64,000 bases of DNA from Gracilaria domingensis (taxonomy: Eukaryota; Rhodophyta; Florideophyceae; Gracilariales; Gracilariaceae), in the NCBI GenBank assembly GCA_022539475.1, contig VCMS01000319.1:1-64000 (forward strand), read 5' to 3'. The first letter of the stretch is position 1. Each line of letters starts with the position of its first letter. This document shows positions 1-64,000 of this stretch, in pieces. The notes under the pieces are model-generated. The model ran no database searches and was not told the origin of the DNA. It saw nothing but the letters and a program-made list of their open reading frames with translations. A program made the position numbers and the translations under genes.

Positions 1-2135
1 CCACCACTGTTGTACCCCGAATCGGCATCGAATCATTTACGCTTGTACGTAGGCTGTGCTTTTCCATGGCCTTCGGCTACCGGTTTTACCATTCTTGGTT
101 AACCCAATTTTTCCAGAGTGTTCTTGTACATCTGTGGTGAGCGGAAAAAACGCTAGCATCGGTTGTGACCGATTGCCTACCGTTTGGCGGTATCCTCGAA
201 AGAACGAGTTCAAACGGCGAAAGCTTCGTTACCCGATGCTTGGGGGTTATACGCGTACGTAATAGGATCGGTGTACAAGTACCCAATCCTTTGGGTGAGC
301 CGCAAACATTAGGACGTATGCGTTAAGCATTGTACGATTAAATCGTTCTACTGTCCATTACACGGCGGATGGATAGGTGTGTTTAAACAGAATTCTGACA
401 TCCAAGATACGTCATACCGTCCATAAAGAACTTTGACGCAAACTGCGAGCCATTATTCTGAAAGCAGCATAAGGGTCGGCCCTAAGTGAAGTACCCAATG
501 CGCTAACAAATGTTTTGTGCAACCTCTCCTGAGCTGCAGGACCCGCTTCACACGCGCGAACCGTCGCATTAACTTCGAAAACCGTGTCCCGTGATTAACC
601 AGAGGTACCTGGAGCGGCGTGCGCAGTTCGAATTAATTCGCCAGAATTGTCGATGCGCGACGAACTCCAAAGGAAGCTCGGCTTGGAAACAGCGCTCATC
701 GATTCGCGTTTGTTCGTTCAAGTCGACGTTCTTCTTTGGCACACTTCCGTGCGATGAGCTGCATACCTGCGTTGGCAGTCGAATTGCCATTTAGATTGGC
801 CAATTAAACAGTCTCTTCGGAGAGGTCTTAGATAAAACTTCCTGCCACCAGGGGGTCCCCCAATCTTGCCATAGTAGGATATATGGACGACCCTCCATGT
901 AGGGGGCAGTGACTGTGACTATCGCTCTCAATTGAGCCCGTGAATAGGTCGATAGCCCCATCAAGCATCCTGACAAGGAGTCACTCGAATCGTCTCTGTG
1001 TATAGATGTCAAGACGTGTAGGTATCTTTAGAACGCTGTATCGTGCCTCTGTTGCAGTCGGGCCCTTATCTGGGTACAGAAAGGATTCCCCGTGTTCGTT
1101 CACTAGCTATTACCTCTTCTAGCGGTATATGGGTTCACATGAGCCAGGCGGGTGGCCGGCCGTTTCTTGCGCGAGATATCGTCACAGACGACCATCCGTT
1201 AATTTCGTGGTGTTCCTCCCGTTTTCCACCAAGAGCGTAGCCTATGTCGTCGGTCACGTCGCACAGGTTCTGCTTCTCCAGACGTTCCTTAGCCGGGAAC
1301 ACGCATCAGTCCTGCATATTCAGGGTGCCTTGGTTGTACCGGACATCAAAATCAAATTCCCGATAGACGGAGGCGGAACGCAAAGGCGACCCGACGGCTC
1401 GGAATCTCCTAAGCCAAGCGGAGAGCCGTAATGTATCAGTAGTTTGTACCCTGAAAATGGTTCCCATAAGATAGGTTCTTAAGGAGACAGCGCTCAGAGC
1501 GACGGCGAGACACTCTTTCTCGCAGAGATTCTGAGTAATTACGCTTCTAATGCACGTTCAATGAACGAGACCAGTAAACCAACTGGACATCGCTCGCCCT
1601 TCCCTCGAGACTGAAACAATGCACAATTCTCACTTGGTGCTCACTGGATCAGTATCAACTTCATATGGAAGCCCTGGAGTGTCAAACGCCAAATACGGCG
1701 GAGAGCGTAACAGCGTCGATTAACGACGAGAAAGCGGATGCTCCGACATCGCCGAATGGTTCGCGTTCTAACTGGCTGCCCTTTCCTGAGGAGAGAATTG
1801 AGAGGAAGCTGCAGTATCAGCCAAATTCGGGACGAACCTACGGCAGACATTACACAAACGAGAAATGATCGGAATTCCGTCTGAGTGTCGGATGTCTCGC
1901 TTCTTCAGCCGACTTTCACCCCTTTACCTCGGCGACCGAGAGGTTCCCGGGCAATATGTGGCCCAGGTTCTTTCACCGAGTCCGGATAAGAATTCAGCAT
2001 TATCTTGAAGCCTTCAGGTAACACCTGGGTTCACGCAGAACCTGCATCACTTTCCTTCCATGGGTACATATGTTCATCCATACTGTTGGAAATACAACAA
2101 CCAATCTTTTCGGTTTCCCCTGGGTCCCCTTTCTT

Positions 2136-2149
2136 TTTGGGGCCCCAAA
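2136..2149. repeat. Short perfect palindrome, TTTGGGGCCCCAAA
   Basis: The 14 bases TTTGGGGCCCCAAA read the same on both strands. They sit in a patch of C, T and G runs about 100 bp before a second palindrome. Role unknown. Confidence 0.6.
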
Positions 2150-2249
2150 GGGGATTTGCTAAAAGGGGGTTTTTGGCCGGAGGGGTCGGGGTTCCCCAGG
2201 ATGTGGCAGGCGTCGTCCAGTAAATTTTTTTGAAAAAATATCTGAGATT

Positions 2250-2276
2250 CAATTATTTCAAAATTTGAAATAATTG
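2250..2276. repeat. AT-rich palindrome with 13-bp arms
   Basis: The left arm CAATTATTTCAAA and right arm TTTGAAATAATTG are perfect reverse complements around one central base. It could form a cruciform or be the remnant of a miniature element tip. No matching second copy was seen in the window. Confidence 0.7.
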
Positions 2277-2861
2277 CCTTGGGTCGTCCAAGAAATCGCT
2301 GGATGCAATACAATACGTTGTGGGTTTTTCCCACTCGCTAGTTCTTTAATGCGAGGGCTACCTAGAATGTATTTCGCGAAGTCTATGTTCGTTTCCATTA
2401 AAGTCACATTACACGATACCTTCTTGCGAATATACCCTTGGGCAACGCCAGGGAATACTAGTGCTAGTACAGATGATGCCCATTATGAAATCATAACCGT
2501 TTATTCGTATCTATTCTTCTATCGACCGCTTTTTGCTAACCACTACTTCCGCTATTCACATTACCATGACCATATCACCCATTATGGAGCGGGTTGTAGG
2601 CGCCAATCTGCGTGCAATGCCGCAGGACTTGCACGTCCACCATCGGGCGTAGTATTCGTGGTCTAGAACAAATACGCCACTCGAGAGGATGAGGGCGCGG
2701 CAAAGCGCCCTCATCTCTCCGTTTCCTCAGTGTAGGGCGAAACCATGCCGCAGATGCATGGTTCCCTACTTGAGGAACCTGCACCTGCAACTGTGAGTCT
2801 ACGTCCGCATCAAAATGTCATTCACCTGTAATACGCATGCAGAAAGTATTCCATCAAGTTA

Positions 2862-3650
2862 GTCAAGCTTCTCGGTTGGATATGCATTGAAATTGCGATG
2901 GAACCTACCATTTTGAGAAATACAAAACAGAACCGTTGAGCTAGAAAAGTTCGACGACCTAGTAACCCGCAAAAGGAAGAAGAAAGAAGAAAGGGAATCG
3001 GTTAGACTTACCAGACCCCACCCCATCATCTGTAAACGCGCGAAAGCTGTCAAGCGAGGAACTCACAATCAGGGACACAAGCAATGCCAGCAGCCACAAA
3101 CAGTACCGCAAGCATGCGATAAACGAAAGAGCCACAGTCTATTGTCCCAACCCTGAAGCACCCAGAATCTCCCTCTACCCGAACAGTCAGGACAGCGATC
3201 TTGAGAGACGAAAGGAAATTTGGTGAGTTACCCTGTGTACGCAAGCAGAAATTATCTATTTAAGCTAGTCAAAATTCTCCGTTGGAACATTTGAAATGCT
3301 GTGGAGACCGTACCCATGATAAAACAAACCATCGCAAAACTATTGCGTTAGAAAAGCGAGGAACCTGAGTAACGCGCAAAGGAAATAAGAAAGAAGAATG
3401 GAACGGATCTTTAGTGTTACCAGCCCACCATCATCGTAAAAGCGCGAAAGGTGTCGAAGCGAGAAACTCACAAGCAAGGAACACCAAGAAATGCCCATGC
3501 AGCCAACCATACCGCCAAGATGCGGGATAAACGAGAGAGCAGCCTATGTCCTAACCAAATCAGTACCAGAATCAGTCGATGCCGCCGAACACTCAGAGAT
3601 TCAGACTCGCCAAGAACCAACTTGGTTTGTTGCGCAGCATAGGCTCTAGG
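2862..3650 (+). repeat. Two tandem copies of a ~390-bp unit at the 5' end of transposon copy A
   Basis: Unit 1 (about 2862-3255) and unit 2 (about 3256-3650) share the same series of blocks: the opening 'AGTCAA..TTCTC.GTTGGA', a purine-rich stretch of AGGAA and GAAGAA, 'CGCGAAAG.TGTC', 'AACTCACAA', 'GCAATGCC' and 'GATAAACGA'. Copy B begins inside the equivalent of unit 2, straight after the assembly gap, so its number of units is unknown. Repeats next to transposon ends are typical of CACTA-type elements, where they can bind an accessory transposase protein. That role is inferred here. Confidence 0.6.
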
Positions 3651-4639
3651 GCTTCTCGCGTCTTGCGCTACTTTGGTTACCGGGTTCCCGTTTTCACCTT
3701 CAATCGTTTATATGGACAAATAGAAGAAGTAGGGTGAAAACTTTATTTCCTGCCGTTTGCCATGTCGCCAGTCATGCGCGAAAGAAAACGTGGTGAGGAA
3801 TTGGTTAGTTTAGAGCAAAGATACGTGGAAGCATATGGGAAGAACGTACGAATAGACTGCACGGAATACAGTCCATCAGATACGGATGATGTCCCGCTTT
3901 ATGGCGTTCTACTCCGGCGATAGAAACGCCCGACTGTAAACGGCTATGTCGGTACGCGAGAGCGCGCTGGCGGGCGGCGAAACGGATAAGAGATTTATTT
4001 TTCTGTGCGAGACTGGACAGGTGTTACAGCGTGCTACAAGCGTTGCGAAAACCACAGGCTGCTTATAACTCAGTGGCGTACGACTATACGAGGAAGTTAC
4101 ACCTTGTTTGAGGTCGACGTTACCTTACGTTCCTTTTGAACGAAAGCACGTGATTATAAACTCAAAAATATATTCTCCGTTCTTCAGCATGGACGTTTGT
4201 CTCGATCTTGACTGTCGCTCATCCTCTTCTCCCCTCTTACAACCATTCCCTCAATGCAGTCTTATGTTCGTCGTTTCTCGTTTCAGGTTTCTTCCCATGG
4301 TCTACTACTGTACACCACAAGAAGCTGTGTTGGCCCTTCGTTGACTCGCGAGGATCTTACTCTCAACAGGCATGTCAACCATTGCCCGTTTCGTCTGAAA
4401 GCAGCGCGTGGAAGACGACGATTTCATGCCAGGCCCATTCGAAGAAGCCAAGCGTCCTCAAGCTTTCCCGCGGCCCGCGCCCGCTATCTTCCGAAACGTC
4501 ACTGCCCTTGTCGCCTTCCCGAGCACTTCAGTGTTTCCGAGTGACATCGTTCGACCCCACTCCGTTGCGCCCCTCCCATATCCGGCACACTTCGCGCATT
4601 GTTGTTTCTGCCTTCCCCGGTCCCGCGTCATTAGAGCGA

Positions 4640-6551
4640 GAACACGGAAGCAGTTTCCCGCCCAGTGCCTTCTGGGAGGCCCTGGTGATTTGCATATGGA
4701 TTATCTCACGATAAGGTTGTCTGGCTTCGAGTAAGCTGCCAACCTTGGTCATCGGTGAGGCAGACGAGCTAATTGGCTACTCGGGAACCCGCGATTCATC
4801 GCAAAAGCGATCAACGAGACCATAAAACAAGTTCCAGCCGCTCGACGATCATGTTACAGAACTGAAGAAACGCCATTCTCGAACCGATACGCCTTCAAAC
4901 GACGGTTCAATGCGCCAGAACTGTTCCGCCAGAAAGGATGTAAGTTCAGCGCCACAATCTACACCGAGAGACCCCGTGCAGACAGCATTGTTAAAACAGG
5001 CTCCAGTTGGCTAACAACTCGAAAAAACATACCTATTCTCCCCCTATACCTCAGAACTACTTGCACCGAAAATATCTCACCATGTCCGGGCTCTCTCGCA
5101 AGAGGAAGCCACCTCAAAACTTAAGAAGTAGTGAGGCTCTTGGATTAGTAAAATAGCTTGGTACTTCCCAAGAATAAGTTAAAGGAATCTTTCGTAGGTC
5201 TTCTGCAGGTAATACACCATAAGTCTCAAACAACTCTAAGCAAACATCGCGTTACCGCCTATCCTCTTCACCTCATATTTTCTCAACTTCGCGACGAAGG
5301 GCTTCGCCGTAAGTGTATCCGTGATGACTCACAGTAGTGGCATACTTTCCTACAACACTAGTACAGTTTTCGCATCTGACTTCATGAGGTTGCGAAAAAA
5401 CTGTACTAGGAGCAGACGCAATCCCATTCCTCTCAGGAAGTCTCTTACGCGATCAGGATGCACATCCTTCAAGATCTTTTTTGTTCAAATCTTGTTTTAT
5501 AGCAAAATTCATAAATCTAATTTGGCAAAAAGTTTTTCATTATCGGCGAAGACGCACTATATCGAGTGTGCCTTTTCTGCAATTTTTGTGCGGATTTTCC
5601 TTGAGGCTAAAGACATCTGTCTACTCTTCATGGGACCAACGCCAAACCCTTGTCGTAGATTGCAAATCCTCCCTCAGCTTATGCGTAATGTTCTTACGTC
5701 ATTCACTGAGACCCTCCTCAAACCACCACTAAAACTTTTAGTGATAGTTCTTGAAGAGTCAGAAAGACATACTCAGGTATTCGTCGAATATGCCAAAAAA
5801 GTGCCGAAGGAGAAAAGAAGTTTACGTCGTGCAAGGGAGGAGGAGATCTAAGTCGGATACTCTTCATGCGTTCTTCTTAATTCCAATACTCTTTTCTGTT
5901 ATCGTGCATCCAAACCTCCTTGACCGTAAGATTCATCCAGGGGTTATTCCATGCAGTGTGTACGGAACAAGGAGAGCCTCTCTTTGAACCAGTAGCCCAA
6001 CTTGCATCTCGCATATTGAAACGATAATACTCCAGAATATCGAGAGATTAGCAGAGACCCTAAAGCACTGCAATAGAATCATCCCGACGTCACGGTCATT
6101 TCGAACATACGTACTCAAAATCTCAGACACTTTAGCAAATTCGCAAGATCTATTTTCCCCCCCCCCAGCAATGCAAGGTTTCTGCCAGAGGTTTTGGCAT
6201 ATTAGATTTGATTACGCCGAAGAAAAGCAGGTTACTGAATGGAACCTTTCATTAAGCAGATCTCCTTCGAATGTATGGATGCCAAAACCATACAAAGACA
6301 TTGAAATGTTTTTTGCTTTCATGTGTAATTCTTTGAATCTGATAGCGAGCGCAGGACTCGGCCCCAATCAGAACAATTTTTCTCAGTACTCGGAACGTCG
6401 ATTGGACTTACTTCATAGGTTCAAATCCGTGGCCCATTGTGTAGTGAAAGCTCTATTTCTGTCTCTTAAGGTGGCAGTACGATTGCAAGCTTTAAATGGC
6501 TCCTCGAACAAAGTGGCCGCAGGCAATTCAAGCTTTGGAATGGAACACTAG
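4640..6551 (+). pseudogene. Transposase remnant of copy A
   Basis: This is the counterpart of the better preserved remnant at 23590-25400. Recognisable shared pieces include 'GDLHMDYLT' near 4689, the 'TYTERP/LYTRDP' block near 4960, and the later 'EYAKK' block near 5790. It is cut by many frameshifts and stops, with no frame running through more than a small part. The family call rests on copy B: a Plavaka/CACTA-superfamily transposase. It cannot encode an active enzyme as it stands. Confidence 0.5.
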
Positions 6552-7789
6552 AGTTTTATCACGGCCTCTTAACAGCAAGAAGACAACTACACAACCATGG
6601 CAGCATTTTACCGAATCTCTACAACACGTCCTGATTTATGTCCTCTCTTGTAATGTTGGTTGACCAGGCCTTGTTAATGGCGAGCCTGAAGCGATACGAT
6701 TTCAATATTGGAACTTATTGTCATGTGCTACGAGCCAAGCACGCAGGCCTGAAGGGTTTCAGACTACCATCTGTTTGCTTTCACCTACGACTCTCATTTC
6801 GCGTTTTCCTGTCCATAGAGTTTTTGAAACCTGATATGAATTTAGCACATAGGAGCTGCTACAGCCCCCGTTCTCTAAACCTGTGAGGATCATGTAGCAG
6901 TTAGCTTATCATGAACTCCATTATTCTTTTTTAAGGGTTCCGCAGAGATATCCCTACACTATAATTCGGGGACTTCTATCGGGCGTTGAAAGGCCTTCAT
7001 TTGCTCGTTTACCGGCCCCCGTTGCGAGTAACGACCTGACAATTAAGATTCAGATATTCAATTACAAAATAGCGCCAGAGCTTGGTGCGCGTCAATGGAC
7101 TTAGACGGTTAGTTAACTTCATCTAAATTCAATCCGTCATAGAATGTTGATATCTTCACCGGAAAACAATTGGTGGCGAGTATTTTAAGTAGCTACTAAC
7201 TCTCGTTACTCTGTCTTTTCGCCAGCTCATCCGGGCGTGCATTACCACTTCTCGTGCGTGCGACACTGTTGAGCGCGTTTCGTAGGTCGTCACCTTTCTG
7301 CATTGAGCAGCGTAAAAGTGTCGTGTGTGTCAGTACCGTACACAACTTAGGGCAAGATCATGGTCGTCAGTTTTTTTACTAGGCAGCATCAATTCGCGAT
7401 ACGAAAAAATAGCTGAGTCTTGTCGGGATGAATGTATATTGTGCTGTCGCGAAAAAAAGGACTGTCATATGCACAAACTGTGATTTTGGGGAGGTGTCGA
7501 AAGGCTGAAAAAGTTTAAAATGTGTCGCGAGGCAGGGGTTTTAGTGATCTAACTGATGCGAGTTAATGTGTGCGCTCTCGATTGTGCTTTTTAAGCGCTC
7601 ATAATACTCGAGATATACTCTCATTTACTGTCAGCCGGCGTTGTCTGTACAGGCCCATTTTACTCCCGCCCATCACCGTGGCAGCACTGTTCACGTGTTG
7701 GCGGCGGGTACACCGTAATGAGTTGCGGGATGTCTGAGGAAAGGTTGTTTTGGGAGGTCTTGGTCTGATGGTGCTCTAAACGCTGTAGC

Positions 7790-8312
7790 CAGATGCTTCG
7801 CACCGCCGGCCCAGCTGGGGAGGGGAGGCGGCGAGGCTGGGCAGGTTGGTTGCTGTTAGGGTTGGCTAGCCCTAACAAAAAGCCGCACCCCCCCCGTCCG
7901 CGGGCACGCTTGTTGGCTTTTTTTAAAAATGTCGCTTTTCTATGCCCGCGGGTGGGGGCCGGTCAGTGCTTAGGGTATTTTTGCTACCCCTCAAAGACCG
8001 GACCTCCCGCCGCCCGCGGGCACGTTTTGGCCGGATTTTTTAAAAAAATGGGGCCATTTCTATGCCTCGCGGCTCGGCGCTTGGCGGTCCAGTTCGATGT
8101 AGTCCAGGAGGTATTCCTACCCACTAACGAGCGCGCATCAATACCTCGTGACCCCCCCTCCCCCTGCCCGTGGGCACTTATTCCATCATTCTGGTAGCGT
8201 CACAGACCACCCAAAACACACCAGAAGCACGCAACACCGTGCCAAACGTTAATCTGCCCACAGAGGCAGGGTGGTCAAATTGTGTACGGTAGCGACCCTA
8301 ACACAACTTGAC
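7790..8312. repeat. Degraded array of palindromic units (copy A)
   Basis: Several units have the layout: C-rich tract, GCCCGCGGGC palindrome, 'ACGTTTTGGCCGG', a T/A run, then a palindrome with a TTAGGG...CCCTAA centre (for example near 7855-7878 and 8280-8312). The arms are imperfect here, while in copy B (26546-26954) they are perfect or nearly so. It sits at the same relative place in both transposon copies, so I take it as part of the element. Confidence 0.7.
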
Positions 8313-8400
8313 CTCGTCCCTTGCCAGGATACATCAGATGACTTGATGAATTGTCTGACGAGGCCGCAGTCTGCAACGTACCCGTCTTTCCAGCAAAAAC

Positions 8401-9129
8401 CTTTCTTACAGCGCAGGCAACGGCAAAGTGGTCGGAAGTTCCGACCACCTTTGGCTTTGCTCCTACCAACCACTACACGCCTCGCTTCCCGCCCTCACTT
8501 CGTACAGAAACAATAAAACTCCGCTCGTTGTTTGTTTCGCATTCCGCCTGAATTCTCAGCGAGTTCACCCACTCAACGGCTCCGCAGTCGTTCCCGTCGT
8601 TCCGTCGCGCGCTGCTTCGCCGCAGCCGTCATCGCCGCCACCTCGCATGCATCGTAAATTCAACTTGCCTCAATGCTTCCGAAGCATGGAACATGGGGCA
8701 GTCCCATTACAACGCCCATCAACTCCTCTTCAGTTGAAGGAACCGTTGCCAGCGCGGGGAAGAACAGCATACGGATGACCAGTATCGTCATGGCATATTT
8801 GCCGCCTTGAAGGAAACCCCTGGATGGTCGTGACAAGCTACAGCCGCACGGCACCGAAGTGCGCGAATAAACCAAAGATAAGGACGAAGCGTTCTGCGTA
8901 TTGCCGCTCGGTGGGACAGAGAGACATTTAAACAAGCCTGTTGCAGCCCCAGCGCACAGACGCGGCACTCTGCAACGAAAGATGAATGGAGTGCATGCAT
9001 TTTTTCCGCCCATGAACGGGCACATGTGAGCGCTTGTTGAACGAGCTGCCAGCACGTCGTTGACGCCAGAGTGCAACGATATTGCTGCATGGCGAATGTA
9101 TTGCATTTTGCTACCTCGAGTGGAACACC
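8401..9129. other. Intergenic stretch, nothing recognised
   Basis: This runs from the end of transposon copy A to the ankyrin remnant. Short frames occur on both strands (for example the 148-codon minus frame at 8660-9106) but none shows a domain motif. Confidence 0.4.
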
Positions 9130-10110
9130 TGAACGTTGCTGAGAGATCTTATTTCAGCGCTGCTTGAAAACCAGATGCTGCGACCTATGCTGTCAGAATT
9201 GCGTTGCATTTATTTTGTCGCCCGAAAACGGGCCACATTGAAAAGATTGGTAAGAGCCTGCTGCATTCGCGAGTCGCGGGACTGCACAGTGCAAGATCAC
9301 CGACCCGGTAAGAATAGCGTTGGTGAATCATGCTGCACGATGGAAAATTAGAGATAAGAAGGTTTGGTGTCATTTTGTAATTTGTTCGACTTGCCACAGC
9401 GCAGACAGGCTTTCGGTCGGAAAGTGCTGCATCATGAATGCCGCATATGGACAGATTGAGATGGTTTGAAGCTCTTGTTGCAGCACCGGCTCGGACCTGC
9501 ATGCCTAGAGAAACTATCGTCACAATGCACTGCATTTGAGCGCGGTGAAAGGGCACGTTGAGGTGTAGAAGGAGCTGCTGTTGTCGCGTGGCGCCGACTT
9601 GTACAGCATAGACAAGTACGATCGGAATGCGTTGCATCTCAGGGCGATGTATGGATACTTGGAGGTGATGAACGAGCTTCTGCAGCACAGTGTCGCACAG
9701 CGCAGACGATCTCGGGAATGCGTCGCATCATGCCGCCCGATACGGACACATGGAGGTGGTTAAGGTTGACGTGCACAGCGCAGACACTTTGGTCGAAATG
9801 TGTTGCTTATGCCACCAAAACGGACACTTTGAGGTGGTAAAGAAGCTGCTGTAGCCCGCGCCGACTTGCACAGTGCAGACAACCATGTTCGGAATGCGTT
9901 GCATCTGACCGCGATGGACGGACACATAGAGATTACAAAGGAAATTCTGCAGCGCGGCGCCGACGTGAACAGTGCAGACATCTACGATAGCAATGCTTTT
10001 CATCTAGGCGCGATGAAGGGACACGTTGAGATGGTGAAGAAGCGGTTGCTGCAGTGCGGCTCCAATTTGCACTGTGCGGACAACTACGGTTCAGGCGTTG
10101 GATCATGTGT
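9130..10110 (+). pseudogene. Ankyrin-repeat protein remnant
   Basis: A unit of roughly 100 bp recurs about eight to ten times. The best translated units (9581-9690 and 9866-10090) read as ankyrin repeats: 'RNALHLTAMDGHIEITKEIL', then 'RGADVNSADIYDSNAFHLGA', then 'MKGHVEMVKK'. These show the usual helix-turn-helix pattern of the family (A-LH-A---GH-E-----LL--GAD). Units before 9580 and at 9690-9860 lie in shifting frames, so the array is broken. Ankyrin repeats bind other proteins; the partner cannot be told. The last open frame (9866-10336) continues without a stop into HECT-ligase sequence, so either one ancestral gene joined the two or two fragments became joined later. Confidence 0.8.
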
Positions 10111-11936
10111 AACTTATCTTTCACCTTACAAGCTATCAGCGACTGGTTTAGTGCCATCTTTCGCATCGGTTATTGCGGTCTTGAAGCATCTGCACTGGGT
10201 ATCGGAGGAACTAAGTTTTTGTTCGACTTCTGTGGGCGCAAGCACTGTTGCATCTTCTACTGCTAAGGTGACTAGAAAGTTCTATGATCCTATGCGTTAT
10301 GTGGAGGGATTGTGCCCCTGTGCTGCTTCACAGTAGCGAGAGAATCGTCATTTCTAATCCCGTTTGATATCAAAAGAACTCTGTTTCAGTCAACTTCTCT
10401 GGGCGTTTCGCAAGCGCTTCATTTGTTGCAGAAGCGTAATGAAATGTCAGGGGTTGCGAGTAACAGATCTTCTCGACACCAGCGTGAAAGCGAAACAAGG
10501 AAAGGGCGTATTCGACGTCAAAAGGTTCGAATCTATCGCGACCGAATCGTCGAATCGGCGATCAAGGTGATGAACATGTATTGCCCTCATGGTACAGTGC
10601 TAGAGGTCGAAAACATCAACGAGGATGGAGCAGGATTGGGACCTACTCTTTAGTTTTACATTCTTACCTCGAAAGAAATTCAGATGGTAGATCTGAAGCT
10701 TTGGAGAAGTAGCAGTTCGCAGACAATCAAAACGAAGGCAGAATCGGAAACGGCAACACACTTCATTCATCATATTCGAGATAATGTTCACGTCCAGTTC
10801 GTCAGTCCTCTACACGACGAAGAATTCGAAGGCAATCTAACACGAAACCGACAGTCGCAGTTCAGAGCGAGCCTCCAAGCTACCTAGTGCCTACTGGGAC
10901 AGGATTTCTCCCTTCAGGCCTACCAGTAACGATTAGTGAAGCCCAGAAATCTGCGGCTTCGAAGACTTGCTCTTTGTTCCAATTCATTGGTCGTCCTCTG
11001 GGTAAGGCTGTTATTGACGGTCGCTTGCTGGATATGAGGTTTTAGAACACTTTCTCGGAACTTCTCCCGGCATACTGTCGAGTAATATTCGACAGCTGTG
11101 GGCCCTCACGTTCAGATTCATCAGGCTCGTCATCCATCCTGGAAGTAGATTCGGAAGCAACAACGCGACAGATTGGGATCGAGATATAGATCGAAAGAAG
11201 GTGTGGCAGAGATACACTAGCGAGAAATCGGCTATGAAACTGTTGGATAATGTTGACCATCAACTCGCTGTTTCGCTGCAATCAATTATAAGAATGGTGG
11301 GTGACAATGAAGGCGATTCGATACCAGCCCTTTGTCTGACATTTGTTTTGCCCGGTGATGATTCGATAGAACTTGTGAAAGGCGGAAGCAATATTGAAGT
11401 AAATGAGCAGAATGCTGAAGAGTTCGTGAGAAGAGTGACATACCATGTGCTTTTTGGAGGTGTGTATCAGCAAGCTGAAACGCTTTGAGAGGCTTGGGTG
11501 AGCTAATTGATATCACGAGTCTTCTAGTGTTCCGAAGCGCTGAACTTGAGTTGTTTTTCTGCGGTCCGCCATATGAGAAGTGGACTATGAACTTTTTGGT
11601 TCATTCTACGCGATGTGATCATGGATTAAGCCACGAGAGCGCTGCGGTGAAGTACTTCCTACAACTTCTAACAGAATTGGATGAAGAAGATCAACAGCGT
11701 TTCATCCAATTTACTACTGGCTCTCCAGCTCTTCCTCTGGGGGGCTGAGCAATTGCATCCCAGTCTAACAATTGTGCGACGTACCCCGGAAAGCGGGCAC
11801 TCTCTGGACCAGTGTTTGCACCGTGATGACTAGCACAAATTATTTCAAACTCCCGGAGTATAGTTCTTATGAGATTGCGAAGAAGCAGGTGCTTTACGCT
11901 GTTCGTGAAGGACAGAGGTCGTTCCATCTTTCGTAG
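10110..11936 (+). pseudogene. HECT E3 ubiquitin ligase pseudogene, UFD4/TRIP12/UPL3 type
   Basis: The remnant covers the end of the ligase and nearly all of its HECT domain. In order: 'TAKVTRKFYDP' near 10262, 'FDIKRTLFQST' near 10360, 'RDRIVESAIKVMN' near 10540, 'GAGLGPTL' near 10632, 'LFQFIGRPLGKA' near 10977, 'HQLAVSLQSIIRM' near 11259, 'NEQNAEEFV' near 11403, 'FTTGSPALPLGG' near 11709 and '[16 protein letters not shown]' near 11838. Such ligases pass ubiquitin from a thioester on a Cys in the motif VMTC. Here that codon (11832-11834) is AGC, serine. At least three frameshifts and an in-frame TAG (10651-10653, where the family has Glu in LEFY) also break it. The family call is very secure; the copy is certainly non-functional as a ligase. 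Confidence 0.93.
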
Positions 11937-12179
11937 AGTGTTTCGAAAGTTAACGCTAGTCAACGGGCAAAGGGCCGGCAAAGAGTAAAGCTTTTTTCTG
12001 CTTACAAAAGTTGGTTTACCGAGCACAGTATACAGCGGGACTGACTGGGGGTGCTTCCAAGGACTTTGACTTCCTTCGTTCAACCAGCACGTCTATATTT
12101 GAAACTATCTCAGTTACTGTTAGCTTTCCGCTAAGTACGGCTCCTTCCATTGAGGCAAGGTACATTTGCTGGGTGAAGC

Positions 12180-12738
12180 CAACCGCTGCGGCCGGCGTGC
12201 GGAACAGAAAGAACGTGAGCAGCAGCAGCGTCACACTGTAGATCAGCGGTTCGTGTAGAGCCTCACGCGCGCTTCCCTCTCTCGACAACGCGCACGCCAA
12301 CGCGCTTCGCGCGGAGGTGGCAGACAAAAAGCCTGACACTACAGGCACAGCGGGGAACAACAGCGGCACGCAGGCGGCACACAGACGCGGGTCGGTGGTC
12401 GCGCTATACAGCGGCCACAACACAAGGAAAGCCGGCCCGCAACTGATTTGGATGATCTTCCTCGTCGTGCGCGAGAAAACCAGCCCAAGCGCTGTTACCC
12501 GTTGCCAGACGCCCAGCCAAAGCGTGACGGCGCCGACGATCGCCAGCGTGAGCTGCGCGTCGCACGACGCGTCAGCGAGCGCCGGCAGCATGAGCGCGCG
12601 CTTCGCGCCGCGCTGCAGGCAGGCGCGGCTTGCGGGGCGGCGGGGAATGAGCGCGATGCGATGGAGAGCGTGCGTGGCGGCGTGGAAACGGCCGGTCTGA
12701 AACGACGGAAGCGGCGAGAGGAAGCACGTCGCCCTCAT
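12180..12738 (-). pseudogene. Phytol-kinase-like (VTE5 family) fragment, copy 1
   Basis: One open minus frame (12016-12969) holds a fragment matching the second copy at 30011-30892. It starts at 'MRATCFL', followed by an Arg/Ala-rich stretch suited to a plastid transit peptide, then 'TLAIVGAVTLWLGVWQRV', 'SRTTRKIIQISCGPAFLVLW' and 'LSREGSAREALHEPLIYSV', then a hydrophobic segment. The TRK-I---G---L--WP pattern and the 'GPL-Y--T' segment are typical of the polyprenol/phytol kinase family, whose members phosphorylate phytol for tocopherol and phylloquinone in plastids. Likeness to copy 2 stops near 12180, before the cytosolic GDG-type motif and the C-terminal membrane part. So this is a truncated copy. 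The open frame runs past both borders by chance. Confidence 0.75.
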
Positions 12739-12779
12739 GGCGGACGGCGCGCGCACACCGTGAGGGTGCGACGCGGCGC

Positions 12780-12895
12780 GCGACAGCGGCGCGGCGTCGG
12801 CAGATGTTGGCGGACTGCGGAGGTCAGCATCTGAATCGGCAGCTGCGATCATGCCAATATTCAGCTGGAGGAGGCGTCGCGACTCGCCTCCGTGC
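12780..12895 (-). repeat. Duplicated 5' flank of the phytol-kinase-like copies
   Basis: The block around 'ACTGCGGAGGTC', 'CAGCTGCGATCAT' and 'CAGCTGGAGGA' here also occurs at about 30940-31050. It lies just upstream of each phytol-kinase-like copy, which shows that both copies came from one duplicated segment. Past 12895 the neighbour is a Notchless fragment; past 31050 it is repeat T. Confidence 0.75.
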
Positions 12896-12982
12896 CAAGT
12901 GGGCCACAGGCTGGGGCCGCTACCGCTGTGTATGCCTGCGCGAATACACGCGTCACGTGCCACGTGCACGGCGGCGTCGTCG

Positions 12983-13990
12983 GTGAGAGTCTTTCATACC
13001 GCGTCCTGTGCTGCGCGGTCTTCTTCGACGAGTTGGGCGGCGCGCGATGCAGTCGGATGGCGCCGACGGCGTGTTTCTCGCCGGATTGTCGCTTGCCAGC
13101 GACGGGTTCTGGCCATACAACCGTCAGATTGTGGAATGCGGAGGCGCAGTTGCCGAAGCTTTCCTTGGTCGGTCATCGCGATTGAGTGCTGGCGTTGGCA
13201 TTTTCTACAGAGGGGAGTCGATTGGATTCTGCTTCGAAGGACGGTCGGGTATGGATCTGAGACGTTGAGAAAGGAACTGGTGAGAGCTTGGCTTCCCATC
13301 GCAAATGGGTGACGGATTTGGGTTTGAAGCCGTATCATTTGGATGAACGATGTTGTTTGGTGGTGTCTGCTTCGAAGGATGCTACGCTGAAGATTTGGAA
13401 CGTGGCTAGCATGAGCCGGTCAGGATGCTCGCGCGACATAGAGCTGCAGTCACGACTGCCGTGTGGAGTGGAGACGGTTTTATCTATTCTGCTTCTCAGG
13501 ATCGTAGTATAAAGATCTAGAATGCTGATAATGGCTTATCTTTGTCGACTATAAATGCACATGCTCACTGGGTGAATTCCATCACGCTTTCTACCGACTA
13601 CGTGCTCAAGTGCGGTGCGTTTGCATCTCTGGACGAGCAGAACGGATACATGCCGGTCAAGTGGTCGCGAGAAGAGGCGTTGGAGCGCTATGAAAAGGTG
13701 AAACGGCAAAGTACGGGCGGGAGGGAACTTATGTGAGTGGGTCCGATAATTTCACTTTGATGCTGTGGGAAGACGTTTGGAAACGCACCTAGGGCATACA
13801 GCCCATTTCGCGCATGACCGGCCATCAGCAGCTGGTCAAATGCAGGGCGTTCAGTCCGGATGGGCGGTATATCGCGTCGGCCAGTTTTGACAAGAATGTA
13901 AGACTTTGGGATGGCAAGCTGGCAAGTTTTGCTTCACGTTCCGCGGACATGTTGCGGCCGTTTACCGAGTGGTTTGAGAAGATATTAATC
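12983..13990 (+). pseudogene. NLE1: Notchless (NLE1/Rsa4) WD40 pseudogene
   Basis: Translated pieces match Notchless, an eight-bladed WD40 protein that acts in 60S ribosomal subunit assembly through the AAA ATPase Rea1/Midasin. Visible blades: 'GHTTVRLWNAEAQ' near 13115, 'SASKDATLKIWN' near 13371, 'HAHWVNSITLSTDYVLK' near 13559, 'EALERYEKVK' near 13676, and '[20 protein letters not shown]' with '[16 protein letters not shown]' at 13812-13915. The sequence between blades 5 and 6 with an 'ALERY' insert is characteristic of Notchless. The N-terminal domain that binds Midasin and the final blades are missing. Several frameshifts and stops, for example in the 'GRVWI-stop-DVEKG' blade, break the rest. 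It looks like a gene fragment copied away from its home locus. Confidence 0.88.
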
Positions 13991-14039
13991 CTGCGCAGTT
14001 TTTTGTTCGTTTAAGAGATGGAGATGAGATAAAATGTGT

Positions 14040-14912
14040 ATGGTGTACTATAATGTGCGCCAGGAGGCCTAGATGAGTTGCAAGAGAAGCTTATGGTCCT
14101 TAGAAACGTGATAGACCTGATGGAGAAGGCGGTGAAAGTGTTCTGCACAAGACAAGGGTTGGTGGAGGAAAGGATGTTGAAATCGGATGTAGAAGGAAGG
14201 ACAGAGATGGGAAGTATGGGAAGGGTTGCGGCACAGAAGGAGTCCTTTTTGACACCGAAGGCGAAGGCTGGTAGGTTCGGGCACCGGAAGAGCCGTCTGA
14301 CGAAGAGGCGTAAGGAGAAGAGGATGGTGATGAAAGAGGTGCCAAGGAGGCAATCGGGGCTCCGGTCTTGACTGGGTTTTAACGTGGGCATGGCACTGCG
14401 AACGGCCGAACGAAATCTGGCGGCGCATAAGGAGAGAAGGATGGGGAGGAATGGGAAGCTGTTTTTGGGCGACGCGGGGTGTACGGGATTGGGGAGGGTT
14501 GCTACCCGTACTTCTACAGAAAAGCTTTGGGAGACGGAGAGGAAGGATCCGAACGCAGGATCGGCGAAAAATGAGTAAAGAGTGATTGCGGTTTGGATGG
14601 AAGGAACGTTGGGATGATGAGGTGGGATGAGTTGTGATTTTATCGCAACTCAGAGGAAAATGGAAACGCAAACTAGCACGAGTGCAGTTTTGAGAGACGG
14701 TCGCGGAAAGAGTGAATGGGGTGGTGCGGCGAAGTAGAACCTCTACAAAAACTAGGGGACCCAAGAATTAAACTGCGCCATATGGAATTTAATATTCCAA
14801 AATTTCTTAATTTTTGAGTGCCAGCCTCTGCCACCCCTCGCGCGCCCCAAATAGCCCAAAAACTAGCTTAGTTTCCAAAGCGAACAGACTATATTCCACT
14901 TTGCAGAACACA
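14040..14912 (+). repeat. Purine-rich repeat T, copy 1
   Basis: This shares long stretches with an inverted copy at 18256-19780 and a direct copy at 31055-31524. Common blocks are 'GGAGACGGAGAGG.AGGATCC', 'GGAAACGCAAACTAGCAC', 'GGAATTTAATATTCC' and the end 'CACTTTGCAGAACACAGACG'. All copies stop at that last point and different DNA follows. It is unclassified. It may be part of, or a non-autonomous relative of, the retroelement fossil next to it. Confidence 0.8.
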
Positions 14913-15560
14913 GACGATGTCGTCCAAGTACACAAAACACGTCTTCCACTTGAATCTAGCCAACAGAATGTCAATCGCGCGCTGAAACGTAGCGGGAGCA
15001 TCGTTAGCCCCAAGGGCATCCGTTTGAAACGGTACAGTCCTTGGTGACATACAAACGCGGTCTTGTCGCATCTTCCTTTCGAATTGGAACCTGCTAGTAA
15101 CCCCAATTGGCGTCAAGGGCGGTAAATACTCTGGGCGCTTCCCAGCGATCGATGTACTCATCCATCCGTTGAATCGGATACACGTCTTTGACGGTAACGG
15201 CGATTAGTCGCCTGTAATCGATGCAAAAACGCCACGATCCATCCGACTTCGGAACAAGTACAACCGGCGATGCCCATGACGACTGAGCTGGCTCAATTAC
15301 GTCGGCTCGTAGCATCTTCTCGACTTGAGACTTTTCTTCTCCCGCGCTTTCGGGCCTGCCCGATACGGGTGTTGTGCGATTGGGCGAGTGTCTGGGAGCA
15401 GATCAATACGGTGCTCCGTAATTCCAATTGTTCCAAGGAACCGTCCCACATGCGGAGTAAATTCTGTGAGCATGTCTCGCAACTTCTTGGCGATGAGACG
15501 GAGCGACATGGTCCAGATTCACTTCTCTAATTCCTCAACATTGATTCGTCTGTTCTGTGC
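14890..15560 (-). mobile_element. Ty3/Gypsy LTR-retrotransposon fossil (reverse transcriptase part)
   Basis: The minus strand carries a piece of a Ty3/Gypsy reverse transcriptase. Visible family landmarks are the stretch leading into the domain near 15500-15420, the 'DGSWRFCIDYRRL' block near 15200-15240 and the YLDD catalytic box near 14910. RNase H, integrase and long terminal repeats were not identified here. It is broken in several places and truncated at its distal end by repeat T. By eye it looks old. GC-rich sequence up to about 18250 may be more of the same element, but I see no domain there. Confidence 0.9.
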
Positions 15561-18255
15561 CAGGGGGTAGCTGTTAGTACAGCCACAGGCCGTACAACGT
15601 ACTATGCCCTGATAAAGGAAAAAATTGCGCAGCACCCAAGCGGGGACGAAGGAGCACTCAACGGATGCTAACAACGGGGCGCGAGATAGGCGCGCAGCAC
15701 CGGTAGTGACGGTAGGATGACCCTTGTGGGAAACTAGACGATGAAAGAATCGGCTAGGGGGTGCTTGAGGTTTACCACGGTGAGCTCTGCCCGGCGGGAG
15801 ATGCTTAAGTGCACCTCCCACGGGCAGTAGCCACGTGTCGAAAATAATAAACTATCTACCTATAAGGGGGGTCCCGAAGGGCGACACGACAACTGTCACA
15901 ACCCTACACGTGTGGGACCCGAGGTGCACCCTGTGCACACTAACTACTACAAACTACTACTATGCACCCATCGGGAGGTGCTCCCACTGCACTACAGACT
16001 CCCCTTCTTGGCCTGGCCTCCGTCCCGAGGCTGGCCAAACATTTCCAATGCAGGGAGCGAACGCGAACGAAAACGCGCGAAGCACCAACTTTCCAATCCT
16101 CCAAGATCCCGTTGGGTGTGACCCAACGAGCGCCCCGATAGGATGCTCAACACCACTCCTCCCAGGCAACCTGCTTACGAACCGACACAACATGTCCAGC
16201 CTACACGGTGAGGCATCGTTTTTCACGCCATCCCAATTGGAAGCGAAGCGTGAGCGCGAGAAGTTAACGAGCTTACGATTTTGCCATATCTCCCAACGTG
16301 GGTTGAAACAGTGATCCTGCGGCGCCATAAAAGGATTACACGTAAAGAAGAATCCCTGTTGGGCAGGTAGTGATACGGCGAATGCGTGTCGCGGTGGTCC
16401 CCACTGACGGGCCCAGCGTTCGACCGAACAGGTCAAAGACCACACGGGGCGGATAAACCATGTTGTCGCGAGTGTTTCCACCAATCGGGTCTGAGATATA
16501 GCGCGCGCATTCGCTTGCACGACCATAACCCCGAGCGTGGAAAGTAACAACACTAAACCCGGTCAAAGAGGCGCAAACTATCCGAAGCATCTCTGCGGGC
16601 ACAAAACCGCCAAGCCCAAGAGGCACAGTGCTTTCTCAAGCAGCAAATCCCGAATCGGCAAACTATCGCCAGATAATAAGCACGCGCGATTGCGCCCATG
16701 CCGCCGAAACGGCCTTCCCAGAAAGTACTACGACTGTCCGCCAAAATGGAAGCCCTGCATTTCCCACACCGGCTGTTGTCGCCTCGCTTACGAGCTGGTG
16801 GTCGTGGGGCAGGGCTTTGCCACCCTTCCCAGGTGGGTAAAATAGGGCTCGTCGAGCGAGACAACAGTATGTACGGAGGCTCCCCAGTTGAGAGTCGTTG
16901 AATTTTTCCTGGGGGGCCACGCGACATCCGCCGATGCCGCTTCCGGGCTCTCCCCTCGAATGAGAGAGCGTCATTCCGTCAGTAGCATCCAGGCTCTGTA
17001 GGTCTGAGATATCGTCTAGATTCTCTCCATGCCTCAGTTCGGTGTGTGCCCCCTACAGGGAGCAGTGCATATCCATTACAAACAACCAATCTCTCTTACA
17101 CGACCTGCGAGGTCGGCCAGCAATCCCCATGTGCGAAGAGCGAACGCCTAAGCGTAGCACGGCGTAAAACCACTCAATTCCATTACCAGCACCAATCCCA
17201 CTGGCAACGACAGAGTGCCACCAAAACGGCAACGGTGGGAGCAATGGCGAATTCCCAGTAGATGCGGGAGGTCCGTTCTCAGTTGGCCTATCAACAGACA
17301 CGGCGACAAATGATGACAGGGTTCAAATCGCCGAAGAATTCCCGTCAAAGGGGGTTGGAAGCGGCGGAAGACGAACCGTGGCAACGGCTCTCTCTCAAGA
17401 ATACCCATGGGGGGACGCGCGAATAGCAACTCAAGCTCATAAAATACCAGTGAATGAAGCCCGATCGTCCCATATACACCTCCGTCTAGAATGCAACACG
17501 AAGAGAGTCAACAGGCGCCCGAACACGTTTGGCCTTTCTCCGGAAGTCCCAGCCGGGTGACACACGAACGCAAGAGAGCCTACGGTGCACTAGACGAGCG
17601 AGCCTTCAGAACCCGCAGCTGTCTACCCGCAGAAGAAAATCCCTATACTCGAGTGACTCCGACCGACCACTTGTGCAGCAGTTCCGCAAACGGAACCGCA
17701 AGAACGTGTAGTCAAGAAGCTGCACGTCAGCACCCGGCGCGACGATCACGACACTCAACCGTGAACGCACATCACTGGGAGCACGAAGCTGTGGGACATA
17801 TGCCATGCGCCCGCGGTGCAAGCGGAACGCACACGAAGCAGCCCACACACAGCCGGTGACCAGCAAGACATATCGGCTCTTCGAGCAGCCAAGGCTATGT
17901 TTTGACGCGATCGCGTTCGGGCACACCCGACACACGCCACCCAGCCAGTGCGAACACGAGGAGACATGAGCTCAACCGAAAAACCGTACAACATTAGCGC
18001 GACACACACACAGACACGACACAACATCAAAATCCACCACCCAACAAAAGCCAGCCACCCGAACCAAGGTGCCACGCAGCCGGACCCCGAAGTCCGAGTG
18101 TACGCTATCAAACCGAGCACGAGATCACAGCGAGAAAGGATGAGTTATCTACAGCCAGTCCCCAACAAGAGGGCCCGGTTTGCACTGCTAGACCGCCAAT
18201 GTATACCATCTCCACTTACTATTACCACATATAGCCCTGATCGTGGGGCATCGTC
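15561..18255. other. GC-rich unassigned stretch between the fossil and repeat T copy 2
   Basis: Long frames occur on the minus strand (15960-16553, 197 codons; 16553-16927) and the plus strand (17491-17859; 17948-18370). None shows a motif I can name. The position between a Ty3/Gypsy fossil and an inverted repeat pair suggests it is retroelement-derived or repeat DNA. A CA-rich patch lies at about 17985-18040. Confidence 0.4.
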
Positions 18256-19780
18256 TGTTTCTGCAAAGTGCAATACTCGTCGCTGGAAAACTAAGTACTT
18301 TTGGGGTATTGGGCACGCAAGGGGTAGCAGAGGCTGGCACTCAAAAAAATTAAAAATTTTGGAATATTAAAATTCCATTTTCGGCGCCAGTTTGTTCTTT
18401 GGGTCCCCTATTTTGTAGAGGTTCCACTTCGCCGCCACCACCGCCATTCACTCTTTTCCGCGACCTCTCTCAAAACTGCACTCGTGCTAGTTTGCGTTTC
18501 CATTTTCTCCCATGTGTTGCAATTGCCAATCGCACTCATCCCACTCAATCATCCCATCACTTCTTCCCAGTCCCACACCACCCCCGCGCGTGGATTTAAC
18601 CCATTGTTCTCGCCCATGCACACGTTTCCCATCCTCTCTCTCCCTCTCCCGCCAAACGTCATTTTGTTAGAAGTCAGGTGGACAACCTCCCCCTTCCTCG
18701 TATACCCGCTCTCGCCCAAAAGCGCGCCTTCAAATCCCTCCCACCTTCTTCCGTCTTCGTTCCTACCCTGTCCCCCAGCAAATCTCACCCTCTCGCAGTC
18801 CGCGCTACCTCCACGACGCACTCTAAACCCAGTCACCACCGCCGAGCTCCCACTCCTCCCGCGCACTCCTCACCACCTTCTTCATCTCCTTACCGCCTCT
18901 TCTGGCAGACCGGCTCATTCTCCATCCCACCCCACCACCCTTTGTCTTCCGGGTGCCCAGGAGGACCCCTTCTGCTACCGCCACCCCTTTCCCACAACTT
19001 CCCTCCTCCGTCTTCTCCACCTCCCAGCACTCCTTTGCACCGTCCTTTCCTCTTACCAACCAATCTCATGCCTCCTTGCGCAGCTCCTTCAATCTCTCTC
19101 ATCTAAATCCGTCCTCACTCACGCAACTTCCACTTCGGGAGCTAACTTCCGCTGACTCCGTGCAGCCGCCAGCCTAACATCTCCAACTCCTTCAAAACAC
19201 TCCCCTTTACACTTCCGGTACCATACTACAGCCGCTCCAACCTCACTTATGTAATATCCTACCCACACTCTTCACATCACTCCCCGTACCTCGCGCGTCG
19301 CGGCTCGACAATCGCCTCAACCGAAACACCACTACCACCCCCATCAGCACCACACCGCCCATTTCCGTTTACAATCTCCACCAATTCCATCGTCCAGTTG
19401 CTCCTTTCTCACCAACCCCAACATCCACACCCTCGCCTTCATCTCCCCCACAAACCGCACCTCTCCCTGTCACCTCTCCCCCTCACTCTCTATCTGGTCT
19501 CCAACCTCAACTTGAGCAGATGCACCGCACCCCTTCTCTCCATTGCGACCCTCTCCACCTCCAACTTCTACCCCCTTCTTCCACTCGTCCACCATCCCCT
19601 CTCTCGCCTCACACTCTCTTTCCTTCATCAGCCACTTCCTTCTTCTGCGACATCCGACCAGCCCCGTACACATCCTCTTCCCGCTTTGGACGGCTCTCGG
19701 TACCTCCTTCCGCTCCAAACAGCGCCAACAGCTCCTCATCCTTCACTATCCGGTCGAACATCTTCAGAAGAAGAAAGAAG
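18256..19780 (-). repeat. Purine-rich repeat T, copy 2 (inverted, longest)
   Basis: The reverse complement of 18256-19100 matches 14040-14912 with shared landmarks in the same order, including 'AAACGCAAACTAGCACGAGTG' split by small changes and 'GGTGGC/GGTGCGGCGAAGT'. It continues beyond copy 1 to about 19780, always with purines on the minus strand, so the plus strand is nearly G-free C/T-rich DNA. Copies 1 and 2 form a very large inverted repeat around the retroelement fossil. No intact frame with a known domain was seen. Confidence 0.75.
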
Positions 19781-19989
19781 TATGTAGTTGGATCGAAGTT
19801 TCCGCTGCTATCAGTGCAATCGAGCTAAACTGTGCTGTCCACCCCCACTGTCCAACCACACGGGCTATATCCAGCACCTGATTGTCCCGTTTCCCTCATC
19901 CCATGTCCCCGCCAAAAACATCTACTTAACCTCCGTACCTTCCACTATTAAGCGCCATCTCTCTGTTCCCCTCTTCACATAGGCCCCAC

Positions 19990-20330
19990 CCACCTCGCCT
20001 CGACCGGCGATATTTTTCTCTTTCCACCATAAACCCCACTCGATGGTTATAGCAAAACAGGAAGATATTGCCAGTGGAGGCAACGCTAGGGACTAGTGAT
20101 TGTACTAGCAGTTGCTCACCCTCTGTCTCCGACATGGGGGCATGTTTCTTCTTCCGTGTCACATCCTTGTGGGTTGTGACAAAAAAAGAATATGTCACCA
20201 CTCGACACCGGATGGTACACAATGGTTAAGCACGTGAGTAGTTCATCCTCCCTTCTCACGTCCACCTGGGCGGGGCGGTGCGGCGATATATTGATTTCTC
20301 TCCACATTCCGTGGTCCCCGGTTGTCATAC
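19990..20330 (-). repeat. Two-unit degenerate tandem repeat, ~150 bp
   Basis: Read on the minus strand, two units translate alike: 'GEQLLVQSLVPSVASTGNIF' plus 'LFCYNHRVGF', and 'DELLTCLTIVYHPVSSGDIF' plus 'FFCHNPQG'. They also share the DNA block 'GAGAGAAA...ATATCGCCG'. The conserved reading suggests a small duplicated coding piece, but no protein family is recognised. Confidence 0.55.
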
Positions 20331-21360
20331 AAGAGATAAACAGTCCCCAATGGAGCGGAGAATTTAGTTGTGATAACACGTAAAGGTAACCAATGTAATA
20401 AACAATAATGTTTATGCTACGTATCTCTAACCCAACCTTTCGAAAAACCAGCTATGACATGACTGGTTACTCGAGCCAAAAGATGGCAGATCCTGCCAAC
20501 TGAAATGTTTCCACCGGCCTTCACTACTCCTTTCACAGTACTCAGTCCAATACCTTCATCACCTGTATCCCTATTCTTGGTAAACTCCTTGCATTCGCAC
20601 CTTATCAGAACACCTTCCATAAACGCCTGTCCTCCAAAACCCTGGCTCCACCGCTCATCAACAATAACATGTCTACAACTCCTCCTTCATAAGTGCTTCT
20701 ACGATTTATAGACGTATCGGCGCAATCCAACTCCAATCCTTTTAATCTATGGCAATCCGAGTAAGCTATAAAACCCGTTCACGTCATTATGAAGCCAAAA
20801 TGGCTCCTTTCATCCTTGTATTCAGCTCCCGTAATCGTACTTTACAACTACTTGACAACTTCAGGTTCGAAAATCAGTTTCATTCATTGCACACTTTCTA
20901 CTCTTCCCCTACCTTTCAATAAAACATCATCCACACTTTGTGGCTGTCGTCTCATTTACAATCCCTATCATTCATTCAGTACAAATCACAAATATCAACA
21001 TTTCGCTCAACTTTCACAAATAACCATGTTCCGTCTGCGCTTCCCAAACCGTTTTACTTAAAGTATCACTCTTTACCCCAGCAGTTCTCCGCCCCATTTC
21101 TCATGTCGTATCGTCACACAAAACACGAACACTTGCAAGTGAACTCCCAGTCCGACATGCCTTCCCCTCGCCTCCGAGTCCCAGATTACTCGGAACGTCC
21201 CTCAGGCCTCATCTCCCGCCCGAAGGACTCGGGCCGTTACTTGTTGAAGGGGCGTATAGGTACCATGCTGGGGCGAACGAAGAAGATACGCGTCATTTCC
21301 GCACCACGAATTCTGCAGCATGGCTGCTACTCTCACTTTCTGATTACCGATTACTAGTTT
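20331..21360. other. Intergenic stretch, nothing recognised
   Basis: AT-richer sequence with short frames only (up to 139 codons at 20938-21357). No domain, RNA gene or clear repeat was seen. Confidence 0.4.
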
Positions 21361-21379
21361 GTGGGAAGAACGAACACCC

Positions 21380-21700
21380 TGGAGACCGTAATTCAGGGCT
21401 TGCCCTTATTCGCTGCAGAAGAATCCTTTCTTCCATTAATGGAACATCATACCATTGTTTCGAAGCTCGGTGTGGACAAATGTTCAAAAGTTTGTCCTAA
21501 CGTTGGTGTCCCTCAAGAAACGCAGCTCCCAGGATTCGGTGTCCACTCCTCAAAGTCCGGATGGTCTCACGTACGAACAGAAAGTGGGCCTCCAACGTGG
21601 CAGACAGGTTTAGTTCTATGGGGTCTCACTTGCGGGTTGTCGGACGAAAGATACATTCTCGTAAGCTATTATGAGAACTTCGTTAGGTTATCATCGTTCA
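21380..21700 (+). pseudogene. Reductase C-terminal fragment, copy A (cut by the assembly gap)
   Basis: From 'GGAGACCGTAATTCAGG' onward this matches 31527-31850 closely: 'SKLGVD.CSKV', 'SSKSGWSH' against the alternative frame of copy B, 'GLTCG' and 'LVSYYE'. Frameshifts relative to copy B show it is decayed. It runs into the run of N, so its end is unknown. The sequence just upstream (21355-21378) differs from that upstream of copy B, which places the duplicated segment's left edge exactly at this point. Confidence 0.7.
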
Positions 21701-22303
21701 NNNNNNNNNNNNNNNNNNNNNNNNNNNNNNNNNNNNNNNNNNNNNNNNNNNNNNNNNNNNNNNNNNNNNNNNNNNNNNNNNNNNNNNNNNNNNNNNNNNN
21801 NNNNNNNNNNNNNNNNNNNNNNNNNNNNNNNNNNNNNNNNNNNNNNNNNNNNNNNNNNNNNNNNNNNNNNNNNNNNNNNNNNNNNNNNNNNNNNNNNNNN
21901 NNNNNNNNNNNNNNNNNNNNNNNNNNNNNNNNNNNNNNNNNNNNNNNNNNNNNNNNNNNNNNNNNNNNNNNNNNNNNNNNNNNNNNNNNNNNNNNNNNNN
22001 NNNNNNNNNNNNNNNNNNNNNNNNNNNNNNNNNNNNNNNNNNNNNNNNNNNNNNNNNNNNNNNNNNNNNNNNNNNNNNNNNNNNNNNNNNNNNNNNNNNN
22101 NNNNNNNNNNNNNNNNNNNNNNNNNNNNNNNNNNNNNNNNNNNNNNNNNNNNNNNNNNNNNNNNNNNNNNNNNNNNNNNNNNNNNNNNNNNNNNNNNNNN
22201 NNNNNNNNNNNNNNNNNNNNNNNNNNNNNNNNNNNNNNNNNNNNNNNNNNNNNNNNNNNNNNNNNNNNNNNNNNNNNNNNNNNNNNNNNNNNNNNNNNNN
22301 NNN
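21701..22303. other. Assembly gap, 603 N
   Basis: Undetermined bases. Open frames that cross the gap are artefacts. The left edge cuts reductase copy A and the right edge cuts the start of transposon copy B. Confidence 0.99.
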
Positions 22304-22485
22304 ATCGTAAGCGCAAAACGGTGTCGAGCGAGTAACTCACAAAGCAAGGCCACCAAGAATGCCCATGCAGCAAACATACCGCAAGATGCGATAAACGAAA
22401 GAGCAGCCTATGTCCCAACCAAGTACCAGAATCGTCTATCCCGAACAGTCAGAGATCCAAGATCGCCAAGAAACCAACTTGGTTT

Positions 22486-22570
22486 GTTGCGCTATAGGCT
22501 CTAGCTTCTCGTGTCTTGCGCTATTTTTGAAAAGTAGCGCAAAAGGCGAAACTAGAGCCTATTGCGCAAC
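22486..22570. repeat. Hairpin with 19-bp arms in copy B
   Basis: The left arm 'GTTGCGCTATAGGCTCTAG' and right arm 'CTAGAGCCTATTGCGCAAC' pair with one mismatch. Between them a second pair, 'TAGCGC' against 'GCGCTA', extends the stem. Copy A keeps the left arm (3630-3652) but passes straight from 'CTTGCGCTA' to 'CTTTGGTTACC', so the right arm and about 80 more bases are absent. Confidence 0.8.
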
Positions 22571-22822
22571 GAAATGAACCATTAGTCGCGTACTTACAGT
22601 CTTCGCTTTGGGTTACCAGGTTCCCGTTTTCACCCTTCAACTTGTTCTATATTTTGAGCGAATAGAAGAAGTTGGGGGGGATTAGCTTTTTTCCTGCCGT
22701 TTGCATGTCGCAGAGCGCGAAGAAACGTGGTGAGGATTGGTTCGTTTAGAGCAAAGATACGTGGAAGGATATGGAAGAACGTACGAATAGACTGCACGGA
22801 ATACATCCGTGAGATACGGATG

Positions 22823-22900
22823 ACTCCGTCCTATTTTTTCCGCCCTCTACTTTAAGGAGCCTCCATAAAGTAGAGGGAGGAAAAAGAGGGACGGAGCGGA
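22823..22900. repeat. Long imperfect hairpin in copy B
   Basis: The inner arms 'CCCTCTACTTTA' (22843-22854) and 'TAAAGTAGAGGG' (22866-22877) are perfect. Pairing continues outward with few mismatches to 'CTCCGTCC' and 'GGGACGGAG', giving about 31 paired bases. Copy A has no hairpin at this place. It may be a miniature insertion. Confidence 0.75.
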
Positions 22901-23589
22901 GTATAACGCGAGGATGTGGATGGCACGGATCACGACGGTAACGGAAGGTCGGACGTCGGAAGCGCGGCGGCGGCGGCGGAGGGAAGAGATTTATTTTTCT
23001 GTGCGAGATTGGACAGGTGTACAGCTTACAACTTTGGAGAACCACAGGTTTATAACCAGTGGTAGATAATACGAGAAGTACACCCTTGTGTTGAGGTCGA
23101 CGTGTACCTACGTTCCTTTTGAACGAAAGCACGTGATTTAAACTCAAAATATATTCTCCGTTCTCAGCATGACGTCGATCTTGACTGTCGCTCGACCTCC
23201 TTCTCCCTCGGAAGACCTTCCCTTGAAGTCTTTGTCGTCGTTTCTCGTTCATTTCTTCTTCCCATGGTCTACTACTGTACACATAAGAAGCGTAGGTGCC
23301 CCTTCGTTACTCGCCGAGGAGTCTTATCTCTTCAACAGCATGTCAACCATTGCCCGTTCGTCTGAAAGCAGCGCTGGAAGACGACAATAGGCGGCCCATT
23401 CGGAGAAGCAAACGTCTCAAGCTTTCCGCGCACGCGGCCGCATCTTCCGAAACGGTCACTGCCCCTTGTCGCCTTCCCGAGCCTCCGGTGTCCGAGGACA
23501 TCGTTGACCACACTCCGTGCGCCCCTCCCATTCCGGACACTTCGCATTGTGTTTCTCCTTCCCGGGTCCCGCGTCATTAGAGCAAGAAC

Positions 23590-25400
23590 ACGGAAGCAGT
23601 TCCCGCCCAGTGAATTCTGAGGAGGCCCTCGGTGATTTGCATATGGATTATCTCACGGTTTGTCTGGCTTCAGTAGCTTCCAACCTTGGTCATCGTGAGG
23701 CGGACGAGCTAATTGGGCTACTTCGGGACCCGCGATTCTCGCAAAAGCGATTCAACGAGACCATAACAAGTTCCAAGCGCTGTACAGAACTGAAGAACGC
23801 CATTTTCGAACGATACGCCTCAAAGGACGGTTTCAATCGAAGAACTGTCTGGCCAGAAGGATGTACGTTCAGCGCCTCCCTCTACACGAGAGACCCCGTT
23901 CAGACACTTTTGAAACAGCTCCAGTTGGCTAACAACGAAAACACATTCTTCCACCCTATACCTCAGACCCACTCCACGAAAATATCTCACCCCATGTCCG
24001 GCTCTCTCGCAAGAGACGCCACCTCAAAACTTAAGGAAATGTCATGGGCTCGTTGGATAGTAGAATAGTGTAGTACTCCCAAGAAATAAGTTACAGTGAA
24101 TCTTTCGTAGGTCTTCTGCAGGTATACACCGATAAGTCTTCAACAACTCTAAAGCAAACATCAGTTACCGCCTATCCTCTTCACCTCATATTTCTCAACT
24201 TCTCCGACGAGCTACGCCGTAAGTGCATCCGTGATGACCTCACAGTAGTGGCATACTTCCCTACCACACTGATCGAGGTTTCCGCATCTGAAGCAGACGC
24301 AATGCCATTCGTTTCTAGCAAGTCTCTACGCGAGTCCAGGATGCAAATCCTTCAAGAATCTCTTCGTCAAGTCCTGGAGCCCATTCTAAATCTCACGCAG
24401 AAAGTTTTCGGTTCATCGGCGAAGACAAACTAAGTCGAGTGTGCCATCCTCTGCAAGTTTTCGTGCGGATACTTTTGAGGCTAAAGACATTCTGTTAACT
24501 CTTCACGGGACCAAAACGGGGAGCTCCTGTCATAGATTCGAGGCCCCTCCCTCATCTTTATGCAGTAGTATTCTACTTCATTCACTGGACCCTCTCAAGA
24601 CCAAACCAAAAGCGTTAGAGATACATACTCAGTTATTCTAGAATATGCAAAGAAAGACGAGGCAGGAAGAAGTATATGTCTTGCGAGGAGAGTATATCTC
24701 AGGCGGTACTCTCAAGCGTTCTGATTACATATCTCTTATTCCGTCGTTCATCGAAACCCCCTTGACGGTAGGATTGATCCAGGGTTTGTTTCTATGCAGT
24801 CTGTTGGGAACAAGGAAGCTCTCTTCGAACAGTTACGCAACTTGCATCCAGACAAATTGAAGCTGATTAATACTCCAGAAATCGAAAACCTCTAGTCAGG
24901 GACGCTACTCACTGCAATAGAATCATCCACGTCACGTTTATTTCGAACGATACGTACTCAAATCAGCAACTTTACAAACGCAAATCTATTCCCAATGCAA
25001 TGCAACTTTTTTGCCAAAGGTTTACATATAGATTTGTCCACGTCGAAGAAAGGCAGGTCACTGAATGGAACCTTCACAAAGGCAGATCTCCTTTGAATGA
25101 TGGAGGCCAAAGCATACAAAAACCTTGACATGGTTTCCCTTTCGTAAAGGAATTCTTTGAAATCTGATAGGGAGCGCAGGACACGGCTTCAATCAAAACA
25201 GTTTTCTCTCAGTACTCGGGTGTTGCTTGGACTAGTTATAGGTGCAATCGTGGCGGATGATGTAATGAAAACTCTATTTCGTCCCTTCGGTGGCAGATTG
25301 AAGCCTTTAACGCTCCTCGACAAAGTCGTGGGCAGGAATTCATAGCTCTAGAACTGGGAGTCTGAGGTTCTATCTCGACTCTCAACAGAAGAAAAACTAA
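23590..25400 (+). pseudogene. Plavaka/CACTA-like transposase remnant, copy B
   Basis: The longest frame (23517-24068) reads 'GDLHMDYLTVCLASVASNLG', 'GLLRDPRFSQKRFNE' and 'LYTRDPVQTLLKQLQL'. Next, in other frames, come 'VGLLQVYTDKSSTTLKQ' near 24108, 'VTAYPLHLIFLNFSDELRRK' near 24157 and 'TVVAYFPTTLIE' near 24243. The series DK-S-T, YPL, N-S-E-R and VA-P is the pattern seen in Plavaka-type transposases, relatives of CACTA Tnp2 known from fungi and algae. This family call is from memory of the pattern and could be off within the CACTA group. Several frameshifts and stops make it non-functional. The carboxyl half beyond 24431 is only traceable in scraps. Confidence 0.55.
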
Positions 25401-26079
25401 CACCATTGGCAGCCTTTTACGGCATCTCCGCAACACGTCGATTAATGTCTTCTCTTGTATTGTTGGTGACAGGCTTTGTTAACGGAAGGTGAAGCGATAC
25501 GATTTCAAAATTGGAACGATAATCATGTGCTACCAGCTCAAGCACACAGGGCTGAACGGTTTTCATGCCTACCATCTGTTTTGCTTTCTGCGACGACTCT
25601 CGTCGCCATTCTGTTTCATAGAGTTTTATACTGAATGAATTTAGCATATAAGAGCTGCTACAAACCCCGTTCTCTAAACCTCTGAAAATCATGTAGTAGT
25701 TAGCCTATCAGGACTCCATTTAGTTATTTATGGTGTTTCGCAGAGAGCTCGCTCTATTACCCCTATAAATCCGGTATTATATGGTCGTTGGAGGCCTTCA
25801 TCGCTGTTTGTCAGACCGTCACCACGAACAAATTAGATTCAGATATATAAATTGAACGCTAGAGCGGAAGCGCTCATGCTATTAGATAATACCTTATCTT
25901 CATCCTCGGTAGAATTTGTATCTTCACCGGAAAAAGTGGTGGCGAGTATTTAAGTAGCTACATACTGTCGTCACTCTGTTTTTTATGCATCTCATCCCTG
26001 CGCATTACCACTTTTGTGCGTGAGGGTGTTGGCGCGCTTCGGTGGTACGTCTCTTCGCCACTTTGATCAGTTTAAATAG

Positions 26080-26100
26080 TGTAGTGTGTCAGACACTACA
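26080..26100. repeat. Inverted CACTAC motif
   Basis: 'TGTAGTGT' and 'ACACTACA' face each other across 'GTCAG'. CACTA transposons begin CACTA and end TAGTG, so this could be a junction of two element ends, or simply an internal palindrome. Copy A keeps a blurred version near 7318-7345. Confidence 0.6.
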
Positions 26101-26545
26101 CAAATTGTAACAAGGTCGCGTATTATGTTACTGGTTGAGCATCAATTGGATGAAAAAACTAGTTGATTTATCTCTAAAAGATCTGTACTGAGCTCGCAAT
26201 AAAATCGTTGCAAGGAATACAACCGATTGTGTTTTGGGAGGTATCAAAACGCTACAGAATGGCCTCAAAAAGTTCCTTCTAGCGAAGGGTTTTGGTGGAC
26301 GTAGATTTATGCGAACAATGGTAGCGGTCTCCATTCATGCGTTTTGAAGCGCTCCTAATACTCAAGATATACTCTAATTAATGTACAGCTTTTTGCCATC
26401 CCGCCAATCCACGTAGACAGCGGTGCCAACGTGTTCGCGGGCGGGTGCATGGTAATGAGTGCAAGAAGTGTTGAGGAAGGGGTTTTGGGAGGTCTCGGCA
26501 TGGTGCTAAAATGTGACCAGAACGGGCCCACCGGCGTGGGGGGAT

Positions 26546-26954
26546 CGGTTGTGTTAGGGTGGCTACCCTAACACAACCGCACCCCCCCCCGTCCGCGGCA
26601 CGTTTTGGCCGGTTTTTTAAAAAAATTGCTTTTTTATGCCCTCGGGCGGGGGGGTCCGTTCGTGTTAGGGTACCTACCCTAACACGAACGGACCCCCCCG
26701 CCCGCGGGCACGTTTTGGCCGATTTTTTCAAAAATGTGCGATTTCATGCCCGCGGGCGGGGGGTCCGGTCGTGTTAGGGTACCTACCCTAACACGACCGA
26801 CCCCCCCCCCGCCCACGGGCTGGTTTTCGCCTCATTCTGGTAGCGTCCACAGACCTCCCAAAACACACACCGCACGCATATCCAGCCAAAACGTAACGTG
26901 CCCGCGGGCAGGGTGGTCGAGTTGTGTTAGGGTAGCGACCCTAACACAACTTGA
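26546..26954. repeat. Array of GC-rich palindromes with TTAGGG/CCCTAA cores (copy B)
   Basis: At least four palindromes are present. The first (26546-26579) has perfect 15-bp arms around 4 bases. The second (26644-26703) has perfect 29-bp arms around CC. The third (about 26753-26815) is nearly perfect. The fourth (26917-26954) has 17-bp arms with one mismatch. Each centre reads GTGTTAGGGT..ACCCTAACAC. Between them lie GCCCGCGGGC palindromes, the motif 'GGCACGTTTTGGCC' and a T/A run. The TTAGGG hexamer equals a common eukaryotic telomere unit, but it appears singly, not in tandem. Position inside a transposon suggests subterminal binding sites; this is inference. Confidence 0.88.
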
Positions 26955-27040
26955 TATCGCGCGCTGCCAATAAGACAGAATGACATTACGACATGTCTGA
27001 TGACGCCCGCCTGCAACAACCCATCGCCAGCAAACCTCCG

Positions 27041-29328
27041 CGCCGCCCACGGAGCGCGCTGCGCCATTCCTGCAGGCGGTGCGTCGTTCAACGACGTTTG
27101 CGTGCCAGCTCATCCTGGATGGCCCATGCGTGCGAGACTTGGCTGCTGTGAGCGCGTCATCATGCTACGTCAATCAGCACCAGTTTATGTGCACCGCGCG
27201 TGACCAAGCGCCCTTCGCTATCATGGAGTGGAGACCGGAAACCTCACGATTCGGGCGCCGCGCACAGTGCGAGGAGTAGCGCGGCGGCGACCGCGCTTGT
27301 GTGCAGCGCGCGCGTCATGGCGACGAGCTCATTCCGCGCGGCGGCGATGCGTTATATTACCGCGCTCAAAGGCGCGGTAGCGGAGCTAGTTCGCTTTGGA
27401 GGCGCAAAGTAGTGACGAAGGCGCGCCTTTTGGTGACGAGGCTGAGCCACCGCGCGCCTCGTGGCGGCTGAGAGCGAGAGGCGCGCAGAAATTGCGCGGA
27501 CATGGCCCGTAGTAGAAGGGGACAAAGTGAGATCAGACTCAAGCAACAACTGCGGCGAAAACGGCGAAGCTCGTTTACGCGCTCAATATGGTGTATTAAC
27601 TCATGCAACAGCTGCACGCGCATCGCTCGCCCTTAGCGCACGCACGCCCGGCTGCGAAGTGCGCGCCCCTCGCCGCGATACGCATCAGGCAGCGCTGCGC
27701 GTTGCGCGGCCGCTGTTTCGCGCTCGTCAGCGCATGGCGCTAAACTCGGCGAGCACGCCGCCGGCCACGAACGCGAGCGCGACGGCAAACGGCGGCGATG
27801 AGAAACGAGCGCTGCGGCTCGCACATCGCCAAAAGCATCACGGCGGCCTTGTCGGCGCGCGCAGTGCGGGTGTGCACGTCGGCGCCGCTGACGCGCGTGA
27901 TGGCGGCCTGCGAAGGCTTCTCGCTCACCAGCAGCACCTCGAAGCCCTTGATCAGAAGCGTCACGGCAGAGAGCACGTCAGTGAGCAGCTTGTACAGCAA
28001 CATGCTTAGCGTGTCAACGTCTGCGATTAGTTCCACCGGCATGAGGTTGAACAGCAACGGCAGCTTGAAGATGGCTCACTGTGGGCACGTCGTTGTCGCG
28101 CTGCAGCGCGCGCGCGCACAGCAGCAGGACCAGCCGCATTGGCGTATAATTGCGCGCCGACGGCGACAGCAGCTCACTGCCGAGCGCCGCACTGCCTGGC
28201 AGTGCCACGAACGCCCGCGCTGGAACGAGGCTGGGTGCTGTCCAGTTCAACTGCGGCGCTCCGCCACCGTCGTCGCCACCAGCGTCGCAGCATCATAGGC
28301 GGCGCGCGCAGCCACGGGTCCAGTTAGGCGCTCACGAACGTGCGCACGCGTGGCGGCATGCCGAGGCCCGGGTTGGCATTGGTGGCGGCAGTCGCCACGT
28401 ACCACGCGCCGCCGCGCTTGGCGAACAACGCCGAGTCGCGCACGCAGTGCTGCCCGCCCAGCGCGGCCGCCGCGAGAAAGAGACTCCCGGCGCGGTTGCG
28501 TGGCAGTGCCGACAGCACGGCCAGCGGCGGCGGCAACGTCGCCGCGCTTGGCCTGACGAAGCGCGGCACGGCGCGAGCCAGCGCGGCGGAGAAGTCGGCG
28601 ACGCTGCCACACAACGCGCCCGCGTGCAGCTGGCGCGCGGCGGAAGCCGCTAGCGCGTTGGAGACTAAACTAGGGTCGGGCACAGCCCAGACGCGCACCG
28701 TACCGTAGCGACGCTGCACGCCGTTCCAAGTCCAGGGGGTTGGCGGCGCGCTGATCACACGTGGGCATGGCAGCGCGCTCGTCTACCAGCAGCGCCGATC
28801 GCAGCCGCGCCTCCAGAGGCGGCAGCTGGGCCTGCAACGCCACTACCGAGCGCGCCAGCGCGCGTGCAGCCAAAACCGGCGCCTCTGGCAGCCCCAGCAG
28901 CGTGGCGTTTACCGGCACCACCGCCGGCCACGGCCGGCGCCGCCGAGGCTTCTGGCAGCGAGTCGGGCGTGGCCGGCTGGGCTCACGCGCGTTTGCAGTA
29001 CAGCAGCAGCGCTACAGGGAGGGCAAGGACCCGGAGAGGGAACGCGGTACGGCGCGCTCATGGCACGTGAGTTGGCCATGGCGGCGGCAGCAGCGGAGTG
29101 AGACGCATAGCATGCCCGTTGGCGGTGCGCGCCGGGCAACGCCGCGCGCTCGCACGGTGCCCCGTTTGAGCGCTCTACGGCGGCACGGGGCTTTGCTGCC
29201 GGCGTCGCGTCATGCGATCCGCGTCCAGGATTGTACGTCCATCTTTTCACCATACTGTTGGCCAAACACAATGGCGGGAAGTAAGCCCTTCGCGAAGAGA
29301 ATCTTCTAGGGCCAGGTAAGCATATCAT
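27041..29328 (-). pseudogene. GC-rich coding-like remnant, unrecognised
   Basis: The composition rises sharply here. Minus-strand pieces read like a real, alanine- and leucine-rich protein in several frames: 'LLGLPEAPVLAARALARSVV' near 28890, 'GALCGSVADFSAALARAVPR' near 28640, 'ARAFVALPGSAALGSELLSP' near 28215 and 'LMPVELIADVDTLSMLLYKL' near 28045. I do not recognise the family. Shifting frames show it is broken. It lies between transposon copy B and the phytoene desaturase fragment and has the same GC-rich character as the phytol-kinase-like copies, so it may have arrived with them. Confidence 0.4.
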
Positions 29329-29355
29329 TATTTCTCAAGATGACCAGCACACCAT

Positions 29356-29994
<639 letters not shown>

Positions 29995-30010
29995 TCATAT
30001 GCGATCAGCT

Positions 30011-30892
30011 CTACGAGGCAAAGCAGCCGTCTCCCATTAGAAGTGCCAACGGCGCAACGGCCACGTTGTCATCGCTTCCAATCTCGTCCGCCACCAGCTC
30101 TGCGCCCGCGCTCAGCAACGCAATAAGCACGAACAAGGTGAAGGTACCCGTGCCAGGCAAAACGGCCATTTCGGAGCACGAAAACCAGCGCAGCAATGCG
30201 ATGAAGCTCGTAGATGCGCCCAGCACAAACGCGATGCTGCTGGCCACACTGTGGCCGCTTCTGGGCCACTTTATGGACTAGACTCGGCGTCCCACCACCT
30301 CCAAGCTGGTCGCCAACGCACATGTTCGCCACGGCAACCGCTGTGGCCTGCGTGCCGAACAAAAGTAGCGTGAGCAACAGCAGCGTCACACTGTAGATCA
30401 GCGGTCCGTGAAGACCCTCACACGCGCTTCCCTCCCTTGACAACGCGCGCGCAAACTCGCTTCGCGCGGAAGCGGCCGACGACAAGCCCGACACTGCAAA
30501 CACAGCGAAGGACAGCAGCGGCACGCAGAAGGGCACACAGATGCGCGTGGGGTATCGCGCTATACAGCGGCCACAACGCAAGGGTTGCCGGCCGGCAACT
30601 GATGGGGATAATCTTTCTCGTCGTGCGCGAAGAAACAAGCCCAAGCGCTGCTACCGGTTGGCAGACGCTCAAGCACAGCGTGACGGCGCCGACGATCGCC
30701 AGCGTGAGCTGCGTGTCGCGCAACCCGTCAATGAGCGCGGGCAGCATGAGCGCGCGCATCGCGCGCGCTCCAGGCAGGCATGTCGTGCGGGGCTGCTGTA
30801 AATGAGCGCGATGCGACGTAGAGCGTGCGTGGGGGCGTGGGATCGGCAGCTCAGAAGCGACGGAGCGGCCGGAGGAAGCACGTCGCCTTCAT
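30011..30892 (-). pseudogene. Phytol-kinase-like (VTE5 family) copy 2, nearly full length but frame-shifted
   Basis: The copy starts at 'MKATCFL' (30892) with an Arg/Pro-rich leader, then 'TLAIVGAVTLCLSVCQPVAA', 'RTTRKIIPISC', 'ARALSREGSACEGLHGPLIY', 'VANMCVGDQLGG', and, in a third frame (30011-30247), 'SIAFVLGASTSFIALL' and 'ELVADEIGSDDNVAVAPLAL'. This order matches phytol/polyprenol kinases, including the CxGD motif and the closing E----D-DN--VP segment. At least two frameshifts separate the three pieces. The C-terminal part present here is missing from copy 1 (12180-12738). The neighbouring phytoene desaturase fragment is also a plastid isoprenoid enzyme; whether that adjacency is ancestral is unknown. 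Confidence 0.8.
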
Positions 30893-31054
30893 GGCGGAAG
30901 GCCGCGCGATAAATGTGAGGGTGTAACGCGGCGATCGAAAGCGGCTTGGGGTCAGCAGATGATGGTCAACTGCGGAGGTCGGCACCTGAGTCGTCAGCTG
31001 CGATCATCGCCAATAGTCAGCTGGAGGAAGCCTCGCGAGACGCCTCCGCGGCAT

Positions 31055-31524
31055 GCGGCCGTTTTGGGGCGAGGCGGGTGCACGAGATTGGGGACGGTTC
31101 TCACACGTACCTCTACAGAATAACTTTCCGGGAGACGGAGAGGGAGGATCCGAACGCGTGATGGGCGAGATATAGGTGAAGAGTGGGGACGGTGCGGAAT
31201 GGGAAGGAATGGTGGGATAATTGAGGTGAGATGCGTTGCGATTTGCATCGCAACTCGGGGGAAAATGGAAACGCAAACTAGCACAAGCGCAGATTAGAGA
31301 GAGGGTCGCGGAAAAGAGTGGATGGGGCGGTGCGGCGAAATAGAACCTTTACAAAAACTAGGAGACCCAAGAATTAAACTGCACGAGATGGAATTTAATA
31401 TTCCAAAATTTCTTAATTTTTTGAGTGCCAGCCACTGCCACCCTCTCGCGCGCCCCAAAAAGCCCAAAAACTAGCTTTGTTTCCAAAGCGAACAGACTAT
31501 ATTCCACTTTGCAGAACACAGACG
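31055..31524 (+). repeat. Purine-rich repeat T, copy 3
   Basis: The sequence from 'GGCGAGGCGGGTGCACGAG' to 'TTTGCAGAACACAGACG' follows copy 1 (14470-14912) block by block. It abuts the phytol-kinase 5' flank on the left and the reductase fragment on the right. The right junction falls at the same base at which copies 1 and 2 stop. Confidence 0.85.
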
Positions 31525-32189
31525 TGGAGACCGTAATTCAGGCTTGCCCTTATTCGCTCAGAGAGAATCTCGTTTTCTTCCAGAATGGAGACATCATACC
31601 ATTGGTTTCGAAGCTCGGTGTGGACACATGTTCAAAAGTTGTCCTATACGTTGGTGTCCCCTCAAGAAACGCAGCTCCGCAGGATGGTGTCACTCCTCAA
31701 AGTCCGGATGGTCTCACTGTCGCAACAGGAAAGTGGGCCTCCAACGTTGCAGACAGGTTTTGGTCTATGGGTCTCACTTGCGGGGTTGTCGACGAAGACA
31801 CATTTCTCGTAAGCTATTATGAGAAGCTCGTGTGGCTATCAGCGTTCAACATCGTCGGGGCCTCAAGAGGTTTCATTCCTATGGACGTAGTCGCTACGGA
31901 GTGTAGTACGGTTGTGCTCACAATAATGAAAGAGCTGTTGAAGATAGTTTCGCTTAAGACAGGTACTACTTTCAACCTGGAAGAGACCGTTGGGCGACTT
32001 CTTGCATATGGGAAAACTCTCGTTGGCTTCCCTACTTCTTTCTCCGACTTTCAGTTTAGGAACGCGTACTTCTACGACTTTTCCCGCCAAGAAAGAAACA
32101 TTGTAGGCGGTGACCCCGCTCCTTTTCATACAAACTACGTCAACGTTGTTAAGGAAAAGTTATCCCCCTTCCCATTCCCCCAGCTTTGA
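31425..32189 (+). CDS. Chimeric ORF: repeat T plus reductase C-terminal domain (copy B)
   Basis: The first ~33 codons of this 254-codon frame come from repeat T; the rest (from 31527, 'VETVIQACPYSLRENLVFFQ') is an uninterrupted domain. Landmarks include 'FFQNGD', 'TVATGKWASNVADRFW', 'YYEKLVWLSAFNIVGASRG' and 'GFPTSFSDFQFRNAYFYDFS'. The pattern, with KW near the middle, EKL-W--A, and a closing FP----F--RN-YFYD, reminds me of the helical C-terminal domain of two-domain NAD(P)-dependent reductases of the ketopantoate-reductase type; this is tentative. The N-terminal Rossmann domain is absent, so catalysis is unlikely. A decayed copy lies at 21380-21700. The true start could also be a later Met or none. 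Confidence 0.5.
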   Translation: MPATATLSRAPKSPKTSFVSKANRLYSTLQNTDVETVIQACPYSLRENLVFFQNGDIIPLVSKLGVDTCSKVVLYVGVPSRNAAPQDGVTPQSPDGLTVATGKWASNVADRFWSMGLTCGVVDEDTFLVSYYEKLVWLSAFNIVGASRGFIPMDVVATECSTVVLTIMKELLKIVSLKTGTTFNLEETVGRLLAYGKTLVGFPTSFSDFQFRNAYFYDFSRQERNIVGGDPAPFHTNYVNVVKEKLSPFPFPQL

Positions 32190-32815
32190 GGTTAGAACAC
32201 ATGACTTTTCGGTGTTGTAAACCTTTTAGAGATAGTTAAACATAAAAGTTACTTTATCGAAATGACCTGTTCCTATTACATTACTTATATTGTTCGTCCT
32301 TCTGTGGTTCAAATATGCCCCTTTAAATCCTACATCCGTTATCACTAATACTTCGCTAAGATTTTGCTAGATAGAAAATGGTCATTCCATATCATTAAAG
32401 TGCACGATACTAGTAACGAAACAAGTACAAAAATTGTGATATTTCTGAAGAACTAAGCGTTTGCATTACTTGGGGCACCCGTATAAAGTAAGGTAAACCT
32501 TTTATGGGTTTCAACCCGTAATGGAGGTTGTTTTACTCTTCTTGATTTCTAAGCTCATGTTAAAGATATTTACAGTTTTCTTTACCCACTTGAACCCGTA
32601 CATATAATTTATGACTAAATCATCCTTTCTTTACTTCAAATCGATGCAAAAACTTCTCCTCCTAGTAACGTTTTAAAACAGTACTACAATACCCGTATAT
32701 GGTCGTTCTTAGACTCTTTTATACTACGAAACACCTTGTGACCATCAATCACATCCTTCTCATTCGTATACCCACACCCATTTGCAAAACGAACCCTTTC
32801 GAAAGCTTTCAAAAC
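32190..32815. other. AT-rich spacer
   Basis: No gene seen. This marks the point where the GC-rich mosaic to the left gives way to AT-richer DNA to the right. Confidence 0.5.
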
Positions 32816-33686
32816 ATGTATAACTCAGAAGTTAGAGCCCAAGAAGTAACTCCTCAGCAGCTGGCTAACGAAATATTCGAAAATGGCTACGCCGTGATTA
32901 GTGATGTTGACGGTACTCTGAAAAGAGCTGGGGAGAACATTCCTGCCGAAACAGTCAAATGCATGAAGTACATCAATGCACGCGTTGGTTTCGGAATTGC
33001 TACTGGGCGAGATATAGAGGATGCCGAGAGTTTCATGGAGCACCTGGGTGGCTACACTTTTGGCATCTCTGGAAACCAAGGCGCACGGGTGAGATTATCC
33101 AATGGTACCGAAATTGATCAGGACCTTGACAGGGAAGGCTACGAAAGATGTGCAGCCGAACTTGAGAGACTTGCACTCTCCGTAAATGAATCGCACGGAC
33201 TTCACGAAGAGCGTCAACAAGCAGTGGTGAGCACTAGAAAAGACAGTGGACTCCCTAACTTCACGTACAATGGACTGTCGAAGTGGAAAACAGAAGCTAA
33301 CTCCGGTATTTCAAAAGTGTTGACATCCTTTCCGAACCTGGTTGCGTACCCTCAAGATGAAAACTGTGACATAGGGGACATTCGTTTCACGAAAAATAGT
33401 GGGGCGCTAGCCTTGGTTGAAAACGACCCCAGTTCGACATACATTTAATCGTTGCTTTCGGGAATGCTTCCAATGATGGTCCTCTATATGAAATGGCAAC
33501 CCTCGCAGTTCATGTGAAGGGAGACGACCCTCCACCAGCGGTAACATATCTTGTTGATGGGTGGAGGACGTGCATGAGACCATCAGAAGGGTGGCAGAAC
33601 TGTACGGGTACAGAAAATGCAAGTGTCAATGGTTTAGAAATGCTCTTGGAATTTGTTTCAAGTGCTACGATGCCTTTAATACTTAG
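32816..33686 (+). pseudogene. HAD-superfamily phosphatase-like gene, copy 1 (frame-shifted near its end)
   Basis: The open part (32816-33448) begins 'MYNSEVRAQEV' and shows HAD motif I 'SDVDGTL' (both catalytic Asp present), motif II region 'FGIATGRD' and a cap with 'GISGNQGARVRLSNG'. After a frameshift near 33440, motif IV appears as 'VAFGNASNDGPLYE' followed by 'VHVKGDDPPPAVTYLVDGW'; a second shift near 33560 leads to a C-terminus rich in Cys ending at TAG 33684-33686. The layout fits Cof/trehalose-phosphatase-like HAD phosphatases acting on small phosphorylated sugars or similar; the substrate is unknown. It lies tail to tail with copy 2, only about 15 bp apart. With motif IV split off by the frameshifts it is probably inactive, unless sequencing errors caused them. 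Confidence 0.8.
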
Positions 33687-33701
33687 CTATGATATGAGAT
33701 C

Positions 33702-34647
33702 TCAGTAATAAAAGTGTCGTATATATCTCAATACCCTTTTATGAATCATGGTGGTTTTTATCGTGCTGCTTTTCCTCGTAGCCGTACAACAGAGCCACCA
33801 ACATAATTTCGAATGTACATCCTCCACGCTTTCGAACAGGTTGTGTACTCCACCCGGGATACAATCTTCTTTGACGTGAACGCCGTACACGCCTACCTCA
33901 TGCAAAGGCCCGTCGCTGAAAGCACTTCCGAACGTCACGACGTCATCCGTATCAATAAATCTCGGTTCATTATCCACAAGATTTTCTCCTCCGCTTCCTT
34001 TTGTGTATCGCTTGTCCACAATTTCGCAACTTTTATCGCCGGGATAGATAACAAACGCATCCATCTTCTGCAACAGGTCCCCAATAGCAGAATCCACTTC
34101 TTCTTCCACTGCCACAGTTTGTTGTACACGAAATTGGGAAGGCCACTATCACTTCTGGTCTCCACGAACCCCTTTCATCATCATTCACAATACCATGCCT
34201 CCTATTCAAATCCCTTGCCAGGAACAGTAGTCCGTCAACAGTGTGGTCAAGGGTGTGATCATTGAATGCACCCTTAATTTCCCTCTCGTCAGAGAAACGC
34301 AGGAAAGCTCCATGATTCGCCGAGACACCAAACTTATAGTCTCCGAGTCCTTCCATTTTCCCCTCCACGTCGCCCACATCACCCCCTGTGACAAGTCCGA
34401 AACCAACACGTTCGTCAATGAACTTCATACACTTCACAACTTCTTCTGGAATTGACTCTCCTTCTCTTCTCAACGTTCCATCAACGGAACTTAATATACC
34501 GTAACCATTGGCATATATGAACTTAGACAAGGTATTTGGTGAAATTTCCGCCAAGTCTCTCTGTTCCTCTGCCATTTTTCCTGATACAGTCACCATACTG
34601 CCACAAGTACCGCATAGACAGGAACTGTATAGACTTCTCAGTTTCAT
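33702..34647 (-). pseudogene. HAD-superfamily phosphatase-like gene, copy 2 (nucleophile lost)
   Basis: The minus strand reads a protein clearly related to copy 1: 'VDGTLRREGESIPEEVVKCM', 'ERVGFGLVTGGDVGDVEGKM', 'GLGDYKFGVSANHGAFLRFS', then in another frame 'SGLPNFVYNKLWQWKKK', and finally 'YPGDKSCEIVDKRYTKGSGG' and 'VVTFGSAFSDGPLHEVGVYG'. The HAD nucleophile, Asp in copy 1 (SDVDGT), is Ser here (SSVDGT; codon at 34486-34488). At least two frameshifts break it. The motifs DKRYTKG and GSAFSDGP match motifs III and IV of the family. Sequence divergence from copy 1 is large, so the inverted duplication is not recent. Confidence 0.85.
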
Positions 34648-34911
34648 ACTTCTCTTAAAAGCAACCTTAAGTGCAGTTTCAGAAATGTTAGGACGCTACA
34701 TGTTCAATTGCGAATTGAATGGTGCCACCAATGATGTTAACGATACCGAGCATTTGGCATGTTGCAATTAGACGCAACTGGACCAAAGACGTTTGACATT
34801 TGTTCAATTACCAGCCTGCCGCACCTTTTCTATGTTCATATGTATAGCCTTGTAATAGTATACTACTCTTAATACTCGCAAGACACACATAATTTACTAA
34901 TCATCTCATTC
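34648..34911. other. Short spacer, nothing recognised
   Basis: AT-rich sequence between the HAD pair and the next minus-strand gene remnant. No site or repeat noted. Confidence 0.4.
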
Positions 34912-36160
34912 TCATCCACTTCGAGGCGCTCGCAGCCTCATTATTGGCAAATCGTCATCACTACTACTCTCGAGCACTTCGGTTCTACCGGCGTCCGCTT
35001 CCACACCAATCTCCACGACCACTTGGTCTTCGTCCATGTCAACCGCCCCACCCTCCTTATCGGACAACAGTTCATCCTCCGCCTCCTCCTCCTCGTCACC
35101 ATTGACAAACGTGGGTCGGAAATCCCGCACCCGATGAACAGCATCAGGTAGTGCGTAGCCCTCTGGTACCATGTACATGTGGTATCTAACCAGCAAATCC
35201 ATAGACTCGGGCCTATCCACCTTGTCCTTCCCACTTGCTCCAGCATGTGTCACATCACCACGGCCCACGAATACAGAGTACGGTGGATGATTATCTTCTT
35301 CGCTGGATACACCTCCGACATCACTCGCAACTGTTGGTTGTTCATCCCCACCAGTTGATGGCTTCCAGCGCTCACCCAGAGAGGAAAGCCCTCTTTCCCA
35401 GAGGCCATTACAAAGTATCCGGGGTTGCCAGTATTCATTGTTTCCTTCGTAACCAGACCACTGAAGTCGGTGCAGCGTCTGGCGCTTGCACTTTCTCGTC
35501 GTCCCCAGAAATCGACCACCAGTTTTCGGAGTGTACATCTTCACAGCTTCCCTTTCATTGTCCCATAGTCCCAAAGCCGCAGCAATTGTACCCATTCGAA
35601 CATCAAGTAAAGCACGCGACCTTACAACCCACCTGAGCTCCTCATTATCCTCCGGCTTCTCCACCGTACCCCAACGTGTCGACATCACTCTCCCCTCAAA
35701 TGGTCCATCGCTACCGTCCTTCCATCCTTCATCATCGTTGATTATTTGAACAAACGACTTCTGTTCCTCTCCTTTCCGTATATCCGGCATCGCTCCATAC
35801 TCATTCTCGAAGAAGTCCACCAACTTCCCCGACACATCTCCGAACTCCCGAACTTCTTCCAACTCCTCCCATTTAGGGACACCATTATCCGTCGCAAACC
35901 ATCAAGCACGCAATATCCATTCTGCCTTAGCTCAGCTTGCATTCGGGCGAAGAACATTTGCCCAAATTCGTCATGCTCCTTCGCAGCAACCCACAGCACC
36001 TCTTCATCATCCATACCTGTCGGTCGAGTACGAGGATACTGCATACCAAATGTCTCCGCCCTAGGCGATGTTCAGCCCTTGCAGCGTGCCAAAAGACAAG
36101 ATGGTGTACATCTCTGAGATTCGAGACACTTAGCAGCTCCGACCTATGTCCCTTCGGCAA
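34912..36160 (-). pseudogene. 2-oxoglutarate/Fe(II) dioxygenase-like C-terminal part of a decayed gene
   Basis: Pieces in two or three frames form a plausible order: 'MQAELRQNGYCVLDGLRRIM' near 35940-35880, 'VSGKLVDFFENEYGAMPDIR' near 35835, 'IINDDEGWKDG', 'VRMGTIAAALGLW', 'GNPGYFVMASGKEGFPLWVS' near 35430, 'SHQLVGMNNQQ', 'PPYSVFVGRGDVTHAGASG' near 35285-35230 and 'LLVRYHMYMVPEGYALPDAV' near 35195-35135, then an acidic tail. A 'GxxVLDG' opening, a GDxxHAG segment followed by R-H-Y, is what I expect of double-stranded beta-helix dioxygenases. A first iron-binding H-x-D is only suggested near 35470, where frames change. Frameshifts prevent a through-frame. Function of this family is unknown to me. 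Confidence 0.45.
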
Positions 36161-36190
36161 GTGAATGACTCTGAGCCAGGGTCCTTGTGC

Positions 36191-37300
36191 TCAATTACGT
36201 TCTTCCCTTGCCATTCCTGCGGTCTCAGCCTGGCATACCCGCACCATGATGGGTTCGTGGGCCATCATATGGGTCACCTCGAACAAGTCCGTGCTCCTCA
36301 GATTCCGGAAGAGCTGTAGGTAACTCGTCATCAAATGACCCCCCACCTGTCTCTTGCTGATCGTCTGGCGCAGCATCTTTCTCGACGGTGACAACCCGTG
36401 GAACTGTCACAGAAAGAAGCTCATCGTCATCCACAAATGCAGAACTGCCTGCGTTCTCTGCATTCGCTCCCTCTCCCAATGCCACGAACTGAACCTTCAT
36501 CGACCTTCCTCTCAGCACATGTTCATTTAGTTGAGACATCAGGTCATCCGGTGTCATGCTGTTCAGAGTAGATCTCATCTGTTGTGTGAAAGTCTTTCTC
36601 CGTTTCTTCCTCGGCGGAGCCGCTGTTCTTCTTCAGAGCTATCCAGAACTTCTATGGCACCTCGATTTCGGCCGTGCTCAATTTCCCTATAACTCACCTG
36701 CGCCCGTTCTCGTGCACTTCTTCGCGGCTCCCCTTCTTCACTGCAGATGTTGCAGCAGCAGCAGCGGGAGTCCTCCTCTTCGTCACGGACTGCTTCACTG
36801 GTGCGGGGGCGGAATTACCTTGAGCATCGTCCGCAATCGATTCTGAACGGAAGTCGTGGCAGTTCTAATTGAGTTCGTCCTGCTCCGAACACGCGGCAAT
36901 GTGTTGAAGTTCACAACTTGTCCCAAAAGAACTGATACACAGCTGCGTTGTTGTCTGGGTCTTCAACGTCATCTTCATTCGATGGAGCAGAAAGACTGAC
37001 TTCGCGTTTCAGGAACACTTCCATGACTCTTCCTCGTTCAGTTCATTCCTCACTGCTCTAGCCGCGCGGAACAGAGACACTGCTCTATCATAAAAGAAAC
37101 CTCGAACCTCCTCAAAGCTTTTCCATTGCTTGTCTTCGTCGACTTGCCCTTCAATAGAAACATCTGAAGACAATCAAGAATGAAGGAAAACTCCTCGGCA
37201 TCCAAAACATATAGCGGAGTATGGACAGATGTGTGAGACCTATGTCACTCACAGTCTCACATATATCCTCGAAATGGCCAGCATTCCCTCACGAGACATG
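36191..37300 (-). pseudogene. Basic/acidic linker part of the same decayed gene
   Basis: A minus frame (36225-36578) reads 'MRSTLNSMTPDDLMSQLNEH' followed by an acidic stretch. Upstream (about 36700-36830) lies a basic alanine-rich segment 'KRRTPAAAAATSAVKKGSR' close to a possible splice donor 'GGTGAG' (near 36702 on the minus strand). A further piece near 37120 reads 'FFYDRAVSLFRAARAVRNEL'. The order and strand fit one long gene with the flanking ParB-like and dioxygenase-like parts, but this joining is inferred. Confidence 0.35.
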
Positions 37301-38410
37301 AGTTGCAGGGCGACATTGGCATATCTCAGGTACTGACGCTCTGCACAGTCCCAATCAGTTGGCTCTCCTTCAACACTTCTGTCACTTCTGCAGATCCACG
37401 TCTGCCGGCGTCACCCCCTCAACATCTTCAATTAGAATGGCGACCACACTAACTATAGAGTGTATCTTGTCTGCAAACATCATCCTTCGCATGGTACTCG
37501 TCGACTCATTGAGTACGAAGCAACACATAACAATTCCTTCATCCCAATGGGCCTCCCATCTCTTCGTATCAGCAATTGCAACGCCAAAACTTGGCTAATC
37601 GCTTCCACTTCGGTGCACCAGTCCGCTGCCAAATATTGTATAGCTTTCAGACGATGCAAACCATCTACAATGAAGCACTTCTTCGTTAGGCTCCCTTGTC
37701 AGTATCCCTCTCTCCGTAGTAGCATCTTGTAAGGCCACCACTGGAAACCCATCGACTGCAATATCCCCCGCTCCTCCATACTCTTCACAAGGCTTCAACG
37801 TGGCGTTTACTTACTCCACGGAGTAAATGGCGGAGTGTCCACCAGAGTGATGTCAACAGTAACAACAACCATCCGTACTGATTGAGGTTCACCTTGTACC
37901 TTCTGACGAATTCGTCTGTACGTCTTGCTCCGAGTAGTTCCCTTGTGTTCCAGACCGCTCGCCAGAAACACTTGAACTGCCATTCTTGCGGACAGAAGCA
38001 CAACGTCATCGTCCTGCTGCTCCGCAGTTCTGGTGCAGTTTGGGTACAGATGGACCAGCTCCTTGTGCGGATTGCGCATCCGCTCTGGAAGGACCTTTCA
38101 TGATCTCATCTTCCTCCTCTTGCACAGCCGTCCCCTGCTGAACCGTCTGTTTCGACGCAGAAGATCCCCTTGTGTCGACGTCTGATCATCGCAGGAGAAG
38201 CCCTTTTCGACGCAGTGGCTTCGTAGCGGAGGTAGACTTTGTTTGACCTGTCCGCTTCGTAGCTGGGATGCTCTCGTCTCCATAGACCGCTTCGTAACAG
38301 ACGACGGACCTGCCCGCGGAGGTGTACTGATGCGCTACCTCTCGGTGTTGATGAACTTCGAATGGCTCCGTGCGGCTTGTCGGCGTCATCACCTCACTCA
38401 TAGCGCTCAC
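37301..38410 (-). pseudogene. ParB/sulfiredoxin-fold-like N-terminal part of a decayed gene
   Basis: After a low-complexity Thr/Ser/Lys leader (starting 'MSEVMTPTSRTEPF' near 38400), the minus strand gives 'VVTVDITLVDTPPFTPWSK' near 37870-37810, 'DIAVDGFPVVALQD' near 37760, then in another frame 'CFIVDGLHRLKAIQYLAAD' (about 37676-37620) and 'SQVLALQLLIRRDGRPIGMK' (about 37597-37538). An I-V-D-G-x-H-R motif preceded by a beta strand and followed by a helical 'L--Q---RRDGRP' segment is the ParB N-terminal nuclease/DNA-binding pattern. Several frameshifts break the gene. No partner ParA or bacterial context exists, so a eukaryotic ParB-like domain protein is the best guess. Confidence 0.45.
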
Positions 38411-39218
38411 CGTTCTCGCTTCGACGCCGGAATGCTGGCTGCCACCGGTTCCATCATTTTCTCATCCCAAGGAGCGGCCGTCCGGAATCCTGGATATATT
38501 GTGGAAGATCCAGGCCCTCCGCCCGGTAAGGGTAGAACGTCTGACCGCTTCGACTGATGAGAATATTATGAACCACCACAAGACCTGGGTCAATTGCTTC
38601 CCGTCAACTCGCGGCGTAGAACACTTCCAATCCATGCAACAACGCTTCCCGACTATCACCTTTCCTTCATCCTCAATATCCATCTGTAGAGAAACCCGCA
38701 TTCCACCTTGCAATAATCGAGTGCTCCGCGAGTGCGAGAGTCACGCTTTGCGTACGCTTTCGAACACGAGTTGGCTTCATGTTGAACAGCTATTGCAGTG
38801 AAAGGTGTATATCAACAATACGCTCGCTCTGGACGATACAACAACGGAGGCGAGCCTTAAATGGGCGACTTACAGGGCGCACGCCCCGCATTCGGCAGCT
38901 CCTTCCAGCGCTGATTGCCAGTCTCGTCCGTGTCCTGTCCGTTGGCCGCTCGCACACTGATTGTACCTGTTTAGAATACGTGGAGTTCGCGCAATATGAC
39001 TCCACGCGAGCAATGGTCGCGTTCTCTAATCATGCATCTTCAAATGCTTTGCATAGTAGTCAAGAGTACCTCATTCACTTTCCATTACAAGCCTTACTCC
39101 CGCAAATACACGTGACAGCGGCGGCCAACCGTACTGGCGCCAGGTATCTCAATATTCATCGCACTGTAGCGAAATCACTGCTCGCGGCGTGTTTTGCGGA
39201 GGTCCCGGGAAGCCACCG
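38411..39218. other. Unassigned stretch up to the second assembly gap
   Basis: Several frames of 70-140 codons occur on both strands; none has a motif I can name. Confidence 0.35.
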
Positions 39219-39403
39219 NNNNNNNNNNNNNNNNNNNNNNNNNNNNNNNNNNNNNNNNNNNNNNNNNNNNNNNNNNNNNNNNNNNNNNNNNNNNNNNNNN
39301 NNNNNNNNNNNNNNNNNNNNNNNNNNNNNNNNNNNNNNNNNNNNNNNNNNNNNNNNNNNNNNNNNNNNNNNNNNNNNNNNNNNNNNNNNNNNNNNNNNNN
39401 NNN
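39219..39403. other. Assembly gap, 185 N
   Basis: Undetermined bases; frames crossing it are artefacts. Confidence 0.99.
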
Positions 39404-40252
39404 GCCACTTTGCTGACATTCGCTTTCAGAATACACGACTAGTCACGCAATGATCACTACACAAGCGCAGCTTTAGCCGGATGAGGTGCAGCGTCGAGAA
39501 CGTAAAGACGAAGACAGCAAAGTACGCACAGCTCGCTGCTCAGAACGACATGGAGTTTTTGCCAAAAGACTTTGACAAACGCGAGCCTTCGAAAACTCAT
39601 CCAAAGAATTATGCAGGCGCATTGCAGGGCATATCAGCGTAGTCAGGAGAATGAACCCAGTTACAGAATCATTCTGGTATGATACCACAATGTAGAGCTG
39701 AGGCTAGAACTAACAATTCTGCAATTGACGGCTGTGGCTTTCATCGCCACCGGCTGAGTAGCACAGCGGCCAACGCGGCGCTCGCATGAGCAGCCGTTCG
39801 CTGGAAACACGTAAGAGAGCAGTTTGTTCGCTCGTTCGATCTATCACCAGAATAGACACAATTAAGAGGCATATCACAACAGTCCTGTCGCACAATATGC
39901 AGTGAAAGAGTATGATAGCAGGTGGAGTCATTGATAGCCGCATCTGGTACAGTAGTATCAGAACTTGATATTACGGCAAACGATATTTGTCAAGTTCTCC
40001 CTGTATGCATTCTGCGGTACATATGGGCTATATAGCTAAGATTTGAATCTCTTTTGAGATGGGGGCAGTGTTCAGAGCGGCACAGATCTGATGGAATGAA
40101 CCAGTTCAACGTACTGCCTGAGGGTAATGGCTTTCGAAACGTGGTTCTTTTGTTTTCTATACCAGCTGTTGAGATGCTGCTCATCCGCGAAAGGGACGAC
40201 CGCTTGTCCATCATGAAGGCAGTCCTTTCACCGACATGCGTTATACTATGGA
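39404..40252. other. Unassigned stretch with a CACTACACAA motif
   Basis: At 39455 the sequence CACTACACAAGCGCAG appears. CACTA transposons start with CACTA-C-A-A, and a Tnp2 transposase lies downstream at 48632-51789, so this could be an element start. No matching TTGTGTAGTG end was found after 51.8 kb, so it stays a suggestion. No gene seen. Confidence 0.3.
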
Positions 40253-41774
40253 GTGGCTGCGTTCCATAATCGAATACTGTACAAACCAGCAACAATACAA
40301 GACGGCTTGTCGAATTTTCCGGCCACGCAGGGATGTCTCCCGGAATTGAACATTTCTCCTAATAGGAAGCAGTTGGTAGCGGCTGATCTTACTAAACCTC
40401 GTCTCCTTCTATCGTTACAAGACAGCTATTCTGTTGTATCTACGAAAATAGTTCATTCTCACAATCGTCAAGGAATCTGCTCATCAGCCCAGTCCTCCGC
40501 AATGCTGAATAGCAGACGTCTCAAAAGCTTGGCGGAACGTGTCAGATCTAGGCGAAAGCATGAAACACCTCAACAATCTCCTTCTGCCGAACACGGGCGA
40601 GCTCTTGAAAAGTCAGGAATACAGTCTCAACGACAAACAAAAAGCGGAGAGAAAGAAGCTCAACCTCCACTTCGATCTCAAGATCTACGGAAAAACCACA
40701 TACGCAAGTCGATATGTCGAGAGATTTACCAGCTCCTCCAGAATTGCCATCCATTCAATTACGTCACTGATAAGCGTATCACCATGTGAACGAGTTGTTG
40801 CGTTAACGGAAGCGATGAAACGCTCAGAATGGTACATTGGTATTGAGAAGCAGCCTTTGCCTCATCTCGCAAATTATGCAACACCTCATGCAGATACTGT
40901 CATAGGTTATGATATGAAGCTTTCTACGCTAGATTTCGAATATAAAGTCATGAAGATCCGTCATCAATGCAACTACGATGTAGTTCCGTTTCTGGCTATG
41001 GGGCTTTGCACACCTGTGGATGTTTATGATGACCGCAGAGTCTCACAGCTGGCAATGTAAATTGAAAACAACACGCACGTACCAAGCGTCGACTTTGAAG
41101 ATATCGTGAAGGGTACAGTGCTGGGAATCGCAATCTCATACAAACATGGCTGAAGTTGTAGGCTGTCACGAACCCGATTGGTTGAGGGTTTGCATGCGCT
41201 CCGTGCTTTTGTTGATGCGGGGGACAAGGTTTCCATCTGGGTGGACTCCGTATTTCGTAGAACGGGAAAGAGTGCTCTTCAATTGAATCCGGACATCTCT
41301 GAGAAGACCTAGATGAGTCATGGACTGTTGCCTTACCATCTGTTTCCCGTGCTGTGCCTTGGAAATAGTTCAAGTGGACGAAACAATCGCGAATGGGTAG
41401 AAAGTTTCTGGCTCAACCTGGAAGGAATAATGGGATGCCTTGGAAGTGGATTTATATTCTGTAACCATGATATACTCGATGCGCCAATTAGGTCATGGCA
41501 TGTAGGTGACGGAGACGAACCTCTTCAGATTGTTCGCAATGATTCTGAACGGCTGATTGCACTTAAACGAGGCAGTCTAATGTCCACAACTTTCGCATTG
41601 ACACATATTCTTAAAGTGGCTGTAGAGGGAGGATTTCGGGAAAAAGTTGTAACGTTTCAGGAAGATTTGTTTAAGTTGGAGGAAATGGCGGGGCATATGA
41701 TGCTGATCGGAAACTGGAAAGAATTCGAGGACGTGATTTTTACGGGCGAAAAGAGAGATATTGAACAGACATGA
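40253..41774 (+). pseudogene. Unassigned coding-like ORFs, plus strand
   Basis: Frames 40253-40789, 40539-41060 and 41313-41774 read as protein-like, with a sharp local end (41313-41774: 'NNREWVESFWLNLEGIMGCL' and 'IVRNDSERLIALKRGS'). A lysine/arginine-rich part lies near 40640-40690. I do not recognise a family. The frames change more than once, and an upstream in-frame piece (41195-41311) ends in a stop just before 41313, so the gene is probably decayed. It may belong to the same mobile unit as the ORFs further right. Confidence 0.35.
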
Positions 41775-42342
41775 GTTTGGAGCAAACGGTCAAACTCCAG
41801 TGGATGATGTTGTGACGGCGGTAAAACGAACCAGTTTCCCATTCAAAATGGCTCCAGGAGATCAAGGTACTCTCAATGAAGTTCTGGTTTCAACTACGAT
41901 CAGCAAATGGAAGGGTGTATTGGAATGGACGTCAACACAGATGGGATATTTAGAGTGTGACAACGCAGAGTTGCTGGAGGTGTGGGTACATCTCTATTCG
42001 AAAGCGGGAGATGCGGCGATTGGAGTGTGTTTTTCTGTGGATCCTGGAGAAAATGAATGGCCACCTTTCTGTTTGAAGTACATGAAGGTGCTTGTGTTGC
42101 AGCTGAACAGAAGGGAAGAAGACGGACGAAGAAAAGTGGCTTGTAAGAAGTTTGTGTGGAACAAGTTTGTGCCAGGTGTGCTGCGATGCATCGCAGAAGG
42201 GGCGCAGGAGGCGAGCGGTGATGGACTGCAATTGGGAAAGTGGGTAAACGGAATGGTGCAGTTTGTGAGGATGGCCTGTGTCCCAGTTGGGAGTGATGTG
42301 ATGGTGTCTTTCCACCACGAAAGTAGAAACAACTGGGATTAA
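41761..42342 (+). CDS. Hypothetical protein, 193 aa, unrecognised
   Basis: An open frame overlapping the end of the previous ORF reads 'GDQGTLNEVLVSTTISKWKG', 'LEWTSTQMGYLECDNAELLE', 'AAIGVCFSVDPGENEWPPFC' and 'FVRMACVPVGSDVMVSFHHE'. Composition looks like a folded, soluble protein. No signal peptide, membrane segment or known motif is seen. It could be a downstream part of the preceding remnant after a frameshift. Confidence 0.4.
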   Translation: MNRHEFGANGQTPVDDVVTAVKRTSFPFKMAPGDQGTLNEVLVSTTISKWKGVLEWTSTQMGYLECDNAELLEVWVHLYSKAGDAAIGVCFSVDPGENEWPPFCLKYMKVLVLQLNRREEDGRRKVACKKFVWNKFVPGVLRCIAEGAQEASGDGLQLGKWVNGMVQFVRMACVPVGSDVMVSFHHESRNNWD

Positions 42343-43092
42343 GATGTGCACATAAGAACCCCGGAGTTGCGCGCTCAAACCGAGGGTTCATATCGACGCA
42401 ATACACGATTGCGTCTCTCTGCACCGTGCACCAAGAACGCGCCCATCTTTTTCTCTTTCCCACATTTCAACAGTACGTCTGAAAAAATGTTCATCGTTCC
42501 CGCGTAGCGCTGAGAGTGGCACGTGAATGAAGACTCCGGAGTGTTCCTGGTACACTACGCCCGTCAGCGATACCTAAGAATTTTGCAGCATGTCTTGTGG
42601 TGTTATCATCACACCACATGATGATATGACGTTTGAAGACAGAGCCCGCGCTAATGGGGCGTACGGCATCAGTGGTGAAAGAGAGAGAGAAATCATTAGC
42701 AAGTTGAGATAAGGCCGGAAGGATATGCAAAACATAAACTGGTACACATCCACTCAAACAAAGACGTCACGTCTTAAGGTGCAGTGGCAGCCATCTTTGA
42801 TTCAAAGAACTACATCAAATTCCCGATCAATCTTTAGTGGGCATGTGTGCCATTCTCACGAGGTGTCCAAAGATATAAAAGAACAGTACTCCGCCGCACT
42901 CTTGAACTACCAACGGTACATCACCCAGAAAAAGAATCATTCTACTCATAAGAAACCCTTCGTAGAGTCAAAGAGTGTTGGGGGAACCTTTTTTCTGGCA
43001 TGAGAACTACATTATGTTCACTTCAGGTCCTGAAGCTCAGGATACTTCCACAGCCAATACACAGAGAAGGTTAGGGAAGTAGAAGCTATGAT
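42343..43092. other. Spacer, nothing recognised
   Basis: Contains a 92-codon plus frame (42725-43003), rich in Ser, Lys and Thr, without family motifs. Confidence 0.35.
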
Positions 43093-44243
43093 TTAGGCGG
43101 TGACCTTCACAGCGCCAAAATCAGTGTAGCCATTGCTGGCAAGCACATTCTCCACAGAAGAGTAATAGACCGACTGCGGAGCTGGATCATTAAGTTCCGC
43201 CCCTTCCGTGAGGCGTTCCACATAGTCTGCGTTGCTCATGAATGGTATTCCGATAGCAACCATGTCCGTGTTTCCAGCAGCGATTTCTTCTTCAGCAGAC
43301 GTGGCGTCGTACCCTACATTAGCAATCAGCTTGCCAGGATACACCTTGCGAAATTCAGCCATTGTCATAGGCTCTCCTTTCTCGTGGAAACCAAATCCAA
43401 GCCCTACCATAACATGGAGGTATGCCAGCTTATACTCCGCAAGACGTTCAGCATAGTATAAAAATGACTCTCTGAAGTCATCAGATCCGATTCCGCTAAA
43501 GACACCATTCGGAGAGATACGAATACCAATCTGATGAGGCTCGTAGACTTTGAGTACAGCTCGCAAGACCTCATCAATAGGCCTGAAGCGATTTTCAAAA
43601 CCTCCACCATACTTGTCCGTCCTATGGTTGCAGCAACTCTTCAAGAACTCATCCAGGAGATAACCGTTTGCACCATGGAACTCGACGCCATCAAATCCAG
43701 CATCTTTTGCGCATTGCGCAGCAGTACGGTATTCCTCGGGCAGAGCCTCAACCACCTCCAAAGTCAACGCACGAGGCGTTTCAATATCAACCTCGCCCGG
43801 GACATTAGTGAAACCCTGCTTACCGGAATGGCTGCTTCGCTTAATCGCCGAAGGGGCTCCAGCCAGTTTCATATCCCCTTCGTACTCACTTATACTTTCT
43901 CGAAAAGAAGAATGGCTAACCCTGCGGTATGCCACAGCTGACAGAATATTTTTCCGTCGCGCTCATGAACACGATCTGGGGCGATCTTCCACGCTTGAGC
44001 ATGCTAAGCAGTAAAAATATCGGGAGCTTGGAACCAACCGTGAGCGACAACAGAGGTGTGGATTCCTTCAGCTATAATGAGACCCGCTGAGGCGCGCTGT
44101 GCGTAGTATTCGGCCCTGAGCTAGTTGGCCATGAGCTTTTCTGTGGCACGTCCACGCGTCATCGGGGCCATAACAACACGATTTGATAGCTTGAGTGAGT
44201 CGCTAAGCTCAATGAGGGATAAGAGTTTCGGATAAGTAGCCAT
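43093..44243 (-). pseudogene. Old yellow enzyme (12-oxophytodienoate reductase-like) pseudogene
   Basis: The minus strand holds a nearly full-length FMN-dependent ene-reductase. It begins at ATG 44243-44241 with 'LKLSNRVVMAPMTRGRATEK' (FMN-binding start), then 'YYAQRASAGLIIAEGIHTS' and 'IFCQLWHT'. The longest frame (43093-43935) has 'GFDGVEFHGANGYLLDEFLK' with the substrate-binding His and Asn and the proton-donor Tyr (residues 87, 90 and 92 of that frame), 'RTDKYGGGFENRFR', 'RISPNG', and 'KLIANVGYDATSAEEEIAAG'. Such enzymes reduce alpha,beta-unsaturated carbonyls with NAD(P)H, including oxylipins. Two in-frame stops lie early ('LMAN-stop' and 'IFTA-stop'), and a one-base frameshift lies near 43933 at the 'LWHTGRVSH' motif. 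The damage is limited, so loss seems fairly recent. Confidence 0.95.
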
Positions 44244-45303
44244 TTTGAAGCGTGAAATGCTCCAGCAAAGGCTTAGTAACTAGATGATAATGTTCGACGA
44301 GAATGACGGGCAATAAAGTCAGAGCAAGTTGCGTGGGATGCGCTATCTTATACAAGATTGGGGCTCCAAAATTGACAGCCGCGAGCTCGCCAAGAAGGGT
44401 GCATCGGATGATCGTGTAGAAAAGATAGCGCCAATGGCGTCTTTTGCATTGCCACGCACTGGGGTATGTCTGCCTCGGGCCGAAGACGGCGGATCCACAG
44501 CGACCAGCGGTTCCAATCTGCCAGATACGACGTATATGGGAGGTAACTTCCACAGAAATGGGTGACACTCTGCAGTCTCTGGTTGGCTGTGCAATGAAAC
44601 CCGCAGCATATAGATCTGCTGCAAAGCTGAAAGATTGTACTCGTGTACACAATGTATACAACTGTTGTACAACACTCCCCCCGCTGGAGCGAGTTTCCAG
44701 TCTAATTCATGACTGTCCCAGCCAACCACGATCTTGACATGTCATCAGCCCTTGGGTCGCCTTTTTGTGATAGATCGGACGCTCGCCAAGAATCACCACT
44801 GGCAGTCCCGGGCACGCGCACGTCGTCTCCCGGCCTTTAGCTCCCTCCAGAATCTCCGCTGCCGCGTCGAGAACCGAGGAGAAAAAAGGAGTGAAGCGGC
44901 GCGGTGCAGCAGGGACGTCGCCAGATTTGTGGTCGGCCAAATGAGCGAGGCCTCCGCCAGACAGCCCAATCGTTTGAGCATTAATCACGACCCAAAGACA
45001 AGAGCTCGGTTTCCGATAGCTTGGAAACGGGTCGTTCAAGACGATGTTGTTGACGTGGAAGTTTTGTCTGCCGAAGTTGGTCGTAAGACAATGACATTCT
45101 CGACATTCTTGGACATGGTCTCTGTGTCTCGAGAACATGGAGAAACAATCTTGCGGTACGCATCCCTCCGCGTTGGCAAGCAGTTTTCGGATTTTTGATC
45201 TCGAGAGGCTTGGTCTGATCAATTTTTCAGAGGGCGTCGAGGATGTCGTAGACTATCAAATAAAATCCATACTATACTCGGACAAGAGCACTGAGAAGCG
45301 AGA
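44244..45303. other. Unassigned stretch with overlapping frames on both strands
   Basis: Long frames exist on the minus strand (44707-45222, 171 codons; 44209-44661) and plus strand (44734-45198, 154 codons). They overlap each other and I recognise no motif. The plus frame ending at 45198 could be an upstream part of the peptidase-like gene that follows. Confidence 0.35.
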
Positions 45304-45432
45304 GTGCAACAGCTATTACGCATCAGGCGGATCGGGTCGCGATATCGTGGCCTATGGAAGATCGACTTCCATACGATCCAAACACATCGAACAGATGTCA
45401 CGTTTGGTGTTGGTCGTCGTCTTTCCCAGATC

Positions 45433-46224
45433 ATGGAAAACATCCGAAGCGTCACCGAAGTAGAGTCAGTATTCAAGATATACGACGAAAATGGTAATGC
45501 TGAAGCAGTGACCATTGAAAGAGATGCAAAAGCAGAAGCCGCGTTTCTTGACGGGCTAGACAGTTATTGTGTGAAACATCCAAACACTGTAATTCCCTTG
45601 GATAGTCCCGGCTGCAGAGTGCCATCGCATTGGGCTGAACGTTATGTTCTGCCTCAATTGGGCAGAATACTTTGCTTGAGCAGAGGAGGTTCCTGCCTAC
45701 GGGCTTCCCTTGTAAATGCAGTCAATGCAATGTCAGGAATGGAGCACGCCAAAAGGTTGCTAAACATGGGACGCGTTTTCGGCGCGACTTTGAACGAGGT
45801 CAGTAACTGGTTGACATATATAACTGGTTCCTACCGTCTACAGAATGTACAAATTCCGATTGCCGATACCGTTGAAGTGGCGCTCTCGGCTCTGGGCCTC
45901 GGTGTATTTTTGGGTTAGCTGGAAGCAGAAGGCGGAAATCACGAGACTGTGCGGCATTGCGTTGTGGTGAATGGTCACCGCCGTCACGTGATCGACCCTG
46001 AGCAAATGTACCCATTACATATGAGGCGGGGTGTGTTCAACACTTGCGTTGGAGATGGGTTTACGCTCATCCAGTGCACTGTAAAGGAGCTCACAACTCA
46101 GGTGTGGGGTAAACGACGCCGTAACAGGCGACCAACCAAAAGGCGCAAGACAATGAGATATGGAGAAACCACTTCTCGGCGCAGACAAACTAAGAAGTTT
46201 GTTGTTTGTTCCGACTCAGAGTAA
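45433..46224 (+). pseudogene. Papain-like cysteine-peptidase-fold domain, split by one in-frame stop
   Basis: Two stretches in the same frame (to 45918, then from 45922 to 46224) are separated by a single TAG. The first has 'FLDGLDSYCVKHPNTVIPLD' and 'LSRGGSCLRASLVNAVNAMS', where the Cys of GGSCLRAS could be a nucleophile at the start of a helix. The second has 'VRHCVVVNGHRRHVIDPE', a His followed by a strand and then Asp, and ends in a basic nuclear-targeting-like tail (KRRRNRRPTKRRK). The order Cys, His, Asp is that of papain-like folds, not of adenoviral or SENP proteases, which run His, Asp, Cys. Peptidase activity is inferred from the motif only. The frame may start earlier (45304). Confidence 0.45.
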
Positions 46225-47103
46225 CCATAGAATTAAATATAAGATTGAAGTGTGATCACCTTTCACCCGTTTAGCTCTTTCAAATACTTCATTTGCAATG
46301 GTTCCGGAAAACATAACGTTGTTCAACTTCCTTTGCGTGGCGAGGTTGCGTTTGTTTGTTGCGCTGATACGGCACCAGAATAGCACCAAGGATGGTTCAC
46401 AATCTCTCTCGACGTGAGGCGGAAAGTCTCTCAGCCCCCCATCAAAACCATGGCTGGCGCTACTTCCTTCTAGCAATCACTGCTTCTTTGCTAGCTGCCA
46501 CTCTGTGTGTCAGTTCTCGCTGCTGCTGGAGAGAAGCGGATTCTATTACAGATGTACGCCACCATTACCGCTGCATAAAATGACACAATAAACATAGGAT
46601 AACAAAGCCGAAACCCATTCCCCCACCTGCAGCTGCTATGTTTCCACGTCAAAACCTCATCGATTCTTTACCTACTCGTAGAGAAGTTCAATCACTGCAA
46701 GGAATGAAGGATGCGAAGGAGAAAAAGAAGTACACTTTACGAAGTAGTATGATTTATAGAAGAAATTTGAAACATTGAAGAGGTGTGAAAACCCTGCGAA
46801 AACTCATTCTCAGATCCTCGATAGCAATTGGGCAGGGGCCTGTTCGTGGATCTTCATGTATCAACTTATGCTTCATCAGATGACGACTCCGAAACAACCC
46901 GAACCGTTTTTGAAACAAACTTGTGTGGCTTCTTCGCTCTGCCACCGTTCTTCGTATGCTTTTTCGCGATACTCAGCTGATGACATTGGTCTGCATTACC
47001 ACGGAGGCGCTTTAGCAATTGGTTTCCTTTGCCGATCCTATTCTTGCCTATTTATCGATTGCAGGCTCTCTTTGCAGTATGACTCGGAACCTTTAACTTG
47101 TTG
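46225..47103. other. Spacer, nothing recognised
   Basis: Only short frames on both strands. No repeat or RNA gene seen. Confidence 0.4.
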
Positions 47104-48329
47104 CTCTGGCTCCTTGCTTTCCTAATCACTGTTGAACTTAACTTCGCCACCTGTGAATCCTGGTCACTGACCGGCAAACCACTTTCTGCATCCTGTATCT
47201 CACTTTCATCCTCATCAGAATAGTTCTGGTCTACCCTTGAGATGGTACGGGCAGAGGTGCTCTTGTCGGAAGTTTTATGCCCTGTTCTCGGAGACATTGG
47301 TTCACATTCGTCATCTGTAACAGAAAATAACTCTTCCGCATCACGGCACTTTTCCTCATCTTCACGTCGCTTTGCATGGCATTTTTGAGACTTTTTCGTT
47401 ACCTCTTGAGAGTCTCGAGGGAGCCAGCTCTTCCTAGAAACGTGTTCTGTTTGAAGCGCTTCCTGTGACAGCTTTCGTCTATTTCGTCTCACTACTTCAT
47501 CGTATTTTTCCGATACCACGGTGATGTTCAAGAGATAAGCTTGAAGCAGCCAAACTCGATTCACTGGATTGATTAGAACCAGATGGCAACTTTTCGCCAC
47601 TTGCCTCGCTTTCACATTGAGCCGCGGTATTCATGGCCGCAGCTGGGTCGCGCATCTGAAATGCAGTTCCAGCAGCATCACAACAATCAGCGGAGACCTC
47701 TCCCTCACGCTCCGATGTGCTTGCGTGAAGAATGTTGTCGCCTTCTTCAGCTTTCCAGCCCTCATTCTCTCAGCTTTGACCTTATTCACATTCAGTTTTG
47801 ATAGGTCTTCCGCTGATCTTTGGGGCATTCTTCCGTTAAATGATGCCTTCTTCTCAGCCTTCCTCCTCTTACCAGCCATTCTTCCAGCCTTTCGGTTAAC
47901 TAGCTTCGCCTTTATCGCTTCATGAGCGGCCCAAAGATGTTTAGTGGCTGCTACATGTTCAAATGTGCCAGCTATCTCCGTCATGATCCGCCTCAACTCG
48001 GTCTGAAATTCGTATCGTCTGTTTGAGAACTGGGATTCCATCTCCTGAAGAGTAAGTTTGCCATAGTATTGGTGAAACGGACTCGAAGCTTCAAATTCTC
48101 CGCCAATGAACTTCATGAGCCGCCAGGAGTACGCCTTAGCGCTGCAAGTCAAAGGGGGAACTTTATCGGCTTTAACTGAGACGAAAGAGTTGTATTTGAC
48201 GATGGAAAGCTCAAGATGTTCCCCAAAGTACACCTTTCCATGCACAGAAAACTCGTTGGGGTGGCAGAGAACATCCATCTTCATGATCGCCGAAGGAGAG
48301 CGGAGGAATAGAAGATAGAGACACAGCAA
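47104..48329 (-). pseudogene. Accessory gene divergent from the CACTA transposase
   Basis: The minus strand starts at 48329 or at the later Met at 48284 and reads 'MDVLCHPNEFSVHGKVYFGE', 'SAKAYSWRLMKFIGGEFE', 'FQTELRRIMTEIAGTFEHVA' and a strongly basic stretch 'NRKAGRMAGKRRKAEKK'. Near 47740 the coding sense moves to another frame (Ser/Glu-rich 'HASTSEREGEVSADCCDAAG'), then back to an acidic tail around 47350-47160. So the gene is frame-shifted. It lies head to head with the transposase with about 300 bp between starts. CACTA elements commonly carry a second gene for a DNA-binding TnpA-type protein; the basic region fits that role, but this is inference and no family is recognised. Confidence 0.45.
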
Positions 48330-48631
48330 GGGATCGACAACGCAATCTGACTGTGTGAATATGGGAAGGCAAGTCCACGGGAGAGAGACGAGCGCTCGGT
48401 GAAGAGGTTTTAGAACATGACGAGGGAGCCACCAAAAGAAAAGTATGGTTGAAATGCGCTGAAGTTTACTTTTTTCGCTTCATCGTCCCCAGCAAGAAAT
48501 ACTCTAAGCTCATGGACATTTGTTCACCTTCTGTTCTCCTAACTCACCATGCAGGAACAATTCAAGTTCTAACAAGACCGTAAGGATAGTGCACCTGGTG
48601 GAAAAGCTCGAACAAAGTCCAGATCAATCCA
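48330..48631. promoter_or_regulatory. Divergent promoter region of the CACTA element (presumed)
   Basis: About 300 bp separate two head-to-head gene starts. No TATA box at a firm position was identified. Function is inferred only from arrangement. Confidence 0.3.
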
Positions 48632-51600
48632 ATGGGTGGATATCGATGTTCGACAGCAAGTAGATGCCCGTGCGTTCCTGGAAAGATAATCAGCCGTGTC
48701 ACAGCATTTCGACATTATCGCGCTGCTCTGAAGCTCGAGAGAAGTTTAAACCCACGGCTGCCAAAAGCAGTTCCGCCTCCAACACAATTGGGCGAGGAAC
48801 TTTCCAATCGCGACGAAGAAGGAACTCCTTCGACATCTACGAATACAAGACATCCAACAATTCAAGTTCTTAACACTGATTCTCATTCCAGTGATTCGAG
48901 GAACGGCACCAGAGATGAGCCCGACATATCAACTCAATCACTCTCTACGTTGGCTTCGAATGGATACGTTGGGTCCCGGCACTGGATGATACCAGAAAGT
49001 AATGTGCCTGGTAGGGCTCCGAGCCATATCTCTCCTGAGGTGGATTATTCAGCGAATGAGATCACATTCTCCTCTTCTGCAGCTAAATATGAAGACACAG
49101 GACAAGTAATATCTGCATCAGGGAGCATCTCGTACTTTGAGGAATCTCCGGAAGAGGAAGAACTTTTCTCCCCAGAGTGTGACCCAATTCTGTTGAGACT
49201 AAGTGATGAAGATAAACGCGAGATTGAAGACGTGGGAATCAGCGTCGATGACCACTTCCCCGATGACACTTCCAATGCATCAACTATGGGAGGAGCCTAA
49301 TCGCCTTTTAAACAGTTGATGAAGTCTCACAGTTTTCTCATATCCTTTGCCATTAAACATGGGCAGGTTACAACAGAGATGATGAATGATTTGCTCCAGG
49401 ATCGCGGAACATCTTACAAATCATGGGTTGGTGTGCGAAAGGCACTGTTTCGCGAGTCTCAAGTACAGTTGCAAATGTATCCGTATTGCTCCCAATCTCA
49501 TATGTTGTTGCTCTCTGAAGATCTTACGACGCGCAAACTGTGCCATCATCGGAGATGTAAATCAATACCAGCACCGATTTCAATGATTGGTTACATTTCT
49601 CTAGAAGGACGTCTCAGAGCAAGACTAGGCATCCCATCTACCGGACCCCAATTGTATGAATACTATTGGAAGCAATTGAAGCAGTGCTTTGGTCCGAAGA
49701 GATGTGAGGTTTATGATGACTTTACGTCAGGACGGATTTTCAAGAACATCGTGACGCGCCTTGGCGGTGTGAATGAAGTCAGGTACGACATCTTCTTATC
49801 AATCTCTACAGATGGAGTCAACGCGTTCAAAAAGACAGAGTACAGCTACTGGCCAATAATTCTCATGCTTCTCAATACAGATCCGTCCGAAAGGTTTAAA
49901 GTGAGGAATGTGCTTCCCATATCTATTATTCCTGGCCCGAACGCTCCATCTGATCTCAATTCTTTCCTTATACCCCTCTTGCATGAGCTCCAGAAACTTC
50001 GGTCGGGTATTGAAGTCAGAATGTGGGATGGCAAGACAAGAAAGATTCGAGTTCACCTCATCTATGTGATGGGTGACCTCGCTGCGCTGAAGAAACTTAC
50101 AAATCTGAAGGGTTACAATGCCTTGGTTCCGTGCAGGTTTTGTCTAATCGAGGGACACTATCTCGCGAGTAGGCGTCATGTCTACTATCCCCCATTTATC
50201 CAAGAGAAACAAGCGGGTAAAACTATCAACAGGAAATTATGGGATTCAAATCACCTTCCTCTTCGTACTCTCACAGCGTTCAAACACTCCATGCAGCACC
50301 TTCGAGAATGCGCTTCTTCCCTTTCAGCCGCTGAGCTGGCAAAAAGGTGCTAGGACTTGGGAGTAGAAGGGACTGATACCTGTATTCTCGTGGATTCCAT
50401 GGAGTTTCTCGAACCATTCCATGGTTTTACGATCGATTTAATGCATCTATTATTTGAGAACATTGCTTCCGATATGATGGCTCTTTGTTGTCATGACTGG
50501 ATTATCTTTGAAGACATATCCTCTCTGCAATCGAAAAATATCCAAGCGCAGGTTAGTGGAAGACGTCGGAACGCGGGGCGTTTGTTCAATGATAGAATAA
50601 GAAGACCACAAGACCTTTCTAAGCGCAACAGATGGAAAGCCACAGAGTGGAAAGCATTCGTAATGGATCTCAGCCTGATCGTCTTGGACGGTATTCTTCC
50701 TTCACATCTTCTCTCTGGATGGAGTTATTTTGTCAAACTCTGTCGGTTATTGTCAAAATGGACCCTGTTTGAATCCGACTTGTGCCGTATAGGACACTTA
50801 TCCAAGCGTTTCTATTCACATTTCGTGACTACGAACTACAAAGGAGCTCCCGAGCGTGTCCATCTCTGCAAGTATGTCTCCCATTTACTTCTACATCTGG
50901 AAGACTCCGTAAGATCCTGTGGTCCCTTGTCATATCTGTCACAGTGGTCTGTCGAAAATTTCGTTGGTGCTCATAACCGGCAGTGCAATTCCACCTTCCG
51001 ACTGGCGGATTCAGTACTGAGAAGATCAAACTACTCGAGTCAGCCAAGATGTACTGTGTTCTGAACGATATTAATTTGAGCCTCCGAGACGATGACATGA
51101 TCGGGCAAAGAAGCTCATTAGTTCGGTGTAGTTCGAAGCCATATTTTGAAGGATACACCTTTCGCCATCCAAGAATGGTTCGCACATACCACGAAATCTC
51201 GAGTAAGATCGGATGCGATTTTAAAGCGCTTCTTGAGTCGTACTTGCACCGCGAGTTCGGCTCTGGACATAGATCTCCATGTCAGGATCGGGACGACGTT
51301 ATCACTTGGGGCAGATTGGTGGACGAGAAGGCCGACGACGGATATCACACTATGTATGCTGGCTCGTTATTCAGGCGCGAGGAACTAATCACAAGAGCTT
51401 CCTGTTATGTTGTCGGCAAGTACCAGGGCAGCGCTGAAACGGAGATAGATTTGTTTTACGGGAAAGTTTTGATCTTCTTTGAGATGGATATAGATGATGC
51501 AGTGAGTTTGCTTTGTCTTGCACGCTGGGTCGTCTCAGGGCTCGAGAGGGGCACTCAGAATCAACTCTTCAAGAAAGGTCTAGACACTGAAGATCGGGTG

Positions 51601-51789
51601 TTCACCACGTACTCAGTTGAGTCTGTTGACACAATTTCAAGGCAAATTTCTATCATTGAGCAGAGCGTCAAGAGCTACAAAAGGCCGAGGATGCAGAAGC
51701 GAACTTATTTCGTTGACGCCTTGGCAGGCTTCAATTTCCGTTACGATACGGAAGATGGGTTTGAGTACAGACTTCAGGGGCTGTTGTAA
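48632..51789 (+). pseudogene. CACTA (EnSpm) transposase, Tnp2 family
   Basis: One frame with two in-frame stops (49298-49300 TAA, 50351-50353 TAG) and one frameshift near 51000 covers about 1,050 codons. The N-terminus has Cys/His residues ('YRCSTASRCPC..FRHYR') that may form a zinc-binding element, then an acidic Ser-rich linker. The Tnp2 core follows: 'FLSISTDGVNAFKKTEYSYW' near 49794, 'ISIIPGPNAPSDLNSFLIPL' near 49920, 'LIYVMGDLAALKKLTNLKGY' and 'CRFCLIEGHYL' near 50065-50160, 'EPFHGFTIDLMHLLFENI' near 50411, and 'SVENFVGAHNRQ' near 50950. The Asp residues in STDG and GDLAA fit the DDE nuclease. Beyond the frameshift, 51000-51789 is a well-preserved C-terminal region. With so few breaks it was probably active recently, or some breaks may be short introns. 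Confidence 0.92.
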
Positions 51790-52262
51790 GGAGAAGTTTA
51801 TCCTATGGATACACTTTTCGTTTTTCAAATTCTTTGTTTCCGGAACGCAATTGCTGATGAACTGCAAGCTTTATGCGTTCGTCCGCTTCTCCATCATGAT
51901 CTGCGTCGCGAACACTCAATCTACCCAATTGGATGATGCCAAAAACTCTCTAAGTCTTCTATCTCTGCCACAGTAAAACTTCGAGTAAATCAATTTCCTG
52001 TGTGTGGAAAAAGATGCTATCAAAATGAACATTCTCTTCCGCAACTGGATGAGAACTCAAGACCTCACTTCCCCTATGCATGGATACCATCTGAGATGAA
52101 CGAAAGAAGCTTCTGACAAATGGCAATCCTACATGACTCTCAAAGCTATCAAGCTATCAAAGATTAATTCCGAAAATCAAAAAGCCAAAAAATTTGGAGC
52201 AGTTTTCGTTTAGAGCTTGCCGCTCTCGCTTCTTATTCTCCACGTCGCTGTCACACCTCCGC
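51790..52262. other. 3' flank of the transposase, nothing recognised
   Basis: No convincing gene. A CACTA-type terminal TAGTG was looked for here and further right and not found. Confidence 0.35.
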
Positions 52263-52505
52263 CTTATCCGCTTCACCTTTGCTCGCCACACTCAACGGGT
52301 TAAATCTTTGTCGTAACCCGCTTTTGCCACCATCATGCGCAGCAATGCAGTTGTTTCGGTCTGGGACACTTCCTTCATCTGCCTTCTCACCATGTTCTCT
52401 GCTCGCGACACTAGACGGATAGGTCTAGGTCGCCTCCGGCTTTCGCAGACATCATGCGTCGCGGTGCAGTCCCGGCGACCTTTTCGGGTATGTCGTCTTA
52501 ACTTT
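52263..52505 (+). repeat. Two-unit degenerate tandem repeat, ~121 bp
   Basis: Units starting at 52263 and 52384 share 'TGCTCGC.ACACT..ACGG', 'AT.ATGCG..GC..TGCAGT' and neighbouring bases in the same order. Confidence 0.6.
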
Positions 52506-53999
52506 TCAGCGGCGCTCCGGGAGACACCAGGGGGTGCTTTGTGTCATAACGGATGCATTTGTCGCAAGTACTTGGCTATGTAGGGCTGCGACAACTTTTG
52601 GGGAAGTTTGGGACCCCGAAAGGTACTCTGGAGATCTGAAAACATATGCCCGCTGCAGTTCATCGTTCATACTAACCACTGAAACCTGTCATTTGGTTGT
52701 GAGATACGAGCGCAACTGTTTGGTTCTTATATAACGCCTATTTACCGCTTAGTTCTGCTGTACGGCTGTGTTCTCGATGCTTTGCAGATCGAATGGATAT
52801 GCATCCTACTCTGCTTCACCTTATCTAATCTCTCTGCAACAGTGGTGTTGTTGCGATGAATACAATCTTACGAACTTGTGCAACATGAATTCGTCTTCGA
52901 ACGGAGAGCGGAAGCTCTCATTAGCCGAGGTTAGGACGCTGGTATTTTGAGTCAGAAACTGTGATTAGGCGTACGCTTGGGCGTACGCTTGCATGGCATG
53001 GTTGAGAACAATCCGACAATTCCGGGAACGCCTCTACTTTATTTCTTCGCATCTGCAATCATGTTCTTTCACAGCACGGTTTGTGTTCCATTGTAGTACT
53101 TAAGTTGGAGGTCAAGCGCTAAATACTAAGGCTCTCATATCTAACAAAGAAGTTATACGGTACAACCAAACTCTGCGATTCGTTCCTTCGAGTTCCTTTT
53201 CTTTTCTTTGCACGGTTTCAAGTTTGTGATCTGTTCGAGCGTTACAGGTTTCAAAGGTCGCTGTTGGTCCGAGAGATGTACACGGTGATAACATCATGCA
53301 CTTCCTACCAATCGAGGTGCAACACGTGATGCGTACAGCGTTCTGACCCCTTTGTCCTGGACGTTCTTGCGGATACTTTGTTGTCGTAGTCACTGACCAA
53401 TGCTGTCAGGGGGGTACCACTCGGCCTCAGCGCCATTGAAGGAAGCTAGCAGAGGGTCTCATCTGGTACGTTACATCAGAAGATAATCTGGAGTAGAAGA
53501 AAAGTGCGTTCTAACATCAACATCGAGTATGTACTGATACTAGTAGGAAAGGAGAAACTTTGCTCCACTTTAAGTGGGAGCTCTTAACTTGTACGCATAT
53601 TCTTCAATTCAAACTTGCTCCCAGTATATCAGCACATGTGCTCAAACTGTTCTACAATCTGTCGTTTCTACATCGCGTGTCTTTGTACGAAGAGGATTGC
53701 ACATGGGTAATCGTGATCATCGCTTCTTCTCTGTTTCTTTGACTGCAGTCTATTTACGATCACATATAATAGCAAGCGGTCCTGTTGCCCCTTTTCTAAC
53801 TCATGTTCTTCATGACCTACGATCGTTGCGTGTTACTTTCTGCGCTCGTTTCTCCCTTTCTGCTTGGATAGTATCGCATCTGTGATACTTTTGATACAAC
53901 CTAATTATCTTTTCAGGCAATTGTGTGACTGAAGTCGTTCTCACTTCTCGTACCACCTATGGCTTACGTGATTGGGCAGCCCCAGTTCGCGATGAGGGG
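52506..53999. other. Unassigned stretch
   Basis: No gene recognised. A direct repeat 'GCGTACGCTTG' occurs twice in a row near 52967-52989. Short frames at 53112-53393 (minus) and 53574-53885 (plus) have no family motif. Confidence 0.35.
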
Positions 54000-55170
54000 T
54001 TTGTTGCGACTGCGATTTGTCAAGTGTACGGCTGACTTGAATGGCTGGGATGTTCAGCAGGGAGGGATGCTGACGTGGTGACTCCATGATTGATGGAAGT
54101 TGGTCTCGCTTTCCGTACAGTGACCGGCTTTCGGGCTCTTAATGTGTACCAGATGAGGGAAGGTGATGTCGTATATCATTATTACACCTTCCGTTGTCCG
54201 AATGGTTTCCCTGACTTGCTCCTCGTACAAGCAATGATATTCATACGTTGAGCCAGCATTACCTTTCATGATCTGAATGTTCTTTTGGCTTCGATTCCGT
54301 GATAGTTATGTGATCGTTGATATGATTCAGTCACGGTTTTTCTGTTGTCAGTGGGGTTCGGTCCTGGCTCACATGGTAGTGCTGTGATTGGTGGCGTCGA
54401 TCAGAAATCAGTCTTACAGTCTCTTCCTTCGTAACTTGGATGGTATGCTGGGCTCAACGGTAGTGATGTAACCGGTAGCGGAGCATAGAGTCTATTCTCG
54501 CCTTACGAGTTCTCAATGGGTTTCTGACTTGGGTACAATCAGAGTGATGTTCCCGGTAGCAGAACCCGGAGGTCAGTCTCGCGTTTCCTTACTTGAGTGG
54601 TGTGCTGGGGTCATCAACAGGGATGTGACTGGTGATGGAGCTCAGAGGTTAATCTCGCCTTTCGATTTCTCACTGTTGTGCTGGCGTGGGTCTAATGGTA
54701 GTGATAGGAGTGATCTGTGTTGAGTTCTGGTGTCGCCTATGGTCTTGTGCACAGTGTTTTGGCTGTGATTCAATGGTAATGAAGTGAGACGGGGATCGGT
54801 GGTGGATTTCTCGGTGTTCTTTTGCGTTCGGAATGTTCCTCAGACTTGAGTTCACTGGTATTGATGTAATCCTTCACGTACTTTGGTCTGGTCTTTCGTG
54901 TTTGCTATGGGGGCCCACAGTGAGTTACGATTTGTCTCGGTGATGGGCGATGCAGTACATATTTGCATTTCAGGTATTGCGTAGCTGGGTGGATTGCCTT
55001 TACTAGTGTTGATGTGTGTTCGTGAATGGTTTCGGTCTCATTTCTTATCTTATGTGGCAATCTCGGCTGTGATGAATCGATGATGGATGTCATGGGAATA
55101 GGAAAAAGTGAAATGTTCCTCACAAACCCTGCAGAGTACTTGATGTCAGAGCATGTGAGCGCTGTCATTG
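54000..55170 (+). repeat. Degenerate minisatellite-like array, period about 100-120 bp
   Basis: The phrases 'GGTAGTGATGT', 'GGTAGC/GGTGATGGAGC', 'GTC/AT CTCGC.TT.C' and 'TGTGCTGG..T' recur at regular intervals, clearest between 54370 and 54740, and fade toward 55170. No coding potential was recognised. Unit boundaries are uncertain. Confidence 0.5.
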
Positions 55171-55800
55171 ATGGTAAATGATCTATTCAGACACGATGTG
55201 AACTCTACTTTTGGTCATTGAACGCTCTATCGTTGTTCGTCACCTTCCCTGTAAATATTCCTGTAGATTGTAGCAACACAACCGTAGGATATCATGGAAG
55301 TCTCATGCATACCCCGGTACAATATTCAGTACGTGCGCAGTGTGCCTCCAGTGAAACATGACCGTGGTAATGGAGGAGTAAGGAAAGATAAATGTAAATA
55401 TCTGTATTGAATCAATGGAAATTTGTTTACAGAAACTTTATTGAAAGTTTACCTCCTCGGTCAATGACCTTCCCCTTATGACACGTGGTCATGAGCAGCA
55501 GTTCTTACAGACATATGCAGGTAGTTTAATCAATTTCATGATGATTATTAGCTTAACATTCTTTGAAAAGTTATCGAAATCTTAATGAGTCTATAATGAG
55601 AGTGTTTTACCTGGGGACGTCCAAGTTGAAGAATACTGATCGTCCGGACTATCAGTATTCTTCAGTTTCCTTTTCATCCCTGCTGTTGAGATAATTACCG
55701 AATTTGGAGGGAGTCAATTCCTAGAGCCCTGATAAACGGTGTCGGAAGCTGCGTAAGGTTGAATCGATACTAATGATATCATTTGCGACGCCTGATGTAC
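55171..55800. other. AT-rich spacer, nothing recognised
   Basis: Short inverted motif 'GAATACTGAT..ATCAGTATTC' near 55631-55662, otherwise nothing noted. Confidence 0.4.
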
Positions 55801-55809
55801 TCCTGTTCA

Positions 55810-56060
55810 CAAAGCAAAACTTGTTGAAGGAAAGGTCACATGGTTCTCACTACAGTTCCATTGAAAAGGATTCGTTTGGCAAATGCAGTATGAATAACGT
55901 CATTGAATGGTGAGCAAGGGTTTTCTTCATTGATGTTTCCATGAGTGTGATTTTTGAAAAAGTTAATTTCCTCGAAAGTGCCCTGAAGTTCAATGAGAAG
56001 CGTCAATTTCATTTACCGAATCATAAATACTCCATGAAGACGGGCTCTTCTAGGTTTATG
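55810..56060 (+). repeat. Repeat R, copy 1
   Basis: Shares 'GCAAAACTTGTTGAAGG', 'ATTTCCATGAGTGTGATTTTT' split by small changes, 'CCTCGAAAGTGCCCT' and 'CAATTTCATTTACCG' with the other R copies. Confidence 0.75.
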
Positions 56061-56284
56061 CCGGTGCACAAGGTGACGTTCCGCATGGTTAGTAGCTGAA
56101 GCAAAATTGAATGCATTTGTGAACTGTGATTGAAATCATACCTTTGTATTAACTTTTTTCAGTACGCAATAGTGTACTGATAGCTTTGCTGATAAGCGTG
56201 AAGTAGATCCTGGACTGCTAGTTAGTGTCATGAATCGTTCGTTGGTGTGATGATTTAACCAGACCAAGGGGCAGAATACTCTTC

Positions 56285-56580
56285 CCCAGTAGATTCAAAA
56301 CCTGCAGACGACAACAAACCCAGGCAAAACTCGTTAAGGGAAAACTAAAGGGGTTTCAGTAGAGTTGCAGACAAGATGACTTGTGTAGTAGGGTAATATG
56401 ACCAGCGTCATTGAAAAATAAGTAACTTTTTGTTTCACCGACATTTCCATGAGAAAGATTTTTTGAAAAAATTAAATTCCCCGAAAGTGCCCTTACATTT
56501 GATTGAAAGGCATCAATTTCATTTACCGCCACATGATGATTCAGTGAAACTGGTTTTTGCTAGAGATCGCCTAGTTGTGG
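56285..56580 (+). repeat. Repeat R, copy 2
   Basis: Very similar to copy 4 (58270-58520): 'GCAAAACTCGTTAAGGG', 'GCAGACAAGATGACT', 'GTCATTGAAAAATAAGTAAC' and 'CCGCCACATGATGATTCA'. It leads in frame into the coding-like stretch that follows. Confidence 0.85.
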
Positions 56581-56951
56581 AACGTGGTACGCGAACCTTT
56601 AGCGCTTTGAAGAAAGAATTTCTTTCCTAGTCCTTGCAGCTGGAGCGAAGGCTCATTGAGAGCTGCAGCGTTCCTAATGCTGCCCAGAGTGGTTGGGGAG
56701 TGCATGAGTCTATCAAAGAAGCCATTGAAAGAGAAGGGAAGGGCACTGCAGAAGCCCGTAAGCCAAAGAAGAAGAAGCAGAGAAGAATCAAAACGCGGAA
56801 ACTTGCGCAGCATTACGTGATGCCGTCATTGAAAGAAGACTGTCAACCGCTCCTTCTCATCTCGAGCGAAATTCTGAACGTGGTCATCAAGCAGAAAAGG
56901 ATGGGTCTAGAAGATTGGCAAGTATTTCGCCGAATTAGAAGGGGTGCATAA
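56430..56951 (+). pseudogene. Coding-like remnant starting inside repeat R
   Basis: Two open stretches in the same frame, parted by one TAG at 56628-56630, read 'KVPLHLIERHQFHLPPHDDS' (in repeat R), 'ALKKEFLS', then 'RLIESCSVPNAAQSGWGVHE', 'EARKPKKKKQRRIKTRKLAQ' and 'LEDWQVFRRIRRG'. The lysine/arginine-rich part could bind nucleic acid or direct to the nucleus. Family unknown. It suggests repeat R is part of a mobile element with a gene of its own. Confidence 0.4.
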
Positions 56952-57070
56952 AAAAGTTCGAAGAAAAGTGCATGTGAGCCGCGCACGAATTCTTGGCACT
57001 AATCGTAGCGCGAGAGACGGTGAGATTAGCGAAATATATGGAGATGAATCTGAGGAAGAGTTCGCAGTAG

Positions 57071-57322
57071 ATGGAGAGCCAAACGGAGAATATGTTTAAG
57101 ATAAAGGCAACGATCTTTCGCATGCGCAAGGAACTTTTATTGACTAAGATATCAGCGCCACGAGAGTTGCAAAGGTCACAAGATATGAAACTACTTGTGA
57201 AGAAGCGTACGGGGAGCTTGAATTCATCTCTCAAGACCTTAGTGAGCTATGTATGTGACAGTGTTTTGTGGAAGAGACGGCAACGATCCACTGTTGGTAA
57301 AAAGCAGCATCGAAAATCATGA
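57071..57322 (+). pseudogene. Possible continuation of the R-element gene
   Basis: A further basic frame ('MFKIKATIFRMRKELLLTKI', 'MKLLVKKRTGSLNSS') follows on the same strand. It may be the downstream part of the remnant at 56430-56951. No motif recognised. Confidence 0.25.
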
Positions 57323-57392
57323 ATTCGTCTTCACCAACTCAATAAAGCGGCTAGTACGGGTTCGAGAAAAGCCTCAGTTTAACCGGCGTACG

Positions 57393-57899
57393 CTACACCA
57401 AGATCTCTAGCGGAAGAACAGATGCATAGTCCACATCACTGATAATTCCAGCAAGCATCGTCAGCGAAGAGCGATGAAGACGAAGAAAGCTGAGAAGACC
57501 CATCATGAATTTGCTTCCAAGTCGTCGTTGGGTATGATCACCTGTAATCTGAGAACGAGGAGTATCATCGATGGAGTCAATACTAGCATTTCTCGTCTCC
57601 AACTCTTGTCTCTAGTAGTTCCGTAGGACACAACAGAGATTATTGGCAGCCCATTTGGTTGAGTTTGAATTGTACTTGGCGCAATCTGTTTCTTTTGTGA
57701 TGAATGGTTTATGATTAAAGATCATTTGATTGTCTGTCCCTAAGTATGTTTGACATACGCTGTGGAGGGGTAATTGAAGGTTCTCAGCCCGAATGAAAAT
57801 CAAGCGCCACATTTTCATCATCCAGTAGGCTGTGCTTGAACCAATTGTCGAACTGCGTTTGTCAATATCCAGCTTCTTAGTGCTGACAAAAATGTACAT
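57393..57899 (-). pseudogene. Unassigned minus-strand frame with one in-frame stop
   Basis: Two pieces in the same minus frame, split by a TAG, read protein-like ('TYLGTDNQMIFNHKPFITKE', 'SKFMMGLLSFLRLHRSSLTM'). No family recognised; possibly a shadow or another relic between R copies 2 and 3. Confidence 0.25.
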
Positions 57900-57939
57900 A
57901 ATTAGGAGCTTATTGGGTTCAAATTTTGACTAATACCCA

Positions 57940-58185
57940 GAAAAAACTCGTTAGGGGAAATTAAGAGGGCTTTCAATAGACGTGTATGCAAGATGCCTGG
58001 TGTAGTAAGGTAATATGAGCAATTCAATTGAAGTAAGGGTTTATTTCATTGTTTTCTTCTTGAGTGTGATTTTTTGAGAAAAATTACTTTCACGGAAGTG
58101 AATTGGAATTTCAATGACGAGTGCTATTTCCGTTTTCGGCACCATGATGCTTCAATGACAACGGGTTTTTGCTACGAATATCTTA
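57940..58185 (+). repeat. Repeat R, copy 3
   Basis: Shares 'AAAAACTCGTTAGGGGAAA', 'GCAAGATG.CTGGTGTAGTAAGGTAAT' and 'ATGATGCTTCAATGACAA.GGGTTTTTGCTA' (broken by small changes) with copies 2 and 4. It ends only about 90 bp before copy 4. Confidence 0.7.
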
Positions 58186-58269
58186 GCTAGCCGTGGCACA
58201 ATATTATATCTTTCAGTGCCCTTATGGACAGTAAATTGTTCCCAAGTGAATCCAACTTTGAGCCGACCC

Positions 58270-58525
58270 ATGCAAAACTCGATAAGGGAAGACTAAAAGG
58301 GTTTTCAGAAGACTTGCAGACAAGATGACTGGTGTAGTAAGGTAATTTGACCAACGTCATTGAAAAATAAGTAACGTTTTGTTTCACTGACATTTCCATG
58401 AGTGTGATTTTTTGAAAAAATTAAATTCCTCGAAAGTGCCCTTTCATTTTATTGAAAGGCATCAATTCCATTTACCGCCACATGATGATTCAATGACAAT
58501 GGGTTTTGCTAGGGCGAACGGAGAC
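58270..58525 (+). repeat. Repeat R, copy 4
   Basis: Closest to copy 2, as listed there. It lies about 1.2 kb before the glycosyltransferase gene and has an inverted counterpart (copy 5) at the far side of that gene. Confidence 0.85.
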
Positions 58526-59728
58526 CAGAGGGATACGTTGCCAATTTTTTCGAAATTTAGGCCAGTTTGGACAAGATTCGGGGTTTCCTCGTAAAACTTC
58601 TCTCCTCTATACGTATAAAAAACTTCTTCCCTTGGTCGTTTCCGGAACATTCTTCGCGGATACTTGTGGGTCTTTCATAGGCTACCTTCGCGCATTCAGA
58701 ATAAGGTTTCTTCGGGCTCCAAACTGCAGGCCAGATTTCGGTCCCTATATGAACCTATTTTGAACACAAGCGGTACTCTTCTAGCACGCTTTATTGGTAT
58801 CAAATAGCCTCTAGAAGCCCGTATATGTTCCATTAGAGATGTACATTGTGGAATAACACAGGTTTTCGTCTGAATGAACACAGATGCCGAGAAGTAAAGG
58901 TTTGGATAAACAACTTGCTCCCTGCTGATAACGCTGACGAATAGCTTATTAAGTCACATAACCCATTGAACCCGATTATGATCCAAAATATTGAAATATA
59001 TGGCTTTATGCACACTAAAAGGTAAGAACATATAGTCGGACTACGCATGGGAAGAACATTTGACGAAGCAACGATTTTTCCTACATTTCAATTACAATCT
59101 CTTAAGAGTATCTTGACAAACGAGGCATGCATAAGAGACCCCTGCTAAAATTTACATTCGTAACGTAAATGTTGTGAACTGAGATCAGTTAAGAAGGTTC
59201 TGCTCGGCATAAAAAAAGCTTCTTGGGTAATCAATTACAAAATTTTTGATGCTGTGGTAATATCAGTTTACGAATTTGTACCTTCTGAACGTAAGCAGCA
59301 TATGCTTCTTCAATTACGAAATTTGTACGTAGTTTTGTGCCATCATTCGCGATTTAGAACGCGGTCTAAGAATTGCTATTTGCAAGCACATCTATGAGAA
59401 GTTGGAATTTGACATGCGACAGGCATTTAGCGTTACATCACAATACCAGATATTTTGCTTCATAATTAAAACATTTTGAAAATAACTTAGTACAAAGAAT
59501 AAGTATATTCATATTCGTCTATCTTATATTTAATGAAAAGTACTTTTTAAATTAATTATTGCATTTTAAATTTTTTATTTAATTTCCTTTCTTTACTATC
59601 CTCCAATATGTTCAATATGAGCTTGGCACACTAATTACTAGTACGATAGTACGCTTCAACTACAATCTTGAGCACTGTATTGCCCGATTTCTGTTTCGTT
59701 TGGAAACATAGACGGAAATGTTCTGAAC
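58526..59728. other. Upstream region of the glycosyltransferase gene
   Basis: AT-rich, especially 59460-59600. No gene recognised. TATA-like strings are frequent in such DNA, so no single one can be called the promoter. Confidence 0.4.
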
Positions 59729-62455
59729 ATGGAGACGAGATTTAGATTGAAAGAAAACTTCACTCCTACTTCAAGGCTCAAAATCAAATACAAACGCTTT
59801 CAATGGTTAACCAGAAATATTTCTTCTTTTCCAAAGTATCAATATACAATACGTAGCTTCATTGTTTTGTTCTGTTCTCTTTTCTTGGCGGGGTTCTATG
59901 TAGTGCACGGAAGAAGTTTGCTTTACTTTCAAAATGAACCATTTTCAGAAATTCTAGGTTACGAAAAGCAAGTAGATTTTTACTGCAAAGAAAGTTACCA
60001 AGGTCTTGACCATATATATCAATATGGTACAGATGTAATTAGATCTGAGACGTGCTTGAGACACGGTGGCTGTATCGGATCCAATTGGCAATGTTTTGAA
60101 AGGAAATTACTTACTCGTTCCTCATGTGAGTCCGGACAATGCGAAACGTACTCGTGGAGATCCGCCAGTAATCTCCCAAACACCGAATGTTTGCCACATT
60201 CGCTCCAGGATGAGAGTACAGTACTGAAATTTCGATTCGATATAGATTGTAAATCTTTTTCTTTATGTAAGACAGCAGAAAATTACTGCACCTTACCAAG
60301 AAGTACACAGCACTTGAACGATGGTTCCATGATTTTCTCATTCATCGTGACCTGCACCGAAGGGGCAACAGGAATTGAGCAGACATTGCTAAGCATATTT
60401 CAACAAAGCTACAGAAGATGGGAGGTTATTCTCATTGACAGCACCACTGGTGCGAAATGTATTGAGAGAACCAATGCAGCTAAAGAATTATTTTTTAAAA
60501 AGTTTAGAGACACTATTGAGTCTCAGATCAGAATCATATCTGGAAACAGTTTTAGTGATATAGTAGGTTCTACATACGGTGCAAGCGTTACATTAGGCTC
60601 ATTCTTATGTTTCATCTCACCTGGAGAGTTTCTAGCCCCCAATTTTCTGCTAGAGGCCTGGGGAGAAGCTTCTAGCGCTCCAGAAGTTATTGTAATGTAC
60701 GGAGATAAATATATAATTGGAGAGAAAAGAAGTTTTTTGTGGATTGAATATGCTCTTCAAAGCTTGGAAATTGCAAAAGTCAGGTCTTCTATTCCGACGA
60801 CAATGCTGATCAAAAGAAACACCCTCTTCGAAATCGTTGGATTTCGCTCTAACGTATTAGATAGCGTTTTAAATCACCAAATATGGCTCGAAGTAGTATA
60901 TCGCGCTACATCTCGTAAACGTCTTAACACTTTAAGAAAGCTTAAAAATCCTGTCTCTTGGAGTACACACTTTGAAGCAGTGAAAGAGTATTCTGAGGGG
61001 CTGAACAGCTTGTCTTGGAGCCTGTTTACTTTAAGACATGCTGTTCAACCCAAAAAAATATGTACTTCTCTTCGAAATATGTACTGCGAAGAGACTTTCC
61101 CCCTTCTGAGTGAATTAGAGAAATCCCTCTGGAGAAAAGAAGATCAATGTGTCCTGTTGAATTTACTGGCACTTCTGAAAATGAAGCACAAGTGCATCAG
61201 AGATGTGAGAATACTTCTTGATAATGGGAGGAGAAGTTGTGCTAAATTCAAAAACCAAAAGTCGCTAGCTATATTTCTTTCCACTATACATAGCTTGATA
61301 GAATCTGGACTCATTGAAAGGAAAGTGAAAGACAAGACTCGATGCGAGAAGGAGTTTTTAAACTATTGCAATACAGGGGGAAACGGCCACCCATCTAAAT
61401 ACTTTTTGAAACAATCGTCTCATGAACATCCATATTTTCCTTACTTCAGTCCAAAAGCAGATAATATACTTCGGTCAAATCCGGAATTCAAAAAAGAAGC
61501 AGCGAGAAAATTTTTCAAATCATACGAAAAAGGTCCTTCGCTCATGAAAATACCAAATATATTTCATTTCGTATTCGGTTTTAAAGAAGGAACAGCGGCC
61601 CTTGCTTTTTATCAATATGTTTCTGTCATATCAGCTATTGTTCATAATTCTCCAAATAGAGTAATATTTCACGCTCTTCAAGTCCCAACGGGGAAATGGT
61701 GGAAGCATTTGAAGAGTAAAGTCGAGCTAAAAGTTTGGAAAAAGAGAGATATTAATTCACCTCGTTGTCTGTTGCACTATGCTCATATGTCGGACTACAT
61801 TCGTCTTCTTGCTCTTAAAGAGTATGGAGGAATATACATGGATTTAGATGTCTTATCGTTTAGACCATTAAACATTTCTATTGATTCCGAGTTCGGTATA
61901 GCACGGCAGAACATTCAAACGCAACACACATCTCTAGAAAGCCGCCACAATTATCAGCTTTCCAATTCTGTAATGATTTCAGTTCCAAATTCTACTTTCG
62001 TTAGAGTATGGCTTGACTCTTATAGGTATTTCAGATCGTTGGGAAAAGACGTAAATTGGGACGAGCATTCTTCTCGGCTTCCCTCTCATATTTTAGACCA
62101 ATTTACAGATTTGATTCTATTGAAGTTCGTTTCTGTCCTTCCTGGAGAACGATTCTGGTCAATTTCGTCATATGACACTGAAACTTTCTTCCGAAGAGTT
62201 CCTAGTTGTGATGATCATTGTTTCCTAAGAAGATGGAAATCGGCTGAAGTCTTTCACCTTGGGGTTAACAACGCAACCCTAAGTTACAGAAGTCAATTAG
62301 AATTGGTAGGAGAAAACCACATAGAAACATTCCGTAATACTCTGATCGGATCGCTTTTACGTAGAGCCGGGACAACCTCTCGTGTGTTCAGAGAAAATGG
62401 ATATGCTCGAAGATTTCTCGAGAAAGCTTTAGCTTTACATAGAGTTTGGCAGTGA
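59729..62455 (+). CDS. Membrane-anchored two-domain glycosyltransferase (GT2-like plus GT32)
   Basis: An intact, apparently intronless 908-codon gene. A basic N-terminus and one hydrophobic segment (about residues 41-59, 'IRSFIVLFCSLFLAGFYVV') make a type II anchor, so both catalytic domains should lie in the Golgi lumen. A Cys-rich stretch follows (about 86-187). Residues ~202-400 are GT2/GT-A-like ('FSFIVTC', 'QTLLSIFQQSYRRWEVILID', 'SPGEFLAPNFLLEAW'). Residues ~608-880 are a GT32-type sugar-binding DxD domain ('IPNIFHFVFG', 'HYAHMSDYIRLLALKEYGGI', then D705-L-D707 and 'SFRPL'). The acceptor and sugar are unknown; a role in cell-wall or sulfated galactan or glycoprotein glycan synthesis is a guess from the algal context. 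In the GT2 part, the usual acidic DxD is replaced by S-P-G-E, so only the GT32 half may be catalytic. The first ATG in frame at 59729 was used. Confidence 0.93.
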   Translation: METRFRLKENFTPTSRLKIKYKRFQWLTRNISSFPKYQYTIRSFIVLFCSLFLAGFYVVHGRSLLYFQNEPFSEILGYEKQVDFYCKESYQGLDHIYQYGTDVIRSETCLRHGGCIGSNWQCFERKLLTRSSCESGQCETYSWRSASNLPNTECLPHSLQDESTVLKFRFDIDCKSFSLCKTAENYCTLPRSTQHLNDGSMIFSFIVTCTEGATGIEQTLLSIFQQSYRRWEVILIDSTTGAKCIERTNAAKELFFKKFRDTIESQIRIISGNSFSDIVGSTYGASVTLGSFLCFISPGEFLAPNFLLEAWGEASSAPEVIVMYGDKYIIGEKRSFLWIEYALQSLEIAKVRSSIPTTMLIKRNTLFEIVGFRSNVLDSVLNHQIWLEVVYRATSRKRLNTLRKLKNPVSWSTHFEAVKEYSEGLNSLSWSLFTLRHAVQPKKICTSLRNMYCEETFPLLSELEKSLWRKEDQCVLLNLLALLKMKHKCIRDVRILLDNGRRSCAKFKNQKSLAIFLSTIHSLIESGLIERKVKDKTRCEKEFLNYCNTGGNGHPSKYFLKQSSHEHPYFPYFSPKADNILRSNPEFKKEAARKFFKSYEKGPSLMKIPNIFHFVFGFKEGTAALAFYQYVSVISAIVHNSPNRVIFHALQVPTGKWWKHLKSKVELKVWKKRDINSPRCLLHYAHMSDYIRLLALKEYGGIYMDLDVLSFRPLNISIDSEFGIARQNIQTQHTSLESRHNYQLSNSVMISVPNSTFVRVWLDSYRYFRSLGKDVNWDEHSSRLPSHILDQFTDLILLKFVSVLPGERFWSISSYDTETFFRRVPSCDDHCFLRRWKSAEVFHLGVNNATLSYRSQLELVGENHIETFRNTLIGSLLRRAGTTSRVFRENGYARRFLEKALALHRVWQ

Positions 62456-63839
62456 AACCAGCACAATTATTTAGAATTGTACTCACTAAGATCCATGATG
62501 TTCGCTCTTCTAGTTATAATACTTGAAACATAAGCTGTTTCGAATGCATTCTATGACGAGAAGGGATACTGTTTTACACATCAGTCGAACATGGAATTGG
62601 TACCAACATATTTTCTTCCGTTTTGCTCTCTTTCGTTAGGTATCACTCAAAACCTGTTCGATTCTCATGCGCCCATGTTTTATGATCAGAACTTCTGGTA
62701 AATTAGTTTACTATTTTTTAATCTGCAACCCCAAACATAAGCTGATATAATTTTGAATGGAGCTCCCTTCTTTCATTGCTCTCACTCAATTTGTGCTACA
62801 TTCCTTCGCAGTACACGAAGAGTTGAACTAAAGTTCAGAAAAGGATTTGCCTCTACAGACATATATCCATTATTTCCGAATAAATTCAAGAATTTGGATG
62901 CCCAGGTATGTGTAAAGCTCGGATATAGAGTACAGCTTCTATTTCAGCAACAAGTACTAATTGAGTTGTCAATAAAGCATTTTTCTCGGAGTTTCAAACA
63001 ACATCGATGAAACTCTGGAATTGGTTAGGAACCAGGAAAAGAATTCTTCACCACTCTCTTACAATATAGCCACTTTTTTGTTGACTAGGCTATTTTTCTG
63101 ATACTTGCAGTCGTGTCATACAACATAACAAAAAACCGTGGCTGGCTTCGTTCATTTCGCTCCCATTCTTTCGGTCAATCAAAATTGTTAACGAGCATGT
63201 CTTAGTCTAAACGGCTAAATATTTAGTACACTGAAGAACGTATGATGTTTTTATTTCTGCAAAGCTTTTCTTTTGTCCATATTGACGTTTCATTCCATTC
63301 ACCGCCTTCAAATTCTTATTGGATTCGAATTTAGAAGATTTTACGTAGACAATTTTCTTTTCAGTCAATTTCTGCTAAGAAATATTTTTAGTAAATTATA
63401 ATTTGAACCTCAGCAGACTTGGCGTTTTTAGTTATAGAGTCCTCAGTGCACACTAGTTTCTTAAGAAATGAAGCACGGTTAATATGGAAGAGAGGTGACT
63501 TTGCGATTCTCGCGATTGATCCGAGGCCATGACACTCAGTAAGTGATCAATATAAATATCTATTACTTATTAGTATTATTAAGACTGCCAGTATCTAACA
63601 TTTTGAACCCTTGAAAATTCCTGAAGCATCTACGAAAACGTGCTTTGATACAAAAAAGGAAATGTATTTTCAAAGACTGAAAGTGTTCCCTGAGTGAGGC
63701 GCTCAGCTGGAAAGCAACCTTGGGAATATGGGGAAATGTCGAACATAGGCATCCAATGAAGGCTTGGAGGGATTGAAAAAGGCAGTAAAGAGGGCTTCAA
63801 ACCAGTTAATGGGGATACGAGACTACTACAGGAAGGTTT
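62456..63839. other. Downstream region of the glycosyltransferase gene
   Basis: AT-rich. AATAAA strings occur near 62879 and 62971 and could serve polyadenylation, but they are common by chance in such DNA. The 85-codon frame at 62753-63010 has no motif. Confidence 0.4.
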
Positions 63840-63975
63840 AATTCCCTAGCGAGACCCTTGTTCATCAAAGAACCATGAGGTATTGGATGAAATCGATACT
63901 TTTCAATAAAGTGTCAAGGGACTTCCGAGGAAGTTAATTTCTACAAAAAAAGGACACATTTACTTCAATATTCAT
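63840..63975 (-). repeat. Repeat R, copy 5 (inverted, runs to the window edge)
   Basis: The reverse complement reads 'AATTAACTTCCTCGGAAGT.CC', 'TTATTGAAAAGTATC.ATTTCAT', 'CTCATGGTTCTTTGATGA' and ends 'GCTAGGG', in the same order as copies 1-4 ('AATTAAATTCCTCGAAAGTGCC', 'CATGATGATTCAATGA', 'GCTAGGG'). Together with copy 4 it forms inverted flanks around the glycosyltransferase gene. Confidence 0.6.
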
Positions 63976-64000
63976 TTAATTATCTGTATCTAACCAAATT

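Follow-up and report, generated by a model that had tools for sequence, protein, structure and literature searches.

The window analyzed here, a stretch of 64,000 nucleotides from the red alga Gracilaria domingensis (contig VCMS01000319.1), contains two copies of a DNA transposon, an older copy A and a copy B, each with an array of palindromes. The features are as follows; e3 is a complete copy of the element with a target-site duplication.

2196..14916, plus strand: older copy A, with left part 2196-8397 (75-82% identical to e3) and right end 14019-14916
7853..8304, plus strand: decayed palindrome array of copy A, traces at 7853-7878 and 8282-8304
22304..27040, plus strand: copy B, transposase module, array, and ~90 bp, 97.1% identical to e3
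26482..26954, plus strand: entire array of copy B
26546..26579, unstranded: palindrome 1, first-unit type, spacer GGCT, perfect arms of 15 bp, core 26551-26574
26643..26704, unstranded: palindrome 2, perfect arms of 29 bp, hairpin with one mismatch over 26637-26710, core 26662-26685
26766..26799, unstranded: palindrome 3, perfect arms of 15 bp, core 26771-26794
26920..26951, unstranded: palindrome 4, last-unit type, spacer AGCG, perfect arms of 14 bp, core 26924-26947
27041..31057, plus strand: cargo zone of copy B, one frame matching the flavin amine oxidoreductase domain (Amino_oxidase)
31058..31524, plus strand: right end of copy B, terminating ...CACAGACG

We infer from their order and strand that the left part and the right end of copy A belong to one element. 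The left terminus of copy B is hidden by an N gap (21701-22303). The Amino_oxidase-matching frame in the copy B cargo is presumably phytoene-desaturase-like, and the 325-aa frame of copy A gave no domain match.

The four palindromes of the copy B array are genuine and far exceed chance expectation. An earlier reading made from the letters alone (hereafter the sequence-only reading) had proposed an array of perfect palindromes at 26546-26954; all four were verified, with arms of 15, 29, 15, and 14 bp. They share a two-fold symmetric core of 24 bp, GTGTTAGGGT-4 nt-ACCCTAACAC. The same reading had centered each palindrome on TTAGGG/CCCTAA; the hexamers are indeed located there, but the true center is the 4-nt spacer between TTAGGGT and ACCCTAA, and each palindrome thus contains two inverted heptamers. 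The stem of palindrome 2 consists of 29 paired bp, one mismatch, and then 5 bp more. The array has a tandem period of 109-110 (units of ~110 bp), and an outer imperfect inverted repeat links 26482-26543 with 26803-26864 at 71%. Folded as RNA, the segment 26526-26954 reaches -277.9 kcal/mol (z = -17), a value matched by none of the shuffled sequences (0/100). As in the subterminal arrays of CACTA-type elements, the units are able to form stem-loops from a repeated short motif.

The array-bearing element is a Plavaka-type (CACTA-like) DNA transposon, as judged by its transposase domain (Plavaka, PF18759; E-values of 5.3e-19 at locus L017 and 5.1e-11 at L016, both past the cut-off), in agreement with the sequence-only reading that the array lies inside a DNA transposon. 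A single transposase piece was queried against the PDB, with 0 matches. All copies read at both ends (3/3; e1, x2, and e3, of 10.34, 10.47, and 6.38 kb, respectively) possess terminal inverted repeats, CGTCTGT...ACAGACG, and 2-bp target duplications (CA, TA, and TT). The termini TGT..ACA (PlavakaA) and CATCA..TGATG (PlavakaB) are absent from these copies; the element has a Plavaka transposase but CGTCTGT..ACAGACG ends and is therefore Plavaka-type, outside both published subgroups by its termini.

The modules are ordered as left end, transposase, array, variable cargo, and right end. In e3, the short form without cargo, ~540 bp separate the array from the right end and the array reaches to ~930 bp; in the long form (e1 and x2), the distance is 5.3 kb. 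The left end has no palindrome and bears three copies of the motif GGGTCGTCCA within its first 132 bp; a fourth GGGTCGTCCA, inverted, is found at 4442 of e1 and x2. Exact cores are confined to the array in e1, x2, and e3, and TTAGGGT occurs there only within palindromes. The possibility that copies of the array might be unrelated to transposons, raised together with the sequence-only reading, does not hold, as all further arrays read (28/28) occupy the same location within stretches homologous to this element. One of these loci, L005, is cut by the contig end and lacks a transposase-coding match, yet 1.4 kb of it matches the copy B module.

Two other assignments were considered and rejected. 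A third Plavaka family with 68% relatedness (L006, L010, and L018) is actually family I carrying 3.8-kb inserts. An independent foldback element, suggested by similar units lying in opposite orientation within a few hundred bp of each other, was not found at the 10 loci checked, 8 of which had been selected for inverted unit pairs; all are ordinary arrays of families I and II. The ~3.8-kb inserts (L006 960-4801 and L006/L031 6540-10306, at e1 positions 4579 and 6421) are mostly common to L018 and L010 and have no recognizable inverted ends. A 346-bp direct repeat is found behind the left end of e3 (L013 9356-10000, with L030), and this stretch is doubled in several other copies. Within the window, long-form pieces in minus orientation occupy 18252-21700 (83-88% identical to e1) and 31525-39218 (91-98%); the latter abuts the right end of copy B, which may have inserted into it, and an N gap (39219-39403) sits where the palindrome array of this minus-strand neighbor should start. 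A repeat family of ~247 bp and, in an AT-rich stretch, an open frame of 927 codons occur at 55814-58513 and 59672-62455.

A genome-wide search for the core, proposed with the sequence-only reading, was performed in the G. domingensis assembly (77.9 Mb, 680 contigs). A fungal host, which a Plavaka transposase might suggest, is rejected, since the genome contains 14 matches to phycobilisome linkers, phycobiliproteins on contig C680, and a phycocyanin whose nearest PDB entries are 5y6p and 2bv8 (Griffithsia and Gracilaria), all of which indicate a red alga, probably a florideophyte. Exact cores with a gap of 0-30 number 1388, compared with 0 for the reversed-pattern control, whereas cores with a gap of 4 and up to 3 mismatches number 1763 (12 for the control). 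At roughly 4 cores each, the 1388 exact cores would correspond to perhaps 350 arrays. No exact core was observed in viral contigs or in prokaryote contigs (0 in each). The 28 further arrays comprise 18 clusters among the matches listed for the exact core and 10 others chosen later; these loci were drawn from the match listings in contig order, not at random. Together with copy B, the 29 arrays include 123 units (4-nt gap, no more than 4 mismatches), between 1 and 9 per array, of which 101 have a perfect core, a count that favors perfect units since the loci were picked for having one. Spacings between units are 108-111 bp in 60/94 cases. Copies x1 and x2, with 99.3 and 98.5% identity over their two halves, contain 3 and 4 units, respectively. 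The first-unit pattern (136 places in total) lies within 10 kb of contig base 1 in 20 of the 100 places listed, against an expected 8.7%; this excess and the N gap at an array indicate that arrays or their elements break the assembly, and unit counts per array may consequently be wrong.

Conservation was assessed in an alignment of 12 sequences, namely, copies A and B and ten others, including L012; the near-identical L035 and L036 were counted as one lineage. Among type II pairs without A and L012, the core shows 0-3 differences per 60-80 sites where the left flank differs by 21-27%, so that it is indeed conserved as flanks diverge. In one of these pairs, B and L041, the core has 0/80 differences and the flank 182/698; the corresponding core values are 0/60 for B-L011, 1/80 for B-L014, 2/80 for B-L039, 3/80 for L014-L039, and 3/60 for L039-L008. 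The 8-bp arms adjoining the core differ by 10-33% in diverged type II pairs (9/60 in B-L041, 8/45 in B-L011, 8/62 in B-L014, and 19/62 in B-L039), and the remaining array differs by 8-15%. Since the arms differ in pairs with a frozen core, copying of whole units fails to explain the core. First- and last-unit types are still recognizable in diverged copies. L012 shows 4-6 core differences per 57-77 sites (4/77 relative to B), with a flank alignable over at most 8 sites. Recent pairs demonstrate no clear protection of the core (B-L013, 0/80 in the core and 19/1040 in the flank; B-L008, 2/60 and 21/1040; L008-L015, 3/60 and 39/1039).

Between copies B and A, the core differs at 21/79 sites and the flank at 305/1016, although alignment of the decayed array may inflate the mismatches. 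The frozen core, kept low in differences in diverged pairs but decayed in copy A, seems to be maintained in lineages that are still jumping and to be lost once inserted. The sequence-only reading correctly noticed the blurred array of copy A (7853-7878 and 8282-8304), and its argument for special maintenance of the arms relies on comparison with this much older copy. Its description of the element around the perfect arms as decayed is incorrect for copy B; this copy shares 97.1% identity with the complete copy e3 over 4.8 kb, and perfect arms are thus approximately what recent descent yields. Nor is the claim of special upkeep supported by the core of copy A, which decays like its flank, or by the recent pairs.

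Arm pairing was analyzed in 52 distinct palindromes after removal of 2/54 that had a frame shift or over 2 mismatches in the core. Pairing is kept in 95% of cells. Changes on both sides were found in 27 cells (7.4 in shuffles), and the covariation score is 0.125 compared with 0.062. Two of the five measures remain within the shuffles, i.e., the number of base-pair positions with both-side changes (4; 96/500 shuffles as high) and the number of pair types (11; 120/500). The covariation rests on these 4 base-pair positions, and independent compensatory events are probably few, unit types being inherited.

The array also marks a border in the homology between copies. Among 11 type II sequences, the block of homology spanning the array stops at a point from -106 to +221 bp relative to the last palindrome in 53/55 pairs; these values are rough, some being derived from short secondary matches, and they apply to sequences other than copy A, none of whose pairs was placed. 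Even copies with 96-97% identical left parts break near the array (B-x3 at +141; B-L008 at -49/+103). The two exceptions, L012-L041 (+770) and L035-L036 (+800), run until the available sequence ends. Cargo is common to family I copies, e1-L021 and e1-x6 being homologous to about +1376. Homology can resume farther to the right, either at the right end (B-x3) or in common cargo (A-B and B-L014). L008 is a mosaic composed of a B-like module on the left (96.6%), an intervening ~4.2 kb of different DNA that includes a match to short-chain dehydrogenases, and a right part matching e1 7977-10340 at 95% and reaching the right terminus. Other frames in the cargo zone match Aminotran_1_2 (L015), ECM29 C-terminal repeats (L011), and ankyrin repeats (L014); the right termini of these three loci are outside the sequence read, and it is possible that their frames belong to host flank and that the breaks reflect truncation.

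We propose that the array has a function within a cargo-carrying Plavaka-type transposon, as a putative platform for an element-specific DNA-binding protein; judging from the sequence comparisons, we give this reading a probability of roughly 45%. Each ~110-bp unit would provide a two-fold symmetric site, GTGTTAGGGT-N4-ACCCTAACAC, within a longer G/C-rich inverted repeat. Candidate binders are the transposase or an accessory protein acting like TNPA of En/Spm, and the binding might join the element ends or, alternatively, control transposase transcription or end it at the point where the transposase module stops. As tandem inverted repeats, the units could be gained and lost, and the array edge would be the place where transposase modules and cargo have recombined. 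What favors the element-specific platform is the core itself, which is frozen in sequence, has two-fold symmetry, recurs along the array, is shared between lineages, and occurs in this element alone in the DNA read. The restriction of TTAGGGT to palindromes in e1, x2, and e3, together with its lack of enrichment elsewhere, fits such a binder. The sequence-only reading had suggested transposase binding sites at the element ends; putative sites for a transposon protein are still the best reading, but the array is away from the tips (~540 bp or 5.3 kb).

Several observations weaken the platform reading. The left end has the GGGTCGTCCA motif and no palindrome, and in the long form 5.3 kb separate the array from the right end, even though these copies moved recently. 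Half-sites of 10 bp would suffice for binding, leaving the 29-bp arms unexplained; such long arms might have arisen through templated repair or reflect a hairpin function. Furthermore, recent pairs show no clear core protection and L012 differs from B at 4/77 sites, the covariation has 4 positions and probably few independent events, and the loci were selected by a perfect core. A more specialized version, in which the array would be a dedicated module-joining device, i.e., a putative binding hub for the swapping of passenger genes while the transposase half and the right end stay constant, appears unlikely.

Alternatively, the platform might belong to the host, with a TTAGGG-binding Myb protein of the Tbf1/Teb1/Tay1 type occupying the array, which would then insulate the transposase from the cargo or form an antisilencing boundary there. 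TTAGGG is indeed inside the half-site, the array is at the module border, and precedents exist in the Tbf1-bound TTAGGG repeats (STAR) that insulate in yeast (PMC9272169) and the fungal Tay1-type proteins, which bind TTAGGG and can act in transcription (PMC7952879). However, these precedent proteins are described for fungi, outside the arrays TTAGGGT/ACCCTAA falls short of its expected frequency, and no telomeric TTAGGG run was found in the genome, which leaves a host platform improbable.

The predicted RNA hairpins offer another explanation, according to which the transposase transcript would have the array as its 3' region, with hairpins that stop, stabilize, or process the RNA or supply small RNAs for silencing. 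The array is directly downstream of the transposase, its fold has a z of -17, and paired arms are kept by changes on both sides; in two family I copies, the open transposase frame ends at a TAG within TTAGGG of the first palindrome (L016 5440-5442, minus strand; L017 4882-4884, plus strand). Nevertheless, a pure hairpin would need pairing only, whereas the core is frozen in sequence beyond pairing, and the type II locus L008 has no plus-strand frame of at least 120 aa reaching the array from the left. We regard a purely RNA-level role as doubtful.

Equally doubtful is a product of recombination, that is, a functionless inverted-repeat minisatellite shaped by unequal exchange and template switching, with breaks resulting from palindrome fragility. 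Templated repair can make palindrome arms perfect, arrays vary from 1 to 9 units among the 29 examined, x1 and x2 are one unit apart, and homology breaks at the array edge. This explanation accounts neither for a core with 0-3 differences beside arms and linkers that differ nor for the unit types recognizable in diverged copies.

The telomere link of the palindrome core that the sequence-only reading had considered is unsupported. The host telomere repeat was sought genome-wide, as that reading had recommended, and (TTAGGG)4 gave no match; a looser three-unit pattern was found at 60 places, compared with 62 for the reversed control, those listed being TTAGGGGA-type minisatellites, some of which lie inside contigs (C2 597753-598414 and C9 71868-72866). 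Outside palindromes, ACCCTAA/TTAGGGT occurs 9 times in 290 kb of mostly transposon DNA, against 26 expected and 16 for the reversed word. To our knowledge, red algal telomere repeats are poorly known. An interstitial telomeric sequence or telomere-healing remnant is highly improbable, since in spite of the TTAGGG hexamer and of TTAGGG seen in Porphyra reads (PMC7046594), the hexamers are single and inverted rather than head-to-tail, and the core places are scattered along contigs, inside transposons where read.

In the literature available in part to us, Plavaka elements are described chiefly from fungi, and a protist and a green alga are also treated; searches for Plavaka in Rhodophyta and for TTAGGG palindromes with transposons and fungi found nothing on red algae or on this kind of array. 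In this red alga, Plavaka-type elements have variable cargo, and their transposase/cargo border is marked by a conserved array (>1000 cores). They provide a testable case of how eukaryotic DNA transposons acquire and swap host-like genes and of the role of internal palindromes in CACTA-like elements.

Four known systems can be compared with the element-specific platform proposed here. Bacterial REP/BIME sequences are likewise many interspersed palindromes tied to a transposase (PMC2817692), but they belong to another domain of life and another transposase type, and the algal palindromes are within the element. Yeast STAR shares a TTAGGG-type motif, bound by Tbf1, and a boundary-like position; it is subtelomeric and, in the portion of the source consulted, not described as transposon palindromes (PMC9272169), and the algal binder is putative. 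The fungal PlavakaA and PlavakaB elements share the Pfam Plavaka transposase and 2-bp target duplications, and some carry an extra TET/JBP gene (Kojima, 2025; PMC12730594). They differ from the algal elements in termini (TGT..ACA or CATCA..TGATG rather than CGTCTGT..ACAGACG), and the red algal host, the variable cargo, and the palindrome array are further differences, no array being mentioned in the part of that source available.

Plant CACTA elements (En/Spm with its TNPA sites and soybean Tgmt*) have a related transposase and many copies of a short stem-loop motif, arranged asymmetrically with the larger set on one side and differing between families (PMC2613891). In Tgmt*, 12 palindromes are possible within 732 bp of the right border; TNPA-like proteins are assumed to bind such hairpin-forming subterminal repeats, and bound TNPA can be an obstacle to RNA polymerase (PMC2613891). 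By contrast, the algal units are ~110 bp long with a symmetric 24-bp core, they lie at the transposase/cargo border up to 5.3 kb from the end, and the algal left end bears another motif. The plant layout is best resembled by the cargo-free e3, whereas other copies have cargo between the array and the right end.
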